Assembly (NCBI RefSeq): GCF_017377715.1
Contig: NZ_JAFVMF010000009.1
Coordinates: 62,001-126,000, forward strand
Origin: Acetobacter sacchari
Lineage (GTDB): Bacteria > Pseudomonadota > Alphaproteobacteria > Acetobacterales > Acetobacteraceae
Direction of reading: 5' to 3'
DNA length: 64,000 nucleotides
Shown here: positions 1 through 64,000 of the stretch, piece after piece
Layout of the letters: every line of letters starts with the position of its first letter
How positions within the stretch are numbered: position 1 is the first letter of the stretch
The notes under the pieces: model-generated
Database searches by the model: none
The model's input: the letters and a program-made list of their open reading frames with translations, nothing else
What the model was told of the DNA's origin: nothing
Translations under genes and position numbers: made by a program

Positions 1-366
1 CTCCGCCAGAAGGTCGCCTTTATGCACCTTCGCGCCGATATCCTTGTACCACATCTTCACGTAGCCCGAGACCTGCGCGTAGATCGGCGCCAGATACCAG
101 GCCGATATGTTCGACGGCAGATCGAGCTTGCGGCTTGTCGGCCCGGGCGACGGACTGATCAGTTGCACACGAGGGAAAGAAGCCTCTGTGGTCTTTTTCG
201 CGAGATCGACGTAGGCGCCGTGCCGCTGCACGAGCCCCCATACGGCAAGGACAAGCGCCAGCGCGATGACCACGATGACGGCGAGCCGCCCTCGCCCCCC
301 GCCACCTTGCCCTGTCGGGGCAGGCGCCCCATGAGCCGGCGAATGCTGCGTCTGGTGGCCGCTCAT
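1..366 (-). CDS. RND efflux periplasmic adaptor (membrane fusion protein), N-terminal part
   Basis: This is the first 122 codons of a HlyD/MdtA-type adaptor; the rest lies beyond the left edge. The ATG overlaps the stop of the RND pump gene (ATGA), so the two are translationally coupled. A Gly/Pro-rich cytoplasmic start (residues 1-27) is followed by one membrane anchor (about 28-46). The start of the biotinyl-lipoyl-like hairpin follows, with IYAQVSGYVKMWYKDIGAKVHKGDLL near the end, typical of these adaptors. Family knowledge: adaptors bridge the inner-membrane pump and an outer-membrane channel in the periplasm. The substrate is unknown, and an outer-membrane partner may follow outside the window. 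Confidence 0.9.
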   Translation of the reverse strand, partial: MSGHQTQHSPAHGAPAPTGQGGGGRGRLAVIVVIALALVLAVWGLVQRHGAYVDLAKKTTEASFPRVQLISPSPGPTSRKLDLPSNISAWYLAPIYAQVSGYVKMWYKDIGAKVHKGDLLAE

Positions 367-3300
367 GCCGCCTCTCCCTGCTTTGCGTGCGCCCGGCGAC
401 CGTGGATCATCGCGAAAACGCATGGCACGAACAACAATGTAGCCACTGTGGCGATCAGAAGACCGCCGATAACCGCCTTACCGAGAGGCGCATTCTGGGA
501 ATTGCTCATCGACATCGGCAACATCCCGACAATCATGGCCAGCGCCGTCATCAGCACGGGCCGAATACGCTCGAACCCGGCGTCAATCGCCGCCCTGATC
601 GCATCCCCATGCCGCTCCAGTTCGTCACGAGCGAAGGACACGACGAGAATGGAGTTCGCGGTGGCCGTTCCCATGCACATGATCGCGCCGGTCAGCGCTG
701 GCACTGATAGCGCCGTATGCGTCAGGAACAACGACCAGGCGATGCCGCCCAGCGCGCCCGGAAGCGCAGTGATGATGATGAACGGATCAAGCCAGGACTG
801 AAAATTCACAACGATGATCAGGTAGACCAGCAGGATCGACATCGCGAGACCGCCGATGAGCTGCGCATACGCCGCGTTCATCGTCACGCCCTGCCCGCGG
901 ACCACCATGGACGACCCGTGCGGCAGGTTGCCCTGCTCCTGCGCCACGATACGCTTCACTTCGCGCGCAACCGTGCCCAGATCGATACCCTCGTTCGTGG
1001 CGTAGATATCGAACACCGGCATGATGTTGTAATGCGCGACTTCACCGGGAGTGCCGGTTTGCACGATCTTGCTCAATCCACCGAGAAGCTGCGGCGTCGT
1101 GCCCTTCGGGTTTCCATCGCCCTTGTCGATCGGCAAGGTCTCCAGTGAATTCATGGTCTGCAGGAAGTTCGACGGCGTCATGATGTCGACCAGATGCGAC
1201 ACGCCGCTCGTCGTATCGAGCCAGTAAACCTGCCCGACCTGCGAACTTCCGGAGAGCGCGACAAGCGCGTTGTTGGCGACGTCGTTCTCCGTAATGCCGG
1301 TGCCCAACGCGAAGCTGCGGTGAGTGTTCACCCTCAGCGTCGGCGTCGTCATCGGCTGCTGGACACTGACGTCGGCTATACCTGTCACACGACGCAGACG
1401 GGCCGCCAGACGGTTTGCGAATGCGAAGTTGTCAGTGAGGTTTCGTCCCACGACCTGCACGTCGATCGGAGCGGGAAGACCAAAATTCAGAATCTTCGCG
1501 GTCAAATCGGCTGGCATGAACGTAATCTGCGTTCCCGGAAACGCCTTGGACAGACCGTCGCGCAGGATCTGGCGGTATTCGGCAACCGGCGAATCATCGT
1601 CTTTCAGCGTAATATTGAGGTCGCAATCCTGCGCGCCCACAGTCGGCGTGGGGATGAACGCCTGATTGAGAGCACTGAACGGCAGACCGCAATTGTCAAC
1701 GACGTCCTCGACCTGTCCCGGCAGCAGGCGTGAAATCTCTGCATTGACCAGCTGCGAGATTTTTCCCGCTTCCTCGATGCGTGAACCCAGGGGCGCGCGC
1801 ATATGGATGGCCAGCGCATTTGAATTGATTTCCGGAAAGAAATCCTGCCCGACGAAGAAGAGGAGGCCGAGCGAACACACTGCGGCGCCCAGGAAGCCCA
1901 GCAAGAACTTGCTGCGCAGCGCAACCAGGGCAACCAGCACATCCCGATATCTGATACGGAACTGCTCGAACCGTTTTTCGAAACCACGCTGGAAGCGGCC
2001 AAACGCATTGGTCGGCTCTTTATGCCCCTGCCTGTGCGCTTCAACCTGCGCTGCAAGCATATACTTCGCCATCGTCGGGACCAGAGTCCGCGAAAGAATG
2101 AACGATGCAAGCATGGCGAAGATGATCGCCTCGGCCATCGGCATGAACAGCCACCCTGCGACCCCGCTCAACTGGAACAGCGGCGTCCAGACGATACAGA
2201 TGCACAAGGTCGAGACAAAAGTCGCTACGACGATCTGATTGGCGGCGTCGATGATCGCAGTCTCGAGATCTTTATCCTGCTCAAGATGGGAGTCGATATT
2301 TTCGATCATGACCGTAGCGTCGTCGACCAGAATGCCAACCGCGAGCGCGAGGCCGCCAAGCGTCATCACGTTGATCGTCTGCCCGGCCCAGCCCAGCCCG
2401 ATGATCGAGCAAAGCATGGCGAGAGGAATGGACGTTGCGATGATAACGGTGGAGCGCCAGGATCCGAGGAACAGCAGCACGACCAGACCGGTCAGGATCG
2501 CCGCAGTGACCATTTCCTGCACGACGTCACGCACCGAGTCTTTCACGAAGATCGAAGCATCGCTGAGAATCTTCACGCCGACGCCGGGCGGCAACGTCTT
2601 CACCACGTCCGGCAGGAGTTTCTTGACGCCCGCCACCACATCCAGCGTCGAAGCGTCGCCGCTTTTCATGACGACGATGATGACGCCCTGCTGCCCCTTG
2701 ACCAGAACCAGGTTGGTCTGCGGTGGTCCACCCTGATGAACCCAGGCCACGTCCCGCAGGTAAACCACCGAATTGCCGACCTGCTTGATCGGAATCTCGT
2801 TAAACGTATCGATATCTCTTGGCGTCGCGTTGGTCTGCACCATCCAGTCCATCGCGCCGATTTTCTGATCGCCGGCAGGAAGAACAATATTCTGCTTGTT
2901 CAGCGCCACCGACACGTCGACGGGCGACAATCCGTGAGCCAGCAACTTGGTCGGATCCAGATCGACCATGATGTTTGAAGGCTGCCCGCCGTACGGATTC
3001 GGCATCGCGGCGCCTGCGACCGACACGAGCGCCGGCCTGATCAGGTTCGACGCCATGTTGTAAATCTGCGAGGCGGTCATCGTCGTCGACGACACCTGCA
3101 GGGTCATCACCGGAACGGACGACGCATTATAAGTCAGGATGAGCGGCGGCGTACTTCCTGTCGGCATCTGCTTGATGACCGTCTGCGACACGGAAGTGAT
3201 CTGAGTCTGCGCAACCGTCGCATCTGTGCCCGGCTGGAAGAAAATCTTGACGATGCCGCGACCGTAATACGACTGGCTCTCAATATGTTCGATATTGTTG

Positions 3301-3527
3301 ACCGTCGCGGTCAGGGCCCGTTCGTAATAGTAGACGACGCGACCCGACATATCCTCCGGCATCAGCCCGGTGTAACTCCAGACCACGGCGACGACGGGAA
3401 TCTTGATGTTCGGGAACACGTCCGTCGGCGTCGACAGGATGGAGCGAACGCCGAACACAACGATCAGGATCGAGAGAACGACGAAAGTATAGGGTCGCTT
3501 GAGGGCGATTACGACGATTTCGTTCAT
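363..3527 (-). CDS. RND family efflux pump, inner-membrane permease
   Basis: A 1054-residue AcrB/MdtB-like proton-driven exporter of full family length. It opens with a short cytoplasmic stretch and TM1 (MNEIVVIALKRPYTFVVLS), then a large periplasmic porter loop. The TM4 segment contains GILVDDATVMIENI, whose Asp pair is the proton relay known from AcrB. A second TM block and second periplasmic loop follow in the usual duplicated layout. The start is supported by an AGGTGG ribosome site 7 nt upstream. It precedes its adaptor, the reverse of the usual adaptor-first order, and lies downstream of a two-component system. The exported compound cannot be read from the sequence. Confidence 0.95.
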   Translation of the reverse strand: MNEIVVIALKRPYTFVVLSILIVVFGVRSILSTPTDVFPNIKIPVVAVVWSYTGLMPEDMSGRVVYYYERALTATVNNIEHIESQSYYGRGIVKIFFQPGTDATVAQTQITSVSQTVIKQMPTGSTPPLILTYNASSVPVMTLQVSSTTMTASQIYNMASNLIRPALVSVAGAAMPNPYGGQPSNIMVDLDPTKLLAHGLSPVDVSVALNKQNIVLPAGDQKIGAMDWMVQTNATPRDIDTFNEIPIKQVGNSVVYLRDVAWVHQGGPPQTNLVLVKGQQGVIIVVMKSGDASTLDVVAGVKKLLPDVVKTLPPGVGVKILSDASIFVKDSVRDVVQEMVTAAILTGLVVLLFLGSWRSTVIIATSIPLAMLCSIIGLGWAGQTINVMTLGGLALAVGILVDDATVMIENIDSHLEQDKDLETAIIDAANQIVVATFVSTLCICIVWTPLFQLSGVAGWLFMPMAEAIIFAMLASFILSRTLVPTMAKYMLAAQVEAHRQGHKEPTNAFGRFQRGFEKRFEQFRIRYRDVLVALVALRSKFLLGFLGAAVCSLGLLFFVGQDFFPEINSNALAIHMRAPLGSRIEEAGKISQLVNAEISRLLPGQVEDVVDNCGLPFSALNQAFIPTPTVGAQDCDLNITLKDDDSPVAEYRQILRDGLSKAFPGTQITFMPADLTAKILNFGLPAPIDVQVVGRNLTDNFAFANRLAARLRRVTGIADVSVQQPMTTPTLRVNTHRSFALGTGITENDVANNALVALSGSSQVGQVYWLDTTSGVSHLVDIMTPSNFLQTMNSLETLPIDKGDGNPKGTTPQLLGGLSKIVQTGTPGEVAHYNIMPVFDIYATNEGIDLGTVAREVKRIVAQEQGNLPHGSSMVVRGQGVTMNAAYAQLIGGLAMSILLVYLIIVVNFQSWLDPFIIITALPGALGGIAWSLFLTHTALSVPALTGAIMCMGTATANSILVVSFARDELERHGDAIRAAIDAGFERIRPVLMTALAMIVGMLPMSMSNSQNAPLGKAVIGGLLIATVATLLFVPCVFAMIHGRRAHAKQGEAA

Positions 3528-3652
3528 AATCCAGCCACCTCGGACACGCGCCTTACAGAAACGTTCACAGTCAACATGCCTCGGCCTATGCCAGCCACAG
3601 AGTGTTGCAGCGAGTAAATTAGCATTTAGAGCTCAATTCGACGGACGCCCAA

Positions 3653-5164
3653 CTATCTGGCGGGCGCAGAAAAAACCGCAATGAACCGGGCTCCACGCTC
3701 CGGCTGTCCAGCCTGAGCATCTTCGATACGCACATGCGCGTTATGCAGCCGCAGTATAGATGACACAAGACTCAGACCCAAACCGCTGCCGCGCACGTGG
3801 CGACTCTTGTCCGATCGATAAAAGCGGGTCAGCACGGCCTCGCGCTCCTCAGGAGCCACACCGGGCCCTGTATCTGTAACTGACAACGCCGGGTGATCAT
3901 TCCACAGGCCGACCGACACTCGCACCTCCCCACCGGCCTTGGTGAACTTGATCGCGTTATCGACGAGATTGGCCAGAACCTCGATCAGCAGATCCCGGTC
4001 TCCATGCACCACAAGAGGCTGCGATACACCGTTCTGCCTATGCTCCGTAGCGCGGGCGGCGGCCCAGACATGCCCACCCTCCGCAACGCCGCCCTTGCGC
4101 TGCGGCGCCATGTCGTCACGCTGCAGCACCACCCCCTCGCTCTCGGCGATCGGTTCGTACAAATCTATGATATCGCCGGCCAGATCATCCAGATCGACGG
4201 CGGCGAAGCCGTCGCGGCGACGGCCATTGTCGATCTCCGCCATACGCAGCAGCGCTGTAATGATGCCGAAAGACTGATCGAGATCGTCGATCGCCCGCCC
4301 TATCGCCTTGTGCAGCTCCTCGACAGAATTTGCGTTCGCTCCCGTCAACGCGCGATCAAGGCGTGCGCGCACGCGCGCAAGCGGCGTGCGAAGGTCATGC
4401 GCGATATCGTTCCCGACCTCCCGCATGTCGTGCATCAACTGCTCAAGCCGGTCGAGCATTCGGTTCACACTACCCGCCAGACGTTGCAGGTCGTCTCGTT
4501 CTCTCCCTGCCGGGAGGCGCTCGTGGATGTCGCCCTGCATGATGCGGTCCACCGCCTCATGCATCTCCTTGACGCGCGACAACGCCCGGTGACTGAGCCA
4601 CAACCCTGCCATCAGGGCGAAAAGCAAGACCGGCGTCGCCGCTATCAGCGAGGCGCGCCGGAGCATGAGTTTTTGCTCGCCAAGCATATGACGGCTTCGA
4701 CCAAGCACAAGAATGCGCCCGTCCGGCATACGCGTGGCGATAAAGCGCAGGACGTAAGGCGCGCCCTCTTCCGGCTGCACCGTGACGTCATGGGGAATGC
4801 CGTCCTCGACCAGTCCCTCCGGCCACGCCCTCAGATCGCCGACGACCCGCTCCCGCGAAGACGTGAACACGCCTTCCGCATTGATGATAAGGCGCAGGTC
4901 GTCCGTAGAGCGCTCGCTGATGACGTAGTTCATGTGCTCCGTCGGCATGGCCAGCAGCAGCGCCGTCTCCCTGCGGAGCAGAGCATCCGACCGGCTGTGC
5001 TCCAGCGACGTCATCTGAACGTAGACGAGGGCGAATTGCAGGACCATGGCGCCGAGCATGGCGAGAGCGAACCCCAGCGCCAGCCGGAAACCCGCGGCTC
5101 GGGTCAGTTCCCTGCGGGAAAACGCGCGCGATGAAGCATCCTTCGGCGCGGAGGCGCCGCTCAT
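3653..5164 (-). CDS. Sensor histidine kinase (HAMP-HisKA-HATPase)
   Basis: A 503-residue membrane kinase. TM1 lies at about 25-50, a periplasmic sensor loop at about 51-168, TM2 at about 171-191, and HAMP at about 192-245. The H-box GNDIAHDLRTPLAR has the phosphoacceptor His256. The N-box is at 399-407 (Asn403), with DTGPG at 431-435 and GSGLGL at 459-464. All catalytic boxes are intact. A roughly 30-residue Gly/Arg/Gln-rich insertion at about 350-385, just before the N-box strand, is longer than in most relatives. The start codon overlaps the stop of the upstream response regulator (ATGA), so the pair is co-translated. The signal sensed is unknown; the downstream RND pump suggests a toxic-compound or envelope-stress cue. 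Confidence 0.93.
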   Translation of the reverse strand: MSGASAPKDASSRAFSRRELTRAAGFRLALGFALAMLGAMVLQFALVYVQMTSLEHSRSDALLRRETALLLAMPTEHMNYVISERSTDDLRLIINAEGVFTSSRERVVGDLRAWPEGLVEDGIPHDVTVQPEEGAPYVLRFIATRMPDGRILVLGRSRHMLGEQKLMLRRASLIAATPVLLFALMAGLWLSHRALSRVKEMHEAVDRIMQGDIHERLPAGRERDDLQRLAGSVNRMLDRLEQLMHDMREVGNDIAHDLRTPLARVRARLDRALTGANANSVEELHKAIGRAIDDLDQSFGIITALLRMAEIDNGRRRDGFAAVDLDDLAGDIIDLYEPIAESEGVVLQRDDMAPQRKGGVAEGGHVWAAARATEHRQNGVSQPLVVHGDRDLLIEVLANLVDNAIKFTKAGGEVRVSVGLWNDHPALSVTDTGPGVAPEEREAVLTRFYRSDKSRHVRGSGLGLSLVSSILRLHNAHVRIEDAQAGQPERGARFIAVFSAPAR

Positions 5165-5874
5165 TCGTCAGATGCGTCTGGCACGCGGAGAGAAAAGCCG
5201 GACCCGCGGATACTATGTATCATCGGCTCCTCGTCCGGACCGTCCACCTTCCGGCGCAGCTTGCCTATATGCACGTCCACCAGGTTGGTCTGGGGTATGA
5301 AACGATAGTTCCACACCTCTTCCAGCATCATGGCGCGCGTCAACACCTGCGCGGGGCGCCGCATCAGGTATTCGAGCAACCTGAACTCGCGCGGCAGCAA
5401 TTCTATCTCGCGCCCGCCTCGCGTAACCGTGCGATCGATCAAATCCATTGTTATCGGACCGACTCTGAGCACCGTCACTCGCGTGTCGTCCGGACGTCGC
5501 AGCAACGCCTCGATCCGCGCGACCAGCTCTTCCATTGCGAAAGGTTTCGTCAGGTAATCGTCGCCACCGGCTTTCAGGCCACTCACGCGGTCGTCAACCG
5601 CCGAAAGCGCGGACAGAACGAGCACAGGAATTCGTATATCGCGCGCACGGAGCGTCTCGATCATCGTCAGCCCATCGAGAGCCGGAAGCATGCGATCGAC
5701 GACCATGACGTCGAACTCGCCGGAAAGTGCGCGCTCCAGCCCCTGATCGCCGACATCGATCGCCAGCACATCGAACCCCCGGCTTTCCAATTCCTCGGAA
5801 ATCTCCCGGGCGATGCCCCCGTCGTCCTCGACGAGAAGGACGCGGGGCCTGTACGTCCTGCCTGATTCGCTCAT
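5161..5874 (-). CDS. OmpR/PhoB-family response regulator
   Basis: A 237-residue two-domain regulator. The receiver domain (about 11-122) has the acidic cluster EDD at 16-18, phosphoacceptor Asp60 in VVDRMLP, and the conserved Lys110 in YLTKPF. A winged-helix DNA-binding domain follows (about 135-230), ending in the recognition region VDVHIGKLRRKVD. I chose the ATG at 5872-5874 (MSESG) because the longer frame needs a TTG start without a better ribosome site. It is the partner of the kinase it overlaps. It probably controls the downstream RND pump and possibly the divergent TonB receptor; both are inferences from position. Confidence 0.93.
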   Translation of the reverse strand: MSESGRTYRPRVLLVEDDGGIAREISEELESRGFDVLAIDVGDQGLERALSGEFDVMVVDRMLPALDGLTMIETLRARDIRIPVLVLSALSAVDDRVSGLKAGGDDYLTKPFAMEELVARIEALLRRPDDTRVTVLRVGPITMDLIDRTVTRGGREIELLPREFRLLEYLMRRPAQVLTRAMMLEEVWNYRFIPQTNLVDVHIGKLRRKVDGPDEEPMIHSIRGSGFSLRVPDASDE

Positions 5875-6108
5875 GACATTGACCGATGACCTCAAGCTCG
5901 CACCAGAACCATTAAAATCGCTTTCATTTCATAAGCCGGGCACGCTCGATTGTAACAAAAATGACATCCCCGGTGGCAATATTGCAACTATATGAACCCA
6001 AATGAACGATGTTCGAGACCTCCGGTTGCTATGCGAATACACTCTGTGCGAGTTCGAAAACATTACGACACAATGTCGAACACCTACGCAGAAATAGGGC
6101 CATACGCC
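5875..6108. promoter_or_regulatory. Divergent control region between regulator and TonB receptor
   Basis: This stretch of about 234 bases, relatively AT-rich, separates two divergent genes and should hold both promoters. It contains two direct ATGAAC half-sites (5992-5997 and 6002-6007, 10 bp apart), a layout compatible with OmpR-type regulators. It also has an imperfect inverted repeat, GTTCGA (6052-6057) and TCGAAC (6076-6081), with an inner CATT/AATG pair, just upstream of the chosen receptor start. No clear -35/-10 pair was identified. Confidence 0.35.
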
Positions 6109-9105
6109 ATGAATCCCGCTCAGGCGCCCAACAATCCCACGTCGGACGCACGTTGCGGAAAGAGCGCAGTTCGCGTGTCTCTCCTCGCCGCCACAGTTCT
6201 TGCATCGACTCAATTCGTCACAATCGCGGATGCCGCTTCGAGCCAGACGAGCGCCGCGCCGAAGCATGTGCGGCACGCCGTCTCCCGTCCAAAAACAATC
6301 CACAACGCTACTACGAACGCCGCACCAGTTGGCGGCGTGGCTCCCGCAGGCCGTGCGCCGTCGCGCGCCGCGGCTGCAACCGCGCTCAACAGAAACTACC
6401 AGTCGAACGAGACGGAAGACGTGGTGGTGACCGGCTCGATGCTGCGCACCGCGCGCAACTCCAGCCCGAACCCGGTTCAGACGATCACTTCGCAGCAGAT
6501 TCAGCAGACCGGCGTCACCACGCTTGGCGACTTCCTGCAGCGTATGCCGTCCATCGGCTCCAGCGGTACGAGCAACAACCAGACCAACGGCACATCGGGC
6601 CTATCGTGCACCGATTTCCGCAACATGGGGCAGCAGCGCGTGCTGGTGCTGATTGACGGAAAGCGTCCGACCATGACCGCCGGCGGCGCGTCTTCCGAAT
6701 GCTTCGACATGAACACCATTCCTACGGACATGGTGCAGAGCGTCGAAATGCTGAAAGACGGCGGCTCCGAACTTTACGGCGCTGACGCGGTCTCCGGCGT
6801 CATCAACATCAAGCTGAAACACAACGTCACCGACGCCGCCTTCACCGCCTACGGCGGCATCTCCGGCAAGGGCGATGCGCTGACCGGCAAGCTCTCTGCC
6901 CACAAGGGCTGGAACTTCGACCACGACAAGGGCAACCTGACGCTCTACGCGTCATATATGACGCAGGGCGGCATCTATCAGCGAGACCGTTCGTGGGCGA
7001 ATCCGGTAGCGGCGACAAACCCGACCTCCGGCACACCGACCTACGGGTCATCGATTTCTCCGATGGGCCATTTCTTCGGCTCGGAGAATGAATATTCCGG
7101 CTCCGCCAACGGGACGATCGTACCCTGGTCGACCAGTGATCGTTACAACTACGGTCGTGACCAGATGCTTTCGAATTCCTTGCAGAATTCGACGCTGAGC
7201 GGCGATCTCCATTACGAGATCAACAAGCATTTCATCCCCTACGCGAACGTGCTGTACAGCCACCGCACGTCGCTCGCCCAGATGGCGGCCGAACCGGTCA
7301 CCGGCGCGGTGCCGCCGTCAGACATGCCCGCCTCCGTGATCATCCCGGCGAACGATCCGTACAATACGACTGGAGAAGACCTCCAGATGTACAAGCGTAT
7401 GAACGAGTATGGACCGCGCCGCACGGAAGACGCTTCCGACACCGTGACGGCCATCGCTGGCATGCGCGGCGAGATCACCCATGGGTGGATGTACGACGCG
7501 TCCTATACCTATGGCGCGAACATGATGACCGAGCAGATGTCTGGCGTCGGCGATTATCGCAAGCTGCTTCAGACATACGGCCTGCAGCAGGTTAATCCGT
7601 CCGACACCAACAGCGCCCTGGTCTACAACCCAAGCGTCTGTAACGCCGCAGCCGGTTGCGTCCTGTCCAGCCCGTTCGGCCCGCTTTCGAACTCTGCGGC
7701 CGCATACTCAAACTATACGTCGCACAGTCACTACCACTACCAGCTCCGCGACCTTAACGTGCGCATCAACAACGATCACATCGTGAAGATGCCGTGGAAG
7801 CACGGCGGCGCATTCGCCGTAGCGCTGGGCATGGAGCACCGCGGCGAACAGCTGAGCTACAGCCCTGATCCGTTGATCGCGTCGGGCGAAAGCCTCACCA
7901 GCACGTCCACCTACACCGGCGGCGGCTTTAACGTCACGGAAGCCTATCTCGAAGGCAAGCTGACGCTGCTGCATAACGCGTTTCTTGCGCGCGACCTGAC
8001 GATCGACGGTCAGGGACGTTTCTCGTCCTATGACACCTTCGGTTCAGCCAAGAACTGGAAAGGCGCCATCAACTGGTCGCCGACGCGCGACATCCGGTTC
8101 CGTGCGACCATCGGTTCCTCTTTCCGTCAGCCGAACGTGTTCGAACTGTATGGCGGTCAGACAATGAACTACGCCAACGGCACTGATCCCTGCGCACAGG
8201 CGAGCACATATGGTGCATTCACACCGACCGTGATCGCAACCTGCCGCGCGAACGGCATTCCTAACCCAAGCACGTTTCAGGACGCCAACTCCGGCCAGAT
8301 TCCGACCCTTACCGGCGGCAATTCGAAACTGCGTCCGGAGACGGGCCGCACATGGACGGTCGGAACAACGGTGACGCCGCGCTGGATTCCTGGCCTGTCG
8401 GTCGATGTCACCTACTGGCACTACAATATCTCGAACCTGATTTCGGCCACGTCGACGCAGTATATCGCCGACCAGTGCTACACAGGTCAGAACACGGGTT
8501 ATTGCAGCGATATTCTGCGTTACAACTCGAACAATCAGATCGACTACGTATCGTCGTTCTATACCAACCAGGGCGGCCTGCATCAGAGCGGCATCGACTG
8601 GAGCACGAACTACCAGATCCGTCTGTCGCCTGTTGATCGTCTGATCATCAGCAACGAGTACCAGCAGATCCTGAACTACAAGCAGCAGACCACCAATGGC
8701 GGCTCGTGGATCAATTACACTGGCGCGCTGATCTATACCTCGCAGGCCGGATCGCTTCCTGCTGCGGGCATTCCGCGCGTTCGTGACTACGCCACGGCGA
8801 CCTGGAGGCATGGTCCTTTCTCCGTGACCTACATGATGTCCTTCACGGGCGGCATGCGCTGGAACAACTCGACCAACTACCTGTCGGCCGACGGCGCGCA
8901 ACGTTACAAGACGCCGGGCATGGTGATGAACAATATCTCGTTCACCTATGACGTTGGTCGCTGGTCGTTCCAGGGCGGCATCAACAACATCAACAACAAG
9001 AACCCGCCTTATGTCGTGTCCAGCTCGGACAACAGCATGGGCGCGCTGTACGGCAGCTTCTACGAAGGTCGCAGCTTCTGGCTGCAGGCTGGCACGTCGT
9101 TCTGA
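6109..9105 (+). CDS. TonB-dependent outer-membrane receptor
   Basis: A roughly 998-residue TonB-dependent receptor. A signal peptide (about residues 1-43, ending VTIADAA) precedes a basic, Ala/His-rich stretch. A TonB-box-like EDVVVTGSML follows, then a plug domain with the typical VLVLIDGKR and YGADAVSGVINIKLK segments. The 22-strand barrel ends in an aromatic residue (SFWLQAGTSF), as outer-membrane proteins do. I chose the ATG at 6109, which has TAGGG about 9 nt upstream; in-frame starts at 6073 and 5992 lack one. The family imports siderophores, cobalamin, sugars or other large ligands using TonB energy. No ligand-specific neighbour is present, so the substrate stays open. Confidence 0.92.
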   Translation: MNPAQAPNNPTSDARCGKSAVRVSLLAATVLASTQFVTIADAASSQTSAAPKHVRHAVSRPKTIHNATTNAAPVGGVAPAGRAPSRAAAATALNRNYQSNETEDVVVTGSMLRTARNSSPNPVQTITSQQIQQTGVTTLGDFLQRMPSIGSSGTSNNQTNGTSGLSCTDFRNMGQQRVLVLIDGKRPTMTAGGASSECFDMNTIPTDMVQSVEMLKDGGSELYGADAVSGVINIKLKHNVTDAAFTAYGGISGKGDALTGKLSAHKGWNFDHDKGNLTLYASYMTQGGIYQRDRSWANPVAATNPTSGTPTYGSSISPMGHFFGSENEYSGSANGTIVPWSTSDRYNYGRDQMLSNSLQNSTLSGDLHYEINKHFIPYANVLYSHRTSLAQMAAEPVTGAVPPSDMPASVIIPANDPYNTTGEDLQMYKRMNEYGPRRTEDASDTVTAIAGMRGEITHGWMYDASYTYGANMMTEQMSGVGDYRKLLQTYGLQQVNPSDTNSALVYNPSVCNAAAGCVLSSPFGPLSNSAAAYSNYTSHSHYHYQLRDLNVRINNDHIVKMPWKHGGAFAVALGMEHRGEQLSYSPDPLIASGESLTSTSTYTGGGFNVTEAYLEGKLTLLHNAFLARDLTIDGQGRFSSYDTFGSAKNWKGAINWSPTRDIRFRATIGSSFRQPNVFELYGGQTMNYANGTDPCAQASTYGAFTPTVIATCRANGIPNPSTFQDANSGQIPTLTGGNSKLRPETGRTWTVGTTVTPRWIPGLSVDVTYWHYNISNLISATSTQYIADQCYTGQNTGYCSDILRYNSNNQIDYVSSFYTNQGGLHQSGIDWSTNYQIRLSPVDRLIISNEYQQILNYKQQTTNGGSWINYTGALIYTSQAGSLPAAGIPRVRDYATATWRHGPFSVTYMMSFTGGMRWNNSTNYLSADGAQRYKTPGMVMNNISFTYDVGRWSFQGGINNINNKNPPYVVSSSDNSMGALYGSFYEGRSFWLQAGTSF

Positions 9106-9123
9106 CGCGCTTTCGCTGAATGT

Positions 9124-9148
9124 CGCGCGCCGGGTTCTCCGGCGCGCG
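9124..9148 (+). terminator. Hairpin after TonB receptor, probable terminator
   Basis: A perfect 10-bp GC stem, CGCGCGCCGG with CCGGCGCGCG, with a 5-nt loop (GTTCT), begins about 19 nt after the receptor stop. It lacks a clean T-run, so termination strength is uncertain. Confidence 0.55.
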
Positions 9149-9176
9149 CTTGCTCCGTCACACATAAGACGGGCGA

Positions 9177-9216
9177 CGGAGAACGCCTCAGACCGCCGAC
9201 CCTCTGGCGTTCTCCG
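9177..9216. repeat. 11-bp inverted repeat with 18-nt loop
   Basis: CGGAGAACGCC at 9177-9187 is exactly complementary to GGCGTTCTCCG at 9206-9216. It lies between convergent genes and could be a second terminator-like structure or a protein site. Confidence 0.5.
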
Positions 9217-9514
9217 AAGCACCTTAAAAAACTAGTCAGTCATATGGTTTCATAACACCTACCGAATACTCCGTTGCTTTCATGCAAGCATTACGGCGCA
9301 TTCCTCTGATGGCGAGCGTCAGCGTGTCCGCACCTCGCGCCAAGCCCCCCAGACGCAAGCCTGAATGGCCTCGCAAACACCCCATCGTGGCCAAAGAGGG
9401 GCATTGAACGGGTTAGTCCAGTTCTCCGACCACTCGACCACGAGCACGGCTGGCGCTCCTCTCATTTTCCGGCATCCAGACGAACGAGAAATCTGCTGTT
9501 GCAGTCTCGCACTC

Positions 9515-10789
9515 CTACTCTAATGACGCGCCGTCACCGACCTCTGTTTCGGGCACGTCAGCAGAATCCAGAGAACGCAACTGCCGCGCGACCACCCTCG
9601 TCCGGCGACGCGCGTCTTCAATTGATGATGACATCGCCTGCGCATTTCGAGAAAGCTTCTCCAGAACCCCGTCCATCTTCAGCATTTCCTGCCGGGTCGC
9701 GCCGAGCAGACTGGCTATCGCCTCGGTGCGGTCTTCAAGAGAAAGCGTGACATAACCGAGATGAATCGTCCGCAGCAGTGCCGGCGTGAGGGACGGCCCC
9801 ATGATCATGACCCTGCATGTCCTGCCGATCTCGTCAATCAGACCCGGAGCACGGGCGACTTCTGCGTATAGACCATCGGTCGGAAGATAGAGGACAGCGA
9901 ATTCAACCGTCTCGGGCGGCGAAATATACTTCGCCGCAATCTTCCGCGCCTCGAACCGGATCGCGGTCTCAAGCGCACGTCGCGCCGCGCGCTCAGCCTC
10001 TCGATCATCCTGCGCGCAGGCGTCAAGCAGGCGCTCATACGCCTCCGTAGGGAATTTGCTGTCGATGGCGAGGACCGGCGGCGCAGCGGCGCGCACGGGC
10101 ATCCGCACAGCGAACTCCACGACCTCCCCGCCCTGCCCGATCCGCCGGTTGGCCTCGTAGGCGCCGGGAGGAAGAATGTCGTCCAGAATGGCGCGAAGCT
10201 GCGCCTCGCCCCAGCCGCCCCGGGTTTTCACATTGCCGAAGAGGCGCTTGAGGTCGCCGATCTGGGCCGTCATGGCCGATACTTCGCCCATCGCCTTCTG
10301 CATGGCGGAGAACTGTTCCAGAACGCGCTGGAACGATGTCTGCATCTGCTTTTCGACAGCAGCGTGCAGTTGTTCCGTCACCGCTCCCCGGATGGCGGCC
10401 AACTGCACCGCACTTGCTTCCGCCATTTCGCGGAGGGCCGCAGCGGACGCAGCGCGCGCTTCCGCCTGTTCACGCCCGAGGCTGCCGCCGATATGCCCAA
10501 GACGCTCAGCCGTCTCGGCCCGCATCTGCTCCACGCGGGCGAGCAGCGCGCGCTCCATCTCACCGAGCCGGGCCAGATGATGCTCTGTCTCGGCGCGCCG
10601 CGCGCCGCCTTCCCGTTCCACGAGCACGTATAACCGGGCGAGGAGATCGCTGTCGGGGCCTCCGCCAGCGGGCTTGCGACGCACGAGCGTAGCGCCGATC
10701 CAGCCACCCAGAGCCAATGCGGCGAGAAGCGCGGCTCCCGTCCCTACGTCCGGCGGTATGAGACTCATCCCGCCTGCCCCGCCAGACAT
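9515..10789 (-). CDS. rmuC: DNA recombination protein RmuC family
   Basis: A 424-residue RmuC-like protein. An N-terminal membrane anchor (about 12-33, ALLAALALGGWIGATLV) is followed by a long Ala/Glu/Arg-rich coiled coil (about 55-175). The nuclease-like RmuC core comes next, containing GGWGEAQLRAILDDILPPG, FAVRMP and LAIDSKFPTEAYERL, hallmarks of the family. I chose the ATG at 10789 because GGGGAG lies just upstream; the longer frame starts with TTG. Family knowledge: RmuC limits inversions between short inverted repeats and has a restriction-endonuclease-like fold. It is transcribed alone, divergent from the dctA-like gene. Confidence 0.93.
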   Translation of the reverse strand: MSGGAGGMSLIPPDVGTGAALLAALALGGWIGATLVRRKPAGGGPDSDLLARLYVLVEREGGARRAETEHHLARLGEMERALLARVEQMRAETAERLGHIGGSLGREQAEARAASAAALREMAEASAVQLAAIRGAVTEQLHAAVEKQMQTSFQRVLEQFSAMQKAMGEVSAMTAQIGDLKRLFGNVKTRGGWGEAQLRAILDDILPPGAYEANRRIGQGGEVVEFAVRMPVRAAAPPVLAIDSKFPTEAYERLLDACAQDDREAERAARRALETAIRFEARKIAAKYISPPETVEFAVLYLPTDGLYAEVARAPGLIDEIGRTCRVMIMGPSLTPALLRTIHLGYVTLSLEDRTEAIASLLGATRQEMLKMDGVLEKLSRNAQAMSSSIEDARRRTRVVARQLRSLDSADVPETEVGDGASLE

Positions 10790-11096
10790 AGTCTCCCCAT
10801 ACGCCGTCAAACCTCCCGCTTCCGTCCAACGGACGTATCAACTTTACGCGTTCCGAGAAAGCGATCGGCCATCAAGAACGCCGCTGACCAATGCGTTCAG
10901 AGCCGCCAATACGTGATAAGGCGTTCTCTCCTCGATAGAAAACCAATCCGCCTTCCATCGAAATTCTGCTGCCGGCCTACGAAATCCCCGCGGTTGGCGT
11001 CGACGGAGGACGATGCTATCGGAAATTTCGCGACGCCCGGTCGACAACGAACAGATAATACAAAGACGATCGGCGCCCCCATAACCGCCCCTGCAG
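10790..11096. promoter_or_regulatory. Divergent intergenic region rmuC / dctA
   Basis: 307 bases that must carry the promoters of two divergent genes. A GATAAT-like hexamer occurs about 25 bases before the dctA start, but no well-spaced -35 was found. No gene is visible. Confidence 0.3.
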
Positions 11097-12467
11097 ATGG
11101 TACCCTTATCCATGCACGCGATCGCTCCCCACCCCAGTTCCCGCACGCCTCTGTGGAGGAGCCTGTACGTGCAGGTCGTCGTCGCCGTCGTGGCGGGCAT
11201 CCTGCTGGGTCAATTCGCCCCCCAGCTGGGCGCGGCCATGCGCCCATTGGGCGACGCGTTCATCAAGCTGGTGAAGATGGTCATCGCACCGGTGATCTTC
11301 CTCACCGTTTCCACCGGCATCGCTGGCATGGGGGACCTTGGCAAGGCTGGTCGCATCGGCGCCAAGGCGATGGCGTATTTTCTTGTCTTCTCGACGCTGG
11401 CTCTCGCAGTCGGAATGGTGGTCGCCAACGTCGTGCATCCTGGAGGGGGCATGCATGTCGATCCCCACTCCCTCGACGCCGCCAGCGTCAGCACTTATGT
11501 GGATCGCGCACACGATCACTCCTTCACGGATTTTCTCCTCCAGATCATCCCCACCACCACCGCGAGCGCCTTCACGTCGGGCGAAATTCTCCAGGTGCTG
11601 TTCGTAGCCGTCGTGTTTGGCGTCAGCCTGTCGCAAATGGGCTCACGCGGCGAACCCGTCCTCAACCTGTTCCGTCAATTGACCGAACTCGTGTTCGGGG
11701 TCGTGCGCATTGTGATGCTGGCCGCCCCGATAGGCGCATTTGGCGCGATGGCTTTCACGATCGGAAAATTCGGCATCGGCTCTGTAGTCAGCCTGATCTG
11801 GCTGGTCGGCACGTTCTACCTGACCTCCATCCTGTTCATCGTGCTTGTGCTGGGCGTCGTGGCGAGAGTCTGTGGATTTTCGATCTTTCGCCTTCTTGTC
11901 TACATCCGTGAAGAGCTTTTGATCGTCCTCGGCACCAGCTCATCTGAATCCGCTTTGCCGACGTTAATGTCCAAGCTGGAAGCAGCAGGCTGCGCCCGAC
12001 CGATCGTGGGCCTTGTCGTACCCATGGGATATTCGTTCAATCTGGACGGCACCAATATCTACATGACGCTCTCCGCTCTGTTCATCGCACAGGCGACAGG
12101 CATCCATCTGTCTTTCGGCGAACAACTCGCCCTGCTTCTGGTGGCGATGGTCAGCTCCAAAGGCGCCGCTGGCGTCACCGGCGCGGGATTCGTCACTCTC
12201 GCCGCGACTCTCTCCGTCGTGCCCAGCGTCCCCGTCGCGGGCATGGCGCTTATTCTCGGCATCGACAAATTCATGTCCGAATGTCGCTCCCTCACCAATA
12301 TCGTCGGTAACGCAGTCGCAACAATCGTGGTGGCGAAGTGGGAAAACCAGCTCGATAGCGCGCGCCTGTCAGACGCGCTCGCCGGGCGTCTGCCGCCGAC
12401 CGAGCTCACCCCTGCGGCGATCGAAGACGAGGCCCGTGACGAGGCGGCCGTACACCGCTTTCACTAA
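11097..12467 (+). CDS. dctA: Dicarboxylate/amino acid:cation symporter (DctA-like)
   Basis: A 456-residue member of the DAACS/glutamate transporter family. The N-terminus [19 protein letters not shown] and [20 protein letters not shown] match DctA closely. Later segments show the serine-rich re-entrant loop [13 protein letters not shown], the [10 protein letters not shown] unwound TM7 motif, and [20 protein letters not shown] in the second hairpin. DctA takes up succinate, fumarate and malate with cations across the inner membrane. Either the ATG at 11097 or the one at 11112 could be the start; neither has a strong ribosome site. The gene stands alone, followed by transposase debris. Confidence 0.93.
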
Positions 12468-12477
12468 GCGCGCGCTT

Positions 12478-13080
12478 CAAGCCCATGTCGCAGGGGCCGC
12501 AGAAGCAGATGAGCGAGCATGTGATCAGTGTGCAGGCTAAGTGGGTATCGGCTCTTCTTTTGTAGCGAACGGTCAGGCGTCGGAAACGGGGCACCCATGA
12601 GAGGGTGCGTTCGACGACCCAGCAATGCTTTCCGGGGTGGGTGCTGCTTTCAATACCTTTTCCGGCGATCCTGGGCCTGATGCCATGACGGGAGCATGCC
12701 ACCCAGCAGGATCGATAGCCGTAACCCTTGCCGACGTGAGGCGTTCCAAAGCTATGGCGTGACCGCCCTTTCTTCCTCCTGGTGGAAGGCTGTGCACTCA
12801 GGAGGAGTTCGATCCTCCGGCTGTCGTGGACACTCGCGCCGGACAGCAAGCAGTCAGCGGGATACCCTGCCGATCCGTGACGATGCGCCGCTTCGTCCCT
12901 CATAATCCATGGGATTGGAGCCTGTCGTTTCGCCCCAATTTTTGCCGCGATGGACGCACTGTCCATGCAAGCCTGACTCCCGTTCAGTCGATCGGCCTGA
13001 CGGAGACGGGTCAGCAACTCACCATCGAAGCGCCTATACGCGCGCCTGACGCCAGCAGGTAATCGCGAAGCTGCATCCTG
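12478..13080 (-). mobile_element. Degenerate IS5-family transposase remnant
   Basis: Read on the minus strand, the segment matches the C-terminal two-thirds of an IS5-type DDE transposase, but in several frames. LTRLRQADRL, ACMDSASIAAK, then TGSNPMDYEG in a second frame, TKRRIVTDRQGIPLTA in a third, then back to LLSGASVHDSRRIELL, VGKGYGY, IRPRIAGKGIESS, WVVERTLSWVPRFRRLTVRYKRRADTH and ITCSLICF. At least three small indels break the gene and its N-terminal third is missing. No terminal inverted repeats were recognised at either edge, so only a dead internal fragment remains. It ends directly after the dctA-like gene. Confidence 0.82.
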
Positions 13081-13744
13081 CCTCGCGTGGGCGCGGCCCC
13101 CACGAAATGCCTGTCAAAAGAACGAACACTATCCCCGTCAATGCCGAATGGTCGGAAACACGAGATGAGGCCATGGAACCTCACCCGTCATCCACGACCG
13201 GATTACATGGAGGGGGTGAAATACGCCTTTACTTGCTGACGTAAAAGCAAATTAATTCGACTGAGTAACGACACACTCCGCAACAAAGAATCGAAGTCCT
13301 TCGTTCACTCCACTACGGGTACAAGGGAGTTCCTTCCGCGTGTCGCATGACAGTGATTACTTGAGCGAATAAACACATTTGCAAACATAATAGACGAATC
13401 AAAAAAATTTTTGCGGCGCAGAGGCTCACCAAAAATTTCCCGGCGGCGCGTCAGACGCCACTGTTTTCACTTTTTCCTTCCGCCCGAAAAACGTTTTATG
13501 GAAATTTCTTTTTAAAAATGGAACTTTCCATAAATACAAAAGATTAAGCACTTAACTCTTTGCGACGTCTCGATGCACGCGCACGTTGTAAAGATGACAC
13601 AGACGCCTTTGATCCCGTCTGCACACAATAAAGCTACATGACGACGGGGGGCGCAGTGTGCATCATTGCAATCGCACAACCGGTGAAGAAAAACCTCGCA
13701 CCGGATTTTCGCCAGTAACAAAAAAAACAATCGAAGTGCTGAAG
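13081..13744 (+). promoter_or_regulatory. AT-rich upstream region of the porin-permease pair
   Basis: About 660 bases without a supportable gene. The first 150 bases resemble the GC-rich surroundings. From about 13240 the DNA turns AT-rich with runs such as AAAAAAATTTTT near 13405 and TTTTTAAAAA near 13510. A possible loose promoter is TTGAGC (13361-13366) with CATAAT (13386-13391), but the 19-bp spacing is long. A pair of direct repeats lies further downstream. It most likely controls the porin-like gene. Confidence 0.4.
13498..13531 (+). promoter_or_regulatory. Direct-repeat operator candidate
   Basis: ATGGAAATTTC at 13498-13508 and ATGGAACTTTC at 13518-13528 match in 10 of 11 positions and are exactly 20 bp apart, two helical turns. 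The second copy is also near-palindromic (ATGGAA-CT-TTCCAT). They sit about 215 bp upstream of the porin-like start in an AT-rich tract. Confidence 0.35.
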
Positions 13745-15550
13745 ATGAATCACACAGACACGAAGACGTTTCCCGGTCGACGCTCCGTCTCCATCACAAA
13801 AATCTTAAGAACTTCCAGCTTTCTTACTGGTTTGTTTCTTTTTTCGCCGCACATTGCGGCCGCTGAAACAGCACCGAACGCAGGCATAAACCAACATACC
13901 CCGATCCCTGACGCCTACATGAACACCGCTCACACGACGACGCCAGCGACCGTAAATAAATACGGACCAAATGGCCCCTTGCAGGCGCTGCCTATAATAC
14001 GACGCACGACGAAGGGATTCTGGGATTCCGAACTTCTTCCGACCCTGGACTCCCGTCCCGAACTCTATGCACAGCCTCAATCGCTGGAGCTGACGCCCCA
14101 GCCATCCGCTCTCCTGCACCAAGGGCCCTGGGGCGTCTTCAACGCAAACACCGGCGCGGCATCCGGTTTCGGAACCGTCGGTTATTACGCCGTGTCTCGC
14201 TGGGCTGAAGACTGGTCAAAACTCCGCGACAAGCGCAACCGCATCGATTTTCTGGACCCGCTCAAATACATTCCGTTAAATGAGAGCGGCTCCATCTATC
14301 TGACACTGAGCGGAAATTTCCGCCATCACGGCTTCTTCGACCAGCGCGCCGGTTTCGGCACGACCAAGAAAGACCCGGCCTATCGTTCGACACTGCGCTG
14401 GAACGCGGGCGCCGACCTGCATCTGGGCGAACATCTGCGCCTGTACGGCGAACTCATGAGCGCACAAGCTGGCGGCATGAACTACTACGGATACGCTGGC
14501 GGCCGCTGGCGCAGCAAGCTGGACGCCCAGCAGGCCTTCGTAGAAGTGAAGGGGCATCTGCTGCACGCGAACATGGGCGTGATGGTCGGGCGCATGACGT
14601 TCCTCGATGCGCCGCCTTATATCACCGCAGGAAGCGTCTATCCGACCGTGCCTTATTCGTGGAATGGCGTCCGGGCTTATTCCTTCTGGAAGAACTTCCG
14701 CGTCGATCTCTTCGATCTGACCCTGACCAACAACGCCCCGACAACCGCGTTTCACGATCAGGTCGGCTACCGAACCCGCTGGTATGGGGCCTACACATCC
14801 TACGCCGTGCCGTCGTTCAAGTTCATGAACATGAAGAGCCAGGTCTTCGTCGACACCTTCTTCATGGGCTATCTGCTCGCCAGCAACCCGATTGCGAAGA
14901 CGACCGGAACCATCGCCGGATCGACCCGCAGAGACACTCCGGGCATGAGAATCTGGGGCAACGCCGGACCGATCGAGTTTTCTGTCGGCGGCATGTGGCA
15001 GGGGGGATACTTTCAGGCCGCGAATAACGGGCCGCGCCGCTCCGTCGACGCCTATGCGTTCGATGCGCAGATTTCATGGCGCTTCGCCAAGGTGTGGGGC
15101 CGCCCCCTGCTGGGCATTCAGGCCGACGACATATCCGGCGGCGACACCAGAAAGAGCCAGACCAGTTCGTGGGGCAACTTCCTGTCGCCATGGGTGCCCA
15201 GCGCCTATTATCTCGACATCAGCACCTATATCGGCAACTCGAACATCATCGACGTTGGACCGATCGCCACGATCTCTACAAGTAAAAACACGTCTCTCCT
15301 GATGAAAGTTCCTGTAATATGGAGAAATAGTACAAACGACGCGATTTACGCCAACCCGACGGCCATCTACGCATTCCGCCCACACGGCGGCTACACGGCC
15401 ACCATGCCGCAGGCCAGCTTCACGTGGCGCGCGACGCGTCATATAACGCTCAGTATCGACGGCGAGTACGTGTTCGCCTCGAAGGCCATGATCAACGCTG
15501 GCGCGTCTTCCGGCGCATACGTTCAAAGCAACCTGGAGCTAACCTTCTGA
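13745..15550 (+). CDS. Alginate-export/porin-like outer-membrane protein
   Basis: A roughly 601-residue exported protein. A basic N-terminus and hydrophobic core give a signal peptide cleaved near residue 43 (IAAAE). After a Pro-rich linker comes a beta-rich region whose LNESGSIYLTLSGNFRHHGFF, GADLHLGEHLRLYGELMSA and FVEVKGHLLHANMGVMVGR segments resemble the alginate-export (AlgE-like) barrel family. It ends with F (NLELTF), as outer-membrane barrels do. The start ATG at 13745 gives a proper signal peptide; a longer frame begins with GTG. The permease gene starts 2 nt after the stop, so both are probably one transcript importing the same anionic substrate. Family assignment is moderate; the substrate is unknown. 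Confidence 0.7.
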   Translation: MNHTDTKTFPGRRSVSITKILRTSSFLTGLFLFSPHIAAAETAPNAGINQHTPIPDAYMNTAHTTTPATVNKYGPNGPLQALPIIRRTTKGFWDSELLPTLDSRPELYAQPQSLELTPQPSALLHQGPWGVFNANTGAASGFGTVGYYAVSRWAEDWSKLRDKRNRIDFLDPLKYIPLNESGSIYLTLSGNFRHHGFFDQRAGFGTTKKDPAYRSTLRWNAGADLHLGEHLRLYGELMSAQAGGMNYYGYAGGRWRSKLDAQQAFVEVKGHLLHANMGVMVGRMTFLDAPPYITAGSVYPTVPYSWNGVRAYSFWKNFRVDLFDLTLTNNAPTTAFHDQVGYRTRWYGAYTSYAVPSFKFMNMKSQVFVDTFFMGYLLASNPIAKTTGTIAGSTRRDTPGMRIWGNAGPIEFSVGGMWQGGYFQAANNGPRRSVDAYAFDAQISWRFAKVWGRPLLGIQADDISGGDTRKSQTSSWGNFLSPWVPSAYYLDISTYIGNSNIIDVGPIATISTSKNTSLLMKVPVIWRNSTNDAIYANPTAIYAFRPHGGYTATMPQASFTWRATRHITLSIDGEYVFASKAMINAGASSGAYVQSNLELTF

Positions 15551-15551
15551 G

Positions 15552-16844
15552 ATGACCGCAGGTTCCCCGGACGAACTCACCAACGCCCAGCGCCTGCGGG
15601 GCGTGTTCTCCGGATCGGCCGGGAACCTGCTGGAATATTACGACTGGTACGTTTATTCCGCGTTCGCGTTGTATTTCGCACATGCTTTCTTTCCCCACGG
15701 CTCTCCGACCGCAGAGTTGCTGAACACCGCAGCAGTCTTCGCCGTCGGCTTTCTGATGCGCCCTGTCGGTGGTTGGCTTATGGGCGTCATGGCGGACCGA
15801 TACGGTCGCCGCGCCGCGCTCACGGTCTCGGTCTCCGCCATGTGCGCGGCCTCCCTGATCATCGCCCTCTGCCCGACCTACGAGCAGATCGGACTCGCCG
15901 CCCCAACGGTTCTGGTTCTCGCCAGACTGGTGCAAGGGCTCAGCCTCGGCGGCGAATACGGCGCCTCCGCCACTTATCTCGCCGAAGTGTCGAAGCCTGA
16001 ACACCGGGGTTTCTGGTCCGGCTTTCTCTATGTGACTCTGGTCATGGGGCAACTCGGCGCGATGGCCGTGCTGCTGCTGATGCAATACGTGTTGCTGACG
16101 CCGGAGCAGATCACCGCGTGGGGCTGGCGTGTGCCGTTCGTCATCGGCGCCGCCGGAGCGCTGCTGATCTTCTGGCTTCGCCGGAATATGGAAGAAAGCG
16201 CGACCTTCAAGAAGAAGCAGGATGAAGGCGAACGGGGCGGCCTCGCCGTCCTGCTTCAGCACCCTCGCGCCGTTGCCACGGTCATCGGACTGACCATCGG
16301 CGGGACGGTCTCCTTCTACACGTTCACGATCTACATGCAGAAATTCCTCGCCAACTCTCTCGGGTTCGGAAAGGACACGGCGACGTTGATCTCCGCGGGC
16401 GCGCTGCTGGTGTTCGCCGCAATGCAGCCCGCTTTCGGCGCGTTGTCAGACCGGATCGGACGCAAGCCTCTGCTCGTCGCATTCGGTGTTCTGGGCACGC
16501 TCGGGACAGTCCCGCTGATGTCCGCGTTATCCGCCACGCATTCTCCGTGGGGAGCGTTCGGGCTGATCATCGTCGCTTTCGCCATGATTTCCGGGTACAC
16601 AGCGATCAATCCGGTCGTAAAAGCAGAACTCTTCCCGACACGCATCCGCGCGCTTGGCGTCGCCTTTCCCTATGCCGTCACCGTGTCGATCTTTGGCGGT
16701 ACAGCTGAATACGTTGCGCTCTGGAGCAAGCAGGCTGGCCACGAAAGCTGGTTCTTCTGGTATGTCTCCGCCTGCGCGTTCTGCACGCTGCTGACGGCTC
16801 TTACGCTGCCGGGAGGCGACGCGAAGCTGCCCGAAGAGGGCTGA
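15552..16844 (+). CDS. MFS permease, metabolite:H+ symporter (KgtP/ProP-like)
   Basis: A 430-residue 12-TM major facilitator of the MHS branch. It shows the family opening SGSAGNLLEYYDWYVYSAFALYFAHAFF, the loop 2-3 motif GWLMGVMADRYGRRAAL, the GEYGASATYLAEVS segment of TM5, and the second-half repeat GALSDRIGRKPLL. MHS members import 2-oxoglutarate, citrate, shikimate or betaines with protons. The start follows the porin-like stop by one base, indicating coupling. Together with the dctA-like gene nearby, it suggests that organic-acid uptake is a theme of this region (inference). Confidence 0.92.
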   Translation: MTAGSPDELTNAQRLRGVFSGSAGNLLEYYDWYVYSAFALYFAHAFFPHGSPTAELLNTAAVFAVGFLMRPVGGWLMGVMADRYGRRAALTVSVSAMCAASLIIALCPTYEQIGLAAPTVLVLARLVQGLSLGGEYGASATYLAEVSKPEHRGFWSGFLYVTLVMGQLGAMAVLLLMQYVLLTPEQITAWGWRVPFVIGAAGALLIFWLRRNMEESATFKKKQDEGERGGLAVLLQHPRAVATVIGLTIGGTVSFYTFTIYMQKFLANSLGFGKDTATLISAGALLVFAAMQPAFGALSDRIGRKPLLVAFGVLGTLGTVPLMSALSATHSPWGAFGLIIVAFAMISGYTAINPVVKAELFPTRIRALGVAFPYAVTVSIFGGTAEYVALWSKQAGHESWFFWYVSACAFCTLLTALTLPGGDAKLPEEG

Positions 16845-16925
16845 GCGCCCTCCGGCGTCGAGTTGGCATTCCGGCCGAGTTGGGTCATGGTCCCGCCAAC
16901 ATCCCGACGATCGGAGACTGACCCC

Positions 16926-17531
16926 GTGAGCAAGCACCACCACACCGCGCTTGAGACTCTGCTCTCGCGCGCCTCGGCGGACACTCTCGTCAAACCGGCG
17001 CCGAAAGGCGAGGAACTGGAGGCGATTCTTTCCACGGCCATGCGCGCCCCGGATCACGGCAAGCTGCGCCCCTGGCGCATGGCGCTCGTGCGCGGAGAGG
17101 CCCGTCTGGCGCTGGCGGAACGGGTCGTGGCCAGCATGAAGCGGCTGGACCCGAACGTGCCTGAACAGAAGATCGAAAAGCGCCGCACCCGCTTCTCGAC
17201 CATGCCGCTGACCATCGTCCTTGGCATGCATCTTCGGCCGGAAGACAAGATTCCCTTGCTCGAACAGCAATTGGCCGTCGGCGCGGCGGCGATGAACATC
17301 CTCAATGCGCTGCACGCAGAAGGATATGGCGGCCTGTGGGTCTCGGGCGACATCGCCTACGACCCTGAACTCGCGACGGAACTCGGTTTTCCACCGCCGC
17401 ATGCGCTGGCAGGATTTATCTTCGTCGGCACCCCTGAGAAAGACCGTGAAACGCCGAAGCGCCGGTCCGTCGCGCCTTACGTGGCGGACTGGACCGGGGC
17501 GCCCGTGTCGTTTGAAGCAGACAAGCAATAG
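16926..17531 (+). CDS. Nitroreductase family protein (YdjA-like)
   Basis: A 201-residue FMN-dependent nitroreductase of the small YdjA type. The N-terminal LLSRASADTLVKPAPKGEELEAILSTAMRAPDHGKLRPWR carries the flavin-contacting Arg/Ser-rich helix. The middle AVGAAAMNILNALHAEGYGGLWVSG matches the second FMN segment. I chose the GTG at 16926 because GGAG lies 9 nt upstream; the longer frame begins with TTG. These enzymes reduce nitro compounds or quinone-like substrates with NAD(P)H. It is followed after 9 nt by a flavin monooxygenase gene, probably in one operon. The physiological substrate is unknown. Confidence 0.88.
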   Translation: MSKHHHTALETLLSRASADTLVKPAPKGEELEAILSTAMRAPDHGKLRPWRMALVRGEARLALAERVVASMKRLDPNVPEQKIEKRRTRFSTMPLTIVLGMHLRPEDKIPLLEQQLAVGAAAMNILNALHAEGYGGLWVSGDIAYDPELATELGFPPPHALAGFIFVGTPEKDRETPKRRSVAPYVADWTGAPVSFEADKQ

Positions 17532-17540
17532 GCTGCAGGC

Positions 17541-18761
17541 ATGGCGCACCCGACCGATTACGACGTAGCGATTATCGGCGGCGGCCCTGTCGGCCTCGCT
17601 GCCGCGCTGGCCCTCGACGACGCTGGACTGACCTGCGCGGTACTGGAACGGGCGCCGCGTTCCGCCTGGGAAGAGCCGGGGTTCGACGGACGTGAGATCG
17701 CGCTCACTTACCACGCGCGCGACCTTCTCGAACGCGTCGGGGCGTGGCGTCATATTCCCCACGTCGCCATCTCCCCCTTGCGCGAGGCTCGCGTGGAGAC
17801 CGGGCGGGGCAACCATCCGCTCATTTTCGACGCCCCGGCCGACCAAACAGAAAACAGCGATCCGAATACGCCGCTGGGTTGGCTCGTCTCCAACAACCAG
17901 ATCCGCCGCGCCCTGTTCGCCGAAGCGGCGTCTCGCTCTGGCGTCACGTTGCTGTCGGGCGTCGATGTCGATTCAATCAGGCAGGACGCCGCCTCCGCCG
18001 TGACGCATTACTCTGGCGGCCAAGGCGGTGCGTTACGGGCGCTCCTGACGATCGGCGCCGATGGTCGCTTCTCGCCTACGCGCCGCCGCGCGGGAATCGG
18101 CGCCGTCATTCACGACTTCAAGCGCGTGATGATGGTCTGCCGCATGGCGCATGAAGAACCCCATCACCATGTCGCCCTGCAATGGTTCGACGAGGGGCAG
18201 ACGGTGGCTTTGCTGCCCGTAAACGGGGGCGCGTCGTCTCTCGTGCTCACCCTGCCTCCACAGGATATCCACCGCCTGATGAGCGCCGAACAGACGGCCT
18301 TCAATGACGAGATCATGCGTCGGGTCGGGCGCCGCCACGGCGCCATGCGGCTGATCAGCTCCCGTCATGCCTATCCGCTCAAAGCGGTATATGCGCATCG
18401 TTTCTCGGCCCGACGTCTGGCGCTGTTGGGAGACGCCGCCGTCGGCATGCACCCCATCACGGCGCATGGTTTCAACCTCGGCCTGCGCGGCGTCGATACG
18501 CTGGCGACCGAAGTGGCGACGGCATTCAGTGCTGGCCGGGATATCGGCGAGCATGCTGTTCTACGGCGTTTCGAAGCGAAACATCGCGCTGCGACCATGC
18601 CCCTGTTCGCCGCGACCAACAGCATCGCCACGCTCTACACGCGCGATGCCGCACTTTTCCGGGCGCTGCGCGGGCTGGGACTGAGAATTGCCGACGCCGT
18701 GCCGCCCTTCAAGTCAGCCGTCACGGCGACGCTGATGGACCGCCGTCACTCTCCGGCCTGA
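17541..18761 (+). CDS. FAD-dependent hydroxylase, UbiH/COQ6 family (possibly UbiM)
   Basis: A 406-residue class A flavoprotein monooxygenase. The N-terminal Rossmann motif is DVAIIGGGPVGLAAALAL with an acidic strand end (VLER). The GD motif at the FAD ribityl is RRLALLGDAAVGMHPITAHGFNLGLRG, the signature of ubiquinone-ring hydroxylases. DGREIALTYHARDLLERVG and ISPLREARVETG resemble UbiM-type enzymes. The expected role is hydroxylation of the ubiquinone ring at the membrane; which carbon cannot be decided here. Its last 16 bases overlap the end of the convergent glycosyltransferase gene. Confidence 0.85.
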   Translation: MAHPTDYDVAIIGGGPVGLAAALALDDAGLTCAVLERAPRSAWEEPGFDGREIALTYHARDLLERVGAWRHIPHVAISPLREARVETGRGNHPLIFDAPADQTENSDPNTPLGWLVSNNQIRRALFAEAASRSGVTLLSGVDVDSIRQDAASAVTHYSGGQGGALRALLTIGADGRFSPTRRRAGIGAVIHDFKRVMMVCRMAHEEPHHHVALQWFDEGQTVALLPVNGGASSLVLTLPPQDIHRLMSAEQTAFNDEIMRRVGRRHGAMRLISSRHAYPLKAVYAHRFSARRLALLGDAAVGMHPITAHGFNLGLRGVDTLATEVATAFSAGRDIGEHAVLRRFEAKHRAATMPLFAATNSIATLYTRDAALFRALRGLGLRIADAVPPFKSAVTATLMDRRHSPA

Positions 18762-19801
18762 GCGCGCCGCTTCCAGTCAATGCAGCGTTCATAAAACGCT
18801 TCGATCCGCGCCGCCTGTCGAAGCGGAGCGAAGCGTTCCATATCCCAGATTCTTTTGGGCTGACCGAGCAGCGCCCGAATTCCCTCCGCCATGGCGCGCG
18901 CATCTCCAGGCGGAGTCATGCAGGAGGGATGTTCACCCAGAATGTCCGGCACGCCGCCTGCGTTCGTGGCGAGGACCGGCAGCCCCGCCGCCATCGCCTC
19001 CAGCAACACAAGCCCGAACGGTTCGTGACGCGACGGCATTACGAATGCGTCCAGCCCCGCAAGGTCGCGTCGCAGATCATAGCGAAAGCCGGGGAACAGC
19101 ACATGGCCGCACGCACGGGCCTGCAGCGCCTCGCGTTCAGGCCCGTCGCCAAACACAACGAGGCGCGCGTTTTCCGGAGCGCCTAGAGCGAAAGCCTCCA
19201 GTAGCACGTCAAAACCCTTCTCGGGGATCATCCTTCCGGCGGCGCCGATCAAAAAGACGCCTTCCGCGATGCCCAGTTCGGCTCGCAGACGACCAGAAGC
19301 GTCCGGTAGCGAAGAACACGGGGGAGTCCAATTCGAGATGGTTTCCACAGGACCTGTGAAAGAGGTCGGAATTTCTGCGCGCTGCCAGTCCGCGATGCAG
19401 ATCAGCCCATCGTGCCGTTCGTAAACGCGCGCGACGTATTTCCTGTGCAGCGTGGCGACGACCGGGCAACGCGCCTGCGCTTCCCGGCGCATCGTCCGGC
19501 CAAGACTGTTGAGCACCCCGGCGCGAATGCTCGCAGCGCCAACATGAGTATGAATTACGTCGGGTCGGAAACCCCGCCAGAGCGACAGCAACGACAGCAG
19601 GTAACCGTCGAAACTGGATCTTACGACACGCACTGACGGCGGCAGGCGCGGGACGAGATCGCCTTTGGTCCGTCGGTCGCACGTATCGCGGGCGACCAGC
19701 ACGACCACCTCGTGCATGTCAGCCTGCATCGCCGCCAGTTCGCTGAGATAGCGCTCGGTGCCCGCGAATTCGTGAGTGAGAATACAGTGGAGGATGCGCA
19801 T
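18746..19801 (-). CDS. Glycosyltransferase family 4
   Basis: A 351-residue GT-B enzyme. The N-terminal domain starts MRILHCILTHEFAGTERYLSELA, where the GTERY region sits at the acceptor side. The C-terminal donor domain shows GAAGRMIPEKGFDVLLEAF, LVVFGDGPEREAL and the E-x7-E motif in EPFGLVLLEAMAAGLPVLAT. These retaining transferases use nucleotide- or lipid-linked sugars, usually for lipopolysaccharide or exopolysaccharide. The ATG at 19801 is preferred over an upstream GTG because family members begin with this MRIL strand. No polysaccharide cluster surrounds it, so the product is unknown. Its 3' end overlaps the convergent ubiH-like gene by 16 nt. Confidence 0.9.
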   Translation of the reverse strand: MRILHCILTHEFAGTERYLSELAAMQADMHEVVVLVARDTCDRRTKGDLVPRLPPSVRVVRSSFDGYLLSLLSLWRGFRPDVIHTHVGAASIRAGVLNSLGRTMRREAQARCPVVATLHRKYVARVYERHDGLICIADWQRAEIPTSFTGPVETISNWTPPCSSLPDASGRLRAELGIAEGVFLIGAAGRMIPEKGFDVLLEAFALGAPENARLVVFGDGPEREALQARACGHVLFPGFRYDLRRDLAGLDAFVMPSRHEPFGLVLLEAMAAGLPVLATNAGGVPDILGEHPSCMTPPGDARAMAEGIRALLGQPKRIWDMERFAPLRQAARIEAFYERCIDWKRRAQAGE

Positions 19802-20025
19802 CCGAATCGCGGCCAAAAAACACACTCAGGCGGAAGGGCGCTCCGCCGGACATCAGCAGCCCCATCGGAAAGCGCCGCGCGCCAGACCGCGAGCAACGCC
19901 AATCTCGCCGTTCCCCGCCGCGCAATCAGCGACGTTAAAAACGCACGATGCCCTCCACATAGCGCAAAGCAACGCTTTATCAACCATTGAGCGTCAGGGT
20001 CTCTCGCAGAGGAGAGCTGCGTCAG

Positions 20026-20766
20026 ATGGACAACACCACGTATATCGCGCTTTCGCGCATCGACACAGAAATGCGGGCGATGAGCGTTCTGGCCAACAAC
20101 CTCTCCAACGCCTCGACACCCGGTTTCAAGGCCAGCCACGTCCTGTTTTCGGATTATCTGGTCAAGATGAAGGGCGAACACACGACGCCCGGCGCCGCCA
20201 CCGAAGCCTATAACCAGGATAAGGCGACCTATCACGATTTCGCCCAGGGCGCGTTGCAACAGACCGGAAATTCGCTGGACGCCGCGATCACGGGGGACGG
20301 GTATTTCTCGGTGATGACCCGCGACGGCGTGCGGTTGACCCGCAACGGTCGGTTCCAGCGCCTGTCCGACGGCCGCATCACGGATTCAGCGGGGGATGCT
20401 TTGCTTGATCGCACCGGGCAGCCTGTGACGTTACAGCCGACGGACCGCACCGTCAGCATCGCCTCAGACGGAACCGTGTCGACCGAGAACGGCGTAGCTG
20501 CGGAAATAGGGGTCGTGACCGTCGACAACGCCTATACGCTTGTCGGCGAAGGTTCACAGCTGTTCCGCGCCACAACCGCCACGCGTCAGATGACAAACCG
20601 CGATATCCGTGAAGGCATGGTCGAAGGCAGCAACGTCAACTCCATGACGGAAATGACGCAGCTAGTGCAGCTGCAACGTGATTTTGAATTCAATACCAAC
20701 CTGATCGAAAGCGAAGCGACCCGTAAGCAGAACGCTATCGACAAGATCACACAACTTCAATCCTGA
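20026..20766 (+). CDS. flgF: Flagellar basal-body rod protein FlgF
   Basis: A 246-residue proximal-rod protein. The N-terminal rod motif is AMSVLANNLSNASTPGFKAS, the mid-domain DGYFSVMTRDGVRLTRNGRFQ, and the C-terminal helix VEGSNVNSMTEMTQLVQLQRDFEFNTNLI, which pairs with the N-terminal helix in the assembled rod. The ATG at 20026 has GAGGAG upstream. It leads a four-gene set flgF-flgG-flgA-flgH. The protein is exported through the flagellar type III apparatus and polymerises between the MS ring and distal rod. The sequence shows no unusual features. Confidence 0.95.
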   Translation: MDNTTYIALSRIDTEMRAMSVLANNLSNASTPGFKASHVLFSDYLVKMKGEHTTPGAATEAYNQDKATYHDFAQGALQQTGNSLDAAITGDGYFSVMTRDGVRLTRNGRFQRLSDGRITDSAGDALLDRTGQPVTLQPTDRTVSIASDGTVSTENGVAAEIGVVTVDNAYTLVGEGSQLFRATTATRQMTNRDIREGMVEGSNVNSMTEMTQLVQLQRDFEFNTNLIESEATRKQNAIDKITQLQS

Positions 20767-20791
20767 ACCACAGAAACGGAAACCTGACGAC

Positions 20792-21580
20792 ATGATGCGC
20801 GCACTCGACATCGCCGGCACCGGGATGCAGGCCCAGCAGACGAATGTTGAAGTAATATCTGATAATATCGCAAACATGACCACGACAGGCTATAAGCGTC
20901 GGCGCGCAGAATTTCAGGACCTGATCTATCAGGATCTCCGCCGCGCAGGCACGATGAGTTCCGATTCCGGCACTCTCGTTCCCGCAGGCGCGCAGGTTGG
21001 CCTTGGCGTACGTACCGCTGGAATCTACAGAATTAACGAGCAAGGCACGCTGGAACAGACGAGTAACAGCCTCGACCTCGCCGTCGAAGGGCAAGGGTAT
21101 TTTCAAGTCACGCTGCCCTCCGGGGAATACGCTTACACGCGCGACGGTACCTTTTCTCTGTCTGATACAGGAACGATCGTAACTGCCGACGGCTACACCG
21201 TCAGCCCGGGCATCACCGTTCCGAGCAACGCTCAGACGATCACCATCGACCAGACCGGGCAGGTGCAAGTAACCGTGTCTGGGCAGACAACATCGACGAT
21301 CGTGGGGCAGTTGCAGCTCGCGACATTTCAGAACGAGAACGGTCTCGCCGCTATGGGGCAGAATCTGTTCACCGAGACACAATCATCCGGAAACGCAATC
21401 AGCGGCACTGGACAGAGCGTCGGCTTCGGCAGCATCCGCCAGGGCTACACGGAAGAATCAAACGTGAATGTTGTTACGGAAATTACTGATCTCATCACCG
21501 CACAACGCGCTTACGAGATGAACAGCAAGGTAATCACCGCCTCCGACCAGATGCTCCAGACGCTTTCAGGGCTGAAGTGA
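20792..21580 (+). CDS. flgG: Flagellar distal rod protein FlgG
   Basis: A 262-residue distal-rod protein with the canonical start MMRALDIAGTGMQAQQTNVEVISDNIANM. It has the FlgG-specific TTGYKRRRAEFQDLIYQ segment that builds the outer rod surface, and the C-terminal EESNVNVVTEITDLITAQRAYEMNSKVI helix. It follows flgF by 25 nt and its stop overlaps the flgA GTG start, so the genes are co-translated. Length and motifs are as in Caulobacter and other alphaproteobacteria. Two tandem ATG codons mark the start. Confidence 0.96.
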   Translation: MMRALDIAGTGMQAQQTNVEVISDNIANMTTTGYKRRRAEFQDLIYQDLRRAGTMSSDSGTLVPAGAQVGLGVRTAGIYRINEQGTLEQTSNSLDLAVEGQGYFQVTLPSGEYAYTRDGTFSLSDTGTIVTADGYTVSPGITVPSNAQTITIDQTGQVQVTVSGQTTSTIVGQLQLATFQNENGLAAMGQNLFTETQSSGNAISGTGQSVGFGSIRQGYTEESNVNVVTEITDLITAQRAYEMNSKVITASDQMLQTLSGLK

Positions 21581-22587
21581 TTCACAAGGCGCGCAGCCAC
21601 ATCTGCGCTCTCGCCTTCACACTGGGTAGCAGAGTCCTGTTTGCCCCTGCGGCGGCAATCGCCTCGGCGCCACGCGGGCATGTTACGCTGCACACGGCGC
21701 GCGTCCATCTATCGGACCTGTTCACGGACCTCGCCGTCGATCAGGATTGTGATATCGGACCTGCCCCCGCCGCAGGACAAAGCGTGACTATCGGCGGCGC
21801 CCAATTACAGGCCATCGCGGCACAGTACGGTCTCGACTGGCCGGGCGCATCGGGCACCGCGCAAACAACGTTGACGCGCGCCAGCCGCTCGATATCGTCA
21901 AACGAGTTATTGCCGTTGATAACGACTGCGTTGCAAGAGCGCGGCGCGCCCTCCCTCCCGAACATCGACCTGGCCCCCTTTCAAAGCCCCGCCATACCAG
22001 AGGAGGAGTCCGCGCCCCCTCATCTCCGCAATCTTGTCTATGACGCTTCGCACGGTCGGCTCTCGGCCTTCTTCATCGTTCCAGCAGGGGACGGCGCCAC
22101 ACAATCCTTTCGTGTCGACGGCGTCGTCAGCGCCTCCACGACAGTCGTTGTGGCTGCACGGGATATCCCGCCTGGGCAAATCGTAACACGTGAAGATCTC
22201 GATATCGTCACCGAAGATTCGCGGCGCATCCCGGCCCGGTCGCTTGTCGACCCGCGGGACGCGATCGGACGCGCCGCCCGAGCGATCATTGCGAAGAACA
22301 CGCCTCTAATTCCGGATCTTCTTGTGAAACAGGATGTCGTGGAAAAAGGCTCTCCCGTCATACTCGCTGTATCTTCGGCCGGGCTGCGCGTGACAGCTTC
22401 CGGCGTTGCATTGGACGGCGGCGGTCTTGGCGAACGCATCCATGTGCTCAATCCCAGTTCGCACATGGTCGTCATCGGGGAAGTGATCGACAAATCCCGC
22501 GTCGATGTCTTGCCCGGCAGCATTCCGGCGCCCGCTGACCAACGCACGTTGCGCGCAGCGTCTCAGGGAACCCGTAGCAGTATCTGA
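21577..22587 (+). CDS. flgA: Flagellar P-ring assembly chaperone FlgA
   Basis: A 336-residue secreted FlgA. It starts with GTG overlapping the flgG stop (GTGA) and has a signal peptide of about 30 residues (ending AAIASAP). The C-terminal third is the SAF domain, with VVVAARDIPPGQIVTREDLDIV and the final LDGGGLGERIHVLNPSSHMVVIGEV. FlgA binds FlgI in the periplasm and helps the P-ring form around the rod. Its client gene flgI is not in this cluster. The protein is longer than the E. coli homologue because of an extended N-terminal domain, which is usual in alphaproteobacteria. Confidence 0.93.
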   Translation: MIHKARSHICALAFTLGSRVLFAPAAAIASAPRGHVTLHTARVHLSDLFTDLAVDQDCDIGPAPAAGQSVTIGGAQLQAIAAQYGLDWPGASGTAQTTLTRASRSISSNELLPLITTALQERGAPSLPNIDLAPFQSPAIPEEESAPPHLRNLVYDASHGRLSAFFIVPAGDGATQSFRVDGVVSASTTVVVAARDIPPGQIVTREDLDIVTEDSRRIPARSLVDPRDAIGRAARAIIAKNTPLIPDLLVKQDVVEKGSPVILAVSSAGLRVTASGVALDGGGLGERIHVLNPSSHMVVIGEVIDKSRVDVLPGSIPAPADQRTLRAASQGTRSSI

Positions 22588-22625
22588 CGACAACTCGACT
22601 TCTGTTTCGGAAAAAACTTCATTTC

Positions 22626-23309
22626 ATGAAAAAAATTGCCGTTACGTCCCTTTTTCTTTGCCTGACGTCCTGCAACGGAGTGGGGGGTCTATCAGAAATA
22701 GGCCATCCACCGGCCCTGACGCGCACTCAGGATCCGACGCGTGATACGAGCTACCAACCCGTCACAATGCCCATGCCCCCTACGCAACCTCCGCCAGTCG
22801 AGGTGGCGAGCCTATGGCGCCCCGGAAGTCGCGCCTTCTTCAAAGACCAAAGAGCCGCCCAAGTCGGTGACCTGATAACCGTGATCGTCGACATCACTGA
22901 CAATGCGACAATGGTCGACAACACCACCACAACGGGAAGCGGTAACGAAGCAATGGGCATGCCGAGTATTTTCGGCTTGCATGGCAAGCTGATATCGCAT
23001 TTGACAAGCTCCAGCGCGCTCTCAACGTCAAGCAGCCATGGCAACGCCGCCACGGGCAGTATCGCCCGAAACGAGGTGGTCACCGTGCGTGTCGCCGGCA
23101 CCATCACGCAGGTGCTGCCCAATGGCAATTTCGTCGTCGTGGCGCGACAGGAAGTGCGCGTGAACAGCGAATTGCGCGACCTGCAAGTCACTGGCGTGGT
23201 AAGGCCGCAGGATATCACGGCCGACAACACCGTGACCCATGACCGCATGGCGGAAGCCCGAATCTCCTACGGTGGGCGCGGGCAACTTACAATTTTACAA
23301 ACACCATGA
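22626..23309 (+). CDS. flgH: Flagellar L-ring protein FlgH
   Basis: A 227-residue lipoprotein. The lipobox LTSC puts the modified cysteine at about residue 17 after a short hydrophobic signal. The mature part contains SLWRPGSRAFFKDQRAAQVGDLITVIVDI and the C-terminal LQVTGVVRPQDITADNTV, both FlgH hallmarks. It builds the outer-membrane L-ring bushing of the flagellum. It follows flgA by 38 nt in the same operon. No hairpin terminator is evident in the 250 bases after it, which lead to the convergent holC gene and hold nothing recognisable. Confidence 0.95.
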   Translation: MKKIAVTSLFLCLTSCNGVGGLSEIGHPPALTRTQDPTRDTSYQPVTMPMPPTQPPPVEVASLWRPGSRAFFKDQRAAQVGDLITVIVDITDNATMVDNTTTTGSGNEAMGMPSIFGLHGKLISHLTSSSALSTSSSHGNAATGSIARNEVVTVRVAGTITQVLPNGNFVVVARQEVRVNSELRDLQVTGVVRPQDITADNTVTHDRMAEARISYGGRGQLTILQTP

Positions 23310-23560
23310 TATGGACAACAAATTCTTGACGCCATAGCACCGTTCTAATGCTCAGTGCATCCATACCGCATCAACTGACGAATACGGCGCCAGCTGATTG
23401 ATCTGACGAGCACCTTATCTCCGGCCCACCGGTCTGATCCGTTCGGTTGAAGTTCTCGAAATTCGTTTCTGACAACGTCACTCCGGCAACCTTGGGGAGC
23501 CAAAGATTGGCGGATAAATAACGTCCAAATAGGGATGTTTCCAGAGAGGGATGGAACCGC

Positions 23561-24007
23561 TCATCCGGCTTTCGACCAGCCTTTTTCACCCTGACGCCAA
23601 TACGTCAAAGAATGGCCCTGCGCCTTCAGCGCCGACCAGCGGCGCCGGGCGGCGGCTACGGCCATATCGTCGCGGCCATCAAAAAGGTCAAAAACTCTCT
23701 CGAACGCCTCGAGCTTTTCAGCTTCACGCGCTCCGAGAAGGAATAAATACGTAGCAGCGTTCGGCGTATCATCTCCGGACGTGATCCAGATCGGCTGACG
23801 ATCGGGAAATTTTGCGCCCATCGCCGCGTGCGGCAACCACACGGGCTCAGAAACCCGCCAGAGCGCCTCATCAAGAGAAGCGACGTCGACGCTTTCACCA
23901 CAACGCACGACAGCGCGCTTTCCGGCGTCAAGCGTGCGCCCCAACAACTGCGGCAACGCCTCGTCCGCCGTGGTGCGAGTCAGATGGTAGAAACCAATCT
24001 CCGCCAC
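23561..24007 (-). CDS. holC: DNA polymerase III subunit chi
   Basis: A 148-residue HolC. It begins MAEIGFYHLTRTTADEALPQLLGRTLDAGKRAVVRC, the family's N-terminal strand-helix pattern. DEALWRVSEPVWLPHA follows, and later the FDGRDDMAVAAARRRWSALKAQGHSLTYWRQ segment. Chi links the clamp-loader psi subunit to the C-terminal tail of single-stranded DNA-binding protein at the replication fork. The start is GTG with GGAGGG upstream. It lies 32 nt after pepA, the usual pepA-holC pairing in proteobacteria, and is probably co-transcribed. Confidence 0.93.
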   Translation of the reverse strand: MAEIGFYHLTRTTADEALPQLLGRTLDAGKRAVVRCGESVDVASLDEALWRVSEPVWLPHAAMGAKFPDRQPIWITSGDDTPNAATYLFLLGAREAEKLEAFERVFDLFDGRDDMAVAAARRRWSALKAQGHSLTYWRQGEKGWSKAG

Positions 24008-24039
24008 GATCCCTCCATCAACGCGCCGTCATCAAGCTC

Positions 24040-25512
24040 TCAGCCGTGCGCGCCGGCCTCGATCTCGCGGACGAACCGGTCGAGCAGGCGCACGCCAAAG
24101 CCGGTGGCGCCCTTCGGCGAACCCGGCTTCGCCTTTGCGCCCCAGGCGACGCCTGCGATGTCGAGATGCGCCCAAGGCGTATCGCCGACGAAGCGCTTGA
24201 GGAACTGCGCCGCGGTGATCGATCCCCCCGGACGTCCGCCGATATTCTTCATGTCGGCAATGTCCGATTTCAGCAGCTCGTCATACTCTTCACCGAGCGG
24301 CATCCGCCAGAGTTTCTCGCCGCTGCGCAAACCCGCGTCCTCCAGACGACGCGCAAGACCGTCATCGTTCGAGAAAAGACCGGCATGCTCGTGACCAAGG
24401 CTTACGATAATCGCGCCAGTCAACGTGGCTAGGTCAACCATCAGCCGGGGCGCAAAACGATCACGGGCGTACCAGAGCACATCGGCCAGAACCAGACGCC
24501 CCTCCGCATCGGTGTTCAGAACCTCGATGGTCTGACCCGAGGCGCTACGAACCACGTCGCCGGGGCGTTGCGCCGTCGAGGACACCATGTTCTCGACCAG
24601 TCCGATCAGACCAACGACGTTCACCTGCGCCTTGCGGCCCGCCAATGCCGACATCAAGCCCGCGACGACGCCTGCGCCCGCCATGTCCCACTTCATATCC
24701 TCCATGCCTGCGGCAGGCTTGATTGAAATGCCGCCGGAATCGAAGGTCACGCCCTTGCCGATAAACGCTATGGGGGCGGAATCGTCTCCCGCGCCGTTCC
24801 AGCGCATCACAACCATGCGCGGCTCGTTGGCGCTGCCCTGCGCAACACCCAGCAGAGCGCCGAAACCCAGAGCCTCCATCGCAGGCCCGTCGAGCACTTC
24901 GACTTCGACGCCAAGATCCCGCAGCGCCAGCGTCCGATCGGCGAAGACTTCCGGCGACAGGACATTGGCGGGTTCAGTGACAAGATCACGCGTGAAGGTC
25001 ACGCCACGCGCAACCTGCTCCCATGCGGCCCACGCAGCGCCAGCAGCGGCGGGATCAGCGACCAGAACGGAAAGCGTGGCGAGCTTCGCACCTTCGTCGC
25101 CCGACGTCGTGCGATAACGGTCAAAACGATACAGCCCGAGACTTGCGCCCAGCGCCACCGAAGGCGCCAGAGCGGCGTCGAGGGCGCCAGCGGCGATCGC
25201 AGCGACTTTATGCGTCGACAGGGCCTGCGCGGCCACGCCGCCGACCTGCTCGGCTAAAGCTTCATTCGCCTCGGCACGCGCACCGAGGCCAACGACAACG
25301 ATACGGTCCAGACCGCCAGCCGGAGCCAGGATCACGCAGGTCTTGCCACGCTTGAAAGAAAAGCCCGCGACGGACACCGCGCGCGAGATAGCGCCGTCGG
25401 TGGCCGCATCGGCGGCCTGAAACAGGGCTGAACGGTCCGAGTCGGAAAATTCGAGGAGCGCGAGCGCCCCGTTCTTCGGAAGCTCAAGCGCCGAAAATCC
25501 GATGTCTGTCAC
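24040..25512 (-). CDS. pepA: Leucyl aminopeptidase
   Basis: A 490-residue M17 aminopeptidase. The metal- and substrate-binding residues lie in FIGKGVTFDSGGISIKPA, the catalytic signature in NTDAEGRLVLADVLWYA, and the C-terminal WRMPLGEEYDELLKSDIADMKNIGG is conserved. It releases N-terminal residues from peptides in the cytoplasm as a hexamer with two metals per site; some homologues also bind DNA in site-specific recombination. I chose the GTG at 25512 because the AGGAG site lies 8 nt before it, whereas the GTG two codons upstream would be only 2 nt away. Confidence 0.95.
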   Translation of the reverse strand: MTDIGFSALELPKNGALALLEFSDSDRSALFQAADAATDGAISRAVSVAGFSFKRGKTCVILAPAGGLDRIVVVGLGARAEANEALAEQVGGVAAQALSTHKVAAIAAGALDAALAPSVALGASLGLYRFDRYRTTSGDEGAKLATLSVLVADPAAAGAAWAAWEQVARGVTFTRDLVTEPANVLSPEVFADRTLALRDLGVEVEVLDGPAMEALGFGALLGVAQGSANEPRMVVMRWNGAGDDSAPIAFIGKGVTFDSGGISIKPAAGMEDMKWDMAGAGVVAGLMSALAGRKAQVNVVGLIGLVENMVSSTAQRPGDVVRSASGQTIEVLNTDAEGRLVLADVLWYARDRFAPRLMVDLATLTGAIIVSLGHEHAGLFSNDDGLARRLEDAGLRSGEKLWRMPLGEEYDELLKSDIADMKNIGGRPGGSITAAQFLKRFVGDTPWAHLDIAGVAWGAKAKPGSPKGATGFGVRLLDRFVREIEAGAHG

Positions 25513-25709
25513 CGTCACGTCTCCTGCCTTAACTGACCGGGCGCGCCGTCACGAGCGCCGCCGTATGTGCGGCAGGCGTAGCGGAGCCACCACGGCGTTG
25601 GCAACCACGCGAGGCTTTGGTCCACACATGCACCGTGTCATGACCTGACGCGACGTCGAAATGGCGGGTTTGCGATTGCGCGCCTGCTCCCTTGGAGTAT
25701 GACAGGATC

Positions 25710-26507
25710 ATGACGACGCTCGCACGCACGCCCTCCGATCACGATCTGCTCGCCCTCGCCCTTCGCCTCGCCCGTGAGGCCGCCGATATCATCAACGTGA
25801 TTCGGGCCAGAGGCTTCGTCACCCAGACGAAATCCGACCGCTCCCCCGTCACCGAAGCCGACGAAGCAGCCGAAGCCCATATCGTCGCCGCCCTGCGACG
25901 CGAAGCGCCCGGCATTCCCGTCATCGCCGAGGAAGAAGTCGCCGCCGGGCGCATGACCGAAGCCGGGGAGAGCTACTGGCTGGTCGATCCCCTCGACGGA
26001 ACGCGCGAATTCGCGGCGGGCCGCGATGATTTCACCGTTAACATAGGGCTGGTGAGGGGTGATCGCGCCGTCCTCGGCGCGATGGCGCTGCCAGCCTACG
26101 GCCAGTTCTACGAAGGCGGCGTCGGACTCGGTGCCCGCCGCCATGACGGCGCTGGCGTGCACGATATTCACGTCCGCACGCCGCCTGCCGAAGGCCTCGC
26201 CGTTCTCGCGTCGCGCCATTACGGCGACGATCCACGCCTCAAGGCGTTTCTGGATGGCTCCACCATCGCGTCGCTCGGCAATATCGGTTCGGCGGTAAAA
26301 TTCGTGCGCGTCGCAGAAGGCGTCGCCGACTTGTACCCGCGCCTCGGCCCCACTATGGAATGGGACACCGCGGCGCCGCAGGCGATCGTCGAAGCCGCAG
26401 GCGGAGAGATCGTCACAGAAGACCATGCGCCGCTCCGTTACGGCAAACCCGGCTGGAAAAACCCGCCTTTCGTGTGCCGGGGCGCAACGCGACTGAAGAC
26501 AGACTGA
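25710..26507 (+). CDS. cysQ: 3'(2'),5'-bisphosphate nucleotidase CysQ-like
   Basis: A 265-residue inositol-monophosphatase-fold enzyme. It has TKSDRSPVTEADEAAE, the metal-binding glutamates IAEEEV, the signature VDPLDGTREFAAGRDDFTVNIGL, and the C-terminal EWDTAAPQAIVEAAGG. The GTREF variant and overall pattern point to CysQ, which hydrolyses 3'-phosphoadenosine 5'-phosphate from sulfate assimilation, rather than to inositol phosphatase. I chose the ATG at 25710 over an in-frame TTG. It is divergent from pepA; the region of about 197 bases between them must hold both promoters. Confidence 0.9.
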   Translation: MTTLARTPSDHDLLALALRLAREAADIINVIRARGFVTQTKSDRSPVTEADEAAEAHIVAALRREAPGIPVIAEEEVAAGRMTEAGESYWLVDPLDGTREFAAGRDDFTVNIGLVRGDRAVLGAMALPAYGQFYEGGVGLGARRHDGAGVHDIHVRTPPAEGLAVLASRHYGDDPRLKAFLDGSTIASLGNIGSAVKFVRVAEGVADLYPRLGPTMEWDTAAPQAIVEAAGGEIVTEDHAPLRYGKPGWKNPPFVCRGATRLKTD

Positions 26508-26671
26508 AAACCGCGCTTTACCTTCGGCGCCCTCTCTCTGTAACGTTGCTCGTGCGGATTGATTGACGGCGCGCGCAGGGTGCCGCGGCCTGACAATCCA
26601 CTGTCTCATGCGCCGAGACTGGCGGCTGCCCGGCGCTCCATGCTATGCCGTCGCGCTCTTGCAGGAATAGC

Positions 26672-27718
26672 ATGACCGAACGATTGCCCGTAACCGAAGC
26701 CGGACTAAGCCGCGCCGCAGAATTGCTGCGCTCAGGCGGACTTGTCGCGTTCGGAACGGAAACGGTGTACGGTCTGGGCGCGGACGCAACGGATTCCCAT
26801 GCCGTCGCGCGGATTTTCGCCGCCAAGGGTCGCCCTGACTTCAACCCGCTCATCAGCCATTTCGCGTCGGCCGCAGATGCGTTCGCACATGTGCAGGCCA
26901 CGCCGATCGCGGAAACCCTCGCCAGACGCTTCATGCCCGGACCGCTGACCCTGGTCATGACGCGCCGTGCTGACGGCGCCATCTGCGACCTTGCAACGTC
27001 CGGTCTGCCGACCGCTGCCGTGCGCGTGCCGGGGCACGAAACTGCGTTAACTCTTCTCCGGGCTGTCGGTCGCCCCGTCGCAGCCCCGTCCGCCAACCTG
27101 TCCGGCTCGGTCAGCCCCTCGGACGCGGACCATGTGCTGGACGGACTGGAAGGCCGCATCGACGCTGTGCTCGACAGCGGCCCCTGCTCAGTCGGCGTGG
27201 AGAGCACTGTGCTGGATATTTCCGGACCCAACCCGGTCCTGCTCCGCCATGGCGGCGTTCCGCTGGAGGCGATCGAAGCCGAAATCGGCCCGGTTCTCCT
27301 GGGCGCTCCCGACGAGCCGTCCACCCCCCGTTCACCGGGTCAGCTGTCTTCGCATTACGCTCCGTCCCTGCCCCTGCGGCTAAACGCGACCGACATAGAG
27401 CCAGACGAAGCACTGCTCGCCTTCGGGCCGGCGTCGCGTTCCTCGAATCTTTGCTGGAATCTCAGCGAAAGCGGCGATCTCGAAGAAGCCGCCGCCCGAC
27501 TTTTCGCAGGACTGCGCCACCTCGACGCTGAAGGGCGGAAGCGCGGGCTGCAGCGCATCGCCGTCGCCCCGGTCCCCAGCCATGGCCTCGGGGCCGCTAT
27601 TGGCGACCGTCTGGCCCGAGCGGCGGCGCCCCGCCCAGCTCACCCGCATATGCCCCCTCCCCCATCTGACGCGTCTCCTCGCGAAGCGGCGTCCACCTGT
27701 CGTCACGAGGCCTTATGA
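26672..27718 (+). CDS. tsaC: L-threonylcarbamoyladenylate synthase (Sua5 type)
   Basis: A 348-residue two-domain Sua5-like enzyme. The YrdC domain (about 1-200) has FGTETVYGLGADATD, FAAKGRPDFNPLISH, and VAAPSANLSGSVSPSDADHV, which bind ATP, bicarbonate and threonine. The C-terminal SUA5 domain begins near the linker SPGQLSSHYAPSLPLRL. It makes threonylcarbamoyl-AMP for the t6A37 modification of ANN-decoding tRNAs in the cytoplasm. The ATG at 26672 has AGGA 6 nt upstream. The stop overlaps the ATG of the next gene (ATGA), so the downstream hypothetical protein is translationally coupled. Confidence 0.95.
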   Translation: MTERLPVTEAGLSRAAELLRSGGLVAFGTETVYGLGADATDSHAVARIFAAKGRPDFNPLISHFASAADAFAHVQATPIAETLARRFMPGPLTLVMTRRADGAICDLATSGLPTAAVRVPGHETALTLLRAVGRPVAAPSANLSGSVSPSDADHVLDGLEGRIDAVLDSGPCSVGVESTVLDISGPNPVLLRHGGVPLEAIEAEIGPVLLGAPDEPSTPRSPGQLSSHYAPSLPLRLNATDIEPDEALLAFGPASRSSNLCWNLSESGDLEEAAARLFAGLRHLDAEGRKRGLQRIAVAPVPSHGLGAAIGDRLARAAAPRPAHPHMPPPPSDASPREAASTCRHEAL

Positions 27719-28254
27719 GCGACAATCTGGATCCCAAGGAACTCAAGGTCCTCGGCGACATTCTTGCTCTGGTGCTGGAAGATCAGCCTGGACAGGCAAG
27801 CTCCGCGCTCGACGCGCTGCGGGCGCGGGCGCGGCGCAACAAGATGACCGGCGGCGCTCTGAAGAACCTGTTCACCGCCATCGCACCGAACCCGCCAACC
27901 CGCGCGGCGCCCCGCGCCCGCGCCTCCACCCGCGCTGGCGCCACATCCGCGGAAACCCAGCAGGCTCGCGCGCAGGTTCGCGACCTGACGGAAAGCCTCA
28001 CCAAACTGGACATGGAGCTTCGCACGTGCCGCGCAGACAACTCTGCGCTACGCGCCGAGTTGTTCCTGACCCAACAGGCCCGCGCGGAGACTCAGACGCA
28101 GCTGTCTTCAATGCAGTCCGCAGGACAGCTCCGTCTGACGCTGCTGATCGTCACGTTCATCATTGGCGCCGTGGCGGGAGTCGCTGGCGGCGAATTGTTC
28201 CACGCGTTGCGTCCTGCCCCGACCCATACGCCGAACGCAGTCTATCTGCGTTAG
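27715..28254 (+). CDS. Hypothetical membrane protein with coiled coil
   Basis: I do not recognise this 179-residue protein. Residues 1-55 form an amphipathic, acidic-to-basic helical region. Residues 59-80 are a Pro/Ala/Arg-rich linker, residues 80-133 a heptad-like coiled coil (QVRDLTESLTKLDMELR), and residues 140-158 a single transmembrane helix with Gly/Ala packing. A short Pro-rich tail follows. The gene overlaps tsaC by 4 nt, so its expression is tied to tRNA modification. It may be an anchored scaffold, but no catalytic motif is seen. Base composition matches the neighbours. Confidence 0.75.
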   Translation: MSDNLDPKELKVLGDILALVLEDQPGQASSALDALRARARRNKMTGGALKNLFTAIAPNPPTRAAPRARASTRAGATSAETQQARAQVRDLTESLTKLDMELRTCRADNSALRAELFLTQQARAETQTQLSSMQSAGQLRLTLLIVTFIIGAVAGVAGGELFHALRPAPTHTPNAVYLR

Positions 28255-28374
28255 CCCCACGCTCCGCAGTGTTTCGCCGGGGTGGGCGCAGGGCGGCAGG
28301 CTGATGTAAGATCGCGCTACAACGCCGCCGCCGTCGCGGCCCACGCCCCGCCGCAGAGCTTTGAGAGGACACCC

Positions 28375-29826
28375 ATGACCGCCTTCGCCAGCGACGCCGC
28401 GCTCAGCCTTCCCGCGGACGCTCTGGAGCAGCTTCGAACCGCTCTGGGTTCAGGCGGCCTGCTGACCGAAGCCTCCGACATGGCCCCATTCGTCACGGAC
28501 TGGCGGAACCTGTTTCACGGCCGCGCCTGCGCTGTGGCGCGCCCGGCGACGGCTGAAGCCTGCGCCGAAACGCTGCGCATCTGCGCCGAGCACAAGATCG
28601 CCGTGGTGCCGCAAGGCGGCAACACCAGCATGGTCGGCGGCGCGACCCCTGACGAAAGCGGACGGGCGCTCGTGCTGGTCACGAGCCGGATGAACCGTGT
28701 GCGCGCGATCGACCCGATCGACCAGACCATGACCATCGAGGCTGGCGTGACACTGAAAGCGGCGCAGGACGCGGCGAAGGAAGCGGGTCTGCTCCTTCCG
28801 CTGTCGATCTCGTCTGAAGGTTCTGCCGAAATCGGCGGCGTGCTGGCGACGAACGCTGGCGGCAACAACACGGTCCGCTACGGCAATGCGCGCGAGCTGG
28901 TGCTGGGCCTGGAAGTCGCCCTGCCCGACGGACGCAAGCTCGATCTGATGCGCCGCCTGCGCAAGGACAACACCGGATACGCCCTGCGCCAGATCTTCAT
29001 CGGCTCGGAGGGCACGCTCGGTCTGATCACCGCAGCGATCCTGCAACTGCAACCAGCGCCGCGCTCCATTGAGGCTGCCTTGTGCGCCGTGGAAAGTCCC
29101 GCCGCCGCCCTGCGTCTTTTCGCCGCCTTCCGCTCCCGCGAACCCAGCGCGATTCAGGCGTTCGAGTTCATGTCCGGCGTCAGCATGGGGCTGGTCAACA
29201 CGCTGATCCCCGACGCGAAGCTGCCGCTAGCGGAGCCCGCTGCCGCTTACGTGCTCGTCGAACTGGCGAGCCCCCGAGAAGGCGGCGCGCTGCGAGAGCT
29301 GATGGAAGAAGCACTCGGCGACGCACTGGAAAACGGGCTGGTGACAGACGCAGTTCTTGCGGAAAGCGAAGCGCAGCGCGGCGCATTGTGGAAACTGCGC
29401 GAAGAGCATGCTGAAGCGCAGAAGCGCGCAGGCGCATCGGTGAAGAACGACGTCTCCGTGCCGCTGTCGGCCATACCGGAGTTCATCGAACGCGCCAGCG
29501 CCGCCTGCGAAGCCCTGATCCCCGGCGTGCGCGTCGCGCCCTTCGGCCATATCGGCGACGGAAATATCCACTTCAATCTGGTCCAGCCCGAAGGCGCGGA
29601 CGGCGCCGCTTTTCTGGCGCGTGATCACGACATCATGGACGCCGTGGCCGGGATCGTTCGTGAACTGGGCGGCTCTTTCTCCGCCGAGCACGGCGTGGGT
29701 CAGCTCAAGACCTACATGATGCCGGAGTGGCGCGGCGGCGCCGAACTAGACGTGATGCGCCGCATCAAGACCGCGATCGACCCGCAGGGGTTGATGAATC
29801 CAGGGAAGGTGTTGCCAGCGCTTTAA
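28375..29826 (+). CDS. FAD-binding oxidoreductase, GlcD/D-2-hydroxyacid dehydrogenase family
   Basis: A 483-residue PCMH-type flavoprotein. The FAD domain carries VVPQGGNTSMVGGATP, SSEGSAEIGGVLATNAGGNNTVRYG and GSEGTLGLITAAIL. The cap and C-terminal domain hold the metal/substrate motif FGHIGDGNIHFN, SAEHGVGQLK and the terminal LMNPGKVLP. This layout fits D-2-hydroxyglutarate, D-lactate or glycolate dehydrogenases. D-2-hydroxyglutarate dehydrogenase is a good guess because SerA side products are common, but this is inference. The ATG at 28375 has GAGAGGA upstream. It appears to be monocistronic. Confidence 0.9.
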   Translation: MTAFASDAALSLPADALEQLRTALGSGGLLTEASDMAPFVTDWRNLFHGRACAVARPATAEACAETLRICAEHKIAVVPQGGNTSMVGGATPDESGRALVLVTSRMNRVRAIDPIDQTMTIEAGVTLKAAQDAAKEAGLLLPLSISSEGSAEIGGVLATNAGGNNTVRYGNARELVLGLEVALPDGRKLDLMRRLRKDNTGYALRQIFIGSEGTLGLITAAILQLQPAPRSIEAALCAVESPAAALRLFAAFRSREPSAIQAFEFMSGVSMGLVNTLIPDAKLPLAEPAAAYVLVELASPREGGALRELMEEALGDALENGLVTDAVLAESEAQRGALWKLREEHAEAQKRAGASVKNDVSVPLSAIPEFIERASAACEALIPGVRVAPFGHIGDGNIHFNLVQPEGADGAAFLARDHDIMDAVAGIVRELGGSFSAEHGVGQLKTYMMPEWRGGAELDVMRRIKTAIDPQGLMNPGKVLPAL

Positions 29827-29903
29827 AAAAATCAATCCCCGCAATAAATTTCAAAACTTTCGCGTTAATCTGCCTGATAGAATATTGTAGACACTCCTGA
29901 CAT

Positions 29904-30641
29904 TCAGAATGGAATATTATCGTCCAACTCTTCCTGCGGTTTCGGCAAACTGGGCTGCTTACCTACAGGTGCCGGCAGCGCCCGCAGGGGCGGCGTCAAA
30001 CGTTGAACTGCCAACTCTTCAGACTCTTTGTCATGACCAATTAGTTGCATAATTTGCGTGACGGCGTTGTGGCCGTCTGCCATTATCGTCACTCCAGCAG
30101 ACGTAGCGGCCAAAACCGAGGTCAACACACTCATTGTTTTTGCAAAACTTAATCTTTTTCCAGAAATTTCTTCAGATAAATGATTCAGCCTTCTATATAA
30201 GTTATTTTTACGATTTTCATCCAAATTTGAATTTTCCACTACATCGCGAATACGCGATATATAATGTTCAACCTTCGTGCGCGTATTTTCCGTCAAATGC
30301 ACAGAGTAAGCATGCCTTGCGCGACGAAATTTGATCCGAATACGAGCGACCTCACCTTGCACATCCAAACAAAATCGAGAAAAAATTTCGTCAAAATCTA
30401 CAGAGTATTCCGGATTATATAATATGTTCGGGATTAAACACTCTTCAGCGACGGCAGATACCGAGACCATATACTGCTCACGAACGGTCCGATCAAAAAC
30501 TCCAGACGTATTCTCGTCAATCAGCCTCAACATATTCCTCTTACAGATCGCTTCAAACTCGACAAAACAACGATCATCGTCATCTGGCAGATTGGCGTAA
30601 TCTTCCTCTGAAATTAGTTCGTAATTCATCAGGTCACTCAT
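29904..30641 (-). CDS. Orphan AT-rich gene encoding protein with SSB-like C-terminal tip
   Basis: A 245-residue protein of no family I recognise. Residues 1-100 are acidic and look helical. Residues 100-110 are strongly basic (RIRIKFRRARH), 110-165 charged and helical, 171-187 hydrophobic (a possible membrane or buried helix), and 217-235 proline-rich. The last residues, ELDDNIPF, mimic the DDDIPF tip of single-stranded DNA-binding protein. The codons are much richer in A/T than either flank, suggesting recent transfer. I chose ATG at 30641; a TTG precedes it and the frame stays open further upstream, so the true start could be earlier. The frame continues opposite trpB, where it is only a shadow. 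A 9-bp direct repeat, GGCCGCAAG (30669-30677, 30684-30692), lies just upstream. Confidence 0.75.
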   Translation of the reverse strand: MSDLMNYELISEEDYANLPDDDDRCFVEFEAICKRNMLRLIDENTSGVFDRTVREQYMVSVSAVAEECLIPNILYNPEYSVDFDEIFSRFCLDVQGEVARIRIKFRRARHAYSVHLTENTRTKVEHYISRIRDVVENSNLDENRKNNLYRRLNHLSEEISGKRLSFAKTMSVLTSVLAATSAGVTIMADGHNAVTQIMQLIGHDKESEELAVQRLTPPLRALPAPVGKQPSLPKPQEELDDNIPF

Positions 30642-30815
30642 CAACTCGCGCTGTCCTACATAGTATGTGGCCGCAAGCGACAAGGCCGCAAGGTCCCCAA
30701 TTGGACGCCCCTTCCCCCTCTCTGGTATACGCCCTGACCTGAAGATCCTGCCCACGCGACAGGAGAACGGCACGGAGACAGCTCCAGACAGGGGCCAAGA
30801 AAGCGGGAACTGGCG

Positions 30816-32039
30816 ATGACGGACGGCACTAGAAGCAACAGCCTGCGTAGCGGGCCCAGCCCTTCCGGGCATTTCGGCGACGGCCTCGGTGGTCGTTTCG
30901 TGGCCGAGACGCTCATGCCGCTGCTGCTGGAACTGAACGCGGCTTACGAAACCGCGAAAGCCGATCCGGAATTCCGAAAAGAGTTCGAGTTCTATCTCCG
31001 TGACTACGTCGGTCGCCCCTCCCCACTCTGGTTCGCCCGTCGCCTGACCGAGCAACTCGGCGGCGCCAAAATCTACATGAAACGTGAAGAGCTGAACCAC
31101 ACCGGCTCGCACAAGCTGAACAACGTGATGGGCCAGATCCTGCTCGCCCGCCGCATGGGACGCAGCCGCATCGTCGCCGAAACCGGCGCCGGACAGCACG
31201 GCGTCGCAACGGCCACGGTCTGCGCCCTGTTCGGCATGAAATGCGTGATCTACATGGGCGCCACCGACGTGGAGCGTCAGAAGCCCAATGTCTTCCGCAT
31301 GAAGCTTCTGGGCGCCGAGGTCATTCCCGTCACGTCCGGCGCGGGCACGCTGAAGGATGCGATGAACGAGGCGATGCGCGACTGGGTCGCAAACGTCGCC
31401 GACACCTATTTCCTTGTCGGCACGGTCGCCGGGCCGCACCCGTATCCGGCAATGGTGCGCGATTTCCAGACCGTGATCGGCGAGGAAACGAAGACGCAGA
31501 TGCAGGACGCCGAAGGCCGTCTGCCGGACGTGGTGATCGCGGCCATCGGCGGCGGATCGAACGCCATGGGCATCTTCCACCCGTTCCTGGATGACGCGTC
31601 CGTCCGCCTGATCGGCGTCGAGGCAGCAGGCCACGGCCTCGACAGCGGCAAGACCGCCGCTTCCATCTCGCGTGGACGACGCGGCGTGCTGCACGGCAAC
31701 CGCACCTATCTGCTGCAGGACGAGAACGGCCAGATCGACGAGGCCCACTCCATCAGCGCCGGGCTGGATTATCCCGGCGTCGGTCCTGAGCACTCATGGC
31801 TGCATGAAATCGGGCGCGCCGAATATGTCGGCGTCACGGACGACGAGGCTCTGGACGCCTTCCAGACCTGCACCCGGACCGAAGGGATCATCCCGGCGCT
31901 GGAAAGCGCGCACGCCATCGCCCACGCCATCAAGGTCGCGCCGTCGATGAGCCCCGACACTCTGGTCGTCGTCAACATCTCCGGCCGAGGGGACAAGGAC
32001 ATCTTCACCGTCGCCGAACATCTCGGAGTCAGCCTGTGA
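30816..32039 (+). CDS. trpB: Tryptophan synthase beta chain
   Basis: A 407-residue TrpB of normal length. It shows the PLP-lysine segment [29 protein letters not shown], the phosphate-binding loop [13 protein letters not shown] and the C-terminal [12 protein letters not shown]. It joins indole with serine to give tryptophan, forming an alpha2-beta2 complex with TrpA. The stop overlaps the trpA GTG start (GTGA). trpF, which often precedes trpB in alphaproteobacteria, is absent; the AT-rich orphan gene lies there on the other strand. GCGGGAA is the likely ribosome site. Confidence 0.97.
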
Positions 32040-32854
32040 GCCGCATCGCCGCCCGTTTCGCCGCCCTCAAGAAAGTGGGACGCGGCGCCCTGATCCCGTA
32101 TCTCGAAGCCTGCGATCCGGATTTCGACACCGCCCTCGCCCTGCTGCGCGGGATGCCGGAAGCTGGCGCGGACCTGATCGAGATTGGCATGCCGTTCTCC
32201 GACCCGTCCGCCGACGGCCCGATCATCCAGCGCGCGGCGCAGCGCGGACTGAAAGCAGGAGCCACGCTTCCCCGCGTTCTGGAGATGGTGTCCGCCTTCC
32301 GCCAGAACGACGCGGACACGCCGCTGATCCTGATGGGCTATCTGAACCCCATTGAGTCCTACGGACTTGAACGCTTCTGCGCCGACGCCAGCAAGGCCGG
32401 CATCGACGGCCTGATCATCGTTGATCTACCACCTGAAGAAGCCGCGCCGCTGGAGGGACCCACGCGCGAGCACGGGCTGGACATTATCCGCCTCGTCGCG
32501 CCCACGACGGACGACGAGCGCCTGCGTCTGGTGCTGAACCACGCATCCGGCTTTGTCTATTACGTGAGCATCACCGGCATCACCGGAACCCGCTCGGCCA
32601 GCGACGACGATCTCACGGCGGCGTTGACGCGCCTGCGCGCAGCGACCGACCTGCCGGTTGCGATCGGTTTCGGTATCCGCACTCCGGAGCAGGCAGCCTC
32701 CGCATCCCGTATCGCCGACGGCGCTGTTGTTGCATCGGCGCTGCTCGCAACTCTTGCCGACACGCTGGACGCAAACGATCAGGCGACGACGCAAACGGTT
32801 CCCACCGTGCTGCAGGGCGTGCGTGCGCTGTCTCAGGCAGTTCGTAGAAAGTAA
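32036..32854 (+). CDS. trpA: Tryptophan synthase alpha chain
   Basis: A 272-residue TIM-barrel TrpA. The catalytic Glu lies in [13 protein letters not shown] and the catalytic Asp in DPSADGP. The flexible loop [12 protein letters not shown] and [10 protein letters not shown] bind the phosphate of indole-3-glycerol phosphate. It splits indole-3-glycerol phosphate and passes indole through a tunnel to TrpB. It begins with GTG overlapping the trpB stop, ensuring equal synthesis. A strong hairpin terminator follows within 30 nt, so the transcript ends here without accD or folC. Confidence 0.96.
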
Positions 32855-32881
32855 CGCTGTCTTTCACGGTGTATGCAAAAA

Positions 32882-32925
32882 AATAGGCGGTTGAGAGAGC
32901 GTCTTGCTTCTCTCAACCGCCTATT
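32882..32925. terminator. Bidirectional terminator after trpA
   Basis: A perfect 17-bp stem (32882-32898 with 32909-32925, core GGCGGTTGAGAGA) has a 10-nt loop. An A-run precedes it and T-rich bases follow it. It separates trpBA from the convergent DUF1328-type gene and could serve both. Confidence 0.9.
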
Positions 32926-32993
32926 CGCCTTTTGACCTCGCAACAACGATCGTCAGAACGACTTTCAGTCTACGAAATCATGATGCAGGAGCG

Positions 32994-33173
32994 TCACCTT
33001 CCCGCAATAGCGCTACCGCCGATCAGCGCCAGCACGAGGAAAACAAGGAAGACGACAATGGCGATAAAGAACAGAATCTTCGCCATCCCTGCGGCGGCGC
33101 TTGAAATGCCTCCAAAGCCGAAGAGGCCTGCAATGACAGAGATCACCAGAAACAAGAGGGCAAGTTTAAGCAT
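32994..33173 (-). CDS. DUF1328 (YtjA-like) small membrane protein
   Basis: A 59-residue hydrophobic protein, [22 protein letters not shown] then [27 protein letters not shown]. It forms two transmembrane helices with the family's Gly-rich turn. The ATG at 33173 has AGGAG 9 nt upstream; a longer frame begins upstream without one. The function of the family is unknown; members are often stress-induced inner-membrane proteins. It lies beside another small membrane protein gene and just upstream of an ABC importer on the same strand. Confidence 0.88.
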
Positions 33174-33292
33174 CTCAACGAACTCCTGTGGGCAGAACGC
33201 CAATATCCTACAAACTAACTACCGGCTATGAAGTTTCCTTATCGACACTCCACCCTCGTAATAAACTTGCCTCGACGCGCTCTCCAGCCAAA

Positions 33293-33511
33293 TCAGCGTC
33301 GCGCGATACAACCGCCGGCCAGCACGCCGAGCCCTGCAGCGATCGCAACCATCAAAAGCGGCTGATCGGCAGTAATATCTCGCACCGTATCGAGCGCCTC
33401 GGATACTGCGTCGCCCGCTCTAACGCCCCTATTGCGGGCCTCTTCCGTCTGTATCGACGTCACGTCGCCATCAAGTCCGAATTCCGTCGGCTTCTTCTCT
33501 TCCGTCGTCAT
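33293..33511 (-). CDS. Short ElaB/YqjD-like membrane-anchored protein
   Basis: A 72-residue protein. An acidic soluble half (1-30) is followed by a helical stretch and a C-terminal membrane helix, QPLLMVAIAAGLGVLAGGCIARR, with the Gly-x-Gly and double-Arg end typical of the DUF883/ElaB/YqjD group. Those proteins associate with ribosomes at the inner membrane in stationary phase. It is shorter than classical members, so assignment is tentative. The ATG has GGGGAGGG upstream. Confidence 0.72.
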   Translation of the reverse strand: MTTEEKKPTEFGLDGDVTSIQTEEARNRGVRAGDAVSEALDTVRDITADQPLLMVAIAAGLGVLAGGCIARR

Positions 33512-33586
33512 GACACCCTCCCCTCACGTTGGAAGGCGCCAAGTCTGCGGCGTCGTCCCTCATCGGTCAACGGGACGGTCCAACCT

Positions 33587-34369
33587 TCATATGCCCTCAA
33601 AGCGCGCGTAAGGCCCCACTCCAGGATCCTCCTCGCCACCAATTAACGCACGGAGCCTGCCCGCCAACGCCCTCATCGCCGGTGACGACGGATCATGCGG
33701 ACGCGGTCCCACCCGAAGGTCGCCACGCACGGTCGCCGGGCTCCCCGCGAGAACAATGATACGATCCGCCAATAGGATCGCCTCATCGAGGTCATGCGTT
33801 ACAAAAATCACCGTTTTGCCGGTCTTCTCCCAGATAGAGAGCAATTCGGCCTGCAATCCGCCCCGCGTGATCGCGTCCAGAGCGCCGAAGGGCTCATCCA
33901 TAAGCAGAAGATCAGGCTCCACCGCGAGTGCGCGCGCCACCCCGACGCGCTGCCGCTGCCCGCCGGACAATTGCCGTGGCCAACGCCCAGCCTCATCCGC
34001 CAGTCCGACCAGCGCCAACGCCCGCTCCACCCGCTGCCGACGTTCCGTTCGGGAGAGACCTATACCTTCCAGCCCGAACTCCACGTTACGACGAACTGTC
34101 CGCCAGGGCATGAGCCGCGCGTCCTGGAACACCAGCGCCGCACGCCCTCCCATCTTGGAGGCCGATCCGGACGACAGGATCACACGACCTTCCGACCCCT
34201 CCACAAGCCCCATCAGCACCCGCAGCAGAGTCGATTTCCCGACGCCGGAAGGTCCGAGAATGGCGATAAACTCGCCGGACACTACGGAAAGATCGATATT
34301 CCGAAAAACGAACGAGCCGCCGCCGTCATGCGACAGAGCCACGTTCTCCAGTCGAATCAAAGGCTCCAT
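33587..34369 (-). CDS. ABC transporter ATP-binding protein (NitT/TauT type)
   Basis: A 260-residue ATPase. Walker A is GPSGVGKSTLLR, the signature LSGGQRQRVGVARALA, Walker B LLLMDEPFGALD, and the H-loop IFVTHDLDEAI. The sequence belongs to the SsuB/TauB/NrtD branch that powers uptake of sulfonates, taurine, nitrate or related anions. It is the last gene of a three-gene unit read binding protein, permease, ATPase, with a 3-nt gap after the permease. The substrate cannot be decided from the ATPase. Confidence 0.94.
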   Translation of the reverse strand: MEPLIRLENVALSHDGGGSFVFRNIDLSVVSGEFIAILGPSGVGKSTLLRVLMGLVEGSEGRVILSSGSASKMGGRAALVFQDARLMPWRTVRRNVEFGLEGIGLSRTERRQRVERALALVGLADEAGRWPRQLSGGQRQRVGVARALAVEPDLLLMDEPFGALDAITRGGLQAELLSIWEKTGKTVIFVTHDLDEAILLADRIIVLAGSPATVRGDLRVGPRPHDPSSPAMRALAGRLRALIGGEEDPGVGPYARFEGI

Positions 34370-34372
34370 GTC

Positions 34373-35167
34373 TCAGCCCTGCCAGCGCAGCGCGCGCTTG
34401 CTGAGAAAACCGAACGCAACATCGGTCAACGCATACAGCAACGCCATGGTCACCATGTAGACCACCACGACATCCGTCGCGAGCAGGCTCGACGCTTGCA
34501 ACATCCGCGCACCCACGCCGGGCGCGCCGAACAGCTCCGCCGCCACGACGGACATCCAGCCCTGGCCAAGCCCGGTCCGTAAGCCCGCCATCACACCCGG
34601 CGCGGACGCCGGAAGCACGACATACAGCATCCGTCCGACAAAGCCGCCGTGACCAAACGCGGCCGCGACTTCATACAGGTCGCGATCAATCGCGCGCACC
34701 GCGCCGTAAGCCGCATAGAAATTGATCCAGAACACGGATATCGCAATGATGAACGTCGCCCCTGCGGTGTTCAGCCCGAACCACAAGATTGCAAACGGCG
34801 CCCACGCCAGCCCGGGAATCGGACGTAACAGACGGACCGCGCCGCCCGTCAACGCGTCGACCACCGGCATAGAGCCGCACAACAATCCCGCGCCCACGCC
34901 CAGCGCCGAGCCGATCAGCAAGCCGAGACTGTAATGGGTCAGACTGTCCAACACGGCCTGCGACCAGAACCCGCCCGACACTTCGTTGATCCAGGCGGGC
35001 CATATTTCCGTCGGCGCGGGCAAAACGCCTGGCGGAACCAGCCCATAGGCAACGACGGCCTGCCACGTAGCAAGCAACACAACCAGCCCGACAGCGCCAA
35101 GAACGACGCGAACGCCCGGCGTAAGATCGCGCGTCGTCCAGGAGGGACGTCCCGCCAAAAGTCTCAT
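34373..35167 (-). CDS. ABC transporter permease (NitT/TauT type)
   Basis: A 264-residue inner-membrane permease with about six transmembrane helices. It has the EAA-loop region containing YEVAAAFGHGGFVGRMLYVVLPASAPGVMAGLRTGLGQGW, which contacts the ATPase. Members are SsuC/TauC/NrtB-like. I chose the ATG at 35167 over the in-frame TTG immediately upstream; AGG lies about 9 nt before it. It sits between the binding protein and ATPase genes on one transcript. Confidence 0.93.
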   Translation of the reverse strand: MRLLAGRPSWTTRDLTPGVRVVLGAVGLVVLLATWQAVVAYGLVPPGVLPAPTEIWPAWINEVSGGFWSQAVLDSLTHYSLGLLIGSALGVGAGLLCGSMPVVDALTGGAVRLLRPIPGLAWAPFAILWFGLNTAGATFIIAISVFWINFYAAYGAVRAIDRDLYEVAAAFGHGGFVGRMLYVVLPASAPGVMAGLRTGLGQGWMSVVAAELFGAPGVGARMLQASSLLATDVVVVYMVTMALLYALTDVAFGFLSKRALRWQG

Positions 35168-35205
35168 CAATTATACCTGACGACGGAAAACCACGCGACG
35201 GCTGC

Positions 35206-36249
35206 TCACTGCGCGCCGCCACGCCAGGTCTGAAGATCAAAGAGAGCATCCACTGGCTGCGGCGCACTAAGCAGGCCCTGCGACACCTCAAAGTTCTGCA
35301 GACTGCTCACGCTCGCCATAATGCGGGCAGGATCCGCCACAAACGTCGGCGCCGACGCCTTCAACGCTCCCTCGATCACCGCCGGAGGCAGTAATCCGCC
35401 GCCCAGCGCTTTGGCGACATAGGGCGTCGCCTGCTCAGGGTGCTCTGCAAGCAAAGACGTCGCCCGCACGAACAGGCCGGTCAGTGCTTTTGCCCACACC
35501 TTGCGATCTGGCGCATCAGGTTTAAGAACAGCCAGAACCGAGCCTGGCTGATCGGGCATCAGATCATGCCCGGTGGCCAGTGTCCGTACGTCCGAACGAC
35601 GCGTGCGAACGACCGTCAACGCTGGCTCGCGCAATACCGCGCCGTCGACCGCCCCAGCAAGCAACGCCTGCTGCGCGCCGTCGATATCGAGGCCGACGAT
35701 GTCGACTGCGCTCACATCCACGCCTTCGCGTTCCTTAAGCCAGTAACGAAGCAGCGTGTCCGGCACGGAACCCTGCGGCTGCGCCGCAATTTTCGGCTTG
35801 CGCCCGACCATCTTCTGAAAATCAGCGAACCGCGCGGCAACAGCGTCATGAGCAAGACCGCCGGGCTTTCCTGCATCCAGACCAGTCGCCAGCGGGCCAC
35901 GCACAACCAGCGACAATTCCTCTATCGCCCCGGTCGCGACGACTTTCACGTCCACGCCGTGCGCACGCGCCTGCAAGAGAGGTAGAACGCCCGCAACATA
36001 GGCGTCGATGCGTCCTGAAACAAGCGCCTGAATGGCCTGCGGACCTGACGTGAACCGGACAAGTTCCAGTTCCAGCCCTGCCTCTTTCGCCCAGCCCAAG
36101 CCATCGATAACGAAAAGCGCTGAAGACCCCAAAACCGGGATATAGCCGACCCGCACCGGTGTCGCCGCCTTCGCGCCCACAGTCACCAGCGAGCCTATCG
36201 CCGCGGCGCCGATACAAAATACACGGCGCGTCACGCTTTTGAGCTTCAT
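35206..36249 (-). CDS. ABC substrate-binding protein (NitT/TauT, NMT1-like)
   Basis: A 347-residue periplasmic binding protein. The signal region MKLKSVTRRVFCIGAAAIGSLVTVGAKA has a twin-Arg before a hydrophobic stretch, so Tat or Sec export is possible. Mature residues RVGYIPVLGSSALFVIDGLGWAKEAGLELELVRFTSGPQAIQALVSGRIDAYVAG follow the NMT1/SsuA pattern. It captures the ligand for the neighbouring permease. No desulfonation or nitrate-reduction genes are adjacent, so the ligand stays open. The upstream 60 bases are AT-rich and should hold the promoter. Confidence 0.92.
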   Translation of the reverse strand: MKLKSVTRRVFCIGAAAIGSLVTVGAKAATPVRVGYIPVLGSSALFVIDGLGWAKEAGLELELVRFTSGPQAIQALVSGRIDAYVAGVLPLLQARAHGVDVKVVATGAIEELSLVVRGPLATGLDAGKPGGLAHDAVAARFADFQKMVGRKPKIAAQPQGSVPDTLLRYWLKEREGVDVSAVDIVGLDIDGAQQALLAGAVDGAVLREPALTVVRTRRSDVRTLATGHDLMPDQPGSVLAVLKPDAPDRKVWAKALTGLFVRATSLLAEHPEQATPYVAKALGGGLLPPAVIEGALKASAPTFVADPARIMASVSSLQNFEVSQGLLSAPQPVDALFDLQTWRGGAQ

Positions 36250-36321
36250 TCCGCTTCAAGCCTTATCACTATTAAAATATGTATTATTTATTTTCCGCGA
36301 CAGAATATGACTAAACTCGAT

Positions 36322-36372
36322 GCAACTGCAATAGAGCCGCGATTTCAACTATCCGCAGCTCTATTGCGTTGC
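36322..36372. repeat. 15-bp imperfect palindrome upstream of ABC operon
   Basis: GCAAC (36322-36326) and GCAATAGAGC (36328-36337) pair with GCTCTATTGC (36358-36367) and GTTGC (36368-36372). This gives 15 pairs with one bulged T and a 20-nt loop. It lies between the rplQ terminator and the ABC binding-protein start, so it may be a second terminator or an operator. Confidence 0.6.
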
Positions 36373-36383
36373 GAGATCGCATA

Positions 36384-36413
36384 AAAAAAGCCGACCCTAA
36401 GGTCGGCTTTTTT
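36384..36413. terminator. Intrinsic terminator of the alpha ribosomal operon
   Basis: The GCCGACC/GGTCGGC stem (36390-36396 with 36401-36407), 4-nt loop CTAA, is flanked by A6-7 on the left and T6 on the right, so it can act on either strand. It sits 21 nt after the rplQ stop. Confidence 0.95.
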
Positions 36414-36433
36414 GAACGCGCGTGACGCCTGAA

Positions 36434-36859
36434 TCAGGCTGCGAGATCGTCCTGTTCTTCATGAACAGGCTTCGGGCCGCTGTCCTGGCCCTTCGCGTTG
36501 ACGTCGCGATCGATCAACTCGATCACCGCCATGTCAGCCGCATCGCCATAGCGGACGCCAGCCTTCAGGACGCGGGTGTAACCACCGGTGCGCGCCTTGT
36601 AGCGATCAGCCACCGCGGAGAACAGCTTGCTGACGATCGCGTCGTCGCGAAGCTGCGCATACGCCTGACGACGAGCATGCAGATCGCCGCGCTTGCCGAG
36701 AGAGATCAGCTTTTCGACAACCGGACGAAGTTCTTTCGCCTTGGGCAGAGTCGTCGTGATCTGCTCGTGCTTGATGAGAGCGACAGCCATGTTCCGAAAC
36801 ATGGCCGCGCGATGAGTGGAGGTAACGCCGAGCTTCCGACCGGCAACACCGTGACGCAT
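36434..36859 (-). CDS. rplQ: 50S ribosomal protein L17
   Basis: A 141-residue L17, longer than the roughly 127 residues of E. coli because of an acidic tail (EEQDDLAA). [34 protein letters not shown] matches the rRNA-binding N-terminus near the exit tunnel region. It is the last gene of the long ribosomal transcript, 24 nt after rpoA, and is followed by a strong terminator. Confidence 0.97.
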
Positions 36860-36883
36860 GGTGAAGGTTCCTGTTGCTGCGGA

Positions 36884-37903
36884 TCAGAAGGGCTCGTCGA
36901 GCCGCTTCGCCAGATCCTCAATGTTCTCCGGCGGCCAGGCCGGGACGTTCATACCAAGGGAGAGCCCCATCGCCGTGAGGACTTCCTTGATTTCGTTCAA
37001 AGACTTACGCCCGAAGTTAGGCGTGCGCAGCATCTCCTGCTCGGTCTTCTGAACCAGATCGCCGATATAGATGATGTTGTCGTTCTTCAGGCAGTTGGCC
37101 GAACGGACCGACAGCTCAAGCTCGTCAACCTTGCGAAGCAGGTTGCGGTTGAACGGAAGATCGTCTTCCGGCTCCTGAGCCACGACAGGGCGCGGCTCGT
37201 CAAAGTTAATGAAGAGCTGGAGCTGGTCCTGAAGAATGCGGGCAGCGAGAGCCACCGCGTCCTCAGGCGTCACCGCACCGTTCGTCTCCACCGTGAGCAG
37301 CAGCTTGTCATAATCGGTCACCTGCCCGACGCGAGTCGGCTCGACCTTATAGGACACGCGCTTGACCGGCGAATAAATCGCGTCGATCGGGATCAACCCG
37401 ATAGGCGCATCTTCCGGACGGTTGGCGGCGGCAGGGACATAACCCTTACCGATGTTGACCGTGAACTCCATGCTGAGCTTCACGCCGTCGTCGAGCGTGC
37501 AGATCACCAGATCAGGATTCATGATCTCGATGCCATGACCCGCCTGAATCTGACCCGCGCGGACTTCGCCCGGGCCGGTCGCAGTCAGGACCATGCGCTT
37601 CGGTCCTTCACCATGCATGCTCAGGGCGAGTTGCTTGATATTAAGGACGATATCGGTGACGTCTTCACGAACGCCGGGGACCGACGAGAATTCGTGCAGG
37701 ACGCCATCAATCTGGATGGCCGTGATGGCCGCGCCTTGCAGGGAGGAAAGCAGAATACGGCGCAGCGCGTTACCAAGCGTCATGCCGAAGCCGCGCTCAA
37801 GCGGCTCCGCGACCACGGTCGCGACGCGCGACGGGACGGCGCCGGACTCGACTTCCAGCTTTTCCGGCTTGATCAGGGACTGCCAGTTTTTCTGGAGGAC
37901 CAA
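36884..37903 (-). CDS. rpoA: RNA polymerase alpha subunit
   Basis: A 339-residue alpha subunit. The N-terminal dimerisation domain shows [32 protein letters not shown]; the C-terminal DNA-binding domain (about 255-330) shows [24 protein letters not shown] and [14 protein letters not shown]. It nucleates polymerase assembly and contacts UP elements and activators. The best start is an unusual TTG at 37901-37903 ([10 protein letters not shown]), preceded by AAAGG at good spacing. No ATG gives the conserved N-terminus. Confidence 0.97.
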
Positions 37904-38032
37904 GGTATCGGCCTTTCACAAACGGGAACCGCCAACTGACGGCGAAAAAACCCCGACCAAGCCGAGGCAAAACTCAAACCACACAAATCCGAGCGACGAG
38001 ACGCACGCCCCGCCGCCCGCATCATGTGAAGA

Positions 38033-38425
38033 TCAGACGCGACGACGCTTGCGTGGGCGGCAACCGTTGTGCGGCACCGGCGTCAGATCGCGGATCGAAG
38101 CGATGGAGAAACCAACCGCCTGCAGAGCCCGCAGCGCGCTCTCACGTCCCGAACCAGGACCGGATACTTCGATGTCCAGCGTCTCCATGCCATGCTCGCG
38201 CGCCTTGCGGCCTGCGTCCTCGGCAGCGACCTGAGCCGCATACGGGGTCGACTTACGCGAGCCCTTGAAGCCCTGAGCGCCAGCCGACGACCACGCGATG
38301 GCGTTGCCCTGCGCGTCGGAGATCGTGATCATGGTGTTGTTGAACGTGGAGAGCACATGCGCCACGCCCGAGATAATGTTCTTGCGCTCTTTTTTGCGGA
38401 TACGCGGAGCGGCGGCCTTCGCCAT
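38033..38425 (-). CDS. rpsK: 30S ribosomal protein S11
   Basis: A 130-residue S11 of the 30S platform. The central [37 protein letters not shown] and the basic tail [15 protein letters not shown] are conserved. It binds 16S rRNA near the mRNA exit and the Shine-Dalgarno cleft. It lies 113 nt after rpsM and 129 nt before rpoA, in the usual alpha-operon order but without rpsD. Confidence 0.97.
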
Positions 38426-38538
38426 GTTTCTTCGTCCTGCTTCTCTCTACCGTCACGGGAAAACCCCGGACGCGCCCTGACGAAATCCGCCAAGGCCGCA
38501 CAATTTCCAAAAGGCGCCCGGCGAACCGGGCCGCGACC

Positions 38539-38916
38539 TTAGCGCGTGACCTTCTTCTTACCGGCGATCGCAACCGCCTTACCCTTACGCGTACGCGCAT
38601 TGGTGTGGGTCCGCTGACCGCGAACCGGAAGCCCGCGACGATGCCGCAGGCCGCGATAGCAGCCGAGATCCATCAGACGCTTGATGTTCATCGCAACTTC
38701 ACGACGAAGGTCGCCTTCGACGCGGTAGTCTGCGTCAATCAGCTCACGCAGCTTCGAGATTTCGTCGTCGCTCAGTTCGTTGACGCGCTTGGCGTCCGGA
38801 AGACCGAGGGTCTTGCAGATCTGCTCAGCCTTCGTCTGTCCGATCCCGTAGATATACTGAAGACCGATCACAACACGCTTGTTGGTCGGGATATTCACGC
38901 CGGCAATACGCGCCAC
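38539..38916 (-). CDS. rpsM: 30S ribosomal protein S13
   Basis: A 125-residue S13 of the 30S head. It reads [26 protein letters not shown] and ends in the basic tail [32 protein letters not shown] that touches P-site tRNA. I chose the GTG at 38916: it gives the conserved MARIAG start and has AGGAG 8 nt upstream. A GTG three codons earlier overlaps that site. Confidence 0.96.
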
Positions 38917-39055
38917 GCCACACACTCCTGTCCGCCTGCGTCCCGCGCAAGCGTATGATAATCAGATTGCCGCCAGTGAATGCCGCGAGAGGCGGCCATG
39001 CGGTCTAGAGCGCGCGCAATAGACCGACCGGCGACTACGAGTCAACGAAAACAGA

Positions 39056-39724
39056 TCACTTTTGCGTGATCTTCTCCACTTCAGTCATGATCCCGTCGAT
39101 CTGCGCGCTCACGCCATCGATCGGAGCCATCCCGTCTACAAACGCCACACGGGTGCTCGCCTCGTAATACGGCAGCAGCGGCATGGTCTCGCGACGATAG
39201 GACGCCAGGCGAGACGTGACTGTCTCCCTGTTGTCATCCGCGCGTCTCACGAACTCATGTGAGCCGCAGATATCGCAGACGCCGGGCTCACGCGTCGGAT
39301 TCGACGCATCGTTGTAGCTCGCACCGCATTTCGCGCACGAGAACCGCCCCGCGATTCGATCCGCCAGCGCCTCTTCGTCAACCTGGAGCACCAGAACGAC
39401 ATCGATCTTGCTCTGCAGACGGGCAAGCATGTCATCAAGCGCTTCAGCCTGCGCGACCGTCCGAGGAAAACCGTCGAGAATAAAACCTTTCTCGCAGTCG
39501 GGCTGCCGGATTCGCGCCTCAAGCATCGCTACGATCATCGAGTCGGACACAAGCTTCCCCGCATCCATCAGCGCCTTGGCTTCACGCCCGATGTCAGAAC
39601 CCGCCTTCACCTCGGCGCGCAGCATGTCGCCGGTCGAAATCTGGGAGATGCCGTAACGAATCTCCAGACGCTTCGACTGTGTTCCTTTGCCGGCGCCAGG
39701 CGGTCCAAGAAAGATGATGTTCAT
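39056..39724 (-). CDS. adk: Adenylate kinase, zinc-lid type
   Basis: A 222-residue long-form adenylate kinase. The P-loop is FLGPPGAGKGTQSKRL and the AMP-binding segment GFILDGFPRTVAQAEAL. The lid (about 125-162) has four cysteines in C-x2-C and C-x2-C pairs (CAKC, CDIC), predicted to hold zinc instead of the E. coli hydrogen-bond network. It balances ATP, ADP and AMP in the cytoplasm. The ATG overlaps the secY stop (ATGA), so both are translationally coupled. Confidence 0.96.
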   Translation of the reverse strand: MNIIFLGPPGAGKGTQSKRLEIRYGISQISTGDMLRAEVKAGSDIGREAKALMDAGKLVSDSMIVAMLEARIRQPDCEKGFILDGFPRTVAQAEALDDMLARLQSKIDVVLVLQVDEEALADRIAGRFSCAKCGASYNDASNPTREPGVCDICGSHEFVRRADDNRETVTSRLASYRRETMPLLPYYEASTRVAFVDGMAPIDGVSAQIDGIMTEVEKITQK

Positions 39725-41082
39725 CGACGAATAATCCTCCGGTTCTGCCCACCGCGCCGGCTACGCTGAATCAACCCCTGATATTGGTGCGCCACCAGGT
39801 GAGACTGTACCTGCGTCACGGTATCGATCGTCACGGAAACGATGATGATGAGACTCGTGCCGCCAAAATAGAACGGAACGTTGTAGTGGCTGATCAATAT
39901 CTGCGGCAGCAGACAGACAGCCACCAGATACAGCGCTCCGATCGTCGTCAGCCTCGTCAGAATCCGATCGAAGTATGTCGCCGTCGACGCACCCGGCTTG
40001 ATACCGGGAATGAAGCCGCCCTGCTTACGCAGATTATCCGCCGTCTCTTCCGGGTTAAATGTCACCGCAGCATAGAAGTAGGAGAAGAACAGGATCATCG
40101 CTGCGTAGAACGCCATGTAAAGCGGCTGTCCCTGCCCAAGCTGCTGCCCGAGGAAGGACAGCCAACCTGGCATGGCTTTGCCGTTCATGAAGCCCGCAAT
40201 CGTCACCGGGATCAGAAGCACTGAAGAAGCGAAAATTGGTGGGATCACGCCCGCAGTGTTCACCTTCAGAGGCATGTGCGTCGACTCGCCGCCGAACATG
40301 CGGTTGCCCATCTGCCGCTTGGGATACTGGATCACGACGCGGCGTTGCGCCTGCTCCATGAACACAATGAAGGTGATCGTGGCTGCAGCGAGCACCAGAA
40401 ACACCAACACGAAAAACGGTGAAAGCGCGCCGGTGTAACCAAGCTGGAACAGGCTCGCCAACGCGTGCGGGAGATTCGCAACGATGCCCGCGAAGATGAT
40501 CAGCGAGATTCCATTACCGACTCCCCGCGATGTAATCTGTTCGCCGAGCCACATAAGGAACATCGTGCCGCCGACCAGCGTCACAACGCAGGAGAGAATG
40601 AAAAATGAGCCAGGATTAACCACAGCCGATCCGGCCTGACTGCTCATCCGCTCAAGACCTATGGCGATGCCGTATGCCTGAAACAGCGCGATGGCGACCG
40701 TCAGATAGCGTGTGTACTGGTTCAGCTTTTTTCGACCCTGCTCGCCCTCTTTCTTGAGAGACTCCAGAGAAGGAATCGCGGTCGACATCAGCTGCACGAT
40801 AATCGACGCCGAGATATACGGCATGATATTGAGCGCGAAGACCGTCATACGGCCAAGAGCGCCGCCGCTGAACATGTCGAACATGCCCAGTATGCCGCCC
40901 TGATGTTGGGCAAGAAGCTGTCCCATAACCGTCGCGTCGACACCCGGCACCGGGATGTAGGTGCCGAGTCGATAAATGATCAGCGCGCCAAGGGTGAACC
41001 AGATCCGCTTTTTAAGCTCGGTCGCCTTCGCGAACGATCCCAGGTTGAAGTTGGCTGCCAGCTGTTCGGCCGCGGAAGCCAT
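39721..41082 (-). CDS. secY: Preprotein translocase subunit SecY
   Basis: A 453-residue channel subunit with ten transmembrane helices. It opens RIWFTLGALIIYRLGTYIPVPGVD and shows the plug region GGALGRMTVFALNIMPYISASIIVQLM. The cytoplasmic loops MFLMWLGEQITSRGVGNGIS and NRMFGGESTHMPLKVNTAGVIPPIFA are conserved. It forms the protein-conducting pore with SecE and SecG. It is located after rplO in the spc operon, as usual. Confidence 0.97.
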   Translation of the reverse strand: MASAAEQLAANFNLGSFAKATELKKRIWFTLGALIIYRLGTYIPVPGVDATVMGQLLAQHQGGILGMFDMFSGGALGRMTVFALNIMPYISASIIVQLMSTAIPSLESLKKEGEQGRKKLNQYTRYLTVAIALFQAYGIAIGLERMSSQAGSAVVNPGSFFILSCVVTLVGGTMFLMWLGEQITSRGVGNGISLIIFAGIVANLPHALASLFQLGYTGALSPFFVLVFLVLAAATITFIVFMEQAQRRVVIQYPKRQMGNRMFGGESTHMPLKVNTAGVIPPIFASSVLLIPVTIAGFMNGKAMPGWLSFLGQQLGQGQPLYMAFYAAMILFFSYFYAAVTFNPEETADNLRKQGGFIPGIKPGASTATYFDRILTRLTTIGALYLVAVCLLPQILISHYNVPFYFGGTSLIIIVSVTIDTVTQVQSHLVAHQYQGLIQRSRRGGQNRRIIRR

Positions 41083-41135
41083 GCGCCTGTCCTTTCACAA
41101 AAAACAGCGCCGCCGCAAAGCGGGACGCTGTCACG

Positions 41136-41205
41136 GCAGACGTTTCCGTCTGCAAAGCCGAAATAGGTCATAAGGGACGTTCGCACGTTCGTCGAGCGTC
41201 CCTTA
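41136..41205 (-). repeat. Two hairpins in the rplO-secY gap
   Basis: On the minus strand the gap carries TAAGGGACG (41171-41179) paired with CGTCCCTTA (41197-41205). Further on is a 7-bp stem GCAGACG/CGTCTGC (41136-41142, 41147-41153) closed by a GAAA tetraloop. They may tune expression of secY relative to upstream ribosomal proteins. Confidence 0.5.
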
Positions 41206-41219
41206 ATTTCGTCTACGGC

Positions 41220-41708
41220 TTACGATGCTGCCTCAGCAGCTTTCTTAGGGGCAACCGTGGTCTTCACAGAACCGCCAGCCTTCTCCACCGCAGCGATAGC
41301 CGTGGCGGAAGCGCCAGCCACCTCAATAGTGACGGCACGTGTAAGTTCGCCAACGCCCAGCAGGCGCACGCCTGCATACTTGCCGGTGCCGACGAGGCCC
41401 GCCTTACGCAGGGCCTCCTCATTCACCGAGCCGGCGTCGAGCTTGCCATCAGTAATGGCCTTCTCGATCGCAGCGAGATTCACCGGAGCATATTCCTTGC
41501 GGAAGATGTTCTTGAATCCGCGCTTCGGCATACGACGATACAGCGGAAGCTGACCACCCTCGAAGCCGTTCAGCGACACGCCTTCACGCGCCTTCTGACC
41601 TTTTACGCCCTTACCCGACGTCTTGCCCTTACCGGACCCGATGCCGCGCCCGAGACGCTTTTTGCGATAACGCGCACCATCGTTATCACGAAGCTCATTG
41701 AGATTCAT
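41220..41708 (-). CDS. rplO: 50S ribosomal protein L15
   Basis: A 162-residue L15. The Gly/Lys-rich N-terminus [26 protein letters not shown] threads into 23S r[22 protein letters not shown] is the family signature. The Ala/Lys-rich end is somewhat extended. Its ATG overlaps the end of rpmD by context, with GGTGGAGG as ribosome site. It is an assembly-stage protein of the large subunit. Confidence 0.96.
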
Positions 41709-41709
41709 G

Positions 41710-41895
41710 TCAGTCCTCCACCTTCACCAGGTGGGCTACCTTGCGCAGCATGCCACGAACGGACGGGGTGTCCTGGAGTTCGCGCGTGCGGCCGATCTTG
41801 TTCAGGCCGAGACCAACCAGCGTCGCCTGCTGGCCGGGCTTGCGACCGTTACCCGACGCAATCTGCGTCACGCGGACAGTTTTTGTATCAGGCAT
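41710..41895 (-). CDS. rpmD: 50S ribosomal protein L30
   Basis: A 61-residue L30, starting [31 protein letters not shown] and ending [19 protein letters not shown], the complete family fold. I placed the start at 41895; the frame is open further upstream but that part lies inside rpsE. It overlaps rpsE by 8 nt and precedes rplO, the normal spc order. Confidence 0.94.
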
Positions 41896-42460
41896 CTGCG
41901 CCCTCCACAGCCTGCTCGCGCTTGCCGAGAATGTCCGAAACCTTCTTGCCGCGACGGTTCGCCACAGCGCGAGGGCTCGCGCAACGCTCAAGAGCCGCAA
42001 ACGTGGCCTTGACCATGTTATGCGGGTTACGGGTCCCAAGGGACTTGGCGACCACGTCGTGAATGCCAAGGCTCTCGAAAACAGCGCGCATCGGACCACC
42101 AGCGATGATTCCCGTTCCGGCTTCCGCCGAACGAAGGATCACCTTACCAGCGCCGAAATGACCAGCCGCGTCGTGGTGGAGCGTACGCCCCTCCTTCATC
42201 GGCACGCGGATCATACCGCGCTTGGCCCGTTCAGTCGCCTTACGGATCGCCTCAGGCACTTCACGCGCCTTGCCAGCGCCATAACCGACGCGGCCTTTCT
42301 GGTCGCCAACGACAACCAGCGCAGCGAAGGCAAAGCGGCGACCGCCCTTAACAACTTTTGCGACGCGGTTGATGGTGACGAGCTTGTCGATCAGATCGTC
42401 GCCCTCGCGCTCCCGCTCGCGCTCCCGGCCTCTACCGCCGTCTCTCGGTTCACGTGCCAT
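41888..42460 (-). CDS. rpsE: 30S ribosomal protein S5
   Basis: A 190-residue S5. An Arg/Glu-rich start ([13 protein letters not shown]) precedes the double-stranded RNA-binding-like domain [31 protein letters not shown]. The second domain has [33 protein letters not shown]. It sits near the mRNA entrance and influences decoding accuracy. The N-terminal charged repeat is longer than in E. coli, a common alphaproteobacterial trait. Confidence 0.96.
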
Positions 42461-42475
42461 TACGTGTCCCCTCTC

Positions 42476-42838
42476 TTAGAAGGAGAGACCGCCCTCGCGG
42501 GCAGCCTCCGCCAGCGCCTTGACGCGCCCATGATACAGATACGAGCCGCGGTCGAAGACGACCTGAGTCACGCCGGCCGCAAGAGCGCGCTGCGCCACGA
42601 GCTTGCCAACGGCAGAAGCGGCTTCGCGGTTCGCGCCCGTGGCGTCGTCCGAACGAATGTCCTTGTCCAGCGAAGACGCGGCGGCCAGCGTGCGGCCAGC
42701 AGCGTCGTCGATCACCTGGGCGTAGATGTTCTTGCCTGAACGAAACACCGACAGGCGCGGACGTCCGCCGGCCTTGCGGCGGAGCTGGAAGCGCAGACGC
42801 TGACGGCGACGCTCCCGCAGATCCTGTTGCGTGCTCAT
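42476..42838 (-). CDS. rplR: 50S ribosomal protein L18
   Basis: A 120-residue L18. The basic start [47 protein letters not shown] and the end [28 protein letters not shown] are conserved. It helps carry 5S rRNA into the central protuberance. Its ATG overlaps the rplF stop by one base (TAATG). Confidence 0.96.
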
Positions 42839-43371
42839 TACTTCTTCTTGCCTTCCTTGCGACGAATGGTCTCGGTGTCGTAGCGGACGCCCTTGCCCTT
42901 ATACGGCTCTGGCTTGCGATAGCTGCGGATGTCCAGTGCGACCTGGCCAACACGCTGCTTGTCGATGCCCTCGACCACCACCGCAGTCGGACGCGGCGTG
43001 GTGATCTTGATGCCCGCAGGAATCGGATAGACCACGTCGTGAGAGTAACCGAGGTTCAGGACCAGATTGGAACCCTGCACGGCGGCGCGATAACCGGTGC
43101 CGGTAATTTCCAGGGTCTTGGAGAAACCCTCGGAAACGCCCTTCACCATCGTCGCGACGAGCGCACGGGTGGTGCCCCACATCATGCGAGCATGCGCCAC
43201 CGAACCCAGCGGCTTCACCGTGACCTTGCCATCGTCGACCGTGGTCTCGACATGCTTGGACAGGGGAAGCTTCAACTCTCCGAGCTTGCCCTTGGCCGTC
43301 AGAACGCCGTTGGCGATCGAGACGGTGACGCCCGCTGGGACGTCGACGGGATATTTGCCTACACGCGACAT
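42838..43371 (-). CDS. rplF: 50S ribosomal protein L6
   Basis: A 177-residue L6 built of two repeated domains. [19 protein letters not shown] is the start; the second repeat ends in the conserved [30 protein letters not shown]. It binds 23S rRNA helix 97 near the factor-binding site. Spacing to rpsH is 10 nt and to rplR minus one, consistent with tight coupling. Confidence 0.97.
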
Positions 43372-43381
43372 CTATCCCTCC

Positions 43382-43780
43382 TCAGAACACGCGGCAGAGA
43401 ACTTCGCCGCCAACATTGGCGGCGCGAGCCTCTGCATCGGACAACACGCCACGCGGGGTCGACAGAATCGACACGCCGAGACCGGCATAAACGCGCGGCA
43501 GTTCCTTGATCTTGGAGTACACGCGCCGACCCGGACGGGACACGCGGTGGATCTCCTTGATGACCGGATCGCCATCGGTATATTTCAGCTCAATACGGAT
43601 CTGAGAGATGCCCTTGCGGACCTCTTCCACCGCGAAGCCGCGAATGTAACCTTCGCGCTTCAGAGCCTCGAGAACGCTGGCGCGGAGCTTCGACGCAGGA
43701 GCCACGCACGCAGCATGACGAGCGCGCTGCGCGTTGCGGATACGGGTGAGCATATCACCCAAAGGATCAGAAAGTGACAT
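43382..43780 (-). CDS. rpsH: 30S ribosomal protein S8
   Basis: A 132-residue S8. It begins MSLSDPLGDMLTRIRNAQRA, with GRRVYSKIKELPRVYAGLGVSILSTPRGVLSDAEAR at the end. It binds the 16S rRNA central domain. In E. coli S8 represses the spc operon by binding near rplE; whether that site exists here is not visible from sequence alone. Confidence 0.97.
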   Translation of the reverse strand: MSLSDPLGDMLTRIRNAQRARHAACVAPASKLRASVLEALKREGYIRGFAVEEVRKGISQIRIELKYTDGDPVIKEIHRVSRPGRRVYSKIKELPRVYAGLGVSILSTPRGVLSDAEARAANVGGEVLCRVF

Positions 43781-43789
43781 AGCCCGCCC

Positions 43790-44095
43790 TTACCAGCTCG
43801 CCTTGACCACGCCAGGAATCTGACCATTCGACGCCAGATCACGCAGAGCGATACGGCACAGTTCGAACTTGCGGTAGTTACCGCGCGAACGACCAGTCAG
43901 TTTGCAGCGAAGGCGCACGCGAACGCGCGAACCATTACGAGGAAGCTCAGCGAGCTTGAGTGACGCGTCAAAGCGATCCTCAACCGGCAGAGAGCGGTCC
44001 ATCACGATATTTTTCAGAGCCATACGCTTAGCCTTGTCGCGCTGCGCCATACGGGCGCGCTTGGCGTTGCGAGTGACGGCGGAGATCTTGGCCAT
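43790..44095 (-). CDS. rpsN: 30S ribosomal protein S14
   Basis: A 101-residue zinc-free S14, the long proteobacterial form. It lacks the CxxC pairs and carries [39 protein letters not shown] at the end. It sits in the 30S head. The ATG is preceded by GGAGGG. A gap of 147 nt separates it from rplE, longer than most gaps in this operon; no gene is visible in it. Confidence 0.96.
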
Positions 44096-44242
44096 GCCTG
44101 ATTCTACCCTCCGGAACCTGCTGGACCATTCCAGCGGTTTTCCAAAAACTTTTAGTTCTTCATCCCACCGGCGCAGACCGGAGGACGAAAACGAAAGCCC
44201 CGCAGACGCGATCGTCCGCGGAGCATGCTCGCCTCGCGCGTC

Positions 44243-44812
44243 TTACGCCGCGAACGGCAGATCGAACGCCTTCAGAAGCGCCTTGGCTTCCGCATCCGTC
44301 TTCGCGGTCGTCACGAAGATGATGTCCATGCCACGAACCTGGTCGACTTTGTCGTATTCGATTTCGGGGAACACGATCTGCTCTTTCAAGCCCATCGCGA
44401 AGTTTCCACGACCATCGAAACCCTTGTTCGCAGGCAGCCCGCGGAAGTCGCGGATGCGCGGCATCGCGATCGTCACGAGACGATCGAGGAACTCGTACAT
44501 CCGCGCGCTGCGCAGCGTGACCTTACAACCGATCGGCAGACCTTCGCGAATCTTGAAACCCGCGATCGCCTTCTTGGCGACAGTCTTCACAGGACGTTGC
44601 CCAGCAATGAGCATCATCTCGGCGAGCGCCGTGTCCAGCTTCTTCTGATCGCCCGCAGCTTCGCCAACGCCCATGTTGAGAACGATCTTCTCAAGGCGGG
44701 GAATCTGCATGACGTTCTTGTAGCCAAACTGTTCACGCAGCTTCGCAGCGATTTCGTTCTCGTAGCGCGTCCGCATACGCGGGAGCTGGCGAGTATCCGT
44801 TGTCTCTGACAT
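44243..44812 (-). CDS. rplE: 50S ribosomal protein L5
   Basis: A 189-residue L5. [33 protein letters not shown] and AITGQRP-like [34 protein letters not shown] are conserved, as is the closing [23 protein letters not shown]. It binds 5S rRNA and touches P-site tRNA and S13. It lies 10 nt after rplX. Confidence 0.97.
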
Positions 44813-44822
44813 GTCTACCTCC

Positions 44823-45143
44823 TCAGCCCTCGATCACTTCGCCGGTCGCCTTCGCGACGCGAACCTTGCGACCGCCGTCCAGAACGCGGAAGCCGACCTT
44901 CGTCGCCTTGTCGCTCTTCGGATCGATCAAGGCCAGGTTGGACAGGTCAACAGCGGCTTCACGCGCGATGATCCCGCCTTCTTCGCCCATGCGGGTGGCT
45001 TTCTTGTGGTGCTTCGCCACAGCAACGCCACGCACGACCGCCTTGTTCTCAGCAGGAAACACGGAGAGAACTTCTCCACGCGTTCCTTTGGAGGAGCCGG
45101 TCGTCACGACGACAGTGTCGCCCTTTCTGATGCGAGCAGCCAT
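44823..45143 (-). CDS. rplX: 50S ribosomal protein L24
   Basis: A 106-residue L24 with a KOW motif at the start ([37 protein letters not shown]). It is one of the two initiators of large-subunit assembly and lies near the exit tunnel. Its ATG overlaps the rplN stop by one base (TAATG), so the two are co-translated. Confidence 0.96.
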
Positions 45144-45511
45144 TACAGCACCTCCGGCGCCAGAGAGATGATCTTCATGAACTTGCGTGCGCGCAGTTCA
45201 CGAACGACCGGGCCAAAGATACGCGTGCCAATCGGCTCCTGCTGCTTGTTGATCAGCACGGCCGCGTTCCGGTCGAACCGGATCGCGCTGCCGTCGGCAC
45301 GACGCACCGGGTAAGACGTACGAACGATGACGGCCTGATGGACGTCACCCTTCTTTACCTTACCACGGGGAATCGCTTCCTTGACGGAAACGACGATCAC
45401 GTCGCCGACCGAGGCGGACTTCCGCTTGGAGCCGCCCAGCACCTTAATGCACTGCACCTGACGGGCGCCGGAATTGTCGGCGACCTCAAGGTTGGTCTCG
45501 GGATGGATCAT
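45143..45511 (-). CDS. rplN: 50S ribosomal protein L14
   Basis: A 122-residue L14, starting [55 protein letters not shown]. It has the conserved [29 protein letters not shown]. It is a beta-barrel protein at the subunit interface, contacting 16S helix 14. It follows rpsQ by 15 nt. Confidence 0.97.
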
Positions 45512-45526
45512 TGGTCTTTACCCCTC

Positions 45527-45799
45527 TTACGCAACAGCGCCGGACTGGACTTCGCCAACGGTCTCGCCGTTGCGGGAAATCACAGTCCAGGTCTTGCGCT
45601 TGGAGATCGGCGCGCACTCTTCGATGCGGACCGAATCGCCAATCTTGCACTCGTTGAGCTCATCGTGGGCCGCATACTTCTTCGACCGACGGATGAACTT
45701 CTTATAAAGCGGATGCATGACGCGACGATCGACAAGAACGGTGATCGTCTTGTCCATCTTGTCGCTGGTCACGCGCCCGCTCAGGATGCGCTTCGGCAT
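45527..45799 (-). CDS. rpsQ: 30S ribosomal protein S17
   Basis: A 90-residue S17 with an OB fold. It begins [42 protein letters not shown] and has [20 protein letters not shown] at the end. It binds the 16S 5' domain early in assembly. It is located between rpmC and rplN as expected. Confidence 0.97.
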
Positions 45800-45810
45800 T
45801 GCCGGACCCC

Positions 45811-46050
45811 TTAGGATTTAGCCGCAGAAGCAGTGGCTCCCGCGACAGTCTTCGCCGCGGCTTGCGCCGCGATCGTCTTAATGCGGGCGATGTCGCGGCG
45901 CACTGTACGCGCGCGGCTCACCCCTTCGTTCTGACCGGTCGCCTGCTGAAACCGCAGATTGAATTGCTCGCGCTTCAGATCGAGAAGAAGCGTCTGCAAC
46001 TCATCAACGGACTTCGCACGCAGATCAGCCGGCTTGAGCGCCTTGCTCAT
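45811..46050 (-). CDS. rpmC: 50S ribosomal protein L29
   Basis: A 79-residue L29. [36 protein letters not shown] forms the two-helix hairpin, and an Ala-rich tail (about 60-79) is longer than in E. coli. L29 lies at the polypeptide exit and is a docking point for trigger factor and the signal recognition particle. It starts 1 nt after the rplP stop. Confidence 0.95.
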
Positions 46051-46051
46051 C

Positions 46052-46468
46052 TCACGCCTCCCCGATGCGGGTCACAAACTTCGTCTTGATCGGCAGCTTC
46101 GCCGCGCCGAGAGCCAGCGCTTCACGCGCGACTTCCGGCGGAACGCCTTCGATCTCGAACAGGATACGACCCGGTTTCACACGGGCCACCCAGTATTCCG
46201 GAGATCCCTTGCCGGAGCCCATACGCACTTCGGCGGGCTTTGTCGAGACCGGAAGGTCCGGAAAAATACGAATCCACACCCGACCGGCACGTTTCATCGC
46301 ACGCGTGATGGCGCGGCGCGACGCTTCGATCTGCCGAGCGGTGATCCGCTCCGGCTCCAGCGCCTTCAGACCATAGGCGCCGAAGTTCAGCAGAGTGCCG
46401 CCTTTGGCGAGACCATGAATGCGGCCCTTGTGGGCCTTGCGGAATTTAGTCCGCTTGGGAGAAAGCAT
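46052..46468 (-). CDS. rplP: 50S ribosomal protein L16
   Basis: A 138-residue L16. [19 protein letters not shown] and the conserved [55 protein letters not shown] are seen. It supports the A-site tRNA elbow and the peptidyl-transferase centre. The Arg81-equivalent hydroxylation site region (RMGSGKG) is intact. It follows rpsC by 13 nt. Confidence 0.97.
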
Positions 46469-46481
46469 TGTCGTCTATCCC

Positions 46482-47159
46482 TCAGCGCTGCGGCGCCTGC
46501 TCGGCGGCGCGACGGTCCTGCGCCAGCGGGTCGTGAGCCAGGATTTCGCCCTTGAAAATCCAGACCTTCACGCCGCAGGTGCCGTACGTCGTTTTCGCCG
46601 TCGCGGTCCCGTAATCGATATCGGCGCGAAGCGTGTGCAACGGCACCCGCCCCTCGCGATACCACTCGATGCGAGCGATTTCAGCGCCGCCAAGACGTCC
46701 GGAGCAATTGATCCGGATGCCCTGCGCGCCGAGACGCATCGCCGACTGGACCGCGCGCTTCATGGCGCGGCGGAAAGCGACGCGACGCTCGAGCTGCTGC
46801 GCGATGTTCTCGGCGACCAGGGTCGCGTCGATCTCGGGCTTGCGAATCTCGACGATGTTCAGCGCAACGTCCGTCTTCGCCATCTTCGTCAGCTCCTTGC
46901 GGAGCGCGTCGATGTCCTGACCCTTCTTGCCGATGACCACGCCGGGACGCGCCGCGTAGATCGTCACGCGCGGCTTCTTCGCCGGGCGCTCGATCACAAC
47001 GCGGGAAACGCCTGCGCCAGCCAGCTTGCGGCGCAGAAACGCACGCAGCTTCAGATCGTCGTGCAGCAGACGGGAGTAGTCCGCATCGGCGTACCAGCGG
47101 CTGTCCCAGGTGCGGTTGATGCCGAGCCGAAGCCCGACCGGATTGACCTTATGTCCCAT
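46482..47159 (-). CDS. rpsC: 30S ribosomal protein S3
   Basis: A 225-residue S3. [25 protein letters not shown] opens it, a KH domain with [16 protein letters not shown] follows, and the C-terminal half has [31 protein letters not shown]. It lines the mRNA entry channel with S4 and S5. I placed the start at the conserved MGHKVN; 15 codons upstream remain open but overlap rplV. Confidence 0.97.
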
Positions 47160-47160
47160 C

Positions 47161-47568
47161 TCAGGCCGCCTTCTCTTCCTTGGTGATCTCGGGCTCGGGC
47201 GCACGCTCGGCCACGACGATCGTCAGGTGGCTGAAGAACTTCTCGATACGCGCCGAACGACCACGACCGCGGGCGTGAAAGCGCCGCATGACGATCGACT
47301 TGCCGACGTCGGCGGTCTTGACCACCAGCTGATCGACGTCGAGCTGGTGGTTGTTCTCCGCGTTTGCAATCGCGCTCTCCAGGGTCTTCTTGACCTGCTG
47401 GGCGATGCGACGCTTCGAGAAGGTAAGGGTCGCGACAGCCTGCGAAGCAGGCTTGTTGCGAATCAGACCAGCGACGAGATTGAGCTTGCGTGGGCTGACG
47501 CGGATGTTCCGCGTAATCGCCTGCGCTTCTGTCTCGCTCAGTCGACGAGGTTGCTTTGGCTTGCTCAT
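47161..47568 (-). CDS. rplV: 50S ribosomal protein L22
   Basis: A 135-residue L22. The core [51 protein letters not shown] and the tunnel hairpin [14 protein letters not shown] line the exit tunnel near the macrolide site. I chose the ATG at 47568 (MSKPKQ), preceded by GAGGGG; the frame is open 13 codons further. An acidic C-terminal tail follows. Confidence 0.96.
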
Positions 47569-47569
47569 C

Positions 47570-47848
47570 TCAGCCCCTCTTCGACTTCTTGTCCGCGCCA
47601 TGCCCATGGAACGTACGTGTCGGAGAGAATTCGCCGAACTTGTGCCCGACCATATTCTCCGTCACCTGCACGGGCAGGAACTTGTGACCATTATAAACAC
47701 CGAAGGTCAGCCCCACGAACTGCGGCAGGATCGTGGAACGACGCGACCAGATCTTGATCACTTCGTTACGACCGGACGCGCGCGATGCGTCGGCTTTATT
47801 CAGTAGATACCCGTCCACGAACGGGCCTTTCCAGACGGAACGTGCCAT
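47570..47848 (-). CDS. rpsS: 30S ribosomal protein S19
   Basis: A 92-residue S19. [68 protein letters not shown] are conserved. It forms a complex with S13 in the 30S head and contacts A-site tRNA. It is 1 nt from rplV and 13 nt after rplB. Confidence 0.97.
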
Positions 47849-47861
47849 CTCTTATTGCCCC

Positions 47862-48692
47862 TTACTTGCCGGTCTTCCGGCGACGGATGATCAGACTGTC
47901 CGTACGCTTGTTGACCCTGGTCTTGTAACCCTTCGTCGGCTTGCCCCACGGCGTAACCGGATGACGACCGCCCGAGGTGCGGCCTTCGCCACCACCATGC
48001 GGGTGATCGACCGGGTTCATGACGACGCCACGGTTGTGCGGACGACGTCCCAGCCAGCGAGCGCGACCCGCCTTACCAATGTGCTGGTTCATGTTGTCCG
48101 GATTGGACACGGCGCCGACCGTCGCCAGACATTCGCCACGTACGACGCGGAGTTCGCCTGACTGCAGCTTGATCTGCGCGTAACCGGCGTCCTTGCCGAC
48201 CAGCTGCGCATACGTGCCCGCAGCGCGAGCCAGCTTGCCGCCGGCGCCCTGCTTCAGCTCGATGTTGTGCACGATGGTGCCGACCGGAATGGCCGACAGC
48301 GGCATCGCGTTACCTGGCTTGATGTCCACACGCGCGCCAGCGACGATCTGGTCGCCAACCTTCAGACGCTGCGGGGCCAGAATATATGCCAGCTCACCGT
48401 CTTCGTACTTGATCAGTGCGATGAACGCGGTGCGGTTCGGGTCATATTCCAGACGCTCAACCGTGCCGACGACGTCGAACTTGCGACGCTTGAAGTCGAC
48501 GAAACGATAAGACTGCTTGTGTCCACCGCCACGGAAGAAAGACGTCGTACGGCCATGATTGTTACGGCCGCCCGATTTGTTCTTGCCTTCGGTCAACTGC
48601 TTGACCGGCTTGCCCTTCCAAAGGTCGGACCGATCAATCAGAACCGTGCCACGAAGGCTCGGCGTGACGGGACTAAAGTGCTTCAGTGCCAT
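47862..48692 (-). CDS. rplB: 50S ribosomal protein L2
   Basis: A 276-residue L2. [14 protein letters not shown] opens it, [24 protein letters not shown] follows, and the C-terminal [34 protein letters not shown] holds the histidine near the peptidyl-transferase centre (HGGGEG). It is a primary 23S binder that also bridges the subunits. No unusual features are apparent. Confidence 0.98.
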
Positions 48693-48708
48693 GTGTCGAT
48701 ACCCCGCG

Positions 48709-49044
48709 TCACGCCAGCTTCGCGGTCAGGTCGATGGACTGACCTTCCGCGAGCTGCACGAACGCCTTCTTGATGTCGGAGCGCTGTCCGGGGCGACCCT
48801 TGAAGCGCTTCGCCTTACCTTTCTGGACCAGCGTGTTCACGCCCAGAACCTTCACGCCGAACAGGCCCTCGACCGCAGCCTTGATTTCCGGCTTCGTCGC
48901 GGACAGCGCAACCTTGAAGACCATCTGGTTCTTCTCGGAGAGCGCAGTCGCCTTTTCCGTGATCAACGGAGCCCGGACGATGTCGAACATCGCCTCCTTG
49001 GACATCCGCTCCGCTTTCTTGCGGATCGCAAGCACGTTGGTCAT
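48709..49044 (-). CDS. rplW: 50S ribosomal protein L23
   Basis: A 111-residue L23. The core [54 protein letters not shown] matches the family. L23 flanks the exit tunnel and docks trigger factor and SecY-targeting factors. I kept the ATG at 49044 because it overlaps the rplD stop (ATGA); about 18 residues precede the conserved core, so the ATG at 49005 is an alternative. Confidence 0.94.
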
Positions 49045-49658
49045 GCCAGGCGCTCCTTCAGGCCCTCAACGCCGGCGCGGGTGATCGCCAGAACGTCGTG
49101 GTTGAGAATGTCATAGACGTTCGCGCCGATGGTCGGCAGGACGTCGATCTTCGGCAGGTTGCGCGCAGCGCGACCAAACGCCTCGTTGATCGACGCGCCA
49201 TCCACGATGAGCGCCGACGACCAACCGAGAACCTTCAGCTTCGCAGCCAATTCGGCCGTCTTGCTGACGCCATCCGTCGAGTCGAGAACGATCAGCTTGC
49301 CGTCCTTCGCCTTCTGCGACAGAGCGGAGATCAGACCGAGGCGGCGAACCTTCTTCGGCAGATCATAACCGTGATCGCGCACGACCGGACCATGAACGGC
49401 GCCGCCGGTGCGGAACTGCGGCGCACGAAGCGAACCCTGACGAGCCGAGCCGGTGCCCTTCTGCTTGTAGGGCTTCTTGGTCGTGCCGGAGACTTCGCCC
49501 ATGCCCTTCACCTTGTGGGTGCCGGCGCGGCGCTTGGCCAGCTGCCAGTGAACCACGCGCGCCATAATGTCGGCGCGGGGAGCGGTTGCGAAAATCTCGT
49601 CCGGCAGGGTCGCTGTGCCAGCGCTGCCGTTATCGAGCGTCTTGATGTCGAGTTCCAT
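49041..49658 (-). CDS. rplD: 50S ribosomal protein L4
   Basis: A 205-residue L4. The long loop [33 protein letters not shown] reaches the exit tunnel constriction and macrolide site. In E. coli L4 also represses the S10 operon by binding the rpsJ leader; the structured leader before rpsJ here makes a similar circuit conceivable but unproven. It lies 5 nt after rplC. Confidence 0.96.
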
Positions 49659-49663
49659 GGTCC

Positions 49664-50347
49664 TCAGCCCTCCGCCGTCGCGAGGGCTGCCGGATACGGC
49701 GCCTCGGCATGACGGGCCTTCTTGATCGCGTCGCGGACCATAACCAGTCCGTTCTTGGCGCCCGGGATCGAACCACGAATCATCAGCAGGTTCTTTTCCG
49801 GATCGACCGCCGCCACTTCAAGGTTCAACGTCGTAATGCGCTCGTCACCGAGGTGACCGGCCATCTTCTTGTTCTTGAAGGTCTTGCCGGGATCCTGACG
49901 GTTACCGGTAGAACCATGAGAACGGTGAGAGACGGACACGCCGTGTGTGGCTTCAAGGCCGCGGAAGTTCCAGCGCTTCATGGCGCCAGCGAAGCCCTTG
50001 CCCTTGCTGGTGCCGGTCACGTCAACCTTCTGCCCCACCACGAAGTGGGAAGCGAGAATGCGTGCGCCTGACTCAAGCACGGCGTCAGCGTCGACGCGGA
50101 ATTCGCGCACGACCTTCTTGGGCTCGACCTTCACGCGGGCATAATGGCCACGGTTCGGCTGCGAGACGTTCTTTACCTTGGCGTTGCCGAGGCCGAGCTG
50201 CACGGCGGTGTACCCGTCGCGCTCGATCGTCTTCGACTCAACCACCTGCAACTCATCGAGGTGCAGGACAGTGACCGGGACGTGTGTCCCGTCTTCCTTG
50301 AATAGCCGGGTCATACCCAGCTTTCTTGCGATCAATCCGGTGCGCAT
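49664..50347 (-). CDS. rplC: 50S ribosomal protein L3
   Basis: A 227-residue L3. [32 protein letters not shown] opens it. The central [56 protein letters not shown] is the loop near the peptidyl-transferase centre, containing the methylated Gln-equivalent. I chose the ATG at 50347; ten codons upstream stay open but overlap the conserved spacing to rpsJ. It initiates 50S assembly with L24. Confidence 0.97.
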
Positions 50348-50357
50348 CGTCTGGACC

Positions 50358-50666
50358 TTAGAGTTTGATCTCGACATCTACGCCAGCGGCGAGGTCGAGC
50401 TTCATGAGGGCGTCCACGGTCTGCGGGGTCGGCTCGACAATGTCGAGCAGCCGGCGATGAGTCCGAATTTCGAACTGCTCGCGGCTTTTCTTGTCCACGT
50501 GGGGTGAGCGGTTCACAGTGAACCGTTCGATATGCGTCGGCAGCGGGATAGGACCCCGAACCCGCGCACCCGTACGCTTCGCCGTGTTGACGATTTCCTT
50601 CGTGCTGTTGTCGAGCACGCGGTGATCGTACGCCTTCAGGCGAATGCGGATGTTCTGGTTGTCCAT
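50358..50666 (-). CDS. rpsJ: 30S ribosomal protein S10
   Basis: A 102-residue S10. [77 protein letters not shown] is fully conserved. It sits in the 30S head and doubles as the NusE antitermination factor. It starts the S10 operon; the 148 nt between the tuf stop and its ATG are highly structured. Confidence 0.97.
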
Positions 50667-50709
50667 CGTCTTGTTCAGTCCAACTTTCTCGTCCGGCCCA
50701 GGTAAGCAA

Positions 50710-50777
50710 CCGGCCGGGGTCTGCCCGTAAATTTCCCGCCGCCAAGTAAGACCCCGGCCGGATCGCTCCGACCGGGG
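50710..50777 (-). promoter_or_regulatory. Competing hairpins in the tuf-rpsJ leader
   Basis: On the minus strand, segment A (50777-50767, CCCCGGTCGGA) pairs with segment B (50762-50752, TCCGGCCGGGG) over 11 bp closed by a GCGA tetraloop. The same B segment (extended to 50761-50750) also pairs perfectly over 12 bp with segment C (50721-50710), leaving a 28-nt loop. The two structures exclude each other, as in attenuators or ribosomal-protein sensors. The last base of C lies 43 nt before the rpsJ ATG. Confidence 0.6.
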
Positions 50778-50798
50778 CCACTCAGTTCAGGGCCCGTT

Positions 50799-50812
50799 GG
50801 GGCGCCTGCCCC
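50799..50812 (-). terminator. Short hairpin directly after tuf
   Basis: A GGGGC/GCCCC stem with a 4-nt loop abuts the tuf stop codon. It lacks a T-run, so it may only protect the 3' end or pause polymerase. Confidence 0.4.
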
Positions 50813-50814
50813 GA

Positions 50815-52005
<1,191 letters not shown>

Positions 52006-52100
52006 CGTCTCTCTCCGTTACCCGCAAATCTGCGGGATGCGGTTGTTTACTCTGTAGTCCGGCGCCACGACCAGCGGCGCAAGGAAGGAAAAACCGTCAG

Positions 52101-52577
52101 TTACCAGCGGTAGTGACTGAAGGCCTTGTTCGCTTCCGCCATGCGGTGCGTGTCTTCCCGCTTCTTCACTGCGGCGCCGCGATTGTTCACAGCATCAAGC
52201 AGCTCGTTGGACAAGCGGTCCTGCATCGTGTTTTCGCCGCGCTTGCGCGAAGCGTCGATCAGCCAGCGGATCGCCAGCGCCTGACGGCGCTCGGCCCGGA
52301 CTTCGACCGGAACCTGATACGTAGCACCGCCAACGCGGCGCGAACGGACCTCAACGGCCGGCTTCACGTTGTCCAGAGCGCTGTGGAACATGACCACAGG
52401 ATCGGCAGACGCGCCGCCGCGACGACGCATCGTCTCGAGCGCGCCGTAGACGATGCCTTCGGCGGTGGATTTCTTTCCATCGTACATCAGCGCGTTCATG
52501 AAACGCGTGATCACGATGTCTCCGAACTTCGGATCGGGAAGGATCTCGCGCTTTACAGCGCGGTGACGGCGACTCAT
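52101..52577 (-). CDS. rpsG: 30S ribosomal protein S7
   Basis: A 158-residue S7. [48 protein letters not shown] and [32 protein letters not shown] are conserved. It nucleates the 30S head and in E. coli represses the str operon by binding between rpsL and rpsG; here that gap is only about 15 nt, so an equivalent site would need a different place. Confidence 0.97.
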
Positions 52578-52592
52578 GCCTCGATATTCCTC

Positions 52593-52964
52593 TTACTTCG
52601 GACGCTTCGCGCCGTACAGCGAACGGCGTTGACGACGCTTTGCGATGCCCTGCGTATCGAGCACGCCGCGCAGGATGTGGTAACGCACGCCCGGAAGATC
52701 CTTCACGCGGCCGCCGCGGATAAGGACGACGCTATGCTCCTGAAGGTTGTGACCTTCACCCGGAATGTAGCTCACCACCTCGTAGCCGTTCGTCAGACGC
52801 ACCTTGGCGACCTTACGCAGCGCCGAGTTCGGCTTCTTCGGAGTGGTCGTATAGACGCGGGTGCAGACACCGCGCTTCTGAGGGCAACCCTGGAGGGCCG
52901 GCACCTTGTTGCGCTTGGCCGCGGGCTCGCGCCCCTTGGCGATCAGCTGGTTGATGGTCGGCAT
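52593..52964 (-). CDS. rpsL: 30S ribosomal protein S12
   Basis: A 123-residue S12. [55 protein letters not shown] and [33 protein letters not shown] are intact, including both lysines whose change gives streptomycin resistance. It controls decoding accuracy. I placed the start at MPTINQ; the frame remains open 21 codons upstream in the leader. It is the first gene of the str operon. Confidence 0.97.
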
Positions 52965-53383
52965 GCGCCCTTCCCGATCCTTACACAGTTCGGCCGGCCA
53001 ACCTTCCTTCCGGTTGCCGACTGTCATTCAAAACGAACTCCTTCAGGCGCGAACGCCCGAGGAGCCTATGTTTGCATCCGGCCTTGGCCCACCCCAATCG
53101 GGACGTGCGGCGCCACATGCTTGCTCTGCTACATTCAGCAACCACGCCCGAAAAGCATTCGGAATACGGGGAGCCGAGGGCGCGGAACCTACGGTCGCTG
53201 GCGACGTGAGTCAAGCAGAGTCACCCGATTCGCGGCCGATTTCCCTGTTGCGAAACTCTGACATGCGCCCTGAAGAAAGGGGCCGTTCGGTCGTAACGCA
53301 ACGAACTGCCGCGCTCTTACCGTTAATGAGCGTCTTTCGCCAGTAAAATCGGCAGCGCATGGCGGAAAAACAGACTTTTAATG
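52965..53383 (-). other. Leader and promoter region of the str operon
   Basis: About 420 bases without a gene between rpoC and rpsL. It holds a sigma70-like promoter and a transcribed leader of roughly 215 nt ahead of rpsL, long enough for regulation by antitermination or a ribosomal protein. Upstream of the promoter nothing recognisable was seen. Confidence 0.55.
53186..53214 (-). promoter_or_regulatory. Sigma70-like promoter for rpsL-rpsG-tuf
   Basis: On the minus strand, TTGACT (53214-53209) and TAGGTT (53191-53186) are separated by 17 bases, the ideal spacing. The -35 box is close to consensus, the -10 box moderate. It lies about 220 bases before the rpsL ATG. Confidence 0.65.
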
Positions 53384-53411
53384 AAAAAGGCCGGGGACGA
53401 GCCCCGGCCTT
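53384..53411 (-). terminator. Intrinsic terminator after rpoC
   Basis: A 10-bp GC-rich stem (AAGGCCGGGG with CCCCGGCCTT, 53387-53396 and 53402-53411) has a 5-nt loop. On the minus strand it is followed by a T5 run. It lies about 26 nt after the rpoC stop and separates the rif and str operons. Confidence 0.92.
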
Positions 53412-53436
53412 CTCCAGTTACAAGAGGGACGGCAGC

Positions 53437-57760
<4,324 letters not shown>

Positions 57761-60700
57761 TCACTTTTCGCCGCTTTCCAGATCGACGTTCAGCCCGAGC
57801 GACTTCAGTTCCTTGATCAGAACGTTGAAGCTCTCCGGGATGCCTGCCTCGAAATCGTCCTGCTCGCGCACGATCGACTCGTAAACCTTGGTTCGGCCGG
57901 ACACGTCGTCGGACTTCACGGTCAGCATTTCCTGCAGCGTGTAGGCGGCGCCGTAAGCCTCAAGCGCCCAAACCTCCATCTCTCCGAAGCGCTGTCCACC
58001 GAACTGCGCCTTACCGCCCAGCGGCTGCTGGGTGACGAGCGAGTACGGACCGATCGAACGAGCATGGATCTTGTCGTCGACCAAGTGATGCAGCTTCAGC
58101 ATGTAGATGTAGCCGACGGTCGTCTTGCGCTCGAACGGCTCGCCAGTGCGGCCGTCGATGAGCTGGGATTGACCCGACTTGTCCACACCCGCCTTGGTCA
58201 GCATCGCCTCGATGTCGGGGATCGACGCGCCGTCGAACACCGGCGTCGCGATCGGCACGCCCTTGCGGAGGTTCCCGGCCAGCTCGACCAGCTGATCGTG
58301 GTTCATCGTGGCGATATCGTCTTCGTAGACTTTCTCGCCGTAGACGTCCTTCAGCTCGTCGAGAAGCGCCTGCTTCTTCTCGCCCGTGCGCTGATACTCA
58401 TCCACCAGATCGCCGATGCCGCGACCGATGTTGGCGCAGGCCCAGCCCAGATGGGTCTCGAGAATCTGACCGACGTTCATGCGTGACGGCACGCCGAGCG
58501 GGTTCAACACCAGATCGACCGAGGTTCCGTCTTCAAGGAACGGCATGTCCTCGACAGGCACCACGCGAGAGACGACGCCCTTGTTTCCGTGGCGACCGGC
58601 CATCTTGTCGCCCGGCTGTAGCTTGCGCTTCACCGCGACGAACACCTTGACCATCTTCATCACGCCGGGAGGCAGTTCGTCGCCGCGCTGCAGTTTCTCG
58701 ACCTTGCTGTCGAAACGCGCCTGAATCTTCTGCACCGACGCGTCGAACTCACGACGCAGGGTCTCCAGTTCGGCGACGACGGCGTCATCGGCCACGGAAA
58801 CGTTGCGCCATGCGCCACGAGGCACCTCGGCGAGAACTTCTTCCGTGATGACCGTGCCGGACTTGATGCCCTTGAAGCCCGTTCCCGCAGTCTGGTCGAG
58901 CAGACGCTCACGCAGACGGTTGTAGAACGAACGCTCCTGAATGCCGCGCTCGTCGTCGCGGTCCTTCGCCAGACGCTCAATTTCTGCGCGCTCGATCGCC
59001 ATCGCACGCTCGTCCTTGTCGACGCCGCGGCGGGAGAAGACGCGAACGTCGACGATCGTGCCGGTCGTGCCGGGCGGCAGACGCAGCGACGTGTCGCGCA
59101 CGTCGGACGCCTTCTCGCCGAAGATAGCGCGCAGAAGCTTCTCTTCCGGCGTCATCGGGCTCTCGCCCTTCGGCGTGACCTTGCCGACCAGAATGTCGCC
59201 AGGGTTCACTTCCGCGCCGACATAGACGATGCCCGCCTCGTCAAGGCTGCGCAGGGCTTCTTCACCGACATTCGGGATGTCGCGCGTGATTTCTTCCTGA
59301 CCCAGCTTCGTGTCGCGGGCCATGACTTCGAATTCCTCGATGTGGATCGAGGTGAACACGTCATCACGGGCGATACGTTCGGAGATGAGGATCGAATCTT
59401 CGAAGTTGTAACCGTTCCACGGCATGAACGCGACGAGCACGTTGCGGCCGAGAGCCAGTTCACCCAGCTCCGTCGACGGACCGTCGGCGATGATGTCCCC
59501 GGCGGCGACCTGATCGCCCACGCGCACCAGCGGACGCTGGTTGATGCAGGTGGACTGGTTGGAGCGCGAGTACTTACGCAGACGATAGATGTCCACGCCC
59601 TGCGTCGAACCCGTGTCGCCCGTTGCGCGCACCACGATACGCGCGCCGTCGATCTGATCGACGATACCGGCACGGCGGGCAACGATGGTGGCGCCAGAGT
59701 CGTGCGCGACCGCCGCTTCCATGCCCGTGCCGACCAGCGGCGCGTCGGAGCGGACCAGCGGCACCGCCTGACGCTGCATGTTCGAGCCCATCAGTGCGCG
59801 GTTGGCGTCATCGTTCTCAAGGAACGGAATCAGCGCGGCGGCGACGGACACAAGCTGCTTCGGCGAGACGTCGCAGGCCGTGACGTCGGTTGGCGGCACC
59901 AGACGGAAGTCGCCGCCACGACGCACGGAAACGAGCTCCGAGGTCAGCTTACCTTCGGCGTCCTGCTTGGCGTCAGCCTGCGCGACGATGAGGCGCTCTT
60001 CCTCCATGGCGGAAAGATATTTCCAGCCATCCTGAAGGACGCCGTCCTTCACCAGGCGGTACGGGGTTTCGATGAACCCGTACTTGTTCACCTTCGCGTA
60101 CGTCGCCAGCGAGTTGATCAGACCGATGTTCGGACCTTCCGGCGTCTCGATCGGGCAAATACGGCCGTAATGGGTCGGATGCACGTCACGGACCTCGAAG
60201 CCCGCGCGCTCACGCGTCAGACCGCCCGGGCCAAGCGCCGAGAGACGACGCTTGTGCGTCACTTCGGAAAGCGGGTTGGTCTGGTCCATGAACTGGCTGA
60301 GCTGCGACGAGCCGAAGAACTCACGCACAGCGGCTGCGGCCGGCTTCGCGTTGATCAGGTCGTGCGGCATGACAGTGTCGATATCGACCGAGCCCATGCG
60401 TTCGCGGATGGCGCGCTCCATGCGGAGCAGGCCGACGCGGTACTGGTTCTCCATCAGTTCGCCGACCGACCGCACACGACGGTTGCCGAGGTTGTCGATG
60501 TCGTCGATCTGGCCGCGACCGTCCTTCAGGTCGCACATCATCTTGATGGAGCGAAGGATGTCTTCCTTGCGAAGCACGCGAACCGTGTCCGGGCAATCGA
60601 CGCCCAGACGCATGTTCATCTTCACGCGGCCAACAGCCGACAGGTCGTAACGGTCGGGATCAAAGAACAGGCCACGGAACATCGCTTCCGCCGTCTCGGC

Positions 60701-61933
60701 GGTCGGCGGCTCGCCGGGGCGCATGACGCGGTAGATGTCGATCAGCGCCTCGTCGCGACTGCCGTTCTTGTCGACCGTAAGCGTGTTGCGAATCCACGGG
60801 CCATTGGCCGAGTCGACGGCGAGCGTCGGCAGCTCGGTAAGGCCAGCCTCCTCCAGCGCCGCCAGACGGGCTTCCGTCAGCTCTTCACCGGCTTCGCCGT
60901 AGATCTCGCCCGTCTGCATGTTGACGATGTCATGCGCAATGAAACGGCCGAGCAGATCAGCCTCGCCGACCAGCACTTCCTTCGTCGTCTCGGCGATCTT
61001 GCGGACAGAGCGAGCGGTCAGCTTCGTGTCGGCGGTGGCGACGACTTCGCCGGACTCGGCGTCAACCAGGTCCGAAAGCAGCTTCTGTCCACGGAACGCC
61101 TCGGGGTCGAACGGGCGCGCCCAACCCTTCGGGGTCTTGGCGAAAGTCACCGTGCCGTAGAAGAAGCCGAGAATTTCATCCGCGTCCATGCCACGGATAT
61201 CCAGCGAGTCGACGTCGCCGCCCTCTTCCAGCTTCTTTGCGCGCGCGGCTTCGGAGTGCACGCCTTCAAGGGCGTACAGCAGCGTCGTCACCGGCAGCTT
61301 ACGCTTGCGGTCGATGCGGACGTAGATCAGGTCCTTCGCGTCGAATTCGAAGTCGAGCCACGAACCGCGATAGGGGATCACGCGAGCCGTGAACAGATAC
61401 TTGCCGGACGAGTGCGTCTTGCCCTTGTCGTGATCGAAGAACACGCCGGGCGAACGGTGCATCTGGCTGACGATGACGCGTTCTGTGCCGTTGATGATGA
61501 AGGTGCCGTTATCCGTCATCAGGGGCATGTCGCCCATGTAAACGGGCTGCTCCTTGATGTCGCGGATCGAGCGCGAACCGGTGTCCTCGTCAACGTCCCA
61601 GACGATCAGACGGAGAATGACCTTCAGCGGCGCGGCGAAGGTCAGGCCACGCTGGATGCATTCCTCGACGTCGTATTTCGGCTCTTCAAATTCGTAATGC
61701 ACGAACTCGAGACGCCCACGACCGGCGAAGTCATTGATCGGGAAAACCGAGCGGAAAACTTCCTGCAGACCCGTCTGGGTGCGCGCATCAGGCGAGACGT
61801 TCGCCTGCAGGAAGGCTTCGTAGGACGCGCGCTGCACGTCGATAAGGTTAGGCATCGGGGCGATTTCGGGGATTTTCCCGAAGCTCTTGCGTATCCGCTT
61901 GCGCCCTGTGAACGATTTCGAGATTGCGTTCAT
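57761..61933 (-). CDS. rpoB: RNA polymerase beta subunit
   Basis: A 1390-residue beta subunit. The rifampicin pocket [31 protein letters not shown] carries the wild-type Asp, His and Ser residues associated with drug sensitivity. [24 protein letters not shown] and the C-terminal [33 protein letters not shown] are conserved. I chose the ATG at 61933 (MNAISKSF), the usual alphaproteobacterial N-terminus; the open frame continues 48 codons upstream into the intergenic gap and is not likely coding. Confidence 0.98.
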
Positions 61934-62214
61934 GTCTTTACTGCCCCGTCCCTGCCGTCGGACCATCCGGCCGCCCGTAGCTGCATACCCGCAACCACCG
62001 GCGGCCGGACGGTCCGGCCGTAATTCACACCAGCCGCGCGGCCGCCATCCGCGCTTCGCCTGCGCGGAGCGCCCCAAAAGGCGCCGCGCCTGACGATCCG
62101 TTCACACAGACCGCCACAGACGAACGGGCGGAGGCCAAAGACGACCCCCGCCCAAAAACTCTTTCAAAAACCTCGACGGGACATAAACCACCGTCCCGCC
62201 AAAAGCACCCGTCG
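61934..62214 (-). other. rplL-rpoB intercistronic region
   Basis: 281 nt between L7/L12 and the beta subunit gene. It holds an attenuator-like hairpin with T5 at its rplL end. The rest is GC-rich, containing CGGCCGGACGGTCCGGCCG-type inverted repeats near 62005-62023. In E. coli this gap has a partial terminator and an RNase III site; a comparable role is inferred. Confidence 0.55.
62166..62200 (-). terminator. Attenuator-like hairpin after rplL
   Basis: On the minus strand GGCGGGAC pairs with GTCCCGTC (8 bp, one G-T) around a 10-nt loop, followed after GAGG by T5. It begins 15 nt after the rplL stop and probably makes only part of the transcripts continue into rpoBC, giving more L7/L12 than polymerase. 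Confidence 0.75.
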
Positions 62215-62589
62215 TTATTTGATTTCGACGGAAGCGCCGTTCTCTTCGAGAACCTTCTTGATCTTCTCGGCTTCGTCCTTGTTGACGCCTTCCTTGACGG
62301 TCTTCGGCGCGCCCTCGACCAGATCCTTCGCCTCTTTCAGGCCCAGACCCGTGATGGTGCGGATTTCCTTGATCACGTTGATCTTCTTGTCGCCAGACTT
62401 GGCGAGGATCACGGTGAACTCGGTCTGCTCTTCAGCAGGCGCAGCCGCAGCGGCAGCCGGACCGGCGGCGACAGCGACCGGAGCAGCGGCGGAAACGCCC
62501 CACTTCTCTTCGAGCAGCTTGGACAGCTCAGCGGCTTCGAGAACGGTAAGAGCGGAAAGCTCGTCAACAATCTTGTTCAGATCGGCCAT
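62215..62589 (-). CDS. rplL: 50S ribosomal protein L7/L12
   Basis: A 124-residue stalk protein. The N-terminal dimerisation domain (about 1-33) is [30 protein letters not shown]. An Ala/Val/Pro-rich hinge (about 34-52) follows, and the C-terminal factor-binding domain shows [45 protein letters not shown]. It recruits elongation factor GTPases in several copies per ribosome. It follows rplJ by 94 nt. Confidence 0.97.
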
Positions 62590-62683
62590 GGTTAGTCTTC
62601 CTAATATAGATACCGGTTATCGATACACAACCCGGCGAAAGCCGGACGTGCGAATTTTCTTGTCCCCGCGCGCGGGGACAGGG

Positions 62684-63208
62684 TCAGGCTGCGTCCGCCT
62701 CGCCCGTCTTGGCGTAGGCCCCGAAGACCCGCGCAAGCTGTCCTGCCGGCGCCTGAAGGACACCCGCGATGCGCGTGGCCGGCGTGGAGATAAGCCCCAC
62801 CAGCTGCGCCCGGAGCGTATCCAGGGACGGAAGTTCGGCCAGAGCCTTTACGCCATCCGCATTGAGCGTCTGGGTTCCAAGGGCTCCACCGAGCACGACA
62901 AGCTTGTCATTGGTCTTGGCGAACTCGACGATCACCTTCGCCACAGCCACAGGGTCGGCCGCCCACGCAAGCGCGGTCGGTCCCTTCAGCAGCGGCGAGA
63001 TGCCTTCGAATCGGGTCCCATCCAGGGCGAGAGTGGCCAGCCGGTTCTTCGCGACCTTGTAGGTCGCGCCCGCTGCGCGCACCTTGCGCCGCAGATCCGT
63101 CACATCAGCGACCGTCAGACCCTCATTGCGGGTGACGACAACCATCGACGTCTCGGCGAACACGGCGGCCAGGGACGCGACAAATTCGCGCTTCTCCGTA
63201 CGGTCCAA
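62684..63208 (-). CDS. rplJ: 50S ribosomal protein L10
   Basis: A 174-residue L10 that anchors the L7/L12 stalk. [57 protein letters not shown] is the rRNA-binding part; helix alpha8 near the C-terminus holds L12 dimers. The best start is TTG at 63206-63208, with GGAG 8 nt upstream; no ATG precedes the conserved sequence. An L10 leader occupies the upstream gap, and L10-L12 feedback on it is known in other bacteria. Confidence 0.95.
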
Positions 63209-63514
63209 ATCCCGTCTCCGTCTTGGCCTGCCCGAGAAACTCGAACAGACCGGGTTTCCCTAGAACCACCGGAAAAAATATCCGGCGATCCGGTTCGCCT
63301 GTCCTTTTACGGAACACCCGGAGACGCAGGCTGAGCCTGCATAACCAGCATCCTCGTCTTCCGGCCGCGCCTCCCGTGTTACAGGAGAAGCATTAAGGCT
63401 GAGCGCCGCGCCCGGTCTGGGACAGGATCGGAATGGCGCGCAGGAGCGCGCCACCCTGGAAGCCGCGTGGCGCACCCGGAAGCGCGCCACACGGCAACGT
63501 CTTGAACTCGGCCG
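63209..63514 (-). promoter_or_regulatory. rplA-rplJ gap, probable L10 leader
   Basis: 306 nt without a gene. Just after the rplA stop come two GC hairpins: GTGGCGC/GCGCCAC (63467-63473, 63484-63490) and GGCGCGC/GCGCGCC with an AGGA loop (63435-63441, 63446-63452). The remaining sequence up to rplJ is where L10-L12 leaders usually lie, but I could not draw the full kink-turn structure by eye. Confidence 0.5.
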
Positions 63515-64000
63515 TTAGACCGAGAAAGCCGACACGTCGACGCGAACGCCAGCGCCCATCGTCGAAGACAGAGCCGCCTTCTTCAGGTAGGTGCCCTTCG
63601 CGCCAGTCGGACGAGCCTTCTGCACCGCATCGACGAACGCGCGGATGTTTTCCGCCAGCTTCTCGCCGTCGAACGAGGCCTTGCCGATACCGGCGTGGAT
63701 GATGCCAGCCTTTTCAGCGCGGTACTCGACCTGACCGGACTTGGCCGCCGTGACAGCGCCCTTCACGTCCATCGTGACGGTGCCGAGCTTCGGGTTCGGC
63801 ATCAGACCACGCGGGCCGAGGATCTTGCCGAGACGACCGACCAGACCCATCATGTCCGGCGTCGCGATGCAGCGGTCGAAGTCGATTTCGCCAGCCTGCA
63901 CCTTCTCCATCAGGTCGTCCGCGCCAACCACGTCGGCGCCGGCGGCCAGAGCCTCCTCGGCCTTCGCGCCACGAGCGAAAACACCGACGCGCAGGGTCTT
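63515..64000 (-). CDS. rplA: 50S ribosomal protein L1, C-terminal part
   Basis: The last 161 residues of L1; the start is beyond the right edge. [79 protein letters not shown] is the conserved core, with the [13 protein letters not shown] signature. L1 forms the mobile stalk that moves deacylated tRNA out of the E site and can repress its own operon. Gene order rplA-rplJ-rplL is standard. Confidence 0.97.

What the first reader, a model, noticed from the sequence alone, without database searches (positions are those of the whole stretch)
29904..30641. Foreign-looking orphan protein ending in an SSB-type recruitment tip
The gene is strikingly AT-rich between two GC-rich housekeeping genes and encodes a 245-residue protein of no family I recognise. 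Its end has the layout of single-stranded DNA-binding protein: a proline-rich flexible linker (217-235) and the acidic, Pro-Phe-terminated tip ELDDNIPF. In SSB this tip recruits RecO, RecQ, PriA, Exo I and the polymerase chi subunit (chi is encoded in this window as holC). The body has a basic patch (100-110) and a hydrophobic helix (171-187) but no OB fold is apparent. A protein carrying only the tip could hijack or block SSB partners, as a defence, anti-defence or replication-control factor.
Basis: partly seen in the sequence, partly recalled or inferred. Interest (0 to 1): 0.72.

Follow-up and report, generated by a model that had tools for sequence, protein, structure and literature searches.

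The report
Mobile gene with an SSB-like tail
This AT-rich gene belongs to an undescribed family of helical bacterial proteins that end in the same short docking tail as the cell's single-stranded-DNA-binding protein and are found in prophage-like DNA, on plasmids and beside phage-defence genes, so they may hijack or block DNA-repair and replication enzymes.

Summary
Window 29904-30641 (minus strand) encodes a 241-245 residue orphan, 43% GC against 65% in its flanks, ending ELDDNIPF; the host's SSB ends DLDDEIPF. Without selecting for the tip, random pairs share 33% of the body, 11% of the linker and 79% of the last six residues; pairs with bodies under 30% identical still share 80%. Two predicted models are all-alpha without an OB fold; Foldseek gave no PDB match at E<=0.001, and Pfam, NCBIfam, PHROGs and PADLOC name no such family. 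The gene is sporadic and has lower GC than its flanks at 29 of 29 loci measured. Copies lie in viral contigs, on five plasmids, and beside a retron, AbiJ-type genes, PARIS, an Abi_2-like gene and an MmeI-type IIG system, but a control did not establish enrichment for defence genes. Most likely it is a mobile accessory protein that docks its tail into SSB-partner pockets (chi, RecO, PriA) and diverts or competes with them, probably in phage defence. Docking is strongly implied; purpose is inferred.

The parts
29904..30641 (-). Orphan gene, 245 codons from ATG 30641; the family start suggests ATG 30629 (241 aa)
   Evidence: GC 0.43 vs flanks 0.65
29907..29930 (-). SSB-type C-terminal tip, residues 238-245 ELDDNIPF
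   Evidence: 183 of 192 family records of 225-300 aa end PF, 173 of 192 fit [DE][DENGST][DENQ][IVL]PF; own SSB ends DLDDEIPF
29931..29996 (-). Proline-rich low-confidence linker, residues 216-237
   Evidence: 24% P over the family; block pLDDT 79 falling to 63; 11% identity between members
29967..30002 (-). Conserved proline motif at the root of the linker, residues 214-225 RLTPPLRALPAP (family RLAPPPKALPAP)
   Evidence: R214, L215, P218, L222, P225 near-invariant
29997..30290 (-). C-terminal helical bundle, residues 118-215 (four helices), invariant E158 and R163 over 18 diverse rows
   Evidence: AlphaFold model m3b02d864fc43; alignment A2
30099..30146 (-). Helix 166-181, strongly hydrophobic only in the close clade
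30312..30344 (-). Basic stretch, residues 100-110, end of the long helix 83-112
   Evidence: best 14-mer net charge in 75-130 averages +5.0 (close) and +4.5 (distant), only modestly above the best in 130-215, +3.3 and +3.8
28282..29826 (+). Left neighbour, FAD-linked oxidase-like gene (name recalled from sequence), GC-rich
30816..32039 (+). Right neighbour, trpB-like gene (name recalled from sequence), divergent from the orphan
   Evidence: in the nearest relatives homology begins at about window 30806-30816
23561..24007 (-). holC (DNA polymerase III chi), a candidate partner type, not part of the locus
   Evidence: PF04364 E 5.3e-33

Best explanation
It is one member of an undescribed, horizontally spread family of accessory proteins: an all-alpha body, a proline-rich leash and a host-type SSB C-terminal tip. 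The tip is expected to dock into the pocket that SSB partners (chi/HolC, RecO, PriA and others) use for SSB, so the protein competes with SSB or brings such an enzyme to whatever the body binds; the basic helix may touch nucleic acid. Most likely purpose: a small phage-defence or inter-element competition factor carried by prophages, plasmids and defence islands. Shown: sequence, conservation, no OB fold in the predicted models, mobility. Inferred: the docking. Most uncertain: defence as the purpose, and blocking rather than recruiting.
For: Tip conserved while the body diverges: over all 192 full-length records, without selecting for the tip, 79% against 33% identity, and 80% in the 2571 of 4000 sampled pairs with bodies under 30% identical; 183 of 192 end PF. 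The tip has the sequence of the SSBs of the same cells: own SSB DLDDEIPF; of 11 genomes with tipped members given to, 10 show an SSB ending in a hydrophobic residue then DD[DE]IPF, the eleventh (G122) being cut by its contig end. Published: the SSB tip of nine residues recruits at least 17 partners (PMC10018359, abstract in listing); the last six residues of a phage SSB are needed for Sak4 binding (PMC5928155, passages). HolC and RecO genes are present in this genome. Distant clades align over full length (hhalign E 3e-27 to 9e-26) and are predicted to fold alike. Mobile and defence settings: between portal and prohead protease genes (L010); near a PARIS AriAB gene (L110, E 1.5e-59) and a PD-T4-5/Abi_2-like gene (L114, E 1.3e-16) in viral contigs; overlapping an AbiJ_NTD4 gene (L018; PADLOC calls it PDC-S32); 430 bases from a type I-C retron RT (L103); directly upstream of a DNA methyltransferase gene (MmeI-type IIG where scanned) and a PLD-family gene on three plasmids.
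Against: No binding or phenotype data. Many copies, including this one, stand among ordinary-looking genes (most of these neighbours were judged by eye, not scanned). In the control, 148 ORFs over 5 kb away gave PADLOC matches at E<=1e-10 to 57 models, at least four kinds of family among the 25 shown (UvrD-type helicase, RecD-like, PDC-S35, PDC-S68), while my 26 near ORFs were hand-picked (6 matched); enrichment is not demonstrated. The three plasmid cassettes are near-identical copies, one event rather than three. Superfamily members without the tip exist (L064, L065, L066), and the pCMU01 copy has it out of frame. In the sister species the gene is frameshifted. The profile searches used alignments that contain the tip.
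Confidence: 0.55

Rival explanations
1. Element-serving factor: the protein helps its prophage, plasmid or transposon by steering host replication or recombination enzymes (replication control, damping RecO/RecA loading, or counter-defence), not by defending the cell.
For: Found in viral contigs, on plasmids with relaxase or ParA genes and beside serine resolvases.
Against: Many copies sit in GC-rich, ordinary-looking surroundings with no element recognised by eye; in L010, L110 and L114 it lies by structural or defence genes, not by recognised replication genes.
Confidence: 0.22
2. Decoy sensor: the tip is bait. Phage proteins that grip or mimic SSB tails bind it, releasing a toxic or signalling activity of the helical body (abortive infection).
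For: Several defence systems are reported or thought to detect phage SSB: Nhi, Hachiman, retron Eco8, Septu (PMC12904381 passages); neighbours include Abi-type genes; frameshifted copies would suit a costly gene.
Against: No toxic domain or catalytic signature recognised; hydrophobic helix not conserved.
Confidence: 0.13
3. The tail acts within the protein or on SSB itself: it folds back on the basic helix (autoinhibition) or competes for the SSB OB groove, with no partner enzyme involved.
For: A basic stretch is kept on average; in SSB the tail is reported to touch its own DNA site weakly (PMC5928155 passage).
Against: Would not obviously need the host SSB sequence ending in a free Ile-Pro-Phe to stay fixed while the basic helix sequence drifts.
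Confidence: 0.07
4. Accidental resemblance: an AT-rich orphan whose last residues happen to look like an SSB tail.
For: Tip-like strings are not rare: the reversed control of the loose pattern gives 30 hits in 21 genomes, about 1.4 each.
Against: 183 of 192 records end in PF with bodies at 33% and tips at 79% identity.
Confidence: 0.03

Closest known systems
Bacterial SSB (PF00436) C-terminal tail
   Same: Flexible linker followed by an acidic tip ending Ile-Pro-Phe, nearly the host's own (ELDDNIPF against DLDDEIPF)
   Different: No PF00436 match, all-alpha model; linker rich in proline, whereas the own SSB linker is glycine-rich
DUF669 (PF05037) protein in the same genome
   Same: Ends VDDEIPF
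   Different: Different body: the window protein has no PF05037 match
Systems reported to sense phage SSB (Nhi, Hachiman, retron Eco8, Septu)
   Same: Would work through the SSB interaction network, as those are thought to do (PMC12904381 passages)
   Different: Those act by nicking or cleaving DNA (same passages); this family shows no such domain and carries the SSB tail itself
Abi_2/PD-T4-5 and AbiJ proteins
   Same: Occur at some of the same loci
   Different: No match of the window protein to these families

Membership tests
SSB (PF00436) | OB-fold DNA-binding domain | tested here: not met
   no Pfam match up to E 10; all-alpha AlphaFold models of two subfamilies
SSB (PF00436) | C-terminal acidic tip ending in Pro-Phe on a flexible linker | tested here: met
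SSB (PF00436) | Tip binds SSB partner proteins | not testable with these tools
   no complex modelling or binding assay available
Known anti-phage defence families (PADLOC-DB 2.0.0) | Match to a model of a known or candidate system | tested here: not met
   best Cas4b E 0.0022, 16.2 bits, residues 95-147 only
Known anti-phage defence families (PADLOC-DB 2.0.0) | Located in defence islands | tested here: inconclusive
   clear defence neighbours at several loci, but the control did not show enrichment
Known anti-phage defence families (PADLOC-DB 2.0.0) | Protects cells against phage | not testable with these tools
   needs a plating assay
Phage protein families (PHROGs v4) | Match to a phage family | tested here: not met
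   best phrog_36069 E 0.035; no tblastn match in 50,697 phage records for the window protein (E<=0.1) or P0167 (E<=0.01)
Any fold in the PDB | Significant fold match | tested here: inconclusive

The most novel reading that the evidence does not exclude
A previously unrecognised class of mobile immune or counter-immune protein that works by SSB-tail mimicry: a helical scaffold presenting a copy of the host SSB tip so as to seize the shared docking pocket of replication and repair enzymes (host or phage), giving alphaproteobacterial prophages, plasmids and defence islands control over who may work on single-stranded DNA.
Probability: 0.35. Interest if true: 0.85.

Novelty: new variant of a known kind. 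Interest (0 to 1): 0.7.

Why it matters
The SSB tail is the main docking hub of bacterial DNA maintenance. A family whose best-kept feature is that tail, mounted on a non-SSB body and moved by phages and plasmids, would show that this hub is a target in conflicts between bacteria and mobile elements, and would give a natural competitor scaffold. It can be tested with one pull-down and one plating assay. In nine literature searches (open-access PMC papers, listings only apart from passages of four papers) I saw no description of an OB-less SSB-tail family.

Tried and rejected
Membrane-anchor idea: rejected for the family, since the hydrophobic helix is kept in 76 of 78 close but 4 of 105 distant members. 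HEPN-like RNase idea: the R-N-H-like letters near 150-154 are not conserved. Cas4, Filament and HBL hits: weak matches on helical stretches. Helical-bundle matches (YicC, LemA, PedB and others): Z within the range quoted as common for bundles. Viral fold library: best A0A8S5QGN6 at E 0.014, probability 0.98 but TM 0.29, not pursued. Conserved operon partner: none seen across loci by BLAST except resolvases in a few, and the IIG/PLD pair on three plasmids. The dld-trpB gap as a defence hotspot: G647 has an MFS-like gene (recalled from sequence) and G520 9.6 kb of other DNA there; no clean empty site was found. Defence enrichment: control inconclusive (148 of the 159 far ORFs listed were given). 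Promoter and terminator scan of 29750-30900: none found, below shuffle means; repeats in 29700-30900 are short and I read no element ends in them. My first pair statistic was taken among the 173 records already chosen for the tip (tip 88%), which is circular; the report uses the unselected one (79%). The profile searches contain the tip and could favour tipped relatives; records without it were nevertheless returned.

Full report
What is there. The gene lies at 29904-30641 on the minus strand, between a FAD-linked oxidase-like gene and a trpB-like gene (both names recalled from sequence): 43% GC against 65% in the flanks. It reads as 245 residues from ATG 30641, but most homologues start at the residue equal to Met5, so 241 residues from 30629 is likelier. 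HolC is in the window at 23561-24007.

Whose gene. The window lies in a 4.55 Mb genome. A genome of the same genus, G532, whose contig C3 has the length of NZ_AUBI01000003.1 (418,109 bases), corresponds to Acetobacter nitrogenifigens DSM 23921; over 5 kb it is 96% identical. That strain has the gene at the same place but frameshifted; 12 codons differ, 7 silently and 5 not. Of 49 genus genomes searched with the locus 48 match, but only these two match through the gene. In two others, G647 and G520, the flanking genes lie 2.2 and 9.6 kb apart with different DNA between them. The gene is therefore probably a lineage-specific acquisition.

The family. No Pfam, NCBIfam, PHROG or PADLOC family fits. 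One sequence search gave 97 relatives; two profile searches gave 101 (4 new) and 152 hits (120 listed, 118 new): 220 records with the query. Of the 192 records that are 225-300 residues long (query included), 183 end in Pro-Phe and 173 fit [DE][DENGST][DENQ][IVL]PF; most of the nine that do not end in PF look shifted or cut at their ends. By group, 78 of 81 close and 105 of 111 distant records end in PF. In 4000 random pairs of all 192, body identity averages 33%, the eight linker residues before the tip 11% and the last six residues 79%; in the 2571 pairs whose bodies are under 30% identical (mean 22%) the last six are 80% identical. Full-length profile comparisons between the window's clade and three distant clades give E 3e-27 to 9e-26. 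A second conserved piece, RLAPPPKALPAP in the window's clade, stands at the root of the linker.

Is the tip that of the host SSB? The own genome has three SSB-family genes; the first ends DLDDEIPF, the second DLDDEVPF, the third has no tip. Scanning the whole genome for DNA that would encode such an end followed by a stop found four places: the two tipped SSBs, a DUF669 protein ending VDDEIPF, and this gene. The reversed-pattern control gave one there, and 30 against 43 over 21 genomes, so the pattern alone proves little; the conservation does. Fourteen genomes were searched for SSB: 11 with tipped members (G087 broken, G287 with the variant end DDEENPF), G532 with the frameshifted copy, and G307 and G238 with tipless relatives. 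Twelve show an SSB ending in a hydrophobic residue then DD[DE]IPF; G307 gave no SSB and the G122 SSB is cut by its contig end. Four of the 26 SSB places could not be read by my script, and several further SSBs in these genomes have other ends.

Body. AlphaFold with 79 sequences gives an all-helical protein (mean pLDDT 89.6) with helices 12-16, 22-40, 47-67, 83-112, 118-137, 142-160, 166-181 and 188-215 and two short strands, then a tail of lower confidence. A distant clade gives nearly the same order of helices and the same two short strands (mean pLDDT 83.1). Neither shows an OB fold. Foldseek found no PDB match at E<=0.001 for either model and no viral one for the first (best E 0.014 with TM 0.29). 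VIA-align matches for the first are of the kind common for helical bundles. The hydrophobic helix is hydrophobic enough for a membrane in 76 of 78 close members but in 4 of 105 distant ones, so membrane insertion is not a family property. The most basic 14-residue stretch near residues 75-130 averages +5.0 and +4.5, against +3.3 and +3.8 in 130-215: suggestive only. The residues invariant over 18 diverse rows (F26, E158, R163 besides Pro-Phe) do not suggest an active site.

Distribution. Matches at E<=0.001 in whole genomes, own genome included each time: 7 of 385 of the class with the close profile and 13 of 385 with the broad one, some weak or tipless; 7 of 395 of the order; 5 of 388 of the phylum, the only one outside the class being a 45-residue match with a stop at E 7e-4 that I do not count (how many of the 388 lie outside the class I was not shown in full). 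Pattern scanning of the 84,980-species collection gave 5 relatives. Every host I could name or place was alphaproteobacterial; the hosts of most metagenome proteins and viral contigs are unknown to me. At 29 of 29 loci measured the gene has lower GC than its flanks, by 2 to 24 points. These are not all independent: L006 is the window's site in the sister species, and L106-L108 are near copies; L029 and L113 are partial. L009, a broken copy at a contig end, and the tipless loci were not measured. Of the 29, 27 carry a tip in frame (L030 as DDEENPF) and two do not (L006, L108).

Setting. IMG/VR scans found the gene in L010, L110, L111, L112, L113 and L114; two subfamily scans found none. Phage genes were confirmed by Pfam in L010, L110, L113 and L114. 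In L010 the gene lies between a lambda-type portal gene and a prohead protease gene. In L110 a PARIS-type AriAB gene is 1.6 kb away; in L114 a PD-T4-5 gene (E 1.3e-16; Pfam Abi_2 just below its cut-off) is 0.9 kb away. Five plasmid records carry it. On an Ensifer megaplasmid it overlaps, by the likely start, the end of an AbiJ_NTD4 gene. On pMOC2, a M. currus plasmid and pCMU01 it stands directly upstream of a DNA methyltransferase gene and a PLD-family gene; in the M. currus copy the first is MmeI-type IIG, and the second matches PLDc_2 only weakly. An AbiJ-type gene is nearby on pMOC2 and type I-E cas genes on the M. currus plasmid. A Methylosinus plasmid has it beside a recombinase. On pCMU01 a frameshift in the linker has put the tip out of frame. 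In genome G335 (L103) a type I-C retron RT lies 430 bases downstream. Resolvase-like genes adjoin L033, L035 and L036 (Pfam for L033) and one lies 3 kb off in L018. At the other loci, the window included, I saw no such neighbour by eye.

How firm is the defence link? I scanned 26 hand-picked ORFs near the gene with PADLOC (one of them, in L032, overlaps the gene antisense); six matched at E<=1e-10. A control of 148 ORFs more than 5 kb away in the same loci also matched 57 models at that level, at least four kinds of family among the 25 shown, some of them general helicases; the number of ORFs matched is not given. Enrichment is therefore not shown. The link rests on the tightness of particular arrangements.

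Mechanism. Published: partners of SSB bind its last residues (PMC10018359 and PMC7145534 abstracts in listings; PMC5928155 passages); that the terminal Pro-Phe matters most is recalled. A protein that keeps this end at the free C terminus of a flexible leash, while the rest drifts, is most simply explained by docking to those partners. Whether it blocks them, brings them to something bound by the helical body, or waits as bait for phage proteins cannot be told from sequence. I commit to competition or diversion of SSB partners as an accessory defence or inter-element factor at 0.55; the tip-docking step alone I would put at about 0.85.

Novelty. The docking tail is known; a family that carries it without an OB fold I did not find described in nine literature searches, of which I saw listings, and passages of PMC12904381, PMC11981726, PMC5928155 and PMC13381803. 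I file it as a new variant of a known kind (SSB-tail-bearing proteins), with the bolder reading kept as the novel case.

Noticed in passing
L105 (genome G238) 8648-11031: A tipless relative of the family sits between ruvA and ruvB (both confirmed by Pfam), that is inside a Holliday-junction gene cluster.
   Followed up: partly
L104 (genome G307) 1024-4946: Another tipless relative sits between glmU-like and glmS-like genes (names recalled from sequence).
   Followed up: no
L106 7998-12785, L107 7998-12784, L108 7998-12783: A mobile three-gene cassette on three plasmids: SSB-tail protein, DNA methyltransferase (MmeI-type IIG where scanned, L107) and a PLD-family protein, with different surroundings.
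   Followed up: partly
L034 8991-16415: A family member lies within 1.2 kb of genes that look like dnaE2, imuB and imuA (names recalled from sequence), and near a DUF4238 gene.
   Followed up: no
L110 6582-8411: A PARIS-type AriAB gene lies inside a viral contig near a portal gene.
   Followed up: no
window 12406-14000: A second AT-rich dip (GC 0.48-0.52) next to an ORF that looks like a broken IS5-type transposase (recalled).
   Followed up: no
own genome G000, contig C8 about 140 kb and 160 kb (L004, L003): Two further SSB-family genes 20 kb apart, one with the tip (DLDDEVPF) and one without it, perhaps on a mobile element.
   Followed up: no
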